Below are positions 1-64,000 of a stretch of 64,000 bases of DNA, one piece after another. A program made the translations under genes and the position numbers. The number at the start of each line of letters is the position of its first letter. The first letter of the stretch is position 1. This stretch comes from Asterias amurensis (taxonomy: Eukaryota > Echinodermata > Asteroidea > Forcipulatida > Asteriidae): the NCBI RefSeq assembly GCF_032118995.1, contig NC_092665.1, forward strand, positions 16,636,012-16,700,011. The letters run 5' to 3'. Below the pieces are notes generated by a model that was not told where the DNA came from, searched no databases, and worked only from the letters and a program-made list of their open reading frames with translations.

Positions 1-35
1 TACGGCTTTGTTGTGACGTATAGACGTGGCCGACC

Positions 36-426
36 TTAAAGGAACACGTTGCCTTGGATCGGACGAGTTGGTCGATAAAAAGCGTTTGTAACCGTTTTTT
101 TATAAATTGCATATGGTTGGAAAGATGTTTTAAAAGTAGAATACAATGATCCACACAAGTTTGCCTCGAAATTGCCTGTTTTTTCTGTTACTGTGTGAAC
201 TAACACGGTTGGCCATTTATGGGAGTCAAAATTTTGACTCCCATAAATGGCCGACCGTGTTAGTCGACGAGGTAAAAGGAAAACCGTGCAATTTCGAGGC
301 ATGTTTGTGTGGATCATTGTATTATACTTTTACAACATCTTTCTACCCATACGCATTTTATAAAAAACGGTTACAAACGCCTTTCAAAGACCAACTCGTC
401 CGATCCAAGGCAACGTGTTCCTTTAA
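36..426. mobile_element. Foldback MITE with TTAA ends, copy 1
   Basis: Almost the whole element is one long inverted repeat. The left arm begins AGGAACACGTTGCC after TTAA (36-39), the right arm ends GGCAACGTGTTCCT before TTAA (423-426), and the arms meet near 231 at an AAAATTTT centre. A second copy of the same length class lies at 11239-11628. TTAA at both edges of both copies suggests a piggyBac-type target-site duplication (known property of that superfamily; inferred here). The open frames in it are by-products of the palindrome. Confidence 0.8.
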
Positions 427-560
427 GGCCAATACAGCCATTAGATTCAGGTTGTTCGATTCACAAGGTTTGGTGTGGTTGGAACCTGTATTTAAACCTC
501 TATAAACACAATCAAATCACCAATGTGTATGACGTTGAAGTCAAGTCAGTGTGTTTTTAA

Positions 561-1630
561 ATTGAAGTGGTTCAGATAGTTTTCAGATCAATGGTTTCGT
601 TTGATAAGTCGGTATTTTTAGCCTTCGTATGAATACGTTTTCTCGACCATTGAGAATTTAGATCAATTGGATGTTAGGAGGAGTTTTTCATTAAGATGGA
701 TGCTCGACCTGTTTAAATTTGCGTAAATGACTTTAAGAGGAAAGATAGAAACTGATGGCCCGTTCCCAAGATTGCTTTTGAGAAAACTTCATTAATTAAT
801 TTTCCGCTCGAGAAATTCAATTGATGTTTCCTCCTTGTACGATTATATTGAGTTTAATTATTTTATTGATTAGAAGCTAGCTTACTAACAATGAGGATGA
901 CGTATTAGAAAAAGGTGGCTTATGAAAATGCAATCGGCCGAAAAAATTTCCCTTTATACAAATTTCATACAATTATATGAAAAAATGCAAACATTTCCGG
1001 AAAAATAAAATACAAGAAAAATTACAAAAACACCAACTGTAATAAAAGAATAAAGAAATTAACAGCAATTTTTTTTAACTAACAGTGTGTTCGTGAATAA
1101 GGAAGAGAACATAATATTTTAAAGGTGCATGCTGTGTGGCAGGGGATTTAATAAGTGCGAACTGTGTAAAAAAAAAATCTGATAGCGCCCTCTTTTGAAT
1201 CATTTTCCTTCAGCCTATATTATTTTCCCATCTATAATGGGGAACAGAATCTCTGGGGCAGATTTCTCTATGACACCGTTATTATTTTGCATAGGAAATG
1301 AAACGATGATAAATTCCAAACAATGTGTCAACAGAGGGCGCTACTCTTGATACACGTTGACAACGATCCCTTCCTCAGCTAATTGAGACGATCACATTTT
1401 TATTAATAAACACTTTATAATTTAAGACAAGAGGTCAGTTTCTCATACACAAGTTAATATAATTTCTATCGTATGCACTTTCTACAATGTTTTTGGAAAA
1501 CTGTTCAAAAATCTCCTACACATATACAGGTGCCTTGACCTCCTTCGTGAGCTTTGAGCTGTGTATTTCAATAGGTTTTTTTCCAGTTGCATGAATGCCC
1601 TGTAAAAAGACAGTTCAGTTGAGTTCTTTC
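561..1630. other. Intergenic DNA downstream of lectin gene 1
   Basis: No convincing coding sequence. At about 1180-1347 the sequence starts with AGCGCCCTCT and ends with the inverse AGAGGGCGCT, which may be a small terminal-inverted-repeat element. An AATAAA on the minus strand (plus positions 1399-1404) lies about 230 bp past the stop of the lectin gene at 1631 and could be its polyadenylation signal. Confidence 0.35.
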
Positions 1631-2362
1631 TTACAGGTCGAAGAAGTAGCACTTATCTCTTGCATTCATGTTTTCATCAGCAGCTTCATGACGAGTTGCG
1701 TTGTTCAGCTGACAAACCATCTTCCCTGAGCCATGTTCCATCAGCAGATTGAAGGAGCGACATCGGGGCTCTGATCGGCACGCCTTCCCGCACGACACCA
1801 CACCATCAGCCCGTACCTCCTTCATGACGTGACCGACCAGGCACTGGGATTCAACACGGCCACCAAGACCGGTCTGAAGGCTAAATACTTGGGTGGTTGT
1901 GTTAATATGGTACTCGCAGGTCGCGTACTTTGTTTTAAGACCTTTACATGGCTTGTTCATCCATTGGCTCATCGCACCATCGGCGATTGACATTGCCACA
2001 CAGTGACGTGCAGTTTCTTCTGGGTGTCCATTTGCCCAATTTTGGTATCCATTGGTACCAGAGAGTGGACAAGGTTGCCAATTTCCAGTTTCTGCCATGT
2101 CATTGCAAACGATCCAGAGGCCACTTGGAAACTCAGGGTAAAATCCACCGTACATTTCCCAAATAAACTTTTGTTCGGCATCTGAGTTTGGAAAAGCCAG
2201 GTCTGCATGTAACTCAATGCAAATGTCTCTTGCATCTTGCCAATCAAGTTTTTGAGTTATGAGTAAGTAGCATGACTCGCCGTATCGCTGCCAGTCAGTA
2301 GGGCAGATAGCAGCCAGGGTTGCATAACACCCAACAAGAAACAAAACACCGGCAAGATACAT
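1631..2362 (-). CDS. Secreted C-type lectin with C-terminal PAN/Apple domain (lectin 1)
   Basis: Intronless frame of 243 aa. I start at the ATG at 2362 because the longer frame begins at a TTG; this ATG directly gives a signal peptide (residues 1-18, cut before ICPTDW). A C-type lectin domain spans about 19-152 with eight cysteines, including the extra N-terminal pair (ICPTDW, ESCYLL) of long-form domains. The positions that bind calcium and sugar in canonical lectins are altered: HPE where EPN/QPD is usual and WMN where WND is usual, so Ca-dependent sugar binding is doubtful. After an NTTT linker with a possible glycosylation site, residues ~170-243 form a six-cysteine PAN/Apple-like module ending CYFFDL. 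Likely secreted, perhaps a recognition or adhesion protein. Upstream DNA is duplicated in front of lectin 2. The first ~59 mature residues match lectin 5 almost exactly. Confidence 0.85.
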   Translation of the reverse strand: MYLAGVLFLVGCYATLAAICPTDWQRYGESCYLLITQKLDWQDARDICIELHADLAFPNSDAEQKFIWEMYGGFYPEFPSGLWIVCNDMAETGNWQPCPLSGTNGYQNWANGHPEETARHCVAMSIADGAMSQWMNKPCKGLKTKYATCEYHINTTTQVFSLQTGLGGRVESQCLVGHVMKEVRADGVVSCGKACRSEPRCRSFNLLMEHGSGKMVCQLNNATRHEAADENMNARDKCYFFDL

Positions 2363-2392
2363 CGTGAGCAGCCACTGACTATAAAGGGCCAA

Positions 2393-2822
2393 TGTTTCAG
2401 AACAACACCTACAGATATTTGCTTAGTTTCAGATGAACGTTGGCTTGTCAGACTTGACGACAGCTCTGTGGGTTAGATTGCAAATAATCAACCTGTTCTT
2501 ATAAGAACTCGCTATCAATTAATATAACTCGCCGTCACTGACTTCGAGTATTTATGATTTAAGATATCATTTTTTATAAACATCTCGTACCAACCTAAAA
2601 ACCTTGCAGAGGCATTTCCTGAACATTGTAAAAAGATTAATACCAAGGTCTTCCAACGAGCTGAATTTATTGCTCAGAGATTTTCATTAAAAAGGAATTA
2701 AAATGCAGGAAAACTGTAGGCCTTCACCAACGAGCGCTAAAGTGAAGTTAGAGTTAATGGATTAGATGGTGGTTTGCACCTAAAGACATTCTATGCCGTT
2801 TTCTAATCTTGTGCAAGAGTAA
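2393..2822 (-). repeat. Duplicated lectin upstream region, copy A
   Basis: This block, just upstream of lectin 1, is nearly the same as 3382-3812 upstream of lectin 2 (shared landmarks: GGCCAATGTTTCAGAACAAC, GAACGTTGGCTTGTCAGAC, CCTTCACCAACGAGCG). Its far edge at ~2822 replaces the 3' end of lectin 2, so it marks a duplication junction. Promoters should lie here. The copy A sequence near 2515 is ATATTAA where copy B has TATATAA. Confidence 0.75.
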
Positions 2823-3360
2823 TGACGTGACCGACCAGACACTGGGACTCAACGCGGCCATCGGGACCGGTTTGAAGGCTAAACACTGGGGCGGTTGCTT
2901 CAGCTGGGAGCTCACATACAATATTACGTTTAATATCACAATCTACGTCGAACCATTTACCATTTGCCCATTTGCCCATGATAGCGCAGTTTTTGCTGAT
3001 GTTATTCCTAGGGTACAAGACTCCCCAATTATTGTATCGGGTCAAGTCATCCTTTAAGGGGCATGGTTCCCATTTACCTTCCTGCCTTATATCATTACAG
3101 CCAATCCAGAGACTTACGACTGGCGCCCATTCAAACAAATCATTGAACGTAATCCAAATAAACGTTTGCTCCGTCTGTGAGTTAGCCACAGCAAGGGTTG
3201 AGCGTTGATATTTAAAGCAGGTATCATTTGCATCTTGCCAGTTCAAACGTTTGGTTATCAGTAAATAGCATGACTCGCCGTATCGCTGCCAGTCAGTAGG
3301 GCAGATAGCAGCCATGGTTGCATAACACCCAACCAGAAACAAAACACCGGCAAGATACAT
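2803..3360 (-). CDS. C-type lectin with truncated PAN domain (lectin 2)
   Basis: Intronless frame of 185 aa from the ATG at 3360. Signal peptide 1-18 is of the lectin 1 type (MYLAGVLFLVGCYAT). The lectin domain follows, with YPR and WFD at the two ligand-motif positions. The PAN module breaks off after its first cysteine (QCLVGHV) and ends with a few foreign residues (ITLAQD) and a stop, so five of six PAN cysteines are gone. The break coincides with the duplicated block starting at ~2822, which points to unequal exchange. The lectin domain differs from lectin 3 at about two residues, while the signal peptide is of another type, so the gene is a mosaic. It could still yield a secreted lectin-only protein, or be a decaying copy. 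Confidence 0.75.
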   Translation of the reverse strand: MYLAGVLFLVGCYATMAAICPTDWQRYGESCYLLITKRLNWQDANDTCFKYQRSTLAVANSQTEQTFIWITFNDLFEWAPVVSLWIGCNDIRQEGKWEPCPLKDDLTRYNNWGVLYPRNNISKNCAIMGKWANGKWFDVDCDIKRNIVCELPAEATAPVFSLQTGPDGRVESQCLVGHVITLAQD

Positions 3361-3381
3361 CGTGAGCAGCCACTGACTATA

Positions 3382-3812
3382 AGGGCCAATGTTTCAGAAC
3401 AACACCTACAGATATTTGCTTAGTTTCAGATGAACGTTGGCTTGTCAGACTTGACGACAGCTCTGTGGGTTAGATTGCAAATAATCAACCTGTTCGTATA
3501 AGAACTCGCTATCAATTTATATAACTCGCCGTCACTGACTTCAAGTATTTATGATTTGATGTATCATTTATTATAAACATCTCGTACCAACATGAAACCT
3601 TGCAGAGGCATTTCCTGAACATTGTAAGAAGATTAATACCAAGGTCTTCAAACGAGCTGACTTTATTGCTCAGAGATGTTCATTAAAAAGGAATTAAAAT
3701 GCAGGAAAACTGTAGGCCTTCACCAACGAGCGCTAAAGTGAAGTTAGAGTTAATGGATCGGATGGTGGTTTGCACCTAAAGACATTCTATGCCGTTTTCT
3801 AATTTGTGCAAG
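3382..3812 (-). repeat. Duplicated lectin upstream region, copy B
   Basis: Near-identical partner of 2393-2822. On the minus strand it contains TATATAA at about 3518-3524, some 160 bp before the ATG at 3360, a reasonable TATA-box candidate for lectin 2 by position and sequence only. Downstream to 4299 I see no gene. Confidence 0.7.
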
Positions 3813-4299
3813 GAGTAACAAGTTTCCCTTCTAAATCGTGACAATTGCCTCTTATGTTATTCTAAGTAGATACGATGGGTTATCAGTAAGCATGGATCAC
3901 CGATGGCAGCAACACACAGTAAAAGATGAAACACCATGCAGTAACAATCATCACACGAAGTTACTTTACTATAGTGGCTTTTCTTTTAGTTGACTATTGT
4001 TACGTTTCTTGATCTATTATTAGTGCTGATTTTACAGGTTGAATACAATGAAGTTTTACTGATACCACATTGAGCACTTTTAATTTAAATCGATTCACCA
4101 TCGACTTGCAGTTCACAGGTTCAGTACCACCCCGTCCAAGCTACTGTTGTACTTACTTTTGTATTTTTATTGATGACCTAAATTAAATGTTTTCAAAGTG
4201 TCATGCAGCAGGGGTCAATGGTGCACAGTATCGACTTCATGCAAGTCCAATCACAGAGAGAATTGTCCCGTTTTTAAAGGCACCTACCAGTCAATCTCG

Positions 4300-5033
4300 C
4301 TACAGATCGAAGAAGTAGCATTTATCTCTTGGCTTCATGTTTCCATCAGCAGCTTCATGACGAGTCGCGTTGTTCAGCTGACACACCATCTTCCCTGAGC
4401 CTTTTTCCATCAGCAGATTGAAGGAGCGACATCGGGGCTCTGATCGGCACGCCTTCCCGCACGACATCACACCATCAGCCCGTAGCTCCGTCATGACGTG
4501 ACCGACCAGACACTGGGACTCAACGCGGCCATCGGGACCGGTTTGAAGGCTGAACACCGGGGCGGTTGCTTCAACTGGGAGCTCACATACAATATTACGT
4601 TTAATATCACAATCTACGTCGAACCATTTACCATTTGCCCATTTGCCCATGATAGCGCAGTTTTTGCTGATGTTATTCCTAGGGTACAAGACTCCCCAAT
4701 TATTGTATCGGGTCAAGTCATCCTTTAAGGGCATGGTTCCCATTCACCTTCCTGTCTTATATCATTACAGCCAATCCAGAGACTTACGACTGGCGCCCAT
4801 TCAAACAAATCATTGAACGTAATCCAAATAAACGTTTGCTCCGTCTGTGAGTTAGCTACAGCAAGGGTTGAGCGTTGATATTTAAAGCAGGTATCATTTG
4901 CATCTTGCCAGTTCAAACGTTTGGTTATCAGTAAATAGCATGACTCGCCGTATCGCTGCCAGTCAGTAGGGCAGATAGCAGACAGGGTTGTATACAAACC
5001 AACTAGAAACAAGAAAACACTAGCCAGCTTCAT
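4300..5033 (-). pseudogene. Frameshifted C-type lectin + PAN copy (lectin 3)
   Basis: Two overlapping frames make one lectin. The first starts at the ATG at 5033 with signal peptide MKLASVFLFLVGLYT and runs into the lectin domain to ~4725. The second carries the rest of the domain and a complete six-cysteine PAN module, stopping at 4300. The cause is a run of three G (4729-4731) where lectin 2 has four (3058-3061); everything around it matches almost base for base. Lectin 3 therefore looks like a very recent copy broken by a one-base deletion, though a sequencing or assembly error in a G run would look the same. Its signal peptide is of the lectin 4 type while its lectin domain is that of lectin 2. 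If the base were present the protein would be about 243 aa. Confidence 0.75.
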
Positions 5034-5480
5034 CTTTAGAAGATACTGTTGGTTTTCTTACAAATGGAGGTATTAATTCACTAGGATGGAGCAGATATCT
5101 TTGTTTAGGGTTCTAATGACGCAACACCAAGCGACAGACTGCAGCAAAAGCACAAGCAAGATCCGTCTTGTTTCGAGGAATAACTGTTTTTCTTTCTGAA
5201 AGTTACTTTTCTCGCAGACCTTATAACATTTTTTCCTTGTTGTCTGACGTGGTAATCATTTCCAGTTTTGCGATGACAAATAAAAAGACTGCAAAAAAAC
5301 ACACTTTCAACCATAAGAACTCGAACAGGAATGTCTTTCCAATCAGCTTTATTTCATTCAGTGCGCACTATGTTTGTCGTCTTATTTACCTCTACGGGAA
5401 TTTCTACTGCTCTCGATATCTTGAGAGGTTTTATGAAATTCAGTCAAACACTCCCTGATGAATGTCAAGTTACCACAGAA
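5034..5480 (-). repeat. Upstream flank of lectin 3, homologous to flank of lectin 4
   Basis: Diverged but alignable with 7502-7895. Both contain an ATTCACTAGGATGGRGCAGAT motif close to the gene and GAAATTCAGTCAAACACTC further out. The duplication unit of lectins 3 and 4 thus included at least 400 bp of upstream DNA. The small plus-strand frames here are not convincing genes. Confidence 0.6.
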
Positions 5481-5805
5481 CTCAAGTTAATAAAGGCTGA
5501 TACACTGACGGTGAGTCCTTCGGGTTGCATGTAGGAGAAATTAAATATTGATATATGAATAAGAAACAACTATCAATATATTTTTCCTTGAGGGTACATC
5601 CGTTCCTTCCGATCTACTGCCCTAAACGATAATATATATGAAGCAATTTCAGAGAACCTTCATCAATTTATCCGTAATTAAGACAACCTTTGTGTGTTTT
5701 GTTTGTGTGTTTTTTTTTATACAATTAATGACCTTTAAATCACCGGATCCACTGCTATGAGGCCATCAATTAAGCTTGCAGCGCCGAGGACTGTGGACCT
5801 TCATC

Positions 5806-6195
5806 TTAATAATGCCATCTTCGTATGGTAATAATAATAACCGAATTTATAAAGCGCCTTTTCCAAAGGATGCAAAGCGCTAGGGATAATGCAACCAAAA
5901 CCCAAAAGAGAGAATGACTAGAATCAAAAACACAATAGATGGAACGATTAAACAGATGTGTTTTTAAAAGTCCTTTAAACTGTTCAACAGAAGAAGCGTT
6001 CCGGATGTTTGATGGGAGTGAGTTCCAGTTGCGGGGACCAGCGATGGAGAATGCACGGTCTCCAAACATCCTTGAGGATCGAGGTACCACCAGATTGTAT
6101 TGAGATCGAAGACCTTCACGTTTGGGTTTGCTGAGATCTAGTGTGTCTGAAATGTAGGATGGGAAGGTATTGGATACAGTTTTGAACATGTTCAG
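5806..6195 (-). mobile_element. 5'-truncated non-LTR retrotransposon fragment
   Basis: A 127-aa minus-strand frame carries GDRAFSIAGPRNWNSLP followed by SVEQFKGLLKTHLF, the typical C-terminal end of many LINE reverse-transcriptase proteins. It is followed by an AAGGCGCTTTATAAATTCGG-like 3' tail and an ATT microsatellite (plus 5828-5837), as expected at a LINE 3' end. No reverse-transcriptase catalytic motif is present, so it is a dead 3' fragment. Clade not determined. Confidence 0.75.
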
Positions 6196-6769
6196 TGCCG
6201 TCTATTAACAATGTCAATGATAATGCAAATTTTAGTTTCATAAAAATGGACCTGGTTATTTTAGTTCCTGCTTCGATTTGATAACTCTACGGATTATCAA
6301 TTATGACTTCTTTCTTTATATCGCACGAGACAAATAACACAAGGTTTGAGGTTTTAATATGTTTAAAAAAATGTAAGAATATCATCAAATTGTTAGTGCA
6401 AATGAAAATTGAATCGTCTGAAACTGAGTTTGTTTTACCAAATGAAATTATCGTTTTCTTCTCCTTTAACCGGTAAAAACATAAACGTGCTTAGCATGAA
6501 AATGTCTCTATAGCAGGAGAACGGTTACCAGTCAAATTCTTATTAATAACTATTAACTTGTGATTTTGCCCAGTATTTTTTGTCCTAAATGGTAAAACTT
6601 ATTTTGATGATTTTGAAATGAACGAAAACAAATTTGCAGAACAGTTATTCTTCCCGATTTTAATAAAAGGTTGTATCACTAATGCATGTTTTTATCCGGT
6701 AAATGTTTCAGCAGCTTTAAGCTCGATCACCGTGGAACGAGCAGTGACATAGTTCAGGTCTTCGGTTTC
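6196..6769. other. Intergenic DNA, no gene seen
   Basis: AT-rich sequence between the LINE fragment and the 3' end of lectin 4. I see no supported coding sequence; the last ~100 bases should hold the 3' UTR of lectin 4. Confidence 0.5.
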
Positions 6770-7501
6770 TCAAAGATCGAAGAAGTAGCACTTATATCTT
6801 GCTTTCATGTTTCCATCAGCAGCTTCATGACGAGTCACGTTGTTCAGCTGACAAACCATCTTCCCTGAGCCTTTTTCCATCAGCAGATTGAAGGAGCGAC
6901 ATCGGGGCTCTGATCGGCACGCCTTCCCGCACGACACTACACCAACAGCCCGTAGCTCCTTCATGACGTGACCGACCAGGCACTGAGACTCAACGCGGCC
7001 ATCAGGACCGGTCTGAAGGCTGAATATCGGGGTGGTTGTGGACTTGATGAGGACTTCGCACATAGCGTACAGCTCGACAGAACATTTTTTATCTGCCCAG
7101 CGACCACCAAAACCCTTTTTCATGGCAGCACAGTTTTGTTTAGCTTTATTACTCGGTTGATCAGATTTCCAGTTATTATAGGCGTGGTCTTCTTCCCTTA
7201 GTGGACAAGGGGTCCAAACATCCTCCTCTTCAATATCACTGCAACCAAACCAGAGGTCAAGAGGTGGTTCAACACCAAAGTAGCTCGTGAATTTATCCCA
7301 GATAAACGCCTGCTCTGCTTCCGAGTTGGGCACAGTTAGTGTCCCGTGTGGCCTGCAGGTATCATTTGCATCTTGCCAGTTCATAGGTTGAGTTATGAGT
7401 GAGTAGCATGACTCGCCGTATCGCTGCCAGTCAGTAGGGCAGATAGCAGACATGGTTGTATAAAAACCAACAAGAAACAAGAAAACACTAGCAAGCTTCA
7501 T
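6770..7501 (-). CDS. Secreted C-type lectin with PAN/Apple domain (lectin 4)
   Basis: Intact intronless frame of 243 aa from the ATG at 7501. Signal peptide 1-19 (MKLASVFLFLVGFYTTMSA), lectin domain ~20-155, six-cysteine PAN module to the end (CYFFDL). It has the most divergent lectin domain of the cluster and the most canonical ligand motifs: QPS where galactose-type lectins have QPD, and WAD where WND is usual, so it is the best candidate here for residual Ca-dependent sugar binding. The PAN module is almost the same as in the other copies, with single changes such as ARYKCYFF. Flanking DNA upstream is homologous to that of lectin 3. Presumed secreted; target unknown. Confidence 0.85.
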   Translation of the reverse strand: MKLASVFLFLVGFYTTMSAICPTDWQRYGESCYSLITQPMNWQDANDTCRPHGTLTVPNSEAEQAFIWDKFTSYFGVEPPLDLWFGCSDIEEEDVWTPCPLREEDHAYNNWKSDQPSNKAKQNCAAMKKGFGGRWADKKCSVELYAMCEVLIKSTTTPIFSLQTGPDGRVESQCLVGHVMKELRAVGVVSCGKACRSEPRCRSFNLLMEKGSGKMVCQLNNVTRHEAADGNMKARYKCYFFDL

Positions 7502-7895
7502 CTTAAGAAGATACTGTCGGTTTTTTTTATATATGAAGATAACAATTCACTAGGATGGGGCAGATGTCTTTGTGGAGTTGTCTGTTGTCTCGGTATAGAA
7601 GAATTTTCAAGGAACACAGTTTTTCTGAAGTACAGTTTTCGTGACGTTCCTTTCCAGGAGACGTTCTGCATTTGCCTGGTTGTCTGACGAAGTTATTTTC
7701 CACAGTTTTGCGATTAAAAATAAAAGACTGCAGTAAAATCGTTAGTAAGATCTTTGTGGACACTTCGTTTGTCTTGTCTTTACCTCTGAGTGAATATCTG
7801 CTTCTCATAATAAAAGATGGTTGTCTTGAGATGTTTCACGAAATTCAGTCAAACACTCTCCTGATGAATGTCAAACTGCAATATAACTCAAGTTA
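7502..7895 (-). repeat. Upstream flank of lectin 4, homologous to flank of lectin 3
   Basis: Diverged partner of 5034-5480 (shared ATTCACTAGGATGG and CAGTCAAACACTCYCTGATG segments). The lectin 4 promoter should lie in it. From here to 8985 I see no gene; TGACGTCA (7997-8004) is a consensus cAMP-response element by sequence alone. Confidence 0.55.
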
Positions 7896-8985
7896 TCAAC
7901 AATTGCTGACGAACGTTTGGCAGTGAGCCATGCAGATGGTAATGTGAAAAAATGTTATGTTAATATCTGCTAATAATTTCATCAACAAGCTGGAGATGAC
8001 GTCATGACCTAGTCACTTTGTTGTAGTAGAATAGCATATCGATATTTGTGCTTAATGGAGAGCACATTACATCCGTTTTTGATCTAACCATAGTTATGAA
8101 GCTATTAGTTAACCTTTATCAGTCGAGCTGTAATAACAAAAGTCTTTGTTGGCTCGGTGACTCCAGTAATGCCAAATGTTGCATTTTTATTGTTGATGGG
8201 CTTACGCTTGCGAAATCCTTCAATTAAGGTTTTAATAGACCGAGATGAGCATAATCAATGGCAGAGAAATATCAGACTAATATTGGGTTTGTTGACATTT
8301 ATTATGCTACAACCATCTTTGTGTTAGACCCTTTGTAAAAAATGCCAATAACAATGCAAATTATAGTTTCATATAAAATGGACCAGCAGCCGATTTCACA
8401 GACAGAACGAGTCACTACTCTTTGATTCCCATTCATAATGCCCTTTTTGATAAAAAACGTTAAAAAATACAATTACAGACACTTTGACAGTTGAAAAATC
8501 GAGGTTTGAAATATTTTTTACGCGCTGTTACTCATAGCTATGAATTGCGTTCCGCGTGATAATCTTGCGTGCCTGACACGCGGAAGCCAGCCAGTTATAA
8601 ACACTGGTCATTATCAACCGTTTAAACACCCCCACGTAACGCGCTCTCCGCCAATAAGAGTAAAGAAACTGTCTGGGGTATTTATGAATATTAGTTATAG
8701 TTACTTCGTAAATATTAATGTGTTAAAAGGGTACTTTCATAATTAACACAATGTGCTGCAAGGTTGCATTATTAAGGGCTTAGACAAAGTGGATGTCGGT
8801 ACTGAACCGACTACTAAGTGCTTTCTATTATTTAAAAAACCAACCTTCGGTTGTGGTATACTGTTATGATGCACTGGTGTATTTTGGCATTCGGGATATA
8901 GCACTCAACCACAGTGTACGCCATTTTGAACGAAGTTGATGCATCCACATTTGAAGCTCTACCAATTGAAGAAAGTCATTTCAGA

Positions 8986-9720
8986 ATGAATATCGGTGTT
9001 TTGTTGTTTCTGGTTGGGTGTTATGCAACCCTGGCTGCTATCTGCCCTACTGACTGGCAGCGATACGGCGAGTCATGCTACTTACTCATAACTCAAAAAC
9101 TTGATTGGCAAGATGCAAGAGACATTTGCATTGAGTTACATGCAGACCTGGCTTTTCCAAACTCAGATGCCGAACAAAAGTTTATTTGGGAAATGTACGG
9201 TGGATTTTACCCTGCCTTCCCAGGAGGTCTCTGGATCGTTTGCAATGACTTTGAAGAAACTGGAAATTGGCAACCTTGTCCACTCTCTGATAACAATGGA
9301 TACCAGCATTGGGCAACTGGATTTCCCCAAAACACGAACAACCACTGTGTGGCAATGTCGTCCTCCATTGGGTTTTTTGGTGGACAATGGGCGAACAGAA
9401 ATTGTAATGGTATTTACAAAAAATACGCGACCTGCGAGTACCATGTTAACACAACCACCCCGTTAGTCTGCCTTCAGACTGGTCCCGATGGCCGCGTTGA
9501 GTCCCAGTGTCTGGTCGGTCACGTCATGACGGAGCTACGGGCTGATGGTGTGATGTCGTGTGGGAAGGCGTGCCGATCAGAGCCCCGATGTCGCTCCTTC
9601 AATCTGCTGATGGAACAAGGTCCAGGGAAGATGGTTTGTCAGCTGAACAATGCGACTCGTCATGAAGCTGCTGATGGAAACATGAAGGCAAGAGATAAGT
9701 GCTACTTCTTCGAACTGTAG
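8986..9720 (+). CDS. Secreted C-type lectin with PAN/Apple domain, inverted copy (lectin 5)
   Basis: Intact intronless gene of 244 aa, the only lectin on the plus strand. The open frame extends upstream to a GTG at 8914, but the first ATG is at 8986 and gives a signal peptide straight away (MNIGVLLFLVGCYATLAA before ICPTDW). The lectin domain equals lectin 1 through the first ~59 mature residues, then diverges sharply over the loop region that forms the ligand site in this fold (FPQ and WAN in place of HPE and WMN), and converges again at YATCEYH. A six-cysteine PAN module ends CYFFEL. ATTAAA at 9800-9805 is a possible polyadenylation signal. Opposite orientation implies an inversion or inverted duplication. 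Confidence 0.85.
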   Translation: MNIGVLLFLVGCYATLAAICPTDWQRYGESCYLLITQKLDWQDARDICIELHADLAFPNSDAEQKFIWEMYGGFYPAFPGGLWIVCNDFEETGNWQPCPLSDNNGYQHWATGFPQNTNNHCVAMSSSIGFFGGQWANRNCNGIYKKYATCEYHVNTTTPLVCLQTGPDGRVESQCLVGHVMTELRADGVMSCGKACRSEPRCRSFNLLMEQGPGKMVCQLNNATRHEAADGNMKARDKCYFFEL

Positions 9721-10450
9721 CTAGACGCGCGTCGCGTTGTCGCTTTTTATCAAACACAGCAAAATGATTTTCGTTGTTACATTATAATTGATGTTGTTTA
9801 TTAAACATTAGAAGGAAGGTTTTATGTTTGGGTGGTTTTGTGAGAAATATGCGCCGTGGACAATTATGGACATTACGAACAATTTGGATAAACCTATGAA
9901 ATGATTAATTATTGGTTCTTGTTTATGTGTTTGACCCATTTGGAATCTAATTCAATATTTTTTTTCGGATGGTTTAGCAAGAAGCCGTGACTAATAATTT
10001 AATTCACTAATAGGTTTGAATGATTGATAAACTAAACCAGCCTGCATTATGATATCATGTGGTTATGGTGTTCACGTTACACGCAGTCCGCATGCAGTCA
10101 ACCCTCCTACTGTTTGCCCAATCAATATCATCCACTTTGGTTTTGGATTCCTACTAATTAACCAGCCTACAATAGATGTGGTGAATGCATCTACACCGTA
10201 CAAACCCAAACTCTGTAGTTCTTTGCGCGGCTGTCCATCATTTACAACTCATGCGTGATTTTATGGACATAATCAAAAGTATTATGCAAGATTGGTATTG
10301 CTGATAAAACAATCGCAGGGTACAGTTTTCTCGAATCACGACTTAATTTCAGAGGGAAATATTTCACAGGAAAAATGGTTTTAGTATGAATTTTAAAATT
10401 AGTAAGCTTTCAGACTAAATTTAAACAATGGTAGGAAAAAACTTTCAGTA
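9721..10450. other. Intergenic DNA, no gene seen
   Basis: AT-rich sequence downstream of lectin 5. Beyond its presumed 3' UTR I find no frame with protein-like character. Confidence 0.5.
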
Positions 10451-10667
10451 AATAGTACACTTGCTTGTACAACCATGAGTAAATCTCTTGTGTGGGTTTT
10501 GGCTCTGAAAAGAGCCGGTTTGGTCTCGACGTTTCGCACAATACTCTGCTCGTCGTCAGGAGAAGAGTATACTGTTCGAAACGTCGAGACCAAATTCAGC
10601 TCTTTTCAGAGCCAACACTCGCTTAAAAGAGATTTACACGTGGTTGTACCCGCAAGTGTACTGTATT
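10451..10667. mobile_element. Foldback repeat with hammerhead-like core sequence
   Basis: Inverted repeat of about 217 bp with ends AATAGTACACTTG / CAAGTGTACTGTATT and centre near 10559. Each arm contains GAAACGTCGAGACCAAA and a TCTTTTCAGAGCC segment. On the minus strand it reads CTCCTGACGACGAGCAGAG and then TGCGAAACGTCGAG. A fragment of one arm recurs at ~30600-30655, and related CTCCTGANGACGA...AAACGTYGAG sequences lie at ~26670-26800 and, weaker, ~42245-42350. Confidence 0.65.
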
Positions 10668-10811
10668 AACATGACATACCTTTAAAAACTGCTGTGAGGC
10701 AAAACTCATGCCGCACTTTCTGTTATAAATTACTTATTGGATTATGGTAAATCACTTGTACATATTGGTGTAATGTGGGTGTGGTTTTAGTTTAGTGTGA
10801 ATAGGCTCGGC

Positions 10812-10839
10812 TGACGTCACATTCATCAAAATGACGTCA
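10812..10839. promoter_or_regulatory. Pair of palindromic TGACGTCA sites
   Basis: Two perfect consensus cAMP-response elements (10812-10819 and 10832-10839), start to start 20 bp apart or about two helical turns. A further copy is at 13348-13355, just below the GPCR exon. No gene start is recognisable close by, so function is unproven. Confidence 0.25.
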
Positions 10840-11238
10840 TTGGAAGTATAACTATGTTATTCTTTGTCAGATTACCAGGTTTTTGTTCTTGTAGGGTGTT
10901 TTTCATCTAAAAAAATAATTCACTCTTTTATTAACAATCAATATCATTATTTATTAATAACCGTTATGTCGAAAAGTGTGCACATTAGAATTAAAATAAT
11001 AAATCAGTGGTAACCATACACCAATGTCAAATTAATGTTTGATTTGAATATTTTGCTAATATCACCCAATTCCGCAAAAAGTACGCCTCAAAGTGTCTAT
11101 CCAGGAAAGGCCAACAAAGGAGAGGTGTATCTTGTGCGATGGGCACTTTACAAAGATTGCGTAAGTTGAAAAACATTTCCTTTTTCTTGGGAGTGAGCAA
11201 CGATGATAATATTGAATGAAAGTCATAGAATCTCTTTC

Positions 11239-11628
11239 TTAAAGGAACACGTTGCCTTGGATCGGACGAGTTGGTCAAAACAAAAGCGTTTTTAACCGTT
11301 TTTAATATAATGCATATGGTTGGAAAGATATTTTAAAAGTAGCATACAATGATCCACACAAGTTTTCCTCGAAATTTCGTGGTTTTCCTTCTACTGTGCG
11401 AACTAACACCGTCGGCCATTTATGGGAGTCAAAATTTTGACCCCCATAAATGGCCGACGTGTTAGTCGACGAGGTAAAAGGAAAACCACGCAATTTCGAG
11501 GCATGTTTGTGTGGATCATTGTATTCTACTTTTACAACAGCTTTCTACCCATATGCATTTTATAAAAAACGGTTACAAACGCTTTTCAAAGACCAACTCG
11601 ACCGATCCAAGGCAACGTGTTCCTTTAA
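11239..11628. mobile_element. Foldback MITE with TTAA ends, copy 2
   Basis: Same family as 36-426: TTAA (11239-11242) followed by AGGAACACGTTGCC, mirror-image right end before TTAA (11625-11628), AAAATTTT centre. The left outer flank differs from copy 1 up to the TTAA, which supports TTAA as the target duplication. Confidence 0.8.
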
Positions 11629-13429
11629 GGCCATGGAACTCCTTGCACGTGGGTTTGTACTACGAAAAACCCAACGCAAACGCTAGGTGGCGCACTTTAT
11701 TGTGAACCGTTGTGGTGATTCACGCGTGCCTTTGTGTTGTTATCGATAAATATAAAAAAAAAAATTATACTAAAAAAACAAAAATATTAAAGTCTTTCAT
11801 TTCCTCAAATGATGGAATAAAATGTAAATGCATCTCAACTTAATATATATTTTTTTTTCTCGAAATTATACAATCTGATGAAATACACATGCCTTGTATT
11901 TGATTTTGCTCCTTTTTATTCACTTTCTTGTTTCAGAATTACATAATTACAACATCATGGTGACTTCCTGCACAATTAAAGAGTGTTATTGTAACAACAC
12001 TAATAATAGTTAAAGCAGGAAACTGTATCAAAGTCCTTGCATAACAAAGCACAGTGGACAAAAAACAGCTGTTCCCTCCGAGGATTATAATGTCCCCCTC
12101 CATGACAAATTTTGTAACGTAGAGCCCTCCTTTAAAATGAACTTCTTTAAACTCAGTCCATGTTATTTACCGGAACACAAAACGGGAACTTCCAATCGTT
12201 CTCTAATGTGTCCAACCGACAATAGAAATTCTATTTCGTAGTCACAGAAAAATCTGCCCAAAAGCAGTTTAAGCAGTGCGGTCTCTCGGTTATTCCAAAT
12301 CGGTTGAAGAAACGGAGCATGTTGTAGGTCGAGTGTGTCAAAAGTACGAAGAAGGTGGTGATGTTCAAATGCACGATCAGAGCCTGCTACAGCAGACTTA
12401 TAAGCCTATAATATCATCGTATATAATTACTAATACCAAAAAATTAATTATACTGGCTAAAATAGTTCAAAGTGTAAGAAAAATTCATAGCAGATCGATT
12501 CTTAATTAACATACAACATCATTATCGATTGAAACTTAGTCAAAATTCAAGATAGATCGAACACAATCTCAGTACAAAAAAATGAACAGAGTGCACCATC
12601 TTATTTGAAATGTGACAAGGTATTTAATAAAAGTAATAAAGGTAAATGACTACATAAAATAAGGAATAATTCCAAAAGCTATAAAGGGACTTCCTCTTTG
12701 AATAATTATTACTGTCTGCGAGAAAATTCTGTGTAAACTATAGTTAACACAAACAATTAATTTTTTTTCCTCTTTTTTTTTCCCTTAGGTTGCAACATTT
12801 TATGTGCAATTTTTAAAGTTTAATTCACAAATCCGAGATAATTCAGTTTATAATACAGTGTAAAGACCCTCAAGTACTTTATAACAATAATATCTTCTAT
12901 GTACTGACTTCTATACTTGTGAGTCCGTTTTGTAATTCCAACTATAATGTTCTCTCATTTGGGAATCTCATAAAGATTATCATAATTATAGACCTTTCTT
13001 TTGTTGATCAACAAACCGCCTTGGTTGGCATGGTCGGCCGAATGTTAGTAAAACACTAAATCGTAAGAACAAATGTTTAAACAATATTCAACATTTTCTG
13101 CTAACTTTCAGTTAAATAAAATACCTCTCATAATTAGTTGTTTTGTTTTAAACAAAATCGACAAATTTGGTTACATTATCACAAAAAATAGCAATCTTTT
13201 CTTGATTTGCACTTATGGCTTTCCATAGTTGTCCAATCTGGGTTGGCAAAAGCTCGGGCTGTGACGTTGCAAAAGAAAGGTCTATAGCTGACAATAAGCG
13301 CCATGCTCACAACTGTCAGCCCAATGACAGGACTTCAATTGACCTTGTGACGTCATAATAATAAACAAGGGGTCTGAAGTTGTGTCTATTTTGAGCTCAT
13401 CTTTCTGAGACAGCTAGATGGTTCTGGAA
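11629..13429. other. Intergenic or intronic DNA below the GPCR exon
   Basis: AT-rich. I looked on the minus strand for the missing TM6/TM7 of the GPCR. A stretch near 12200-12390 is open for about 70 codons after a possible AG acceptor (CTGCTGTAGCAG), but its translation has no TM6/TM7 hallmarks, so I do not call it an exon. Confidence 0.4.
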
Positions 13430-14158
13430 TCATGTGATACCGACACCGGAGCATGCAATGGGGTAGACTAGAACAGCTCCCAGCTGAGAGAAGAGAGCGC
13501 TTGTTTCAACCGAGGTGTCTTGAGTACATGTACCGTACTTCTCTGAGTAACCCCATTTACCGATACCAAAGAGTGGAAGGGAACAGATTAATGCTGGATA
13601 GACCCACGTGACCGCCAACATGGCTGCTATCTTCTTATGTGTGTAGATGGCCTGGTATGTCTGCATGGGTTTTGTAATGAGGACGTATCGGTTAATGGCG
13701 ATGCTGGCGAGATTCATGATGCTGCATCCAAGGCTGAGGAAGTATATGGCAGCGGACACGGCGCATACCAGCTCAGGCAATGGCCAGCCATCGATGCTGA
13801 ACAACGCTACCGCAGCGAAAGGTGTCGCGAGGCACGATATCAGGTCGGCCGTGGCGAGGTTGACGACGAAGGCGTTGGTGCTGGTCTGGAGCTTCTTGGA
13901 TAAGACCACGGCCATAATCACCATGGTGTTCCCCACCAGCCCGGAGACGGCTACGAAGCAGTACACGCAGCCAAGAAAAAGTAGTACTTCGTGGTTTATA
14001 CCTTCAAAACGAAAGTTTATGCCGTCTCCTGTGGTTTTGGTTATGCCAACGGTTGTCATGTCTGACTCGGTTGGATCCTGGAATCCACTGGGTGTGGTGA
14101 AGAAGACATTCATTTCTGTAGAGTTAAGAACAACTCCAGCTGATACCGTGGTCTCCAT
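13430..14158 (-). CDS. Rhodopsin-like GPCR, 5' exon (TM1 to TM5), 3' part missing
   Basis: Starting at the ATG at 14158 (the longer frame begins at TTG) the frame gives 242 aa. An extracellular N-tail of ~57 residues with an NST glycosylation site precedes TM1 (~58-85, GN motif), TM2 (~96-120, NLATAD), TM3 (~131-160, ending in NRY, a variant of DRY), TM4 (~176-200, with W185) and an extracellular loop with Cys211 that can pair with Cys132. TM5 begins (SQLGAVLVYPIAC) and the frame stops at 13430 in the middle of that helix. A GGTATC sequence just before the stop could be a splice donor (phase 1), so this may be the first coding exon of a spliced gene whose TM6/TM7 lies outside the readable part, or a truncated pseudogene. 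By look it belongs to class A peptide/amine/melatonin-like orphan receptors; the ligand cannot be told. Confidence 0.75.
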   Translation of the reverse strand: METTVSAGVVLNSTEMNVFFTTPSGFQDPTESDMTTVGITKTTGDGINFRFEGINHEVLLFLGCVYCFVAVSGLVGNTMVIMAVVLSKKLQTSTNAFVVNLATADLISCLATPFAAVALFSIDGWPLPELVCAVSAAIYFLSLGCSIMNLASIAINRYVLITKPMQTYQAIYTHKKIAAMLAVTWVYPALICSLPLFGIGKWGYSEKYGTCTQDTSVETSALFSQLGAVLVYPIACSGVGIT

Positions 14159-14334
14159 GAGGATCGTAGAATGTGATAGGTGTATGGGATGCGATTTATA
14201 GACGGTGAATCTGGACCGTGGAGTGTCAATCAACCTGTTGATAATAAAACATTGTACATTTTTAGGGCAAGGGCGTCAATCATAAGGGGTTCCGGGACCA
14301 TCTTAATTTAAGGGTATTGGTTTTTAACCTTCTT

Positions 14335-14370
14335 TATCATTATTATTATTATTATTAATATTATTATTAT
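14335..14370. repeat. ATT/TAA microsatellite
   Basis: Trinucleotide TTA repeat with one interruption. It accounts for an asparagine-run frame on the minus strand, which is not a gene. Confidence 0.8.
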
Positions 14371-14579
14371 GACAATTTATACAAACACATGACGCCAGGT
14401 TCCCCTGGTTTATTAACTCACCAAACTGTAGAGATTCTTCCTCAGATAGAGTGACTGAGTCTCTCTCTCCCGAACAATCCGATAAATCTACCCCGAGGTA
14501 GTAGAGTATAGAAATACCAACTCTACATGGCAATAGGTGTTCGCAAAACAAACATAATGCTGTATAATGTGCATTTTTA

Positions 14580-15100
14580 CGGTTCGCTGATTATTGTGGC
14601 AACATCAAACTTTTATCCTTATGAACTGAATGCATGGTTTAGTAATTCAGTTTTTCTCACATAGCTAGTAGGGTCAAAATGTGAGGCCAGTAACAATTAT
14701 TATTTTGCACGTACCATTTGGTTGGAAGCAGTTTGTATGCATCATTGTATGCATACACAACAATCTATGTAAGGGTTTTTCATTTTTTTCATTTTTTTTT
14801 TTTGCATAGATTCGTGATCGTTGAATATGGGTGGTTATGTTATGGCGACAACAAACTTCCCTTTCCGTCACCATATTCATGGAGACGATGGTTGCACTTT
14901 TGGTAGTGTCCACTCAACCATGGAGGTAGCGTACTTGCGCTGTCTAATGACCTTCCAAACATAGATTATGAATCTTATGAATTTGTTTATGCCATTTGTG
15001 CATTATTTACAGTTAGCTGAATAATATTAATATTGTGGAATAACATCAAACTGTTATCCCTTTGAACTAAATGCATGGTTTATATTCTCACTTTAGAAAA
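14580..15100. repeat. Two related AT-rich blocks upstream of the coiled-coil gene
   Basis: 14580-14660 and 15013-15095 share an AACATCAAACTKTTATCC ... TGAACTRAATGCATGGTTTA order and look like a diverged duplication. From 15100 to 16313 I see no gene; the 5' UTR exon and promoter of the coiled-coil gene should lie there. A more GC-rich stretch at ~15660-15780 may be the core promoter, but no TATA box or initiator stands out. Confidence 0.45.
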
Positions 15101-16313
15101 AAAAGTCGAAAATGAATAAGTTTGCTTGGAACATAAAATCAAATTGAAGAAAGCACTAGTTCAGCTATCGTACGTCACGACGCGTCAGTGTAGTTGAATC
15201 AATGAAAGTAATGTTGTTATCGAGCTCGTCAAAATGCAAATAATTGCTGTTGCCCGCCGAATATCTCAAAAACGAACAATACAACAAAGAGTTGTTCGGG
15301 CAGTTAAAGAGAAAACAGAACACTATTTTGTAAAACGATAAGCAGATAAAACTACAATAACACAAAATTAGACAGTTTGCTAAACCTTTATCTGTAATAA
15401 TCTGTAGGCCTGTGGTATTTTACTTCTTTTAGTTTAGCAAGTAGGGCCTATAGCTATAACTATAACTTGTCTCAGTTGCTTAACTTCAAAGGAAAGAGTC
15501 ATTTACCTAAGACGATCCCCACATCATCTAAACTCTCAACGAAACAATGATCCACAGTGCAATTTAAAGCTTGTATAAATGTTTTTATGAAAACTGACGC
15601 ATCGATCGACGCGTTTTCGACACATTAAATCAAAGATATAGAATAGAACTTTTTTATATCTATGCACGAAATCGGTTCGTTGCGGCGTGCGGCGCTGTTT
15701 TATGTGTGTAAGTTTTTGTCGAGTGGTGGCGCTATACCAAAACAAAATAATGCGGCGGGTTTAAGGCTGGTACCCAGCCTCTTCCAAACACGAGTGCGTG
15801 TTCTGGGAATAAGGAAAGTGTTAGCTGTTTGAATTATTAATTCGTACACAGACTAAAATAACAAACAACACAACGCTATTGTAGAAACTGAATGAGTAAT
15901 CCGGAATGTGAGTTTTGTGGAAACCCGGACCCAGCAATTTTCAAAGAAAGGGAAAACTTAGTTATTAAAACATTAGGTTTATGATGTTTTGTCTACCGAA
16001 AAGCACATTGTTCATGCCCTTGTCATTTCGCAGAACCTGAAAAACGGTGAAGACCATGAACGCTAGTACGTAGTATTGTATTGTGACAATTGTTATCACA
16101 ATTCATTGTGTTCGCCGCGTAAGTGTTGCGCAGCAATTGTAAACAAACGAGAATGATAGACATATAAATTACTGACGGAGCATCATTTTATTGATCTTCT
16201 CTTAAGTCATGCTGGATTAAAAGGATTGAGCGATGACAGTTTGAGCTTTGTCTCTTCAAATGGACCAGGACTAGAGTTGAATCACAAACAGTTGGACTGA
16301 ATGAAGTGAAATC

Positions 16314-19300
16314 ATGTCACGCCCAAGACCACTCAATGGAATTTTGACGGTAAGTGAACAATCAAATTTTGTTTTTAGCTTGATTTTTGATAAAAAAAAG
16401 TATGCTTCAATTTCATGACGCCTTTTTAAATGATATTAACACTTGGTTTTGTTTTTTGTTTTTTTGTAGGTTTGATTTATTGTTCAATTTTCTTCCTCCA
16501 TGACCATGGTTCAATTAAATATTATTTCCTTATCTATCTACAATTTACAAACAGTTTGTGGGATCATCGTGGAGCATGGAGTAGAATTCACTCCACTTGC
16601 ATGTTTCTTTTTTTTTAATATGCTTTGCGGACTATGTATTTAAATTCATATTGAGAAATACAGTTAGTAGTAGGCTCAGAACTTTGCTCCTTCTTGAATA
16701 AATAGTATAAATAATGTGTTTTTGCGAACAAGTCCTTTCCTTTTTATAGTTTTTCAATATATATATTCCCAATTTTTAGAGTAAGAGTGATCTAGACGAG
16801 ATCAATCACCGACTGAAGCAAAATGGCTTCGACCCACAGGCAGGGGACCAGGCAAAGCTGCAGGAGTTATGGCATCTGTTGATGCGCACCGAGGATGACT
16901 TGGCTGTTGCTCAACAGACAGTTGGAGAGGCTGATCGGCAACATGCTGTCGAAATGGAAGAGGTGAGTGTGATTATTATAAAAATAGTTCATAAAGCGCA
17001 GATGTTGACTACCTGTACTTAAAGGCAGTGGACACTATTGATAATTTATTAATTACTCAAAATATTTATTGGTGACGAGTAATGGGGAGAGGTTGATGGT
17101 ATAAAACATCGTGAGAAACTGCTCCCTCTGAAGTGCCATAGTTTTCGAAAAAAAAATAATTTTCCAAGAATTTAATTTTGAGACTTCAGATTTAGAATTT
17201 AAGGTCTCGAAATCAACCATCTAAACGCACACAACATTGTGTGACAAGGGTGTTTTTTTCTTTCATTATTATCTCGCAAGTTCGATGGCCGATTGAGCTC
17301 AAATTTTCACAGGTTTGTTTTTTTATGCATTTGTTGAGATACACCAACTGTGAAGGCTAGTCTTGGACAATTACCAATAGTGTCCACTGCCTTTAAGGAC
17401 CTTGAACAGACAGAAACATCTAGAAAGATTTTTGAAATTATGAGAACAAATTTTATTTAGCCCCTGTTTGGTCTCCAGGGTGCCGCTGCGCCCCTTACAA
17501 TGCCTTATTTGGTTATCAAGGCAAGGGAAGGTACCTCTATGAATTCAGCAGCCACTGCCAGATATTTGGGATCTCAAACACTCAACATACAGATGGGCCG
17601 TCCAAGTGAGATTGGGATAATTTGTTTCTAGTTAACCTATTAGCTGTTCAGCTATAGCTCTCAAGGACCAACATGCATAAATACATGTACACATGTAGGC
17701 CTACAGCCCAACTGCAGTTGGGAAAATAGTTGGTCATTATTATTATTCTCCAATGCTGTCATAATACTTTCACTTGAGTTTTGAACTTTTAGAAAGCTCT
17801 ACTAGGTTTTTTCTTGTGGCCAGTGTGTGTGTGTGTGTGTGTTGGCCATGGGTGTACATAGTATGTTGGATGACCCATTATAATTTTTTAAATTTTTTTT
17901 ATAAAAAACAAACCAGCTTGAAGAGTTTCCGTGTAGCTTGCAGGTATGGCATATATGGGCACACTTTTCACACTTTTCATAGATCCTGTTGAGCACAACA
18001 AGTATTCAACCATTAACAAATAAGGAGGTGCCAATTCCCTTTTAGGCCGGGAATTACACTCAGTCCACAGAGGCCCAACCTCCGTGCCCCTGGTCTTTGC
18101 CTTGGTGCCCCTTCAAAGGTTTTCCAATAGACTTTAAGATTTTCCAATGGAAGTGCCCTTTGCAAAATTAAAACGACCTTGCCCTTGATACCTGCCCTTT
18201 TATCAAACACATTTTCTTTTTAAGTTGACTTCAATTTTCCTGACAATCTTTTAATTACATTTAATTTTAATACTATTTACTCAGTGACAATACACTCACA
18301 TGCATCAAATATTAGTACAATAAATTGTATCTTGTCAGGTTATCCACGTGTACATTGTTTGTTTTGCAAGCTTCTTGTTGCTGTGATCGAGAACCTAGGT
18401 CTATCAATGGATATAACATGTACCACCCTCATTTATCTTTTAACACTTATTTTCATAACCTGGATCTGTCCGCACCTGCCTATGATTATAAACATCAAAT
18501 TCCCCACGTCTGTGATATTATCACCATGACCTTTGACCTAAGTAACCCTTTAACCCCCTGTAGTGGGGGTGATAGTAAATTACCATGCTTGTTTGGGGTT
18601 TACTTCACCCACTCCCCTGGCAACCAGCCCCTGGCAACGTGGGTCTAACCTTGCCCCCTCAAAGCACTTAATTTGATTTGGGGTAAAGTTTCTTAACCTG
18701 GTAGAGTAGTGGCGAAGGCCAGTGTAAGCTTAACTCTCATACAGCACACTGGTGCAGCAAGCTTTCTTCTTCAATTCTTCATGTTCAAAGTTGTTTGGAA
18801 TACATAAAAGGATTATTTTCAATATGATATCCAGGGACGGTGGTAAGTAATTACTAATAAACAGCTCTTGAAATGCTGCTGACGATTTGCTATTTTTTTA
18901 AATAAAGTGTTGAAACCCCAAACCATAATATGAAGTAAACATGTTTAATGTTCATTTGATCTCGATGGATAATTTGTTTTAACAATACATTTGTATGAGC
19001 CAGCAATCTAGTGTACGTCTGGTTTGGATACCCCCGTTGAGTAATTGTATGATGTCAATTCTGTTTTCAAATCTCATAAAAACAAAACTTATTTTTTTTA
19101 TCCACTGTGCAAATGTAACCTCTTTTTTAGAGACTTTTGCAAATGTTGGAAATTTGGATGTATACCTTAGTGCCCAGCGCAGACTAATCTCTTTTTTTGT
19201 TTTGCATAATTGACTGTGAACATACACTATGGTGAAACATCCAATGAATTCTTTCTTACTGGTCATTTTCAACTGCCTATTTAGTTTTCCTTTCTAAGAA

Positions 19301-20204
19301 AATTATTGTGGATGGTGAGAAACATAACAAAAATAAGTGAAATGTATTTGTTTGTTTTTGTCTTTGTTAAAGGTCGAGACTTACATGGATCAGTTGAGAC
19401 ACTTATCAGAAGAGCGTGAGGTCCTGACCCAAGAGTTTGAAATCGAAAACGAACAACTGAAGAAAGAATTAGATAACGTCCGAGACGAGATGGCTAATGG
19501 CAAGAGTGAAGTGGCTGAGATGCTCATTCAGGTATGGGTCCTTTGTTTCCAAGTTGAGTTGCATCCTCCTTAAGATGTAGAGCCTGCAAAATAATCTAGA
19601 GGTTACAGGTTCAAGTCCTGCTTGAGTCTTTTTTGTTTAGCTCACACACAAATAAAAAGATAGTTGCAGGATATTTCAGAAGTTGGTTGAGTTTGTATAA
19701 GTTTAACTTTTAGTGTAAGTGATTTAATCAAATTCTGCCTAAAAGTGCTACCCTCAGGGCCGGTTTATAGTCACGTGATACAGTTTTTAGTCATTGCTGA
19801 GGTCTAAAAACTGTGTGATTTTTTTTATCCCAAATTAAGATTTCCATTGCCGGACCATTGCATGATTGACTGTAAACTGGCCTTTAGAGAATTGTCCTTT
19901 GTGGCAACTCACAATTTGTTTATTTCCTTTTTGGTAAGAATTGATAGTGTTTAATATTTCCATTGTCAATACTTTTTTTTAGCCTTTGAGAAAGACTTTG
20001 CTAGAGTCAGAATGTCAGACCGTAAACTCTTTTTTTGCATCTTGACTTTTCCTTTAGGAGGGTCTTGTGGAGTTAACAGAGGGTACACCCAGTGAAGCCA
20101 TTGCTTACTTGCTGGTAGAGAGAAATAGAACATTGGATGAACTTAAAGAAGCTAAGCGTAAGATGGCTCATAGTCCTGGCATAAAGATTACAACAAGCAA
20201 GGAG
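16314..20204 (+). CDS. CCDC30-like coiled-coil protein, coding exons 1-4 (N-terminal module)
   Basis: Start ATG at 16314 (MSRPRPLNGILT). Exons 16314-16349, 16780-16962, 19373-19531 and 20058-20204 are all flanked by AG/GT and all phase 0. The module has a short head with DEINHRLKQNGFDPQAGDQ and LQELWHLLMRTEDDL, then a helical stretch (QLRHLSEEREVLTQEFEIEN, VAEMLIQEGL) and SEAIAYLLVERNRTLDEL. From memory, this order resembles the N-terminus of vertebrate CCDC30, a poorly characterised coiled-coil protein; a homology search would decide. The rest of the gene is mostly alpha-helical. A TTAA MITE sits in the intron after exon 2. Exons before 16314 may exist but would be non-coding. Confidence 0.75.
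17019..17396. mobile_element. MITE with TTAA ends (AGGCAGTGGACACTATTG family)
   Basis: Ends are inverted repeats: TTAA + AGGCAGTGGACACTATTG at the left, CAATAGTGTCCACTGCCT + TTAA at the right. About 378 bp, inserted in the intron after exon 2 of the coiled-coil gene. A diverged relative lies at 60307-60599. Internal sequence is unrelated to the 36-426 family although both use TTAA. Confidence 0.8.
18040..18215. repeat. Dispersed repeat, copy 1
   Basis: Shares order and wording with 31980-32130: CCCCTGGTCWTTGCCTTGGTGCCCCT, TTCCAATTGAAA-like, GTGCCCTTTSC, CTTGCCCTT. Both copies lie in introns of the coiled-coil gene in the same orientation. Nature unknown. Confidence 0.55.
19756..19885. mobile_element. 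Short terminal-inverted-repeat element
   Basis: Left end AGGGCCGGTTTATAGTCA, right end TGACTGTAAACTGGCCTTT, about 130 bp, non-coding, in the intron after exon 3. MITE-like by structure only. Confidence 0.6.
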
Positions 20205-21179
20205 GTAATTGTTAAACCCTACCTCACAAACCTATATTTTCCTTTAGAAAAACAGTTACAGATGATGTAGTTTTCCTTTAACTAATGTTAGCATGTAGCT
20301 TTCTAAATTAATTTCTAATCAGTGTTAAGAGTGAACCAAGCAAACAAAGAAAAGTTGTTTTTCATAGTATTGATACAATGCTTTCTTTCAAGAAGGCAAA
20401 GTCAATTGTTCCTGATGCATTTATTACAAGCCTTTGTCAGAGCTTGTGTGAGACCCAACCTAAACCAGATTATTAACCGACGCTATACGCTATCTTTAAT
20501 ACGCAATCTATTGTTGCAATTTGCACGTTGATGAAAAGGCAAATGAATTAATCACCTAGAATCATTGCAATGCTAACAAGATAAACACTTCGCAGTCTTT
20601 GAAATTACCCGATTTGAAGATAACCTGATTTTATAAACGCTATTTCAACTCCAGGAATCATTGCTCACTAGGCAGTGAAGTCACTTTGTATTGTGTCGAA
20701 AGCAAACAAGTCTGAAAGGAAGAAATGAGTAGCGAGGCTGGTTGAAGTACATAATATACAACACTTGAACATTGACTTCTGTTGACTACTGAGTTCACAC
20801 TCATAGATGGGAGGTGTTTGAAATGAACTGTTTTCATTGGTCGTCGGTGACCAGCGTTGAAATCAGTGCAGTTTGAAAATCAAATTCCGATTGCTGTATT
20901 TGACTTGTACAATTTTATAATAGGGAATTACATAAAGATGTAAAGACCGTTGTTTGAAAATGATCCATACATGAAGTGTTGATATTTACTGCTTGAAAGA
21001 TTTGAGCTTTTCTTCCCCTTTTGCTGCATGGTGGAAATTTTTATGAAAAGCAATTTTTTGGAAGATTTGCATGAATGTTGCATGAGTCGAACAAACTTGT
21101 CTTGTTATGTTTTTGTGATCTGATTTTGTTTTGTCTGCTCTTTGTGTTTGATGTCGCTACTCACTGATGACGTTCTTAG

Positions 21180-24100
21180 GTCCAGGAAGTTCTCGATAAT
21201 GAAAGGAAGGTGATGGAAGAAGAGATTAGAGTGGAGAGAAATAATGTCAGGAAGATGAAAGATAGCATTGAACAGGTAGAACAAATCAACCCCCCCCCAC
21301 CACTACCACCCATCCACCTTGATAAATACTAACTCTTACAAAGGCCTAATGTCTTGAAAATGAAAGATAGCATTAAACAGGTGGACAGGTAGAGGAACTA
21401 ACACACATCCCCCTATCCAATACAATAAATACTAACTCTTACAAAAGGCTTCTGTCGTGAAGATGAATAATATAATTGAATAGCTAGAAGAATTAATTTA
21501 CCCTCTGGTTTTTTTCATGTTCACATATTATAACAATAAGTTTTTTTAAAGAAAGCGAACATGTTTTGAGTTAGAATCTTTAACTTTGGCACCAACTTCT
21601 GCTTTTAGTGACTCACACTTACTTCCTTTATTCTAATTTCTGGTTGTAATCTTTAGTTATAAAAAAGGGATGTTTCAATTGTACTTTGATACGTTGGAAT
21701 GAATCTTAACCTTGTCAAGAAATTTTCTTTTTTTGTTATTATACTGAACTGCTATCAATGTTTTCCTCTTCTTAGCAAAACTTTGTTTGATTCTTTCCTT
21801 CTGCATGTTTCTACTAACACACTTAACTTTCTGCTGCTCTTCTGCTTCTTGTTGCACGCTGTGGTGTTTGTTGTCGTTGAATGCACTGCCTTAGGGTTAC
21901 ACAAAAGAGATAACCAGGGTTAAAAAGGTGAGTCTGTGGTTGTAGAACTAGAACAGAAAGAATTTTACCACATTTTACTGCATGATAAACTGTATGTTAG
22001 GATGTTTTCTGTCGATGTCCTTATATGATTTGGTTTTATGATTTGCAAGAGCGACAAGAGAGAGAAATTCTGAATTATTCGATTCATTGAATACTAGAGA
22101 AATTATATAATAATTTTTTTTTTTTTAAGTACAAATTCATCTGGAAAAATCAAATCGAAGTATGCAGACATTTTGGCAACATACAATCAATTAACACAGA
22201 ACATTCCTTGGAAAGTACTTTGTTAATTTCATGTAAAATTGCAAGCACATTCGGACATATTTAGCCCATGTTCAATACCACCACAATTTCCTATGTTATT
22301 GTATGTATTCCTTTTTGTCTCACCTATTGATTTGAAAATATGCAAGCATATTACAGGAACATTTAGGCCTATAGGCCTACATGTACACAGTCACAAAAGA
22401 ATTCCTTACATTTATCAGTACTTCACATTTATGATTTATTTTAAAGGACAATAAATTGAAAGTGTCAAACTTGGAGTCTCATAAACATCGTCTTGAGATG
22501 GAATGTCGACAGCAGCAACAGAAATGCAGAGAGTTGGAGTTTGAGGCTCAACGCCTTAAGAAATCATTGGAGAGAGAGAAGATTGAACGGAGGGAGGAGG
22601 TTGACAAACTGGAACAGCAGATCAAAAAAGGTATGTCCACACTGTAATGGCTGGGATGATGGGTGTTGCTTTGTTGAGACCACGGCCCAGTTTCATACAA
22701 CTGCTTAAACCCAAAAAGCAGCTAAGCCCTAAATAATTATGCTTAAGGAAATATGATTACCAGTCAAAACACCATGTCCAGGCCTACAATTTGTGACTGG
22801 TACCGTGCTCATTTCTACTTAGCAGAAAATTGTTAAGCAATAATGTTCAGCTTAAGCAGCTCTATGAAATTGGACCCTGTGTGAATAAATGACTAAAAAC
22901 AAAACCAGAAAAATACTTTTGTTTTGATTTTTGTAATCATTCTGCTAACTCTTTCTTAGCAAAGATTAAGTTGCTGCTTACTTTGATACTAGCAAGATCT
23001 GGAGGGTGCTCCACTGTTTTTTATTTTCACAACTGATTTTGATATCTTGAGAATCAAGAAATACGCTTGACGTAAGCGCAGAATTCCCGAAGTCGGTGGC
23101 AGTTGATTGTTTGTCTACTGTAAGCAGAGTCACAGTATTGGAACCAATTTGTTTTATATTTTCCTTGTAGCCTTCACATTCAGTGACATTTCTGGCCTTG
23201 AATTGGGTGGTTTTAATGATAATTTTTATTTATTTTATGAGGGGGTTTGTTGAGTGAGAGACCACTTAATGAAACTATGCATCTATTTTGTCAACATTAA
23301 AAATACTGAGCTATAATTTGTGTGCATACACTCCAGGGCAGGGTTTTAACAAAGGCATTTGTTCAGCATGACCGCTCATCATCAGTGAGCCACTTCAATG
23401 GATCAATTCTCCGTTCATAAATTAAAGAACTGTTGCACGGTGAAGATAATTAAGGCAGGAACTCAGTGGTACACAGTCATTTTGATAATGCAGTGGGTTG
23501 GAGCGTGTAGTTGATGTTTAGTTATTACCTAGGTGGAGTTACCTCCATGGATGGAGCTACCTCCATGGGTAGAGGTAGCAGGTAGTTGATGGAGGTAGTT
23601 GGTAGAATGATGTATGTATTGCGGACAGTAAAACAACATCTCATTTGCATAATGCTGTTTATGACGGAAGGATGTTAATTAGGTTGATGGAATTTATTAG
23701 TTGTAGATTAGAATGATGGCATTTTATATTTGATGGCATTTTATATTTGATGCTAAGGATTGTCAGTTGTTTACCTTGGTGATGGAATTATGGAGTAGAG
23801 TTGCTATTGAGTAAGAGGTTTGTATGAATTGTTTTTATATTTGATAGATTTGTTAGACATCTAGGTAGAATATTTTCAATGAATGACTGAATTGAGGTAA
23901 ATTTTATTAATGAAATATAAAGGTGTAGAGTCTTTATTTCAAAATGGCAAGTTTCAGCTAAAATAACTAATGGATTTATTGAACCTTGATATAAAATGAA
24001 TGCTGTGATTCAGTTATTTGTTTTATTCAATATTTATACCATTTTGGTAATATATGTTTTTTAAACATTTTTTTTTGTTTACAACTAATTTTGGTCGTTT

Positions 24101-27100
24101 TTTGTTCAGTTTCCAATAATATTTTATTATGCTTTTTAGTTTGATGTTTTTTTGTTTTTTTCATTACTTTTCCAATAATTTTGGTAGTATTATTTTTAGT
24201 TGTATACAAATTGTTTAATTGTTTAGCCACTGTTAAGATAAACATTGAGAGTCATTAAAATGATCGGTGGTTACAGGTGAAAGAACTAACGGATATATTT
24301 GGCCACCCGAAAGGAGGTAGTTTATTTGGATTGCCATGAATTAGGTTGAGTCTAATTTCAGTTAGGTTGAATTTCATAGATCAATGGTCACAATTTAAGC
24401 TGACACTCAAGCAACTAAAGATAATGTTTCATTATTTATTCAACTACGGAACATGTCTCTTTAATTGATAGTGCATCTACCAACCTAAATCAATAAAGAG
24501 CCATTCATTGCTGATATGCTGCAGTAGGTAAAATAAACAAACTCTGAAGCTTAGGTACTAGACTAAGTAAACAACCAACAAAGAAAGACGAGACAATCCC
24601 AGTTATTCAGAATTTTTTTCATTGAATAGCTAGAAGGATGGGAAGTTCAAACTAGTGATTGGGTGCGTTGTCATGGTTACTAAATGAACTTTGATTTGTC
24701 CAAAATTATGCGGGTTTCAGAGGACTGTGTTCAGTTGTGTAAATTGCCGGCTTCCATATTTGTTTAGTGGATTAGTGCAAACCTGTTCAAGTGTAGAAGA
24801 CTTGTTTACAATCTGGTGAGGTTGAAAAACATAGGACAAAGTGGAATGTATTGTTCATAACGGGACCAGCTTTTATCCAGAAGACCTAAGACCAAGTGTA
24901 GTTTTTGAAATGGATGACAAAAAAGGCCATTCCAAGATGGCATTCCAGCTTCGTCAACTCCAACGACCAATCACTGGCAACTTCCAGAGAGGTATTGAGT
25001 ATTTTATTAAAAGATAGTGACATTGCTTTTCTCTTCCTTGGATTGTGATTTGTCAAAACTCTTTGCAAGTTTTGGAATCAAGTTCTGAGAATGGATTTGT
25101 AAATAATATTTGTGTTTTTATACATGTAGCTACATTGTTAGTCTGTAATTCTTAGACACTGCTCTAGAATGATGGTCCTTGGTTCGAACCCACCAGGGGT
25201 GGCTGTTGTTTGATTTTTAAGGACTTGAAAAAGAAAGAGTATACATTGCTTATTTATACATCGGTGTGAATGTTGTAACTGAAAAATACTGTCCATGATG
25301 CATCAAATGTCAATAAAAGATGATTTCTGTTCTTTTTTCTCCAGATAGCCCAAAAGATCTGACGAACTCCGAGACAACTTTGGTAAGAGAAGCTAAGAAG
25401 AAGTTAGAGATGGAAGTCTCAACAATGAAGTATAAGATCAAGACAGTCGAAGATGACAAGAACAAACTCAATCTGAGAGTGAGTTTTACCAAGTTTATCT
25501 TTCTCTTTTTGATTTCATTGGTTCTTCCTCACAATTTTATTTCTCAACAAAATGACCTGTTGTTTAAAAGTAAAAAGTGTTTTGGTTATGGTTGAGTCTT
25601 TCTCGAAGGCTAAATGGAAACACATTACAAGGTATAAGATTGGGTAATATGAGCAGTCAGAAATATTCTGTGGGGGTAAACAAAGTTGTTTATAACAACT
25701 TTTGAGTTTTTAAAAGCATAAGTAAACTTTCACTACAACAACAAAAAAAACATTAGCATAAATCATTCATTTGATTCTGGGAATTTGCGTCTGCCTCACT
25801 CTTTGACCTTATTGCAATCAAAAGGCCATTGCCTATAAGTACTCATTATTCATTATACTCATTACTCATGTTACTGCCCTTCAATAAAGAGCATCCATAA
25901 ATAGACTAGCCAGCCTGTACAGTCAGTCGTTAACTGTAACTTGTCAAAAGACCAAAGTAAAAAAAAACTTTGAGCAAAAATTGTTCTCATTGTCTGGGGG
26001 TACTGGGCCAGTCTATAAATCCATTTATCCCTCCCAAAAGTGTATTCTAATACCCCCCCTCTCTGTGAGGGTCACAGTCTCTTGTTATTGATTACACCCA
26101 TTGATGAAAGGATACCAGGGTGAAAGGGGTACCTCTGACTGGGGACTAAACAAAACAAAAATAACTAAAGGAGTCACAGTTATGTGGAAGACAACAAAAA
26201 GGGTTTAACAGTTTATGCACTCCATGGTTTATGTGAGGTGTTTATGTGGTGCTTGGGAACATGTAGTAGGCCATGAATTCAAGAGCGTATGTTCAAACTG
26301 GCATTTTTGCTGGCGATTAGGGGAGAATTTTAGGAAGTTTTGTGGGACTAGAACATGGCCAGATGATTCTGAGTGGCTTACATGTATAACCTTCTACTGG
26401 TGGATTTAATCAAGGGGATTGTTTTGATACTTTGTAACTGTGGGAGTTGAAAACGTGCAAGATGTCTCTGTATAAGATACAGGTAAGATATTGTAGGATT
26501 TTGCGAAGCATGTGATTGTATAGGTACAGGTAAATACAGGTTATGGGATCAAGGGTTATCTTTGTTTTTTTAATGATGGTGGTTCTGAAAGGATCCTACA
26601 GTCTTGGAGAGGTGGTTACCGAACATTTTATATGTTGTGCATTTTGGTTGCGCCTACGTACAAGAGTGTACATGTTCTCCTGAAGACGATCTGAGCATAT
26701 TGATCAAAACGTTGAGTTGTCAACCCACCGATTCTTTTCAGGACCGGCACTACTCATTTCCGCATGGTGTTAGCGCAAACCTCTCTTAGTTATACTTTTC
26801 CACCCTGCAAAGTTTCAAATCCTACATATAATCATCCAAGTAATGTTGGTTGCAGACTGTGTTTGTATCAAAGTTTTTATATCGCTGCAAGGAGCAAGAA
26901 GAGCAACTTGACTCTATCTATTGTTAGAACATGATTATTGCATGGGCACCATTTTAGTAAGCAAATGTTTTATATCACTTATCATATCGATGATTGTTCC
27001 ATCAAATGTATTGCTAAATGAGGTAGCAGATGATTTGATTCTAGTCAATGATGACCTTGCGTTCTCATTGAAGTGAAATAATGAAATCCTTCTTTTTGTT

Positions 27101-30100
27101 CAAATTGTTTGACACGAGAAAGATAAAGAAAGTTAAAGACCAACGCTTTGCTAAAGATGAAGTCATGCATGTTTGATTGCTGTACAAGTCTTTTGTGCAA
27201 CTGAATTGACTCAAGGAAAACCCGAAACATAACAAAATAAAGCCATGTATTGATCACTGACACCATATTAAGAAGATTTTAAATCAGGCTATTGGAAATA
27301 GTTGGTCAATTATGGCTCCAATGAGCATGTTGGCAAACATTTAGGTATTGTTGTTTTTCATAAGTATGTCAACAGCAGGGGAAACACTTGTAGTTGAAAT
27401 ATAAGTTGATTTCATGCACCTGTAACTTTGACAGCAAATGTCTTTTGAAAGACACTGACCTATGGTAAGATACGTTCACTAAGTTGTGGGGTTACTGGAT
27501 CAATGCTAAAATATCTCATCTGGACTTGGGCCAGTGGTCTACTGGTTTTTTTTTTAAGCCCAGTGATTTTACTGGTTCAGTGATTTTATAACTGGAGTCT
27601 GGCCAGTAGTCAAGTTAAGCCCTGTGGTTACTGACTCAATGTTAGAAGAAAACCTGACTCTGGCCAATGGTCCAGGGGTCCAGTGGTGTAGGGGGTAATT
27701 TCAAGTCCGGGGTTACTGGTCCAGTGCTGAAACTTACTAGACCTAGGCCAGTGGTCCAGACGGTGTATCAAGCCTGGGGGTATTTTTAAAAACCCTAGTT
27801 ATGGGTAACAGTGGTCTTAGATAACTGGACTCGGGCAAGTGGTCCAGGGAGCCAGTAGTTTAAGGGATTAAGCCAAGCCCTCATGAATGCATCATCTGCT
27901 GCACTCTTGATGCTTGAGCCAGTTATATGTTAATGAGTTTTCAGCTTAAATTCTTTCATGGACTTATATGGTTTTGTATGCAAAGCATTTTGTAAAGGAC
28001 TTCTACTTTCTTGAGTCAATATATGCCCAGCTACATGGATGCTTACTGTGGGGTTGTATTTGTATTGATCGCTGTACTCTGACACTGTTGGTATTTGGAT
28101 GACATAAAAGTACGTGTTTAACCCCACTAGTGATTCAATGGTAACATGTGCAAAGTTTTTAACACAGTAAATTGAAATATGGTGGAATGTTTGCTAAAGT
28201 AGGCATGGTGCCACTTTTTATATTTTTTAAACTTATGGCCTGCCTTATAAAAGTTGGTCATCAGAGAATAGTTCAGAGTTCTCCCTGTAAGACCTGAACA
28301 AGTTGAACAATTTTGACAGTCCCCTATTATTATGTGGTTTGATGTAGTTGGCGTAAATTTAGTTGGTCTGATCTTCCTCTATGGTCTGATGTAACATTGA
28401 TTTGATAAAAATGCAAAGATTTAATGGTTTATTTTGTTAGTTGTCACTATTTATCAATCTTTAATTTATAAGTTTCTGTAAATATTAAGTTCTCACTTTG
28501 TTCTGGCATAAACTATAGAGCAAGGCAGGCATAAACAAATCCTAAAAGTGTCTGGCAAAGCTGTGCCAGTGGCCGTTGCTATAAATAACCCCTGAATTAA
28601 TCCGATAATACTTTCACTGCCTTTGTATTCTTTGTTAATTGAGGATCAATTTAAATCTGTTGCCTGAGGCGGTTGGATCAGAAAAGACTTAATCCGAGAG
28701 GAATGTAGAGAAGATCTTAATCCTCTCTCGGGAGAAGTCTTCTGGATTCTTCAAGAAGCTGAGTTTAGAGGCTTCCTTAGATTTCCCTAAGAAACACAGA
28801 GAAGCACTAGCATCTGCGGTCTCTCTTGAAGATGATCCAAGCTTTGACTGATTAAAGCTTTAAGTTACTCCAACTGGTTCCTATATGACCCTCAGCAGAT
28901 TCTATCACATGGTGTCATGGCAAAGCTTCAGTTCTAAGATTGTTTTCCAACAATCCTACTTTTTGTTTTTATGTTACTGTGGATGTTGTACAAGGATCAG
29001 GCTTGTTGAGAGCTGTCGGTAAAGCTTTCACTGTCTGCGGTCTCTCGTGAAGATGAACCAAGCTTTCTGATCAAAGCTTAAAGTTGTTACCCCAACTGGT
29101 TCATATAAGAACCACCACAGAATATATCTCTTAGTGTCGACTCAAAGCTTTAGTCCTAAGACTGTTGTCCAACAATCCTACTTTTAATTGTTATGTTATT
29201 ATTTATAAGTTCATATGAGTTTGTTTATACTATTGTGGATGTTACTATAAGGATCAGACTCGTTGATGGAAATAGGTAAAGTCTTCACTATTAGGCCAAG
29301 TAAAAATTAACGCCAGTTTATCTTTTTCGGTCTACATCCTTTTACAAGCGTTATTAAGCCACATCCCTTCTTTTCTATTTTGTTTGTTTGCCCAAAACAA
29401 CTATTTCTGATGTATTTTTTTCTTTCATCTCAGCACAATTCTATTGACGATTTATTTAATTAAGTTCTACAATAGTCTGGTTCTTTCACCCTTGAACAAA
29501 TTTCAAAAACCAAAAAGGCCTTCAATGTCCTCAGTATTTTTGGCTTCAGAAACATCCAATTAAAACTAACCCAAAGGCTATGCTGAATGGAGTCTGTGAT
29601 TTTTCTTTCCGCTACGACACTTTTCCTTTGTCACTCCAGAAATCCTAAGCTCTTACTATTTTGAAAACTTGAATTGAAGGCATTAGCAATACAAGAATCA
29701 CAAATCATTATAGTGGATTTATCCAACCTTGTAATTAAACATGACGAGTGACCATTTATATTTCTACTGGTGTTTCACTTCATTGATTGTTCGATTGTCT
29801 GACTCAGACAAAAGAAACGAGTTCTCAGTCCCTGGTCTAATTTTCCCCCTTGATAAAAAGGTTTCTGCGTTTCCATCAAAGAGATGTTACTGAAAGGAGT
29901 GATTGTCAGAGCAATGTAGAATGAAAACTTTTTAAGGCTGCCGTTTGGGACCAGAGGTACCTGCTTTATTAAGACCTGTCTAAATTGAATAAAACCCCTC
30001 ATGCAAACATCTATTGTAAACCCCCGTATGACTTATCTTACACTCCATTAGCAGATTGCAACACGCTGAGCCGCTTGGGTGGTTCCATTGTTTGAAGGGG

Positions 30101-33100
30101 AGTTTGTTTTATCTCCAGGGCAGCTCAAGGATCAAGTGTTCATTATTGGTGATAATAGGAGAAGTGTTTACTGTTTGTATTTGTGTTAAGGTGTGCTAAG
30201 GGGTAGCGTGTGTACCAACACTCTAATACCATCACTTGTGTAAGCGTTGGAATTAAACCCAAGTATAACTTGAAACTCTAGTCTGGATACCACTTTGTGT
30301 TTTGGATACCGATAGAGCTAGACGGCTTTCGACTGCTCTGGATTTTAAAGCGTTTTGTTTTGATGTGTTGTGTAAAGTTTATCTCAACTGATTTGGCTGA
30401 AAGTTTGTAATATGTAAGTATGGTGTGACTATAAAATAATGAGTTGGGTGTCAAATAGTAATCTGCTTGTAATTTATCCGAATTTAAGGCTTGTTCATGA
30501 ATTGTCCAGTGTAAAGTTTTACTTGGTGTTTTTTCTCTGATGGTTCAACTGGCTTTTAAAGCATTGCCTTTTATTCTTTTTAGTTTAAAGACCATACCTT
30601 AGCCCTTTTCAGAGCCCACACTTCCCCTACACGAGATTTACATAAGATTGTAGTCATAAATTCACTAACAATAGCTACTTCATAAACAATAGTAGCAAAG
30701 TCTTTGAGAAAGGTTCTGCTGATGTCAAAGCACCAATCCAATTTTTTGTAGGTGAGGGTGCTGAGTGGAGACTGAGAAATAGTTATTTTCTGGCCTGGAT
30801 TCATTCTTTGAGAGGACAGTGCGATTTTCATTTTGCAAAGTGTAATTGTACTGGAACATCTTAGAATATATGGAAATACTTGAAGGAACACCAAAGCCAA
30901 GACCAGGGGAAACATAGGACCATGGCCTCCAAGGTGTTGTACCAGCCGTCGATTTCACCAAACTCTTCCTAAATTAAGATTAATCTTAGGATCTTAGGAC
31001 TTAGGACGAGTTCCAACCCTGCACTTAGCATGCAGATCTTAAGATTAATCCTAAGATAGGACCAGTTACTCGTCCTAACTCAAGATTAATCTTAGTGTTT
31101 CGCGAAATCGGCTGCTGGCCTTATTTTATTCAAAACTCAACTCTAAACTATTTTGTTTGACTGTGTTTCTTTTTTTAGGTGAGGGAACTGACAGAGTCCC
31201 TTGACACTGAGAAGAAACGTCGTTCGTCTTATGAGGGAACGATCATCAAACTTAAAGCAGTGGTGGATCGGAACAAAAAACTAATCAGTAATTTAGAGGT
31301 AAGTGCAATGATGCTTGAGGTGATCTATTAAACTTTGCAATCAAGCCAGCAAAAACATTTTCCTATGTGTGAGGTGATCTTTTAAAACTTTGCAATTTAG
31401 TAGCAGACATTCTTTCTAATTTTGTTTGTGATCTTTTCAAAATTTTCGATGATAGCAATCAAACATTTCTTATTCTCACCAATACACTCTATAGCTTTGT
31501 TGAGATGTAAAACAAAGAGCCATTCCAACAGCTTTTTCCATGCATTGCATTTCTTTGGAACTCCTTGCCTGGTGCATGTTTTCCTCCATCCTACAATCTA
31601 GACTGTTTTAAGAGAAATATCAATTCCTACTTTCATCTCCCCATCTTAAATATTTTCTTCTTGTTGTCCCTTACCGAGAGTAGCTTTACCCTTGTTTGGC
31701 TGTACTTGCAATTTTTTTTTATAATGTTCCTTTTTTTATTTGTTTCAGGATGAAAAGCAATCATTGTCTGAGAACAAAGCGGCTCTTGAGATGCGAGTTG
31801 GTTTCTTGGAGAAAGATTTAAAACAGCTAAGAGAAGAAGAGAAGAGCCTCCTTAATCAAACGGTACGTTCTCTAATTAAAAATGTCTGGTACTGTTTGTT
31901 CAGAGACTTTGTTGTATGCTTAATTCTGTTTTCAGCTTCTACTAGCTTTTTACTCATAATGTTCATGCCTGATTCCCAATGGAGGTAATAGTCTCCCTTG
32001 CCCCTGGTCATTGCCTTGGTGCCCCTGGAAATATTCCAATTGAAATTTAGAATTTTCTTCTAGAGGTGCCCTTTCCGAGGTGAAAATCCCTTGGTGCCCT
32101 TGCCCTTCAAAAACAAAGCATCCAGCCCATATTAAAGCAAAAGTAGACAAGTCAACAGCTTCATAGCCTTGTTGTGTGGTCATTTGCAGAACCCTTTTTG
32201 TAACTAGTTGATAGGGAACTAAGAATTGTATGCATTAATTTATGATCAGATTAAAAATTAAAAATAACATTTTGTTCAAAGTGATGGCACCTTCGAAATC
32301 ATTTGACGTCAATTGTTTTTACAAACTTCCCTTTCATCTCTTTCTCTAGACTTCCTTAAAATCTGAACAAACGCTCATTGAGCGCCAAGAGTCCGAGATC
32401 AAAATCCTGAGGGAGGAGAGTCAGAGCCAAGCCCTCAAGCTCCAGAAGACAATGGTTTCCTTGGAGACTGAGAAGAAGAAATGTCTGGAACTAGGTCAGA
32501 AATTGACCTCAACGGAGGAGAAATGGGAGCTGATTGTACAACGGTATAAACACAACGAGAAAGATCTGACCAATAAGGTGTGTAAAGTCACTTTGATGGT
32601 CTCTAGGTTTCATTATCAGAAAAAAAAAGAGAAAAAAAAAAAAGTTGTGAATGACAGGCTGTGATTTCAACTTTCTTGTAAGAAGAAATAGCCCACATTG
32701 TGTTCAAACCTGTGGGGTTGTAATATATCTAAGAGTTGCAGGGTCTAGAATAAAGGAGAACCCAGACCAATAAGTCTTTCTCAGGAATGTTCATATTTGG
32801 TAAATCTCATCCCTAACTTGACTCATTTTGTTTCCTCTCCAGTTGGACAAGCTTACGAGAGATCTTGAGTTTTCCAAATCAGAGCTTGAAGCGAATCATC
32901 AACGAATCAGCAGAATCCACCAAGAGCATGACAAGGTAGGAATGTTGCTGTAATTTTCAAAATAGTTGTCTTGGGTCCTTAAATTGTCCTCTGTATGCAA
33001 CCAATGAAGGTGTGAATCTGCTCTTGTGTACTTTGTGATATTGTTCATATTCTAGGAAGCTTTACTTCCTCCTTACATGTAGTTCCTAGCTGTGACTTTT

Positions 33101-33678
33101 GGCCCCAAACAAAGGTTTTAACTGAATAGGGAGCCTGCCATTATAGGGCTACATTTAGAAAGCCAGTTGGTAGAGTGCCAGCATGTTAATCTACAGGTCG
33201 CAAGTTCAAATCTTACTCACAAAATGTTTTTTTAATTCTTTCAAAAACTCTTTGTTTCGTTGGGTTGGACCATTCCATGCCTAGCCTTTTGTTGCTACCT
33301 ATTAAACAAACCTTTTAAAAACAATTGTCTTTAAAGCCAAGTCAAAAACTTTCAAAATGTGTTAAATGTCAACTTCACAATTGTATTCATTGATAAAACA
33401 ACAACAATGTCACAAAACACAAACAGCAACTTGAAGACACCAAGTTAGAAGCACAATATCTGAAAGATGAACTACAACAAGAGAAAGGTCTCTCAGAGCA
33501 AGCTGATCGTCACCGTCTCACCATTAAGGAGCTAGAAGGCATCGTTGATGAACTCAAGAAAGACCGAGATGTCTTAGCAAGAGAGCTACAAGTGATGATC
33601 ACTAAGGAGCAGAAATACAAGGAGTGGATAAGAACAGAAGAGCAATCAGCTGAAGAGATTGCCAAGATGCAATCCCAG
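21180..33678 (+). CDS. Same coiled-coil gene, coding exons 5-13
   Basis: Exons: 21180-21275, 21895-21927 (an 11-codon micro-exon), 22447-22630, 25345-25478, 31179-31298, 31749-31862, 32350-32577, 32843-32935, 33427-33678. All have AG/GT borders and join in frame; the only split codon is between exons 7 and 8 (G|AT, Asp). Content is charged and heptad-like (for example LESHKHRLEMECRQQQQKC, LEKDLKQLREEEKSLLNQ), as in a long parallel coiled coil. No enzyme motif. The 5.7-kb intron after 25478 holds most of the repeats of this section. Exon 5 has decayed partial copies in the following intron. The micro-exon is the least certain, resting only on phase and splice sites. Confidence 0.75.
21350..21490 (+). 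pseudogene. Two decayed partial duplicates of coiled-coil exon 5
   Basis: Downstream of exon 5 (whose end reads AGGAAGATGAAAGATAGCAT) the intron contains TTGAAAATGAAAGATAGCAT plus AAACAGGTGGACAGG at ~21352-21390, and a poorer GTGAAGATGAATAATATAAT at ~21458-21485. Each is followed by sequence like that after exon 5 (ACTAACTCTTACAAA). This looks like tandem duplication of the exon end with about 100-bp period and later decay. Confidence 0.65.
22685..22877. mobile_element. Terminal-inverted-repeat element, CCAGTTTCATANANCTGCTTA family
   Basis: Left end CCCAGTTTCATACAACTGCTTAA, right end TTAAGCAGCTCTATGAAATTGG, about 190 bp, non-coding. Relatives: 63309-63491, ~57988-58190, possibly ~39619-39735. 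Sits in the intron after exon 7 of the coiled-coil gene. Confidence 0.7.
22878..25344. other. Intron between coiled-coil exons 7 and 8
   Basis: Long AT-rich intron without further exon evidence; flanking exons 22447-22630 and 25345-25478 join directly by a split Asp codon. At 23520-23610 a short degenerate repeat of GGAGCTACCTCCATGG-like words occurs. A B-box-like GGTTCGAACCC at ~25179-25191 may be a SINE relic. Confidence 0.5.
26660..26800 (+). repeat. Dispersed repeat with CTCCTGAAGACGATC...AAACGTTGAG
   Basis: Reads CTCCTGAAGACGATCTGAGC, then TTGATCAAAACGTTGAGTTG and TTTTCAGGACCGGCACTACT. A related, more decayed copy is at 42245-42350 (GTGACGAGGATCAGAGCATA, then GGTTCTTTCCAGAACCACCA). The layout resembles terminal repeats of Penelope-like elements as I recall them, but no coding part is present. 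Confidence 0.45.
27480..27880 (+). repeat. Degenerate tandem repeat rich in CCAGTGGTC
   Basis: About four diverged units of roughly 100 bp, each with a GACTNNGGCCAGTGGTC...AAGCC pattern and repeated TTACTGGWYCAGTG. Non-coding, inside the 5.7-kb intron of the coiled-coil gene. Confidence 0.55.
28813..29292 (+). repeat. Tandem duplication of ~221-bp unit
   Basis: Unit 1 starts TCTGCGGTCTCTCTTGAAGA at 28813, unit 2 TCTGCGGTCTCTCGTGAAGA at 29034. Both continue with CCAAGCTTT, CCAACTGGTTC, GTCCAACAATCCTACTTTT-like words and end GGTAAAGYYTTCACT. Diverged by substitutions and an insertion; no coding content. Confidence 0.75.
30942..31118. mobile_element. Foldback element before coiled-coil exon 9
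   Basis: Left end CCAGCCGTCGATTTCACCAA, right end TTTCGCGAAATCGGCTGCTGG, with internal inverted AAGATTAATCTTAGGA / TCCTAAGATAGG words. About 177 bp, ending 60 bp before the acceptor of exon 9 (31179). A lone end (AGCAGCCGATTTCACAGA) occurs at ~8386. Confidence 0.65.
31980..32130. repeat. Dispersed repeat, copy 2
   Basis: Partner of 18040-18215 (CCCCTGGTCATTGCCTTGGT, GAGGTGCCCTTTCCGAGG, TTGCCCTTCAAAAAC). Lies in the intron after exon 10. Confidence 0.55.
33155..33232 (+). repeat. tRNA-derived SINE head fragment
   Basis: Contains an A-box-like AGTTGGTAGAGTGCCAGCAT and a B-box-like AAGTTCAAATC about 45 bp later, as in a tRNA-derived SINE promoter. Acceptor pairing is not preserved, so it is not a tRNA gene. 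Similar B-box relics occur at ~19610 (GGTTCAAGTCC) and ~40675 (GGTTCGAATCC). Confidence 0.5.
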
Positions 33679-33786
33679 GTTAGGATGGAATCTTAAGCCT
33701 TGCTGTCTCTTTTGAAGTAACCGCTGGCTTGACGATGCTGTGATTGGATTGAAGTTAACAGCACGAGTGTGGCACTAACTCAATTA

Positions 33787-34075
33787 TAGCTCTTATATAG
33801 CGCATTTCACAATATGCCCTGGTCATAGGGCCAATAACATCCCTTTAATCTTTCTCAGCTCCCCATGGAGTATACAGCCCCTAGCTGCCATGGCTTTCCG
33901 AAGGCTTTTTTAAACACAATATCAACCGGTACCCTCACAGGTACTCAATGAAAGCAAATGTAGTACAGCATCTTGCTCAAAGACACAACCGGAACCCGAA
34001 CCCACACTACGATGACTTAACCACTAATTGTTGAATTCGATGCTAATCACTTGGCCATGACACTCAGTTGTTCTG
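33787..34075 (-). mobile_element. tRNA-headed SINE, copy 1 (minus strand)
   Basis: Read on the minus strand it starts with a Leu/Ser-tRNA-like head (GTGTCATGGCCAAGTGATTAG, GGTTCGGGTTCCGG), passes through TCTTTGAGCAAGATGCTGTA and GGGAGCTGAGAAAG and ends GAAATGCGCTATATAAGAGC. It matches 43025-43299 along its length. Inserted in the intron after exon 13. Confidence 0.75.
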
Positions 34076-35560
34076 TTCTTGGATACAATGGGATTGAATG
34101 GGGCTATAGTGTGCTTAATACACCCTTACTAATTGATTAATACAGAGTGTTAGACCTTAACATTAGACCACGACTAATTTGGTGAAATTGCATTGACTTG
34201 ACGTGTGTCTAACACAGTTCTAACAAATTGAATGATAACATTATATTTACCACATGTTGAGACCTCATTCATGTGGACTAACAACATTGATAACAAACTC
34301 ACCTCTTCTAGAGAGCCATTGGTTAAAACCAACGAGGAATTCATGAAAACCTGTAAATAATCCAAGCATTTATAAATCATTTTCTTACCACTGTGTTCTT
34401 TTGTGCAGTCTGGGAGAGATGTCCATGTAGTTCTTGTTTCAATTTTCCTTAATGCATTAATTATCACCCCTTTCAGAGTACGATTTGGTTCATTCCATTT
34501 TATTTGATGAAATGGAATAGCCCAAAATGCAAACAGGTGAACTTGGTGTTTAAATGTCACCATGGTAACAGTAATCAGCAGGTGTTATGATTCTGAGACT
34601 ATTTCCTGACTTGTCATTAAGAAATAACACTTAGGCTATTGTTATGCTAATTATAGTGGTCATTGGTAAGCTATTATGAGAAAGTACACTGCACTATAAA
34701 CAGACACAAGACTGACTCTATCCCAAAATACATGTGCATTAGGCCAAACGATTTTGTTCAAATATTTAGCGTCCCTGCCCGCCTCCTTCTTAGAGGCAGC
34801 CTACTTCAAAAACGTTCTAAGAGATTTTGTTTAATATTCCAGCCAGTGGTCTGAAAAAAAGTGTCAGGGGGTACTTTTGAGAAGGAAACCAACAAAAGGG
34901 CCCTCCTCCTTCCTTATTTCCAAAAGGCAAGACGCTAAAAATATTTTGTTTTTTGGGCCTTGGCTCCGTAGAAAAGAGATTAGTGAAACTCACTTAATTT
35001 ACCTCAAGCTCGCAGAGGTTGGGGTTTGGCATTCTTTCTTTCTCAAACAAGACCACAAACAAATTGAGAACCCCTGAAAAAAGTATTGTTTACAGCAAAA
35101 TGTTTTATGTCACTTGCCAGCCAAGGTTACTGAAAAGGAGTTATTGTTAAGAATATTTAAATATTAATACTTTTAGCATCACACTAAATATTGAAGGTTC
35201 AGCAGGTGGTTTATCAAAGGTTCAATTTCCTTAGCAACTCAGTGTTATTTCCTGTGGTTTTTATTCATTCTTTAAAGCTGATAGCTGTGAATGTACAAAC
35301 CTTACCTCAACCACACTTCGTAAGCTTTCTTTCCCAGCATAGTCATGCATTTTTAATCCTTTGCCCACAAGTGAGCAAAAGCGTTTGAGAACAACTGAGG
35401 GTGGACATTTTGAAACATTTTGGCAAAGCAAGCTGGCTTTCCACATCTTCACACCCTCTGTGGTTAACCTCCTACTTTGGGATAATTGAATTGATTTTTG
35501 TTGTTGAGTGGATGTTTGGAGTTAATTATTGCTGTATGGCGGTGTTTCTTGTGATGTATT

Positions 35561-37135
35561 ATGGCTGAGTCATCCCTGGGAAATGAGGCTTCGGATGCGG
35601 TTGTCCAGGAAGAGCAGACAATAATAGGAGGGGAGACGACTACAAACGAGCATCAGACAATCACAGAGAAAGGTTCTGGTGAGCAGGGACTCATAACGTC
35701 TGGACCAGAGGAGATAAAAACTGCCTCTGACGAAGAAGAACTTGGTGAACAGAAAGAAACATCTGGTGAGGAACATAATGTCTTAGAAGAAGTGCCAGTG
35801 GAAGCAGTTTTGGAGGGAGGGTCTTTCTTGGAAGATCAGAGTAATTTGGAAATAAAGGGTGTCTCAGAAGAGGAGGCTGGTTTGCAAGAAAAGGTGGATG
35901 CTGTTGGTGGGGGTGGATCAGAGGAGCTGAGTGTCTCAGCTGGACCTTCTCATCAAGAAGAGGTATCACCACAAGGAGAAAAAATAGACGTAGAGTCCAT
36001 TTTAAAGGACCAGTCGGATATTAAAGAACATCTTGATTTGGGCGGAGATTCCCAATCAGAGGGAAATATTAATTTTGGAGAAAACGCAGAGAATGGTGAA
36101 AAGTCACTTGGGAAGGACGAAGTCAACTCAGAAAATAAGTCTGCAATAGCAGAAGGAAATTCAGCAAAAGAAAAAGTCACAACAGGCGGAGAAAGTTCAG
36201 GAGACGAAAAGTCACTCTCTGGAGAAGAGATTGTCTCAGGAGAGAAACCTAGTCAGAGTGAAAAGTCTGACTCTGAAGAAAATATTGACGTGGAAGAAAA
36301 ACTTGCAGAAGGAGAGCAGATTGTTGTCAAAGATAAGTCCGTATCAGATAAAACTACATTAGATGAAGAACTTGATGCAGAAGAAGATTCTCTGTCAGAA
36401 GAAAAATCATTACTAGAAGAAGATCATAAATCTGAGAAAAGTTCAAGCTTTGAAGAAAAGTCTTCATCAGGAGACGAGAAAGATGTGAAGGAGAAATCTG
36501 CCTTAGAGGAAGAAGCTGCCATTGACGGAAAATCTGAGAAGGAAATCAGTTTGGAGGAGGAGGCTGATTCAGAGGAAAAATTTACACGAGAAGAAGTTTG
36601 TAATTTGGAAGACAAAAATTATAAGCAAGAAACGCCTTCCTTAGAGGAAGAACTTCTTCCTGAAGAAGAGCAGAGCGTTGAAGTAAGTCTTTTTTCAGAA
36701 GAAAATGTCGTTACTAAAGATCCCATTGTAGAAGGAAATGCAAGCCTTGAGGGAGAAGAAAAACCTTCAGGGAAGGCAATAGATCTTGAAGAAAACGTAA
36801 CTTCAGAAGAATTGTCGAAGGAAGGTATTAAACATTTAGAGGGTAGCCCTGTTTTGAAAGAAGTGACAGACTTGAAAGAGACAATATTAATCTCAGAGAA
36901 AACTGTTTTGAAGGACCGCCAAGCTGTAAAGGCAGAAATTAGCCTAGGAATTCAGAGGGAGCTGGATAATAATTCTGACTCTAGTCGGAATAGTCAAAGG
37001 GAAGATTATCTTCTGTTACAAGAAAGACTTCGCTCTGAGGAAAGAATTATTGCTGACTTGCAGATTTCTTTGGAGGCAAAGATTGCAACTACAGAGAAGA
37101 AACTTCTTGAGAAAATCTTTACTTTGGAATCACAG
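35561..37135 (+). CDS. Acidic Glu/Ser/Lys-rich exon of the coiled-coil gene (alternative start or cassette)
   Basis: One open frame of 525 codons from the ATG at 35561 to a donor (CACAG|GTTTGC). The protein is highly acidic and low in complexity, full of short SEEK, GEE and EEK units, and looks disordered until its last ~45 residues, which turn into coiled coil (LLLQERLRSEERIIADLQ, LLEKIFTLESQ) and run on into exon 15 (LESSVLKQSN). An in-frame TGA three codons before the ATG means that either this is a first exon with its own promoter, or it is internal with an acceptor close to the ATG (an AG|TC at ~35568 is in phase 0 but poorly supported). Exon 13 ends and exon 15 begins in phase 0, so skipping this exon keeps the frame: ~1207 aa without it, ~1732 aa with it, ~1139 aa if translation starts here. 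Confidence 0.7.
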
Positions 37136-37497
37136 GTTTGCAGGAGGCAATTGTAAATGTTTCACTTTGGAAGATGATAGATTAAAATTATTAAACAGAC
37201 TTTCCTCAGAAAACAATTATTTTGTTACACTGCGTACACAGAGTGGGCAAAGTCAAAAACATTAGTTCTTCTAAGCTTGGAATATTTGAGATAATTTGAA
37301 TGGTGTTTTGCTTTTCTCCCCCGTCTTACTAATTGCTGTTAACAATGCTCTCTTACTTAAATATTCTTGTGTTGGTCAAATCTTTTCTCAACATACAGTA
37401 TTTTCTGAATTTTCTGTTTTGAACATTGCTTGAATCTTTAATTTTGTTCTGTCATCGTTATTAAACTATGGATATTTTATTTGTGGTTTATTTTTAG

Positions 37498-40400
37498 CTG
37501 GAGAGCAGTGTGTTGAAACAGAGTAACCTGGTAGAAGAACTCAGTGAAGAAAAGAGAAGAAACCAAAGTAAGTCTATCACAATTTGTTTGCCTTTTTTAC
37601 TTAATAAAACTCTTTTGAAATAAATGCAACCTTTATTTCTATTTTGTAATCGTCGCAATAGTGTTTACAAATTAACAGGGGTCATAAAATAAAAAAGAAA
37701 GTTATTATGTAGAAATCACTGGGTGACTTCAAACGCAAAGAGCACCAGAAGCAAAAAGAAGTGTCTGCTTTTGTTCACATTTGCTCCTTATGTGAATTTT
37801 TTGTTTTTTAAAAAGGGTCTGCTATTAAAATTTTGTGAAAAGTTACTTTAAGACTGTTTTGAGTCCAACTGCCATAATTTGCTATTTTTATGAAAAGCAA
37901 ATCTTCTTGTTTTGATTATTTTTTAGAGTTGCAAGACCAGGTGGACCAGAGTCACGAGTTGGTCAAGCGAGCCGAGGAATCCACTGGTCATCTCAAGGAG
38001 AGCATCGGCCGTAAATCAGCTGAGCTAGTCAGGCATTACGATTGGTCCAAAGAGGGTCAGGTGAGTCAATTAAGCAATTTCATTGGTCAAAGGAGTTACT
38101 TTAATAATAATAATAATGATTAGAGATTTATATTGTGGAATAGCCACAAAGATGATCAACTGTGCATTACATCAAGAAGTATTAAAACAATTATGTGAAA
38201 GGTACAACCAAAAAATACTACTAAAAATTCAACAAAGTCACAATAACCTACAAGCAAAATTAAAAAGAAAAGTCTTCACTTTTTCCTTAAAAAATATCAA
38301 TGGATTGAGAGTATTTAGTGATAGATGGTAGTTCATTCCATAGTTGTGGGCTTTAATCATCTTTTGACACGTGTTTTGTTTTCTTGTTTTGCAATATTTG
38401 TAACAGTAGTTGTTTAACTTTCTATTTAGTTGAAACTTGAGAACAAAGTCCGAACGCTTGAGAAGGAGCTGGAGGAATCTAAGATGGAGTCTCATGGAGA
38501 AAAGACGGAGGTTTCTTGGCGACTATCAAGGGAAGAGAAGAGGGTGAAGGAATTGGAAGGATTGCTAGCAGAAAAGAAAGAGGTAAGAATCTCTCGTCTG
38601 ACGGTGTATTTAATAATGTGGATTAATAGTCACAGCTGCACAAAAAGGTCCACAGCATGAGCAACTTATATTTAAAAAATAAACAAATGACTTAAAGGGA
38701 AAGTTTACTTTTTTATTTACCATTTGATTGTCTTGATCCTTTGTAAAGTATAGATAAAAAAAAATTAACCTGCGAAAATTTCAAAGATGGTCCTGTTTTT
38801 TAAGATATCGCCAAAAGTGCGGAGTGATTATGTCAATGCACGAAGAATAAACAAATTTGGAATAAAAATCTGAGAGCTGTACTGTCAAAAACGCTCAGAT
38901 TCAAATTTTGGGGGATACAAACTTAAATAATGGTTCACCTGGAAGTTATAAGTAGACTTTTGGTAACAATATTCGGTTGTACTTTTGATGAAGGAATTGG
39001 CTGAGTTGAAGAAGGAAACGGGGAGGTTATCGGTGGGTCATACCAGGGCTGAGGAGAGAGTGCTGGATGAGGCAAGGCTAAGAGTTGATATTGAACATAG
39101 AAATAAAGTACTGGAAGAAGAAATGACCAAGGTAAGATACAAATTATTTCATTTCTGTTTTTGTTTTCAATTACGGCTTTTTGTGCTGTACAAATACGGA
39201 GCTGCTGGTCCTCCCTGATTCTGCTGAAAGTTCCCTGGAAATCAATCAATGTTTTCATGTTCTGATGAAGAAATTGGTAAATCTCCCTGAATGTGGAAAC
39301 TCTGTCCCTATGATGTTGAATGTACTTCTAAGGATCTCCCTGATTGTTGGATAAAATCCCCCTGATTGCAAGATGCAAATGTTGGTAGCTCTGCAAGTAG
39401 GATTATGATGATGAATAAATGTTCAGTCAAAGAAAAATTATCTTACAAATTACTGTTTTTGTTTGGTCTAGCAATGGACCCAGTTAAAGGACTTGATGAC
39501 CAGACTAAGTGCTACTGAATCAGCTAAACAGGAGCTTGAAGTCCAACTGGAAAAGGTATGAAGTACCAACTAATCTTTTGACATAATCACAATTTTATAA
39601 CAACACTACTTTAAGACCTGGGTACAATTTCATATATCTGCTTACTACAGAATTCTGCGCTTACAGCCCACCCTTAGAATCATGCATTTTAAAGGGATCT
39701 GTAAGCACAACATTCTGTGGTAAGCAGATCTATGACATTTGACCTTGTTGTTTCTGGACATCTTTTTTTTCTTGCTCTTTTTTGGTGTCTTGGTAAAAAC
39801 AAAATTTTAAAGACCTTTTACGTTTCTTGACATTTTTATCTTCTTACTCTTCTTGGTGTCTTGATAAGTTTTTCTTTAAAGACCTGTCACCTCCAGGCAA
39901 ACATCTTGAATTTTTTTCTCCACTATAATCTATGGTGCTTTTTAAAACTAAAGCTTGGTCTTGAGCTGTGGCTTAGTCCGTTTCCGAATTGGTGTCTACA
40001 GCTACGGCTACGGCTGTTGCCAAGGGTGTTGCTAAGGACGTCTTATACCTCAATGCATGATGACGCTGAAATCTAGCTCTATGCCAATTCTGACAAACCG
40101 TAATAGGCTCTATCTGTCTGTTTACCAAAAGCTACATTTTTAAACTCGTTGCCTCTAAACATAATTCTTCTCTGCAAACGGCTTCAATCCTGCAGCTTAT
40201 AAATCACATTTGACAACCTTTATAACAACATAAACCCTTTAACACATGTAACCCACTAACCTATAACCCTTGACCTTTTAGCAAACTAATGAGATGCGAC
40301 ATCGCTATACTGAGATAGAGCAGGTGCAAGCGGAGACCAACGCTACTACATCGACTCTGAGTCTAGTCCAACAGAGAGCTCAGGCTGCTGAACGCAAGGT

Positions 40401-43400
40401 GCTGGTCTATTAACATGCTTGTAGTTTCTAGAAAAATGCACACCGATATTCACGGTTTGAAATACGGACTGATTTGCTGACTTGCACAGCTATTTAATGT
40501 GTAATTTACTGTCTTGTGTAAACTACAGTATACTCTGGACTTGCACAGCTATTTAATGTGTAATTTACTGTCTTGTGTAAACTACAGTATACTCTGTACT
40601 TTCTCGTGTGAATAAAAATCCACTGGCATTATTTGGGTGGAATTCAAACTGACAGCTTTGGCTGTGGGTCATGGGTTCGAATCCCACTTGAGTAATACAC
40701 CTGTTGGTTTTTTCACAGGACTCAGGAAAGTACCGAGTATCATTGCTTTAAACAAAATGGGTGCATGGGTATCCCCCATGCAAATTTAAAATCAATTAAA
40801 CTACTAACTCAATTGATCCTATTGCACAGATATTCTCGCTGTGATTACTAACTAGTTTGTATAAACCAAAGCCTTAACCATCCACTTCCAATAATACTTC
40901 CTCTTTTATTTAAACTACTCAAATCTAACTCACATTCAAATTAAAATCCTTTTATTTACTTTAATTTTGTTGTCTAATAGTGTTACTCATTGCTTTAGAA
41001 CTTTAATCAAAAATTTATTTGTCACTTTGTGTTCACATGGGGTCACATAGACCGGTGCAGAGCTAACTTGTATCAACTTGTTCAACCTAAATCTTTTAGA
41101 AAATCTATTTGATGTTCTTTCCTCAACAATATTTAGTTTGCATCTGTCACACTAATTGCTGTGTTGCACAATGATTACTTGTGGGTCTTCTTGAGCTGAT
41201 GAGAATTTTTTTTTGTGAAGTAGGTGATTGAGAAATTTAACAGACTGGTTGGATGGGTTTTACCAAACTAGAAACCTAATAGAGCCTAGCACTGGCTTAT
41301 ATTAAATTCCTAAATATTGAAGTTAACAACATTTACTGAAATATCAGAGAGTCTCAATGTCAGCTTCTCAGGCCAAAAACGGATGAGGTCAGAAGTCTTT
41401 CAGAGGTCGGATTGATCTTAAGTTGTGTATCAATCTTAGCTGCTAAGCAAACAGTGATGTCACAATACAAATCACTATGGTGATACTGACAACTCATCTT
41501 CAAAGATGAATCTAAGTGCTTTGTGAAATTGAGTCACACTATTTCGTAATAATTGATGTCATTATTGTTTGTCTTTGAATCTAGATTCCTGAACTGCAGC
41601 AGCAACTTGATGAGAAGTCACTCCGTCTCCAAGCTTCGGAAGCCCAACTACGAGATCTTACTGCTACTAAGCTAGACCTACGTACTAGTAAAGATGATAT
41701 CAATAGATTGAAGGCTCAACTACATGAAGAGAGGATTGAAAAGTACGTCCAAAATTATAACTTCTTACAATTCAGTCAGAGTTATTGGTTTATTCTAATA
41801 GTTTGATTCCTTGAAATTGAAACTTCCTTACTTACATTTGATTCCTTGAAATTGAAACTTCCTTACTTACAAAAAACTCTTTCTAATAATTATTTATTGT
41901 TTCCCTCCACGCTGATGTCTTTAGGTCTTTGCTTAACCAGCAGCTTGAGGATTTAAAGCAACAATTGACGTCATCGTTGGAAAGAGAAGACAAAGTCCGT
42001 CACGAGAACATCGACACTAAACACAGATTACTGGAAATACAAAACAGACTCTATGCAACGGAAGATAAATCCAAGTCGGTGGAAGATATGGTAAGAGAAG
42101 AGTAGCTCCATCTTGGCTTCTTTGTTTTCATTCAGTAATTAATAAGTAAACACTAATCTAAAATGGCTACTGAAGATGAAAAAGGGTTAAGAAATCTTAT
42201 GAACTAAACTTTTTTCACATTTACTCTGAGAGTTGACATTTACTCAGCAACAGAGTCCAACATTCTCGTGACGAGGATCAGAGCATACTGATCATACTGA
42301 TTGAAGCGTTGTTAACCACTGGTTCTTTCCAGAACCACCATGACTCATCGCTGCTATATATGTGTGTTATATAGCTCCCTTTAATACGTTGTGTGATCAG
42401 TAGCCTATTGACTTAATAATTTTTAAAACTTCCTTTTGATTGACAGCACTCATTAGCAGAGATGGGTAAGAAATCTCTTCTAGATCAAGTCTCATCACTA
42501 CAGCTTGAAGCTCAACGTCTACAGACAGAGTTGATGCAGACAACGCAACGACTCGATGCTCAGATCAGTAAATATGAAGAACACAAGACACATCATAAAA
42601 ACAAGCTGCAGCAAGCCAGGTAATGAAACATTTATTCAATCGAGATCTTTGGGACGCTAGATGGCAGCAGACTTAATTCATTGTAATTGGTTATGTGCGC
42701 ATGCCCCATGAACAATTTCTTTCTATAATGTTTTTGTTTGTACCTGTTGCAGAGACATTTTCACTAGACACAAGTCTGTTCTGGCTGACAGTCTAATGAA
42801 GCTGCAGCAAGATCTAAACACAACCAACGCTGAGCTACAGAAAGAACAGAATAATAGAGAGAACTTACAGAAGAAACACGACAACTTGCTGGATGAACAC
42901 CGCAAGCTGCTCGCTATGTAAGTAGCTTTATCTCCCCCCCCCCCCCAACCCCCACTGTCTTACCCTCCCTAAGATATCAGTGCTATGAACAGAAACAAAA
43001 AACAGGTTTTTATAAATATTTTCACAGTTCCTGCTCGGTCACTGGGCCAATAACACTCCTGTAAACTTCCTCAGCTCCCTGGGAAGTATATAGCCCTGGG
43101 CTGCCGCTGCGCTCAAAAGGCTATTCATACACAATATCAACCTCTACCATGGCAGGTACCCATTTATACCCCTGGGTAAAAATCAACTATAGTAAAGCAT
43201 CTTGCTCAAGGACACAAACCGGGATTCGAACCCATACTCCGATGACTTAAACAGGAGAACTTGAATTTGATGCTCTAAACCACTCGGCCATGACACCCAA
43301 GCTAACTCCAGCCCTCGACCATGTTTTGATACTTTCTAGGCATTCAGACACAGAAGAAGCTGTAAGAGACCAGAATCGCAACGTTAACACCATGGACTAC

Positions 43401-45090
43401 AGAGTCAAGTATCTTGAGAAAGAGAATGGAGTTCTTCAAGATCGCATTGATACCTTGAGTAGACAGAGGGTTGCTATGGAGAAACTCATCAGGGAGTACA
43501 GGTTGGAGAAACAGAAAATGGTGAGTAACAGTGAGAAGTATGAGGTTTGGTTTGTTTTAACCTGGGGGGGGGGGTGAGTAAGCAATGTATTGAGGGCACT
43601 ACACGAGTCTGGATTATTTTCATTGAGGCACATGTCCATCATTGCTACTCCACTGAAGTTGTCATAGAGTACAGGTTGGAGATGTAGAAAATGTTTAGAG
43701 CGAGGGTTTTCATGATTTGTCAAACACATTCAGGGGTGTTACAGTTTTTTGTTAAAATCGGCCTTCAAATGTCTGTGGGAAGAAGAAATTGTAAAAGTTT
43801 AGGAAACAGTAGAAAGGTAAGATTGTAATAATCGCGTTTCTGACAAACTCACAACACTAGATTGGCAGTGGGACTTGTGTTTTAAATTGTTAAATTAAAG
43901 AGTACATATATTTGCACTTAACAAGTTCGTTTTTAATGTTACAATCTTACAAGTCTGCAACTTGTCCGTCTTTAATTTGCATGTCTTTATTTTAACTATG
44001 ATCCTGATTGCATGTGTGCTCACAGTTTCAAGCAGGCCTGCAGTCTGCAATGAGCTTTTACAAACCATCTATAATTAATAATGCTGCTTTACCACTGCAT
44101 GTTTATGTTCTATTATTTTGCTACTTTTTTTCCATTTTGCTTTCATGTGGCACTTTCTGCACCCTTATTTATAACCTGCTTTTGCTGCATGGTCCTTGAC
44201 TCTGCCTGCTTGTCTGGGTTCCTGCCTGGTTGCCTGTCTGGGTGCCTGTCTGGGTGCCTGTCTGGGTGCTCGTTCTGGGTGTAGGAGATTGACAAGTCCT
44301 TGCTAGTCTCACCAGCTGGTGGCTTTACGATGACCTCTCCCCTCAGTACGCTAAATTCTTCCCTACCTCGGACCACGCTCACTAGTGGGCTTGGCCAATC
44401 ACAGAGGTAAGGTTTGTTGTTTTAGGTAAATTTTTAAAGATGTTCTTTTCTTTTGTATTTGATGCACAGTATTTTAAAGTGATCGCAGAATTTTGGTCCT
44501 TCATAGATTTACTTTGAATACTGCCCTCTTGTGATTATTTTGCACTTGTGCTGCATCCTCATGCTTGCCCAGCTACAAAACTATGCGCTTTAAAGGTTTT
44601 GAATTAAATAAATTCTAACCCAACCCACCCCAATACCTATTATTTAATGGTCAGCTTTTGAAATACAATCTCAACTTGTTAGCAAAAAATTGTTCGAAAA
44701 CAAAAGTAGTTAAATGTAAATATGTGACAAACATTGCATGCAGGGTGCTCATAGTAAGTTGTTTATTGTAGACTTGATGTTACCTAATTGCTAAACATTG
44801 TGTTTTTGTGCATAAATGTCTCATGAAAACGAAAAGCATCAATTCCAAACGCAATATTTAACCAGATTTGAGGTGTCACTGTTTTGTTTTTGTTTTTGTC
44901 TGACAGCCCGAGTTACATCTCAACCCTTGATACTCGGAGTACCCACAACAGCGGTTACTCACCGATGAGAGCAAGTCACCAAGGAACAAGAAACTCAGGG
45001 TACAATCAACACAGCGCTTTGAATCGTCAGTCATTACGAAGTCCTGTCCTAAGTACTACTCAAAGCTCCGATAATGATACTGACTCATGA
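37498..45090 (+). CDS. Same coiled-coil gene, coding exons 15-27 and stop
   Basis: Exons: 37498-37567, 37927-38060, 38430-38582, 38994-39131, 39472-39555, 40282-40398, 41585-41742, 41925-42090, 42447-42619, 42753-42917, 43340-43520, 44285-44406, 44907-45090. Every junction keeps frame, including split codons at 37567, 41742, 42619, 42917 and 44406. The product continues as coiled coil to about exon 25 (RVKYLEKENGVLQDRIDTL, MEKLIREYRLEKQKM), then changes to a Ser/Thr-rich, disordered tail with tyrosine-containing NSGYSP and NSGYNQ and the end SSDNDTDS. The donor of exon 20 (GTGCTG) is weak. The acceptor of exon 26 lies behind a CTGTCTGGGTGC minisatellite. The coding part of exon 27 is tandemly repeated beyond the stop. 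Confidence 0.75.
38100..38340 (+). repeat. Dispersed retroelement-like fragment with TAA tract
   Basis: Begins with a TAATAATAATAAT tract and ends AGTTCATTCCATAGTTGTGGG. The internal wording (AAAGAAAAGTCTTCACTTTT, AATATCAATGGATTGAGAG) recalls widespread metazoan retroelement tails, orientation uncertain. Intron after exon 16. Confidence 0.4.
40489..40586 (+). repeat. Perfect 49-bp tandem duplication
   Basis: GACTTGCACAGCTATTTAAT...GTATACTCTG occurs twice head to tail with no visible mismatch, so very recent. Intron after exon 20. Confidence 0.9.
41802..41871 (+). repeat. 35-bp tandem duplication
   Basis: TTTGATTCCTTGAAATTGAA plus ACTTCCTTACTTACA is present twice in a row. Intron after exon 21. 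Confidence 0.9.
43025..43299 (-). mobile_element. tRNA-headed SINE, copy 2 (minus strand)
   Basis: On the minus strand: GTGTCATGGCCGAGTGGTTT (A box), GGTTCGAATCCCGG (B box), then TGTCCTTGAGCAAGATGCTT, TGGTAGAGGTTGATATTGTG and GGGAGCTGAGGAAG. This is the best preserved copy; partial relatives are at 33787-34075, ~57417-57545 and ~57838-57925. It ends 40 bp before the acceptor of exon 25. Confidence 0.8.
44195..44284 (+). repeat. 12-bp minisatellite forming the exon 26 acceptor tract
   Basis: Units of TGCCTGTCTGGG, about four regular plus degenerate ones, run up to the TAG acceptor at 44282-44284. The pyrimidine content of the repeat stands in for the usual polypyrimidine tract. Confidence 0.75.
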
Positions 45091-45391
45091 GTGTCAATGT
45101 GAGAGCGAGTTACCAAGGAACAAGAAACTCGGGGTACAATCAACACAGCGCTTTGAATCGTCAGTCATTACGAAGCCCTGTCCTAAGTACTACTCAAAGC
45201 TCCGATAATGATACTGACTCATGAGTGTCAATGTGAGAGCGAGTTACCAAGGAACAAGAAACTCGGGGTACAATCAACACAGCGCTTTGAATCGTCAGTC
45301 GTTATGAAGCCCTGTCCCATAAGTACTACTCAAAGCTCTGATAATGATACTGACTCATGAGTGTCAATGTGTGAGCGAGTCACCAAGGAAC
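44964..45391 (+). repeat. Tandem repeats of the terminal coding segment with stop codon
   Basis: The end of exon 27 (CACCAAGGAACAAGAAACTC through ACTGACTCATGA) is repeated downstream. The stop TGA is at 45088-45090 and equivalent TGAs lie at 45222-45224 and 45358-45360, giving periods of 134 and 136 bp. A fourth copy breaks off near 45391. Periods are not multiples of three and the real stop precedes them, so copies 2-4 are 3' UTR. Confidence 0.9.
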
Positions 45392-47290
45392 AGCTGTGCC
45401 TCTTCCAAGACGGCAGCGGGACGATGTGTGACGTAAGTTCTGTTATTCAGAAAGAATTTGTTGCTTGAGGTTAAATTGACTTAAACATTTGAGATATTTG
45501 GAAGGATACACACTGGATGTTGCATGGAGATCGCAACATCATTAAGAAGAGGTCTGATTCTGAGATGTTATACTGGACTTACGTCTTGAGAAATAAGGGT
45601 CTAATCCTAAAATTGTCCTGCAAGAAAAGATGCAAGTCTCGACACTTAGGACACCATTTTTTATTGGCCTCATTATTAATGGAACTATCAGTGAATGCAA
45701 AAGTTGAGGAACGAAGAATTTGTGATCAGGTTTTAAATTGAGATGCATTATTGGCAATAATAAGAGTCTTATTTTGATACATTTTATACATGTTTTGGAT
45801 AATCTTTAGGTCTAGAAATACTTTTCTTAAGAATGAATTATGGCTGCATTCCTAAATTAGATATATTATGTGAAACTTATAAATTGAAGTGCCTAGTTTT
45901 GATAATGTAAGACCTCTCATTGCTTTGACTAAGATTTCCAACAATCCTTTGTGCATCGAGAATGGGCTTCAAGTTACACTTAGTAAAAGGGTTGGTTGGG
46001 AAATATGTAAAACTGTTATTCATTTTGTATATTTTTATTTTTTTTTCCTTTGTGTACTTGTTTGATCAGCCCTACTAATGCTCACTCAGGATGAATTATA
46101 ATGCAATTTATAGAATGTGTATTATAGTTATACAAATATGCTAAAAATTGTGCCTTCTCTTCAACCAAACAGTTTGATCTGCTTCTAAAACACTCCACAT
46201 TGTGACGCTTTTCCTCAACATATTGTTGCACAAATTCATAGCTTTAGCAATCTTGCACAAAAGAAACTGAAAGAATTTTTACTCATTACCATAGGTTTGA
46301 TGTTCACATCTGTGATAGTTTTGCCAAGTTACGACAGTTGAGTGTTTTCAAACATGCGTAACACTTTAGATATTTTATTTTTTTCCTGACCCATGTTAAT
46401 TAATAAGAGGTTTTTAGGTTAGGAAAATGATGTGCTGTGATTTATCGTCTGCAAAGATAGTTTTTTTTTTCTCTTTGATGTGTGCTTGTTGTATTTTTGA
46501 CATTGATGTTTGCTCAAGGACCAAATTTCACACTAGTAGTTGGTTAGGGATGTTTGTAGGGTATGCGCACATAAGTCGAAGTTTGAGCGGCTCTAGTCAT
46601 GTCATGTCAACATGACCATAAAATAATGCAAGCAATCTATTGATATGTGAGGGTCTGGTGAAAACAGGACTCAAGACCAAATGGACTTAAGTTTTACGGC
46701 TTTAGCCGACAGCAGAGTAAACTAATTTCTGCTGAGATTTTTGTTTCTAACCAGAGGCTGTTTTTTATTGATAGACATTAATATTTAAGATCTTAAGTTG
46801 TATTTAGATTCTAATCATTCCTCAAATATGTATGCTTTTTTATAATGTGGTTTTCAATTTGAAAGATATTTGCCTTATTATGTAATTATATCAATCCTTA
46901 GACTGGATACAGAACCTAAGACAGGCATCAATGGTGGAAATTGGTAGTCAATTTCTTATGCCAAAGTTGAAGGAGAGATTTTGTAGCTGAGTTCTTTTCT
47001 TTCTCCTTCAGAGACCACTAGACATTTAGCAAACAATTAAGGCCCAACCATGCAAGTAAAGATTGTGCTAAATTTGTTTTGAGTAATTTATTGGAAATTC
47101 TTCAATTTTATAGCTAGTTGTTTGTATTTTTGTATGTTTTATAATATAGCCTTATTTATTTTGTACATAGATATTGTAGACTGTGGACGCTTTTGTTGTA
47201 ATATATTAATATTCTTCAAGAAAATTTAATGTTTTTCATATTTGAAGATGTGTTATTTTCTATTTATTCCTGAACATTCTTTGTTTTTCC
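45392..47290. other. 3' flank of the coiled-coil gene, no further gene seen
   Basis: AT-rich. The 3' UTR should end in it, but I did not find a clear AATAAA at a convincing place. No other coding sequence. Confidence 0.5.
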
Positions 47291-50200
47291 TGGCTATAAG
47301 CCTTGTGAACTTTTCAGCCAAAATTTGACAAAGTTCACAAGGCTATATAGCCTTGTGATCTTTTCCAGCCAAAAATTCACAAGGCTATAGCCTTGTGATC
47401 GTTTTCAGCCAAAAATTGACAAGGCTATAGCCTTGTGATCTTTTCCAGCCAAAATTTGACAAAGTTCACAAGGCTATAGCCTTGTGATCTTTTCCAGCCA
47501 AAATTTCACAAGTTTCACAAAGTTCATAAGGCCTTGTGATCTTTTTCAGCCAAAAATTGACAAGGCTATAGCCTTTGATCTTTTTCAGCCAAAAAGTGAC
47601 AAAGTTCACAAGGCTATAGCCTTGTGATCTATTTCAGCCAAAAATTCACAAGGCTATAGCCTTGTGATCTTTTTCAGCCAAAAATTGACAAAGTTCACAA
47701 GGCTATAGCCTTGTGATCTTTTCCAGCCAAAAATTGACAAAGTTCACAAGGCTATAGCTTTGTGATCTTTTTCAGCCAAAATTTCACAAAATTCACAACA
47801 AAATTCACAAGGCTATATAGCCTTGTGATCTTTTTCAGCCAAAAATTGACAAAGTTCACAAGGCTATAGCCTTGTGATCTTTTCCAGCCAAAATTTGACA
47901 AAGTTCACAAGGCTATAGCCTTGTGATCTTTTTCAGCCAAAAATTCACAAGGCTATAGCCTTGTGATCTTTTTCAGCCAAAAACTGACAAAGTTCACAAG
48001 GCTATAGCCTTGTGATCTTTTCCAGCCAAAATTTGACAAAATTTGACAAAGTTCACAAGGCTATAGCCTTGTGATGTTTTCCAGCCAAAATTTGACAAAG
48101 TTCACAAGGCTATAGCCTTGTGATCTTTTCCAGCCAAAATTTGACAAAGTTCACAAGGCTATAGCCTTGTGATCTTTTTCAGCCAAAAATTCACAAGGCT
48201 ATAGCCTTGTGATCTTTTTCAGCCAAAAATTGACAAAGTTCACAAGGCTATAGCCTTGTGATCTTTTCCAGCCAAAATTTGACAAAGTTCACAAGGCTAT
48301 AGCCTTGTGATCTTTTTCAGCCAAAAATTCACAAGGCTATAGCCTTGTTTTTTTTTCAGCCAAAAATTGACAAAGTTCACAAGGCTATAGCCTTGTGATC
48401 TTTTTCAGCCAAAAATTGACAAAGTTCACAAGGCTATAGCCTTGTGATCTTTTTCAGCCAAAATTTCACAAAGTTCACAAGGCTATAGCCTTGTGATCCT
48501 TTTTCAGCCAAAATTTGACAAAGTTCACAAGGCCTTGTGATCTTTTTCAGCCAAAAATTCACAAGGCTATAGCCTTGTGATCTTTTTCAGCCAAAAATTG
48601 ACAAAGTTCACAAGGCTATAGCCTTGTGATGTTTTCCAGCCAAAATTTGACAAAGTTCACAAGGCTATAGCCTTGTGATCTTTTTCAGCCAAAAATTGAC
48701 AAAGTTCACAAGGCTATAGCCTTGTGATGTTTTCCAGCCAAAATTTGACAAAGTTCACAAGGCTATAGCCTTGTGATCTTTTCCAGCCAAAATTTCACAA
48801 AGTTCATAAGGCTATAGCCTTGTGATCTTTTCCAGCCAAAATTTGACAAAGTTCACAAGGCTATAGCCTTGTGATCTTTTCCAGCCAAAATTTGACAAAG
48901 TTCACAAGGCTATAGCCTTGTGATCTTTTTCAGCCAAAAATTCACAAGGCTATAGCCTTGTGATCTTTTTCAGCCAAAAATTGACAAAGTTCACAAGGCT
49001 AGGCTATAGCCTTGTGATCTTTTTCAGCCAAAAATTGACAAAGTTCACAAGGCTATAGCCTTGTGATCTTTTTCAGCCAAAATTTCACAAAATTCACAAG
49101 GCTATAGCCTTGTGATCCTTTTCCAGCCAAAATTTGACAAAGTTCACAAGGCTATAGCCTTGTGATCTTTTTCAGCCAAAAATTCACAAGGCTATAGCCT
49201 TGTGATCTTTTTCAGCCAAAAATTGACAAAGTTCACAAGGCTATAGCTTTGTGATCTTTTTCAGCCAAAATTTCACAAAATTCACAAGGCTATAGCCTTG
49301 TGATCTTTTTCAGCCAAAAATTGACAAAGTTCACAAGGCTATAGCCTTGTGATCCTTTTTCAGCCAAAATTTGACAAAATTCACAAGGCTATAAGCCTTG
49401 TGATCTTTTTCAGCCAAAAATTGACAAAGTTCACAAGGCTATAGCCTTGTGATCTTTTTCAGCCAAAAATTGACAAAGTTCACAAGGCTATAGCCTTGTG
49501 ATCTTTTTCAGCCAAAAATTGACAAAGTTCACAAGGCTATAGCCTTGTGATCCTTTTTCAGCCAAAATTTGACAAAGTTCACAAGGCTATAGCCTTGTGA
49601 TCTTTTCCAGCCAAAATTTGACAAAGTTCACAAGGCTATAGCCTTGTGATCTTTTTCAGCCAAAAATTCACAAGGCTATAGCCTTGTGATCTTTTTCAGC
49701 CAAAAATTGACAAAGTTCACAAGGCTATAGCTTTGTGATCTTTTTCAGCCAAAATTTCACAAAATTCACAAGGCTATATAGCCTTGTGATCTTTTTCAGC
49801 CAAAAATTGACAAAGTTCACAAGGCTATAGCCTTGTGATCTTTTCCAGCCAAAATTTGACAAAGTTCACAAGGCTATAGCCTTGTGATCTTTTTCAGCCA
49901 AAAATTCACAAGGCTATAGCCTTGTGATCTTTTTCAGCCAAAAATTGACAAAGTTCACAAGGCTATAGCCTTGTGATCTTTTCCAGCCAAAATTTGACAA
50001 AATTTGACAAAGTTCACAAGGCTATAGCCTTGTGATCTTTTCCAGCCAAAATTTGACAAAGTTCACAAGGCTATAGCCTTGTGATCTTTTTCAGCCAAAA
50101 ATTGACAAAGTTCACAAGGCTATAGCCTTGTGATCTTTTTCAGCCAAAAATTCACAAGGCTATAGCCTTGTGATCTTTTTCAGCCAAAAATTGACAAAGT

Positions 50201-52457
50201 TCACAAGGCTATAGCCTTGTGATCTTTTTCAGCCAAAAATTGACAAAGTTCACAAGGCCTTGTGATCTTTTTCAGCCAAAATTTCACAAAGTTCACAAGG
50301 CTATAGCCTTGTGATCCTTTTTCAGCCAAAATTTGACAAAGTTCACAAGGCTATAGCCTTGTGATCTTTTTCAGCCAAAAATTCACAAGGCTATAGCCTT
50401 GTGATCTTTTTCAGCCAAAAATTGACAAAGTTCACAAGGCTATAGCCTTGTGATGTTTTCCAGCCAAAATTTGACAAAGTTCACAAGGCTATAGCCTTGT
50501 GATCTTTTCCAGCCAAAATTTCACAAAGTTCATAAGGCTATAGCCTTGTGATCTTTTTCAGCCAAAAATTGACAAAGTTCACAAGGCTATAGCCTTGTGA
50601 TCTTTTCCAGCCAAAATTTGACAAAATTTGACAAAGTTCACATCTTTTCCAGCCAAAATTTGACAAAGTTCACAAGGCTATAGCCTTGTGATCTTTTTCA
50701 GCCAAAAATTCACAAGGCTATAGCCTTGTGATCTTTTTCAGCCAAAAATTGACAAAGTTCACAAGGCTATAGCCTTGTGATCTTTTCCAGCCAAAATTTG
50801 ACAAAGTTCACAAGGCTATAGCCTTGTGATCTTTTTCAGCCAAAAATTCACAAGGCTATAGCCTTGTGATCTTTTTCAGCCAAAAATTGACAAAGTTCAC
50901 AAGGCTATAGCCTTGTGATGTTTTCCAGCCAAAATTTGACAAAGTTCACAAGGCTATAGCCTTGTGATCTTTTCCAGCCAAAATTTCACAAAGTTCATAA
51001 GGCTATAGCCTTGTGATCTTTTTCAGCCAAAAATTCACAAGGCTATAGCCTTGTGATCTTTTTCAGCCAGAAATTGACAAAGTTCACAAGGCTATAGCCT
51101 TGTGATCTTTTTCAGCCAAAAATTCACAAGGCTATAGCCTTGTGATCTTTTTCAGCCAAAAATTGACAAAGTTCACAAGGCTATAGCCTTGTGATGTTTT
51201 CCAGCCAAAATTTGACAAAGTTCACAAGGCTATAGCCTTGTGATCTTTTCCAGCCAAAATTTGACAAAGTTCACAAGGCTATAGCCTTGTGATCTTTTTC
51301 AGCCAAAAATTCACAAGGCTATAGCCTTGTGATCTTTTTCAGCCAAAAATTGACAAAGTTCACAAGGCTATAGCCTTGTGATCTTTTTCAGCCAAAAATT
51401 GACAAAGTTCACAAGGCTATAGCCTTGTGATCTTTTTCAGCCGAAATTTCACAAAATTCACAAGGCTATAGCCTTGTGATCCTTTTCCAGCCAAAATTTG
51501 ACAAAGTTCACAAGGCTATAGCCTTGTGATCTTTTTCAGCCAAAAATTCACAAGGCTATAGCCTTGTGATCTTTTTCAGCCAAAAATTGACAAAGTTCAC
51601 AAGGCTATAGCTTTGTGATCTTTTTCAGCCAAAATTTCACAAAATTCACAAGGCTATAGCCTTGTGATCTTTTTCAGCCAAAAATTGACAAAGTTCACAA
51701 GGCTATAGCCTTGTGATCCCTTTTCAGCCAAAATTTGACAAAATTCACAAGGCTATAGCCTTGTGATCTTTTTCAGCCAAAAATTGACAAAGTTCACAAG
51801 GCTATAGCCTTGTGATCTTTTTCAGCCAAAAATTGACAAAGTTCACAAGGCTATAGCCTTGTGATCTTTTTCAGCCAAAATTTCACAAAGTTCACAAGGC
51901 TATAGCCTTGTGATCCTTTTTCAGCCAAAATTTGACAAAGTTCACAAGGCTATAGCCTTGTGATCTTTTTCAGCCTAAAATTCACAAGGCTATAGCCTTG
52001 TGATCTTTTTCAGCCAAAAATTGACAAAGTTCACAAGGCTATAGCCTTGTGATCTTTTCAGCCAAAAATTCACAAGGCTTGTGATCTTTTCCAGCCAAAA
52101 TTTGACAAAGTTCATAAGGCTATAGCCTTGTGATCTTTTTCAGCCAAAAATTGACAAAGTTCACAAGGCGAAAATTTGACAAAGTTCATAAGGCCTTGTG
52201 ATCTTTTTGAGCCAAAAATTGACAAAGTTCACAAGGCCTTGCGATCTTTTTCAGCCAAAATTGACAAAGTTTACAAGGCTGTATAAGCCTTGTGATCTTT
52301 TCAGCCAAAATTTGACAAAGTTCAAGTAATTCTTTTCAGTCAAAATATGACTCGTTCACAAGGCTATAGCCTTGTGATCTTTTTCAGTCAAAATATGACA
52401 AAGATCACAAGGCCTTGTGATCTTTTTCAGTCAATATATGACAAAGTTCACAAGGCT
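47291..52457. repeat. Satellite array of 49- and 40-bp units with a 20-bp palindrome
   Basis: About 5.17 kb. The main unit is the palindrome CACAAGGCTATAGCCTTGTG followed by ATCTTTTTCAGCC and AAAAATTGACAAAGTT (49 bp). A common short form lacks GACAAAGTT (40 bp) and a rarer form repeats TTGACAAAA. Two spacer flavours alternate (TTTTTCAGCCAAAAATT and TTTTCCAGCCAAAATTT). Unit order recurs over long distances: the stretch from ~49067 closely matches that from ~51430, and ~47745 matches ~49725, so there is higher-order duplication. I estimate over 100 units. Both edges, especially after ~52060, are degenerate. It lies between the convergent 3' ends of the coiled-coil gene and CSTF1. Frames in it are meaningless. 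Confidence 0.95.
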
Positions 52458-52746
52458 CATAGCAAGTGGCATAGACAAAAACGAACAAGGGACACACAAC
52501 AATTTACCTAAAAATTACAATTTTAATTTTCAAGACAACAATAAACTCAGTTTAGAGTACATGTTCTTCTACTTCAAATATTTACAAAGGTGAAGGTGCA
52601 ATGTGGAGGTGCAATTTGGCATTTGAAACCAATAACTGTTTCAGTCAATGTCCAGAGATCAACCAATGGCAAGTTCAACCGAAATAGTAATTGGTTACAA
52701 AAGCAGAAAATAAGTCAGTGACTGTCTCATGAGAAAAATTGGTACC

Positions 52747-52876
52747 TTGGTAGCCTGACAATGTGCTGAAGGCGTTATTTTGCCACTCCCAGTCCAAAGG
52801 TTTACAGCACGTTGGTAGCCTAACAATGTGCTGAAGGCGTTATTTTGCCACTCCAATTCCAAAGGTTTACAGCATC
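52747..52876 (+). repeat. 65-bp tandem duplication
   Basis: TTGGTAGCCTGACAATGTGC...GGTTTACAGCA occurs twice (starts 52747 and 52812) with a few substitutions. Flanking intergenic DNA (52458-53045) holds no gene that I can see. Confidence 0.85.
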
Positions 52877-53053
52877 AATGCTTGACAGCATACAAGTTTT
52901 CTAGCACTTGATATAAGGACTCTGTAACAACAGTTTCATCTACTTGTAAAGATAAACAAACAAATATTGTTCAAACAATCCACTTAATGTATACAAAGAA
53001 TAAAAAGAAAAAATCAAAATACAACTTGACACAAGTGTGAAATTTGTTGATAC

Positions 53054-53259
53054 CATAGAGTTATATATAAGAACTAGAGGGCACACTGGTGATGCTTCTT
53101 GCACAAACGCGACGGGACCGAAACGAGACACATGCTGTTTTGTCAACTTACAAAATGGCCGCACAAACACACGCTGAGCGATGCCAGTGGATGCCGGCGC
53201 GCATGCTGGGTCACGTATATAGGCCAGTGCGCCCTCTAGTTCTTATAAATAACTCTATG
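53054..53259. mobile_element. hAT-like MITE with 8-bp target duplication
   Basis: 206-bp element with inverted ends CATAGAGTTATATATAAGAA / TTCTTATAAATAACTCTATG extending into AGAGGGC / GCCCTCT. It is bounded on both sides by GTTGATAC (53046-53053 and 53260-53267), an 8-bp target-site duplication as hAT transposons make. No transposase frame; it needs an autonomous partner. Downstream of CSTF1. Confidence 0.85.
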
Positions 53260-53720
53260 GTTGATACTAATATTACGGATGCGTTTTGGCGGCTGTAACC
53301 AATCATGGTTTCGCTTATTTGCTATTGATAAACCAATGGCCATTTCAACCCAAATAATTATTGGCCACAACCGGGAAAAACCACAGCCGCAAAACAGACC
53401 CATATAGCAAAGTATTTGGCAACATCTGATTACCATCCAAAATGCCACATTCATGTGAACTGTTTGTAACTGGTCCACTGTAAGATCTTCTTAGCACAGA
53501 ATAACTATGTAATGATCAAAGCAGGAAATAGTTTACCAACCACCCCTTTAAGTGTTGTACAGTACTGCACTGTGACTGGTATCCTGTCCTTTTTGCCCAA
53601 AGTGGTAAAACTCATTTAGAGAAGCTGTTGCATTCTAGCCTTTGTCGCTGCTTTTAAAATGTTCACCTTAAGATAAGACAACGAGAATTCCAATGACTTT
53701 GATGAAACCTCTTTGCTGGT

Positions 53721-56700
53721 TTAGTCTGAACTTGGTCTGTAGTACCAGAAACGAGCTCTGAAGTCATCACTGCATGTCATGAATCCAGGCCCAGTGGGAG
53801 AGTGAACAATGCAGCGGACGATGTTATTGTGACCTACATGGAATACAAGAAATAAAGATAATAGATTAAGACAAGACTGGTTGGAGCAAACAATGTGCCC
53901 TACATGTATGGTATTACAAAAACAAAGAATAGATGCAGGCCAGGTAACAGTGAACAGTGCAGTTATAAGCCACTTCGGAATGTCAGTGGCGCATGTCCGT
54001 TACTGCTGACAACGGACTTTGTCTATCTCCCGTAACCTTTTGACAATACCCGCTGGTATTGTCAAAAGGTCACGGGAGATAGACTTGGTCCGTTGTCAGC
54101 AGTAACAGACATGCGCAGCTGGAACTCCAAAGTGGCTTATTGTGACCTACATGGATGAAAAAAAAGATATCAAGAAATAAGGAAAATAACCTTAATATGG
54201 GACTAGTGTGAGTGAATATTATGGGGATGCAACTGATATTATTTCCATTCTATGCATACAGTGATTGGTACAGTAGCATAGCTAATATTTATCGCACCTT
54301 GGGGCAAGGCTACAGGAAGATGCCCATTCAGTCACTATTTATCGCACCTTGGGGCAAAACTACAGGAAGATGCCCATTCAGTCACTTTGTCTTCCAAAAT
54401 CTTAGCAATACTTTGAGAATATTGAAATAATTATAACACAAATTTGAGCTAGAGCTCCCCCCCCCCCTTCCCCAAGGTCACAACCCAGTGTTCCTGGCAT
54501 GGTTAGCTGCGGATTGAATCCCTTCAACTTATAGCCCTCTAGGGTTTATAAGTTGAAGGTTTAGGGTTAGGGTTAGGGTTAGGGTTAGGGTTAGGGTTAG
54601 GGTTAGGGTTAGGGTTAGGGTTAGGGTTAGGGTTAGGGTTAGGGTTAGGGTTAGGGTTAGGGTTAGGGTTAGGGTTAGGGTTAGGGTTAGGGTTAGGGTT
54701 AGGGTTAGGGTTAGGGTTAGGGTTAGGGTTAGGGTTAGGGTTAGGGTTAGGGTTAGGGTTAGGGTTAGGGTTAGGGTTAGGGTTAGGGTTAGGGTTAGGG
54801 TTAGGGTTAGGGTTAGGGTTAGGGTTAGGGTTAGGGTTAGGGTTAGGGTTAGGGTTAGGGTTAGGGTTAGGGTTAGGGTTAGGGTTAGGGTTAGGGTTAG
54901 GGTTAGGGTTAGGGTTAGGGTTAGGGTTAGGGTTAGGGTTAGGGTTAGGGTTAGGGTTAGGGTTAGGGTTAGGGTTAGGGTTAGGGTTAGGGTTAGGGTT
55001 AGGGTTAGGGTTAGGGTTAGGGTTAGGGTTAGGGTTAGGGTTAGGGTTAGGGTTAGGGTTAGGGTTAGGGTTAGGGTTAGGGTTAGGGTTAGGGTTAGGG
55101 TTAGGGTTAGGGTTAGGGTTAGGGTTAGGGTTAGGGTTAGGGTTAGGGTTAGGGTTAGGGTTAGGGTTAGGGTTAGGGTTAGGGTTAGGGTTAGGGTTAG
55201 GGTTAGGGTTAGGGTTAGGGTTAGGGTTAGGGTTAGGGTTAGGGTTAGGGTTAGGGTTAGGGTTAGGGTTAGGGTTAGGGTTAGGGTTAGGGTTAGGGTT
55301 AGGGTTAGGGTTAGGGTTAGGGTTAGGGTTAGGGTTAATACTTCAAACATAGCCCTGCATATCTGTCATAAAAATATTGAGTGCTTGGACATCTCGGTTG
55401 GGCATAGAATAAGGGAAGTAAAATAGCTAAGTTTTATTTAAAATTATTACGAGTTTCAATGAAAGAGGGGCTACACACCTAGAGACAGGAGTTTATTTCT
55501 CTCAGCATTGCGTGAATCCCAGCAGCAAAGACTAGTTGTCTTCTCATCTGGAAATAACACTGTACACAAAGGAATCAAACAAGAAAGGAATTTAAGGATC
55601 AATTAAAATCAACAACAAGTTTAGAGATGTAACTGGTTATTAAAGATAATCAGAAAAATGCAAGGCTAGAAAAAAGCAGGTCAGGATTTGGGGCAAGTGT
55701 CTGGAATTTGAGGCGAGGCAACCTCGACACTTGGTGTGAATCCTGCAGTTGCCTGTCATCTGCAATGACAAAACTGAATGAATGGCTTTTACAGTGACCG
55801 GTCATAGCCAGAAAACAAATCTGCCATTTTAGACACGACGGTACTTTATGACAAAAGAAAGTCCTTTGTTGTCTGTTCATTTTGACATTCAAGTAGACTT
55901 ACCATAATCCTCTGAGTGATTGAAGACAGCCCTTGTTTCATGCTGTTGTTTCTCTGAGCTTGCTCCAGTGTAGGTGATTAATGTGCGACTGTTGGCGACC
56001 TCCCATAGCTTGACAAGGGAGTCTTTCCCACTAGAGACTAGATACTATAAAGACAAAAAAACATAGGATCAAATATTAAATGCTAGGGAGTTACTACAAC
56101 GACAAAGGATCAAAATATTAAATGCTAGGGAGTCTTTCCCACTGGGCACTAGATACTACAAAGACATAAAATACAATTGATCAAAATATTAAATGCTAGG
56201 GAGTTACTCAAAAGACAAATTATCAAACTATTAAATGGACGATAGATTTTACAAAGACAGAGAATAGAGAAACTCAAGGTTTGTACAAAAAAGTGTTCTT
56301 CACTTGACTTTATACTTCAAGTCTTCAAGAAATGTTTAAAAGCAAATGAAGATCAATGAAGTGATAAATCAATGACCAGATTAAAATGTAGTATAGACTA
56401 TTTTCTTCTTACCTTTGAGTTTCTGGAGAATTGTATTGAGCATACGTCTGTTCCACTGTGTGCTTTATCTAAGGTGTTGACACAACGATTACTGACGCCA
56501 TCCCATATCTTAATACTACCATCTTTACTCGCTGTGGCATAAATGGTGGCGTTTGGACTGTAGGTCACCTAGAAAGATATAAACACAGATGGAGAAAAGT
56601 TAAAGAAAGTTACAACATTGATCTTGCAGGCCTTGTGTATTATGAACAAGCAAGGCTATATAAGCCCTTTTGAGGTATGGCGGACACAATACTATAGCAC

Positions 56701-59700
56701 TATTATATTACAATGTAGGTTTGGGTAAATCCGCTCATATTCACCCAAAGCTGACAGTGCAAACCCATAGTGGGTTAGGCGTACAAATCTGCTCAGATTC
56801 TAAGAAGGAAATCGCAACAAGCGAAAGCCCCTTTCACATGAGAGTAATTTAGCAATAGTCCCTTGCTAAATTGTAGCATGATTGTAAAAAAGAAATAAAA
56901 ATGTAGCAATGTTTATGACGAATTTACAAGGGTCATTGGTCGGTAAGTACAAATATTGTTGTCCTTTCATATGAGGTACATTTTGTAAAACCATGCTACA
57001 ATTTAGCAAGGGAACCCTTGCTAAATAACTCTGGTGTTAAATGGGTTTTAGAGAACAAAATGACATTAAGGACATCTGTGTGGGGTCCTTTTCTTATAGA
57101 CTAACTCACCGCTGTAATTGGTCCAGTGTGCTGATCTTTAGGGTTGCTGGATACGAAACATTGTAGAGTTGTTATGTCATAAAGTCTCACTGATGGATTC
57201 AACAAAAGAAAACAATTATTTAAAAAAACAAGTTCGGACAATTCTTCTTGGTCTGTAGAATAGTACTTAATAATAGGAAAAATCAAGCGCACAGTATCTG
57301 ACCCCAAAAAATGGTATTCAAAGGCATCGGTTCTCAAAGTCAAAGTCAAAAGTGCAGAATTTAAAATGACTGTTTGCAGAGATGAGTTTTGAGCTGCTTG
57401 TGTATTATAGGCTACTCCCCAGCTCTCACCGGTACCCTTTAGCACTCCGGAGTGGAGAGAAGCAATTATGATAAAGTGCCTTGCTCAAGAAGTGTCAAAA
57501 CCGACCAGGCTAGGATTTTAACCCATATTCTGTAAATTACAGAACTTGTTATCAATGTTGTACTGGAGTTAAATCTTCATACTTACATGTGGGGTGCTGG
57601 GTACCAACAAGAAGGAAGTTGCCATTAGGGTGAAAGTTCAAGCAGGAGATCTCCTGAGCTTCTTGGAGACTGCGGAATGCTCTCTTGACTCCAGACTTTG
57701 AGAAGTCAAAAAACTTGATAGTGAAGTCTTTACTGCCAGAGGCAAGGAGAGGCAGCGTGGGGTGAAAATCTAATGCTGTCACGTCCTGAAAGATCATGGA
57801 AAAATAATAATAATATGTGCTACTCGGCTAGATCAACCACAAAAACCATCTCTGCCCTCACAGGTATCCATTAACCCCTAGGTGGGGAGAAGCAATTATA
57901 GTTAAGTGTCTTGCTCAGGGACGCAGGTGAACAGAAAAACAGATGATGATTTAAGAACCATTAAAGTCCTATATCTTCAAAACACAAACCAGGGACCAAT
58001 TTCTTTGTGCCGATTAAGGAGAGCGTTATGCTTTTGAACCCCTTTCTACTGAGCAAAAATAAGCAGGACACCAAGCACAACTTGTATGTGTGACATGGCA
58101 GTTTAGCTCAAGCAAAAGTCTGTTCAGCTGAGCTATATTTTGTGCTAAAGCAGCTTTGTAAAAATTTGGCCAGAATATTTGTCGGACTTTGTACGGAATT
58201 GATTTGCCAAATTCCAAATGAGAAAAAGGGTATCACTTACCTCAATATGATCATACAATGTACGTATGACAGGATGACTCTCTACGTTGCCATGGGATTC
58301 AGGCATGTTAAGGTTGGTGGCGCTCTTCGCGAGCATACGCTCTACATCCAGGATCTAGAAAACCCAAAACAGAAACAATTACTTCCCCTGACAATCTCGA
58401 TTACTCTGTAGGTATTACGGAATAACAAGTTTTTCCTCTTTTACTTTTACACCCCAAAAAGATATTTTAAGAAACTATTCTTTTGAAGATTATAACGATG
58501 TGTCGATGATGAAAGTGGCAAAATGTTGAATCTTGCTTAAAATAACTAAGATGTACACACAAAAACACTACCCACAGGATACAACCATTTTTAAGCAAGA
58601 CGCACCGTTGTTGCAAAATATACATTGTTTTTGCACTGACACACTTTTGGATTTTGATGAGATATTCCCTAACGTCCCAAGACCATGGACAGCTACTTCA
58701 AGGTGAGGGCTACACTGTTTTGAGCTACCGACCAAAATCAACTTTTTACAATGATGAAATTGCAAGATGTGAATGGTTACCTTTATTGAGGCATCATCAG
58801 ATCCTGTAGCAACCAATTGACCTGTAAATATCACAAACAGACAGCTTTAAACATCACCTCCAGAATAAACCTAGTGAATTAACAATGCCAGTATATGCAA
58901 TGTATACTCAACAGTAACGACACACGCCTGAAGTTGATCTGATTTAAAAAATAAACGAAACTTCCAAGAGACTTGTTTATTCTCTCTTACCATCATTACT
59001 CCAAGCTGCAACTCTGCATGGGCCCTTGTGTGATGTCACATAGCACGTCTCATAATGCGCAGCTTCTGGTGCTAAAGTTTGTACTAAAACAGTAAAAAAT
59101 ACACATAGTGGAAAGTCATGACAATGTTTCTTCTAATAAAGTTTCCAAAATCTGCACAGAGGAAATGATTTCAAAGAAAAGGACAAATGACAAGGTTCAC
59201 AGTAGAGTCCAAGACCAGAGTTTTTTTTAAAACTGTAGAACAATATTTGTGAATGGAGTGTGGTTTTAATCTCATGACATTATAAATACTAAGTAAGAAT
59301 TGAAAGTGACTTACCATCTGTGTCAAACTCTAAATCAATACCAGTCCCTGGAGCTACAGAGTCCACTGTCATTTGGGTGTCTCCTAAAAACAAATTACCA
59401 AGAGTTTCAAACATTTAACAAGCTCAATGACAAGGTCTTTGATATTTCTTAACAAAAGAAGCATCTGAGAAAATCAATGCATCATTTTAGGGAACCAGCA
59501 CAACATGAATATTGAAGCAGAACTTGCAATCTTAGGTTAATCTTGGCTGGTTAATCCATCCCCAACATCAGGACCCAATTTCATAAAGCTTTAAAAAAAT
59601 TGTTGAAATTGTGAGGTTACACAGCTGTTTCAGCAGAGAATGTTTTGCAGGAGTTGAGCACATGTCAACAGATGCGAAGTGTCCGCTGCAAATTTGGGAC

Positions 59701-61221
59701 ATCAAAATTTGTATCGCATTCGCATTTGCAGAAAGTATGAACTGGGCTATAGAGGATGATTTCATAGGATTTCAGTTGTTTATACTAGGATGAGAGACTA
59801 GGATGAGAGACTTACGGTCTGGTTCAGCTCGCAGTCCTAACTGAACAACGTGTTGAAGTCTGTTTGATGGTGGACAGTCTGGGACGGCTGATACTGCTCT
59901 GCTTAGCTGACTGGCAATGTCATGGTAACCATCGTGAAGCATTTGGCTAAAGTAACAACAAGTAAATAACATTAGCAACTTCAATGGAGATTTTGCAAAA
60001 ATAAAGACATTAATAATTATGACACAGTTCAGCATTTGATAAATTTATTTGTGCATTTGCAAATTGTTTAAACAAAGGCCTTCTTCAGAGCCAATCCAAT
60101 AGAGAAAATTGTGTTGATGCCCATGGCTAGCATTTGGGCAATATTTGGAAGCGGGTCACTTGAATTATTAAGCAGCAAGTTAGTGGATAGATGGAATAAG
60201 GGATATGTGGAAAATTATACCGGAACTCTGCTGAATGTACGTATTAACGCCATTGCACACTTTTGGAACAGAAAAAAAATTAAAAGTTCACAGATTTACA
60301 AATAACTTAAAGGGTTTACAGAAGGTAATGGTGAAAGACTTCTCTTGAAATATTATTTCATGAAATACTTCTTTTTTTGAGAAAATTCTCGATATTGAGA
60401 ATTACTGATTTATTTTAAACACATGTCATGACATGGCAAAACGTGCAGAAACAAGGGTGGGTTTTCCCGTTAATTTCTCCAGACTCCGATGACCGATTGA
60501 GCCTAAATTTTCACAGGTTTGTTATTTGATTAGAAGTTGTGATACACGAAGTGTGGGTCTTGAACAATACTGTTTACCGAAAGGGTCCAATGGCTTTAAA
60601 GAGTGCCTGCCCTAATAAAATGGTAGAGGTTACAGTACAACCATCCAAAGTTAAAATTACAGCTCACACAGTCACACCCCAGTTTGGGTCTCGGTCCACA
60701 ATGAGCTCAGAGAGAAACCATCATATCAAATGTACCAACCAACCACTGGACCTTATCATATTAATAAAATAAATGCCCGATATGCGCACCATTTTTTACA
60801 TAGTTACAAATCAAATTCAAATGGTTACAACCTTTATAACAAATGCCTTGGTTTTTTGGGGGGTTGGCTTGCCTTTGCTTGGAAAGTCAGTGGAACCCTT
60901 CTCTATCTAACTAAATGAGACTCAGCAATTAGATTAGAATTTGAAGTGAATGTTACGAGGGAACAAACATAATTATTCAGTGTTTTCAATTATGTTGTTT
61001 CAATCATTTCATGTAAAATATTAAAAACTTCAACATAAATGTAATATAAACAGCGCCCTCTACAGACCAGTCAATAGGCACCGTCCGTTTACTATACGGT
61101 GTAGACACGGCTCTCGAGCAAGTTCTACAAAAAGCCGGTTCTATCTCCATGGTTTAACCTACCTGATCATTAATCTGTACATCAGATCTCTCTCCCGAAC
61201 TGTAAGTGTCCCTTCTGACAT
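53721..61221 (-). CDS. CSTF1: Cleavage stimulation factor subunit 1 (CstF-50), WD40 protein
   Basis: Twelve coding exons, start ATG at 61221, stop at 53721-53723: 61163-61221, 59816-59946, 59315-59383, 58991-59083, 58781-58821, 58241-58354, 57587-57785, 57110-57189, 56413-56568, 55903-56044, 55479-55559, 53721-53833. All junctions are GT-AG and in frame; 425 aa against 431 in human. Family landmarks in order: N-terminal homodimerisation region ([18 protein letters not shown]), [140 protein letters not shown] and [13 protein letters not shown], ending [16 protein letters not shown]. Seven WD repeats form the propeller. In animals this nuclear subunit of CstF acts in mRNA 3'-end cleavage and polyadenylation with CSTF2 and CSTF3. 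The last intron contains a telomeric tract and a foldback. Upstream, AURKAIP1 is divergent. Confidence 0.96.
53965..54140. mobile_element. Foldback repeat in the last CSTF1 intron
   Basis: Near-perfect inverted repeat: ATAAGCCACTTCGGAATGTC ... TTTTGACAATACC | GGTATTGTCAAAAGG ... CCAAAGTGGCTTAT, centre near 54050. About 176 bp with almost no loop. Confidence 0.85.
54286..54385 (+). repeat. 50-bp tandem duplication
   Basis: TATTTATCGCACCTTGGGGC...CATTCAGTCAC occurs twice with two or three differences, about 175 bp before the telomeric tract. A poly-C run (54457-54466) follows. Confidence 0.9.
54522..54558. repeat. Hairpin at the edge of the telomeric tract
   Basis: CCTTCAACTTATA and TATAAGTTGAAGG form a 13-bp stem around GCCCTCTAGGGTT. 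The right arm runs directly into the first TTAGGG. Confidence 0.8.
54561..55337 (+). repeat. Interstitial telomeric repeat, 129 uninterrupted TTAGGG
   Basis: From 54561 to 55334 every hexamer I read is TTAGGG in unbroken phase (774 bp = 129 units), followed by TTA and unique sequence. The G-rich strand is the plus strand. It lies in the last intron of CSTF1 (53834-55478), so the pre-mRNA would carry CCCUAA repeats. The long Leu-Thr frame on the minus strand is an artefact of it. Unique DNA and CSTF1 exons on both sides show it is not a chromosome end in this assembly. Confidence 0.97.
56045..56230 (-). repeat. Tandem partial copies of a CSTF1 exon edge
   Basis: The 5' edge of exon 55903-56044 with its acceptor (minus strand CTTTATAG|TATCTAGTCTC and GGGAAAGACTCCC) is repeated at 56125-56165 as CTTTGTAG|TATCTAGTGCC and GGGAAAGACTCCC. 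The intervening ATTAAATGCTAGGGAGTTAC segment occurs repeatedly. This creates a second acceptor-like site in the upstream intron. Confidence 0.8.
56822..57051. mobile_element. Foldback MITE in CSTF1 intron
   Basis: Inverted ends AAAGCCCCTTTCACATGAGA...TAATTTAGCAA and TTGCTAAATAACTCTGGTGT...AAATGGGTTTT; inner arms CCCTTGCTAAATTGTAGCAT and CATGCTACAATTTAGCAAGG. About 230 bp, non-coding. Confidence 0.75.
57417..57545 (-). repeat. SINE fragment in CSTF1 intron
   Basis: Contains GAAGCAATTATGATAAAGTG and CCTTGCTCAAGAAGTG as in the tRNA-headed SINE family. A second fragment at 57838-57925 has CCCTCACAGGTATCCATTAA and GTGTCTTGCTCAGGGACGCA. Both are truncated. Confidence 0.55.
57988..58190. mobile_element. 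Terminal-inverted-repeat element, diverged copy
   Basis: ACCAATTTCTTTGTGCC at the left, CTGAGCAAAAATAAGCAGGA in the middle and TAAAGCAGCTTTGTAAAAATTTGG at the right follow the layout of 63309-63491. Another remnant starts at ~59574 (CCAATTTCATAAAGCTTTAA). Confidence 0.55.
60307..60599. mobile_element. Diverged copy of the 17019-17396 TTAA MITE
   Basis: The right half aligns (GATGACCGATTGAGCCTAAA, TTTTCACAGGTTTGTT, GATACACGAAGTGTGGGTCT, GGCTTTAA). The left edge at TTAA 60307 is a guess from TTAAAGGG. In the first intron of CSTF1. Confidence 0.55.
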
Positions 61222-61822
61222 TATGAAGAGTTTTGCCTGTGTTTTTTGCAGAAATGATGGCGAATATCTGACACAAATGACAATGTTTTTGTAACGCACG
61301 CTTCTCCGTGCCGAAACTACACAAGTCTGGTGCATAGATGGTATTTTCGGTAGTGACTTCTACGAATCACATAGACGGCCAAGTATCAGACCTTTTAACA
61401 ACCTCAATAACAGAGGTTAACTTATCCTCGCATTATGTACAAAACAAACACATGTGGGGACGAGCGCTGAGCATTGTTAAGATTTGTGAACGAGGTCAGT
61501 TGTCGTTTCTGGATGGGAATTTTTTGATTTTTTTTTGTAATCTTGTAATTCATGAATTAGAACAAATTTAATTCACAATACGCAATAGCTGCCAAGAAAC
61601 TACTGGTAATTGAAACTATGCGACCTACGCTTTCAGCCAGGATTTGAGTCTTGACCAAGGCGAGGGTAAATAACTTAATGAAAGGAATTGCCTTACATAG
61701 TTCTGATCTGCTGATGAGCTGAGTAAAATGTTTCTAGAATCCAATCATTCACTTTGTCAATGTGTAGTTTAAAAAATAATTTACAATTGAATATTTTTCC
61801 TCATCAGACTTGGAACGCAAGA
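61222..61822. promoter_or_regulatory. Shared region between divergent CSTF1 and AURKAIP1 starts
   Basis: The two ATGs lie 601 bp apart and point away from each other, so both promoters must be in or near this stretch. No TATA box stands out near either start; the sequence near 61290-61320 (CACGCTTCTCCGTGCCG) is less AT-rich. Either a bidirectional promoter or two close promoters would fit. Confidence 0.5.
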
Positions 61823-63005
61823 ATGGCATCATCAGTAGTTAGCCAGTTACTGGCATCATCTTCTGGTCAGAGTTTACTTCGATCCTGTCGGTGGCCTCTC
61901 AGCCTCAGACACGGTAAATTTAAATAATTCTGGTTCTTGCAATTGCATACTTCACTTTAGTTTTACATTTTTTACCAATAGACTGGCCTGGATGAAGTTT
62001 GTTTATAGAGTTGACACTTTCTTTCCAGAGGTTATAACCTAGTATTATTGAAGAATATATTTCTGAAAATTGTTGGAAGAAGGCTAGTTTGTAGTTGCGA
62101 TAATGAACCCTCCTCCTGGCGGCTGGTGGCGGGAGGAGGGTTACGTAATCGCAACTAGAAGAAGGCAACCTGCAGATTTTTATGAACTAATTGTGCTTTA
62201 TTTAACCTTTGTTCCAGGACTCCAAGCAAGATGCGTCTCCTCAAAGATAAATGATACAGCATCTGTGATTGGATCGAATACGCACCACAATATATCAAGA
62301 GCCAATCAGCTCCTTGCTATTGCAGCAAACAATACATCTTCCAAAGCAGAGAGCAGCACAGAGAACTTGTTTAATAAAATCCCCACTTTATCAAACTCAG
62401 AGTTTTCTTTAGAGCAAGGGTTGTCTAGGTTGAGTTTGTCTCCATTAGAGTCCAGACTTAACCTTGATATGATCCTACCTCATGCTGAAACTCTGATCAG
62501 AGAGAAAGCCATCCTAGACCCATCGCCGTTTGCTTCCCTGCAGCAAGACTGCCCAGGGGTCGCCTCATACCCACTCACACCAAGAATAAACCCACTCGAG
62601 AACCCACTCCCAGTCCGGGCTCCTACCCAGGAGCGAGACGTAACAAAGAAACATGCTTCAAACATCATCCAGAAGCGTCGACGGAAGATGAATCGTCATC
62701 AGTACCTCAAGTGGAAGAAACGAAACAAGTTCAAGCTGCGAATTCTCAAGCAGAAAAGCCGCAAGAAGAAGCGACTTCGCTGGGAGCAGCATCTATCAAA
62801 GTTTCGCTTCAAGGAGTTGCAACCTAATGAAGGGGAGGAGTATCTAGCAAAGAGGCGAGCTAAAGAGGCCATCTATCTTAGATATCTTGGCATCGAGACC
62901 GATGAAAATGCTAAGAAAAGTGAACAAAATAAAGAAGCTAATCAGAAGAAGCCTATCGCTAAAATTGTACCAGAGCGCATCTTGCCTCCAGGTGCAGTCA
63001 TGTAA
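61823..63005 (+). CDS. AURKAIP1: Aurora kinase A-interacting protein / mitochondrial ribosomal protein mS38
   Basis: Two coding exons, 61823-61913 and 62218-63005, joined in frame by G|GA; 292 aa. The N-terminus (MASSVVSQLLASSSGQSLLR, then SCRWPLSLRHG) is rich in Ser, Leu and Arg without acidic residues, as in a mitochondrial targeting signal. The C-terminal block is the family signature: RRRKMNRHQYLKWKKRNKFK followed by a very basic helix (KQKSRKKKRLRWEQHLSKFR) and an EAIYLRYLGI-type stretch. In mammals the protein is mS38 of the mitochondrial small ribosomal subunit and was also described as a negative regulator of Aurora-A. Here it is clearly longer than the 199-aa human protein, with a low-complexity middle and an extra ~40-residue acidic/Lys tail. 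AATAAA at 63124-63129 is a likely polyadenylation signal. Confidence 0.93.
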
Positions 63006-63308
63006 CCTGGATGCCCCCATGTGACCTATCACCAGATGTCAAATTCAAAAGTCATTTTTCCTGCCCATACATCTAACACATTTTGGTTAGATAGCAGTAG
63101 TGTTAGCAGGCTTCTGAATTATAAATAAATGTAACAATGAACACTTCAACTTGACAAAAGTTCAGAAAATTGTTTACACTGCACACAGCACAGGTTTGGA
63201 ATTTCATCTTTATAGGGGCGAGGTTGTTATCCTTTTGCTAAAAGCACTTTCACTGGAGAAGTCTAAAGTGTACATGTAAATACATGGGTGGTTCATTTAA
63301 GGCCAAGA

Positions 63309-63491
63309 CCAGGGCCCAATTTCATAGAACTGCTTAGGCCAACAATTTTTGGCTCAGCAGAAATGAGCAGGATACCAGCAACAAATATAATATGTGACAT
63401 GGTAGTTTGGCTGGTAATCTTATTCTAGTAAGCATAAATTTGTTGTGCTAAGCTACTTTCTGTGCTTGAGCAGCTCTATTAAATTGGGCAA
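63309..63491. mobile_element. Terminal-inverted-repeat element, GGGCCCAATTTCATAGAACTGCTTA copy
   Basis: Left end CCCAATTTCATAGAACTGCT, right end GAGCAGCTCTATTAAATTGGG; middle AGCAGAAATGAGCAGGATAC. About 183 bp, the best copy of the family also seen at 22685-22877. Confidence 0.75.
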
Positions 63492-63884
63492 GAGGGCATG
63501 GCCATTGTGTAATTACAGGAAATTCAAGAAGAAGAAGCTTTCATTGTAGTTTTGTTTATTTCAGTCAATAATGAACGAGGTTACTATTACTACAATTATT
63601 GTTTTGTAACATTTCTGCTCTCTGATCACATGTTAACATCTTTACAAAATGTTGTAACATCATATGCAACAAATGCATAAAACCTAATTTCTAAACACAC
63701 TCCTATCATTACAAAAAAAAAAGAAATTATCTTTAAGCAATGTTTCAAGCAAGTAGTAGTAGTTTAATAAAAATGAAAAATTACAATGGAAAAATTGGCT
63801 GCAATAATTCATTTCTTGTAATTGTCGGATGACTATACCTGGAAATTTTAAATAACATTTGGTGGAACAGAGACATTTTTACGA
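63492..63884. other. Intergenic DNA, no gene seen
   Basis: AT-rich sequence with no supported coding frame, between the MITE and the tRNA-like sequence. Confidence 0.5.
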
Positions 63885-63957
63885 GAGCAGGATTTGAACC
63901 AACGACCTCTGGATTAAAGTGCGGGTACGCTCTACCAACTAAGCTATCAAGTCCTTA
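63885..63957 (-). repeat. tRNA-like sequence or SINE head
   Basis: On the minus strand it reads TAGCTTAGTTGGTAGAGCGT (A box), about 30 nt of anticodon-arm-like sequence, then GGTTCAAATCC (B box), spaced as in a tRNA. The acceptor arms (AGGACTTG and CTCTCGTA) do not pair and the T stem is imperfect, so I regard it as a tRNA pseudogene or SINE promoter, not a working tRNA. Confidence 0.55.
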
Positions 63958-64000
63958 TATTGGCAGTCCCTTGTTTGTCAACAATATTTGTTATTGACAC

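Follow-up and report, generated by a model that had tools for sequence, protein, structure and literature searches.

Satellites usually drift as a whole. Centromeric satellites with CENP-B boxes or rich in dyads carry a short constant box, with dyad symmetry, in an otherwise diverging sequence. Tandem repeats are also described in association with mobile elements and inverted repeats. According to the passages cited here, the repeats of the foldback element Tetris of Drosophila virilis feed free satellite arrays, TIR-220 (PMC4079207), the tandem repeats in the TIR of Galileo bind the THAP domain of its transposase (PMC3688188), and Helentron/HINE elements in oyster carry satellite-like arrays (PMC7492417). 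A transposon with long inverted repeats is on record from sea urchin (Lieberman 1983, as cited in PMC4079207), and in Schizosaccharomyces pombe inverted repeats with five B-boxes each border silent chromatin and have tested boundary activity (PMC4502379). Here, we compare with these systems a palindromic satellite of the sea star Asterias amurensis, found in a 64,000-nucleotide stretch of DNA that was analysed as a whole (the window). The core string was not found in the literature searched, and the matches listed for starfish and echinoderm satellites included no account of it.

A dispersed palindromic satellite

The array in the window, which an earlier note had pointed out from the letters, is real: its coordinates match the sequence and Tandem Repeats Finder, a check proposed there, calls it with units of 49, 89 and 138 bp (Table 1). 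Its unit is approximately TTCACAAGGCTATAGCCTTGTGATCTTTTTCAGCCAAAAATTGACAAAG (49 bp); a variant of 40 bp is devoid of TGACAAAGT. The recurrence every 40 or 49 bp holds, as most spacings among 93 cores (up to 3 substitutions) are 49 bp (55 times) or 40 bp (18 times), followed by 50 bp (6 times) and scattered others. The estimate of probably over 100 copies is right for units, of which the HMM finds 108 at 8 bits or more, but not for exact palindromes: exact matches to CACAAGGCTATAGCCTTGTG number 82, and 92 copies are counted when up to 2 mismatches are allowed (0 in 100 shuffles). The palindrome is not intact in every unit: centreless units (CACAAGGCCTTGTG), units with CTATATAG centres and one-arm mutants also occur. 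The centre varies in length, being empty, CTATATAG or CTATATATAG. That the array is an assembly expansion is unlikely, because the published assembly was built from PacBio HiFi reads and further arrays of similar size occur in the genome.

Table 1. Coordinates of the satellite array and its surroundings in the window
Feature	Position	Strand	Evidence or remark
Palindromic-core satellite array	47291..52457	+	5167 bp; Tandem Repeats Finder, palindrome copies, spacings, HMM units
20-bp palindrome CACAAGGCTATAGCCTTGTG, first exact copy	47378..47397		String match
20-bp palindrome CACAAGGCTATAGCCTTGTG, last exact copy	52357..52376		String match
Left flank, single copy in genome	46890..47289		1 match, itself
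Right flank common to the C21:1.92 Mb array (87%)	52462..52545	+	No other place among matches listed
Right flank continued, common to C21:1.92 Mb (88%), beyond an insertion in the window	53188..53550	+	Sequence match
MITE-like sequence	53052..53261		Inverted ends 53052-53089 / 53224-53261, 94.7%

The array could have been a single locus. A genome search returned instead 2028 exact copies of the core in dispersed arrays, against 0 matches for a reversed control string and 111 for a 20-base window-type spacer string, and the window array belongs to a superfamily of dispersed satellites with units of 46–50 bp. Cores and arrays are unevenly spread among chromosomes: the six largest, C1–C6, hold 25 of the 2028 exact cores in the contig-ordered list, and several dispersed arrays per chromosome are found, for example, on C7, C12, C15, C18 and C21. 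At C3:19.69 Mb an array has many degenerate cores, and a short array at C18:11.66 Mb (L053) contains only centreless palindromes, that is, units without the central TA. The 18-mer is absent from viral contigs, a collection from which records near the A. amurensis genome may be left out. As a side observation, the unit can be parsed in the manner of a micro-MITE, as TA between inverted 9–10-bp ends.

The surroundings of the window array were also searched, the right flank through 40 scored candidates of 238, where matches other than the C21 array belong to a dispersed repeat farther out. The MITE-like sequence lies across the inner boundary of the right flank's second shared piece. Between the 300-base flanks, no direct or inverted repeats rose above shuffles. 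A high-copy transposon enclosing the array was considered and rejected, the left flank being single copy and the right flank having one further location among those listed, beside the C21 array. This shared right flank argues that the window array or its source may have moved along with flanking DNA.

Constancy of the core: sequence or fold

Among arrays on different chromosomes the 18-bp palindrome ACAAGGCTATAGCCTTGT is nearly invariant, with spacers about 20% diverged. In 44 arrays with 1771 units, array consensuses differ from the majority of arrays at 8 of 782 core and 231 of 1157 spacer positions, the last two columns and the midpoint pieces L086, L090 and L091 (no HMM match) being discarded; against the unit-pooled consensus the differences are 8/782 and 272/1157. 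Inside arrays, 903 of 29157 core and 2974 of 43451 spacer positions are changed. The contrast is thus about 20-fold between arrays and only 2.2-fold within them, and the constraint is more visible in the array consensus than in single units. HMM hits below 8 bits or overlapping a better hit were discarded before counting, as were columns with fewer than 3 units per array and, for the within-array, core-pair and unit-pooled counts, columns in which fewer than 30 arrays were represented. The arrays are akin to one another, so that p-values overstate their independence. Young amplification, offered in the earlier note, does not by itself explain a core common to 44 diverged arrays.

Is it the sequence or the fold of the core that is kept? 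A palindrome constant over 44 arrays with diverging spacers is a natural experiment that separates the two constraints, and so far it points to sequence. Across the core pairs of these arrays, 13,052 cells are unchanged, 871 are changed on one side and 15 on both (2001 gapped cells were set aside). Only 5 of the 15 are complementary and about 13.8 doubles of any kind are expected under independence. Since complementary changes in the arms are not more frequent than expected by chance, nothing in the 44 arrays indicates that only the fold is maintained, and a purely structural role is disfavoured. The binding or structural role suggested in the earlier note thus survives in its first half: binding or recognition is favoured because between arrays the core is about 20 times more constant than the spacers, spacer-string arrays included.

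The same data bear on a structure-driven replicator, in which the palindrome would extrude as a cruciform or hairpin and stall forks or be cut, the breaks driving amplification and ectopic copying with no specific protein site. We consider this unlikely, though it has several observations on its side, including the long inverted arms found at other loci and the centre-length variants, which are common and in many cases still palindromic. Self-complementarity is strong: for a 199-base piece the most favourable structure has great stability (z −16.4 for RNA and −14.5 for DNA), but in it palindromes pair across units instead of simply giving the expected row of identical hairpins. Consensus rows compared by eye between arrays display no visible co-variation of the core-adjacent sides that would extend a hairpin past the core, and the premise that such palindromes are normally unstable is overstated at 20 bp. 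The central pair (24/25) has 4 complementary doubles against 1.9 expected doubles of any kind; over all nine pairs, however, one-sided changes prevail and doubles stay near chance. A constraint on fold alone should moreover permit other palindromes, and no such alternative is present in any of the 44 array consensuses, while fixed core changes are one-sided (CCTTGT to CCTTAT in 6 arrays, for example).

Alternatively, the satellite may be neutral, spread from a common source by unequal exchange and gene conversion, its constant core being due to chance or to the way arrays were found. The arrays are indeed dispersed and locally homogenised, the degenerate cores at C3:19.69 Mb fit, several searches were based on the core or a core variant, and palindrome-less sister satellites were left out of the count. 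Nevertheless, the contrast persists in the five arrays listed through a spacer string (core 0/84, spacer 15/135), two of which are also in the BLAST listing. It persists as well in the seven palindromic arrays reached through their arms (1/126 against 24/181), a group not entirely blind to the core because two sister-satellite arrays that did not match the unit HMM were omitted from the core count. Inside 39 of the 44 arrays, too, the core is less variable than the spacer, and a neutral origin seems to us distinctly improbable.

Inverted arms and possible cassettes

The satellite family is linked to long inverted arms. Away from the window, many arrays lie between convergent arms of about 0.9 kb in a foldback-like arrangement, with arm alignments of 917 bases at C15:15.98 Mb (96.3%) and 985 bases at C21:3.72 Mb (91.5%). 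In a sample of the best 40 of 178 candidates (a short 41st row of the arm-match listing was dropped), 17 neighbour pairs lie within 40 kb, of which 14 are convergent, none divergent and 3 on the same strand. Long inverted repeats of foldback type are found at two arrays and in 14 of 17 neighbour pairs, and not at the window array, the window having no arm match; none were seen beside further fully read arrays such as C15:16.82 and C21:11.87. The matched arm parts are 3.3–17 kb apart, one pair 30 kb.

Of the convergent pairs, 11 of 14 have the palindromic satellite inside (read completely in two and partially in one, sampled at a 241-base midpoint in seven, and detected by a single variant-core match in one); two enclose a sister satellite without the palindrome, and one contains neither at the midpoint sampled. 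The sister satellite retains the half-site TCACAAGG. Because it fills 2 of 10 sampled cassettes, the palindrome is not required for a cassette. Arms and core integrity are also uncoupled, since the armless window array has the highest fraction of intact cores among eight arrays compared (89/99) and the armed ones less (78/161 at C15:15.98, 90/129 at C21:3.72); other armless arrays range from 114/254 to 52/61.

In their outer part, the C21 arms lack homology to those of C15. A C15 outer-arm query, which itself begins at the matched start so that the true arm end may lie farther out, matched from base 1 onwards at C15 0.12, 3.73, 12.87 and 13.70, C14 2.22 and one C22 arm; the other C22 arm starts at 54 and the C6 arms about 95 bases in. 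No target-site duplication was evident by eye at C15:15.98 and C21:3.72, and satellite pieces adjoin the C15:15.98 arms on the outside. An arm piece is found beside C14:2.22, and the C18:17.09 array has a 48-base arm fragment (83%) in its vicinity. Two B-box motifs are present in each of the four arms inspected. No known RNA family reached gathering score in the window or in six loci, armed ones included, none was found in the C15 arm at E up to 1, and ARAGORN called no tRNA either in the window or in 17 loci, so that any link between arms and tRNA would depend on the B-box motifs alone.

A constant palindrome amid drifting spacers, together with mirror-image arms at many arrays, therefore suggests a mobile cassette with a protein-recognised palindrome. 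We tentatively propose, with a confidence slightly short of even, a foldback-associated satellite family whose palindrome is probably the recognition site of a dimeric protein. From these sequence features we infer both recognition of the palindrome and mobilisation of the cassettes. The putative binder would most likely be a transposase-like factor that mobilises or amplifies cassettes, or else a host protein that they exploit. Arrays with enough intact sites would go on being copied and homogenised; those losing them would cease to be copied and decay. The window array would either have escaped from an armed cassette or be a free satellite belonging to this family. Besides the sister-satellite cassettes and the unlike outer arms of C21 and C15, further observations were counted against this proposal: the window array is armless though its cores are the most intact; the central pair has a slight excess of complementary doubles; and the variable centre length and the centreless-only array L053 would hardly be tolerated by a rigid dimer. 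If a transposase-like or host protein does bind the palindrome, satellite birth, foldback cassettes and array-level selection would be joined in one system, and binding of the 18-mer, if real, would be a direct test of the way in which functional boxes are preserved in satellites.

The constant box within a diverged satellite, the paired B-box motifs of the arms and the uneven chromosomal distribution would also suit a chromatin platform, where arrays bind a CENP-B-like or heterochromatin protein for pairing, centromere or boundary and B-box arms serve as borders. This has little probability in our view, as several loci on many chromosomes, with so few exact cores on C1–C6, do not amount to one centromere per chromosome, and the window array is armless. 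We give still less credence to cassettes as portable chromatin domains, in which mirror-image arms with B-boxes as TFIIIC-type borders would enclose a dense array of dimer-binding palindromes and free arrays would be the bare platform without borders; were it true, the sea star would have evolved, repeatedly along its chromosomes, an arrangement that is known elsewhere from individual loci of fission yeast. Finally, tandem micro-MITEs (TA plus an element of about 45 bp with inverted ends GCCTTGTGA...TCACAAGGC, accumulated in tandem through successive insertions into TA) would account for the parsing of the unit noted above but are very improbable, given unequal ends in several arrays (CACAAGG...CCTTGTA) and units without the central TA that make an array of their own (L053).

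Comparison with known systems

How does the recognition-site family proposed here relate to described systems? It resembles CENP-B-box satellites in its constant box and dyad symmetry, whereas its arrays are dispersed, with several on C7, C12, C15, C18 and C21 in place of one major block per chromosome. With Helentron/HINE elements it would share mobile carriers spreading satellite-like arrays genome-wide (PMC7492417). HINEs as described there have subterminal inverted repeats, a microsatellite and a 3′ palindrome in the flank; the sea star palindrome lies inside each unit, and shared subTIR flanks of that type were not found at the window array, with its single-copy left flank and a right flank at one other listed place. 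Inverted repeats with B-boxes as flanks recall S. pombe (PMC4502379), although the passages on that system concern a functional locus and the sea star has many putative cassettes, with two motifs in each of the arms examined. The sea urchin transposon (Lieberman 1983, as cited in PMC4079207) is likened by description only, as an echinoderm element with long terminal inverted repeats. Galileo and Foldback likewise associate tandem repeats with long inverted arms, but in the account cited Galileo has its repeats, with THAP-binding sites, in the TIRs (PMC3688188), whereas the sea star satellite lies between the arms. Tetris/TIR-220, as far as the source cited describes it (PMC4079207), has in common with the sea star family long inverted arms with tandem repeats within the element, and the occurrence of these repeats also as free kilobase-size arrays, the satellite occurring here both inside armed cassettes and, in the window, as a free array. 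Unlike Tetris, the sea star family has a unit of 46–50 bp with a near-invariant palindrome, a satellite that fills the interior between the arms, and arms with B-box motifs and no target-site duplication identified.

Genomic setting and distribution of the satellite

The genome searched comprises 491,506,623 bp in 23 contigs, 22 of them chromosomes (C1-C22), and places the window at C18:16636012-16700011; contig 23 carries COX1, which is open throughout with the echinoderm mitochondrial code. For the published Asterias amurensis assembly, the available part of its description (PMC10625585) gives PacBio HiFi reads, 22 chromosomes of 13.43-38.00 Mb, a total of 491,537,102 bp, a scaffold N50 of 23.75 Mb and a longest contig of 28.59 Mb. 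Two more full-model COX1 matches lie on C5 (658874-660214 and 675294-676634), 16,420 bases apart, and represent either mitochondrial DNA copied in tandem into the nuclear genome or an insert made during assembly.

Palindromes in the window array are chiefly 49 and 40 bp apart, and none of the 20-bp type appeared in 100 shuffles of the sequence. Since the 400 bases of the left flank are single copy genome-wide and the adjoining right flank matches no place beyond C21:1.92 Mb among the matches listed (best 40 of 238 candidates), the look of the flanks makes it unlikely that the array is embedded in a high-copy element. Degenerate TTAGGG adjoins the C21:3.72 Mb array, as a telomeric array lies near the one in the window.

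Features of the window, in positions from its start
Feature	Position	Description
Tandem satellite array	47291-52457	82 exact and 92 near-exact 20-bp palindromes
Right flank of the array	52462-52545 and 53188-53550	87-88% identity to flank of C21:1.92 Mb array
Interstitial telomeric array	54557-55337	130 TTAGGG copies, 2.1 kb from the satellite
Separate tandem repeat	44966-45392	134-bp unit, 3.2 copies with 96% matches; ~1.9 kb to the left of the satellite array
Inverted repeat	53965-54140	86 bp, 4-base gap, 87% complementary
ORFs with C-type lectin and PAN domains	1631-9720	Pfam-checked at 1631-2392 and 6770-7501
Similar-looking lectin/PAN-type ORFs	2803-3393, 4300-4743, 8902-9720	
Rhodopsin-family GPCR	13430-14233	Coding stretch

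The genome contains 2028 exact copies of the palindrome and none of its reversed control. Only 25 of these copies are on C1-C6 (the listing is apparently in contig order), yet these chromosomes make up roughly one third of the genome. A variant core, with centre CTATATAG followed by GTGA, gave 287 strand-matches, a number in which some sites figure twice, once per strand. Arrays with variant cores are present on C1 and C3. BLAST with 410 array bases gave 718 matches, of which the best 27 of 511 candidates were scored, so array counts are lower bounds. The spacer 20-mer of the window type has 111 matches, at few loci among the matches listed (100 of 111); among these, only the plus strand is matched on C18 at 11.66, 13.69, 14.91, 15.78 and 16.68 Mb, and at 17.09 Mb each strand is matched once. 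The C18:11657200-11658200 piece holds a mini-array of 5 or 6 units with centreless palindromes only; the 54-bp direct repeats on either side of it differ at 4 positions and look like an insertion footprint. At C21:11.87 Mb, GC-rich sequence, rDNA-like by eye only, directly abuts the right array edge.

Inverted arms around the arrays

The arrays at C15:15.98 and C21:3.72 Mb each lie between inverted repeats, or arms (alignments of 917 bases at 96.3% and 985 bases at 91.5%, respectively), which have ~460 bases in common at 91-93%. A genome search with 457 arm bases found at least 40 main places and one fragment (best 40 of 178 candidates). Among these 40 places, neighbours up to 40 kb apart formed 17 pairs, of which 14 were convergent, 3 on the same strand and none divergent; the arm sequence has no match anywhere in the window. 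The two convergent pairs read whole (C15:15.98, C21:3.72) contain satellite, the C15:0.65 pair encloses a fetched satellite piece and the C12:16.92 pair one variant-core match. One 241-base midpoint from each of ten convergent pairs gave palindromic satellite in 7, a sister satellite in 2 and neither in 1. The sister satellite has a 54-bp unit that keeps the half-site TCACAAGG and lacks the palindrome; pieces at C18:15.016 and C20:12.714 Mb show it (unit ...TCACAAGGGGTAAGTCCAGC...) enclosed by these same arms.

All four arms examined carry two B-box motifs 152-154 bases apart (consensus from general knowledge), and no tRNA or Rfam family was recognised in the arms and loci examined. The outer arm at C15:15.98 is common to other C15, C6, C14 and C22 loci and not to C21; satellite pieces again border the outer sides of the C15 arms.

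Core constancy and spacer divergence

A unit HMM run over 44 arrays (142,919 bases) yielded 1771 units. When one consensus per array was compared with the majority, the 18-bp core was changed at 8 of 782 positions versus 231 of 1157 in the spacers. By search route, core versus spacer changes were 0/180 versus 64/270 in arrays found by BLAST with the window array (n=10), 1/54 versus 28/80 by exact core (n=3), 7/446 versus 116/644 by the CTATATAG variant (n=25) and 0/84 versus 15/135 by spacer string (n=5), a string that itself fixes part of the spacer and a group of which two members (C9:21.98, C16:14.51) are also in the BLAST listing; the 44th is the window array itself. Seven of the ten midpoint pieces, outside the 44, gave 1/126 versus 24/181, a group not fully blind to the core because the other three, including both sister satellites, have no HMM match and fall outside the count.

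Within arrays the contrast is far weaker: 903 of 29,157 core positions deviate versus 2974 of 43,451 in the spacers, and in 39 of the 44 arrays the core varies less. Thus single units lose the palindrome, and arrays of the family rarely fix a changed one. The spacer-found C3:19.69 Mb array, however, has many degenerate cores and counts against this rule despite its intact majority core.

Across the nine core pairs, 13,052 cells were unchanged, 871 had a one-sided change and 15 a double change, of which 5 were complementary and 10 were not; 2001 gapped cells were set aside. Were the two sides independent, ~13.8 doubles of any type would arise, so the pairs as a whole give no sign of compensation, though at the central pair 4 doubles are complementary where 1.9 doubles would be expected. 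All 8 core changes fixed between arrays are one-sided, as a recognised sequence predicts and a constraint on folding alone does not; six are G to A in CCTTGT, probably through shared descent. Centre-length variants of the palindrome speak against rigid spacing. A 199-base array piece folds far better than shuffles, palindromes of different units pairing together.

What the cassettes and the palindrome may be

We found no match to the core string in a literature text search, and no account of it among the open-access PubMed Central papers examined on starfish and echinoderm satellites; the available parts of two A. amurensis genome papers (one being PMC10625585) give repeats in bulk only.

The armless window array has 89 of 99 cores intact, the highest of eight arrays compared (armed C15:15.98, 78/161; armed C21:3.72, 90/129; armless C15:16.82, 114/254), which shows that arms are unnecessary for keeping the core and allows for the action of a host protein or for recent homogenisation. 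Because arms are present and their orientation is constant, the cassettes, arms plus interior, are best described as a foldback-like element. No target-site duplication was evident by eye at C15:15.98 and C21:3.72, and inverted duplication in place is a possible origin of the cassettes. Two known elements offer precedents. Tetris of Drosophila virilis, a foldback feeding a satellite (PMC4079207), resembles these cassettes in combining foldback-type arms with satellite, and Galileo, in which tandem repeats in long inverted repeats serve as transposase-binding sites (PMC3688188), resembles them in tying tandem repeats to long inverted repeats. By analogy, we infer a two-fold recognition site as the most likely role of the palindrome.
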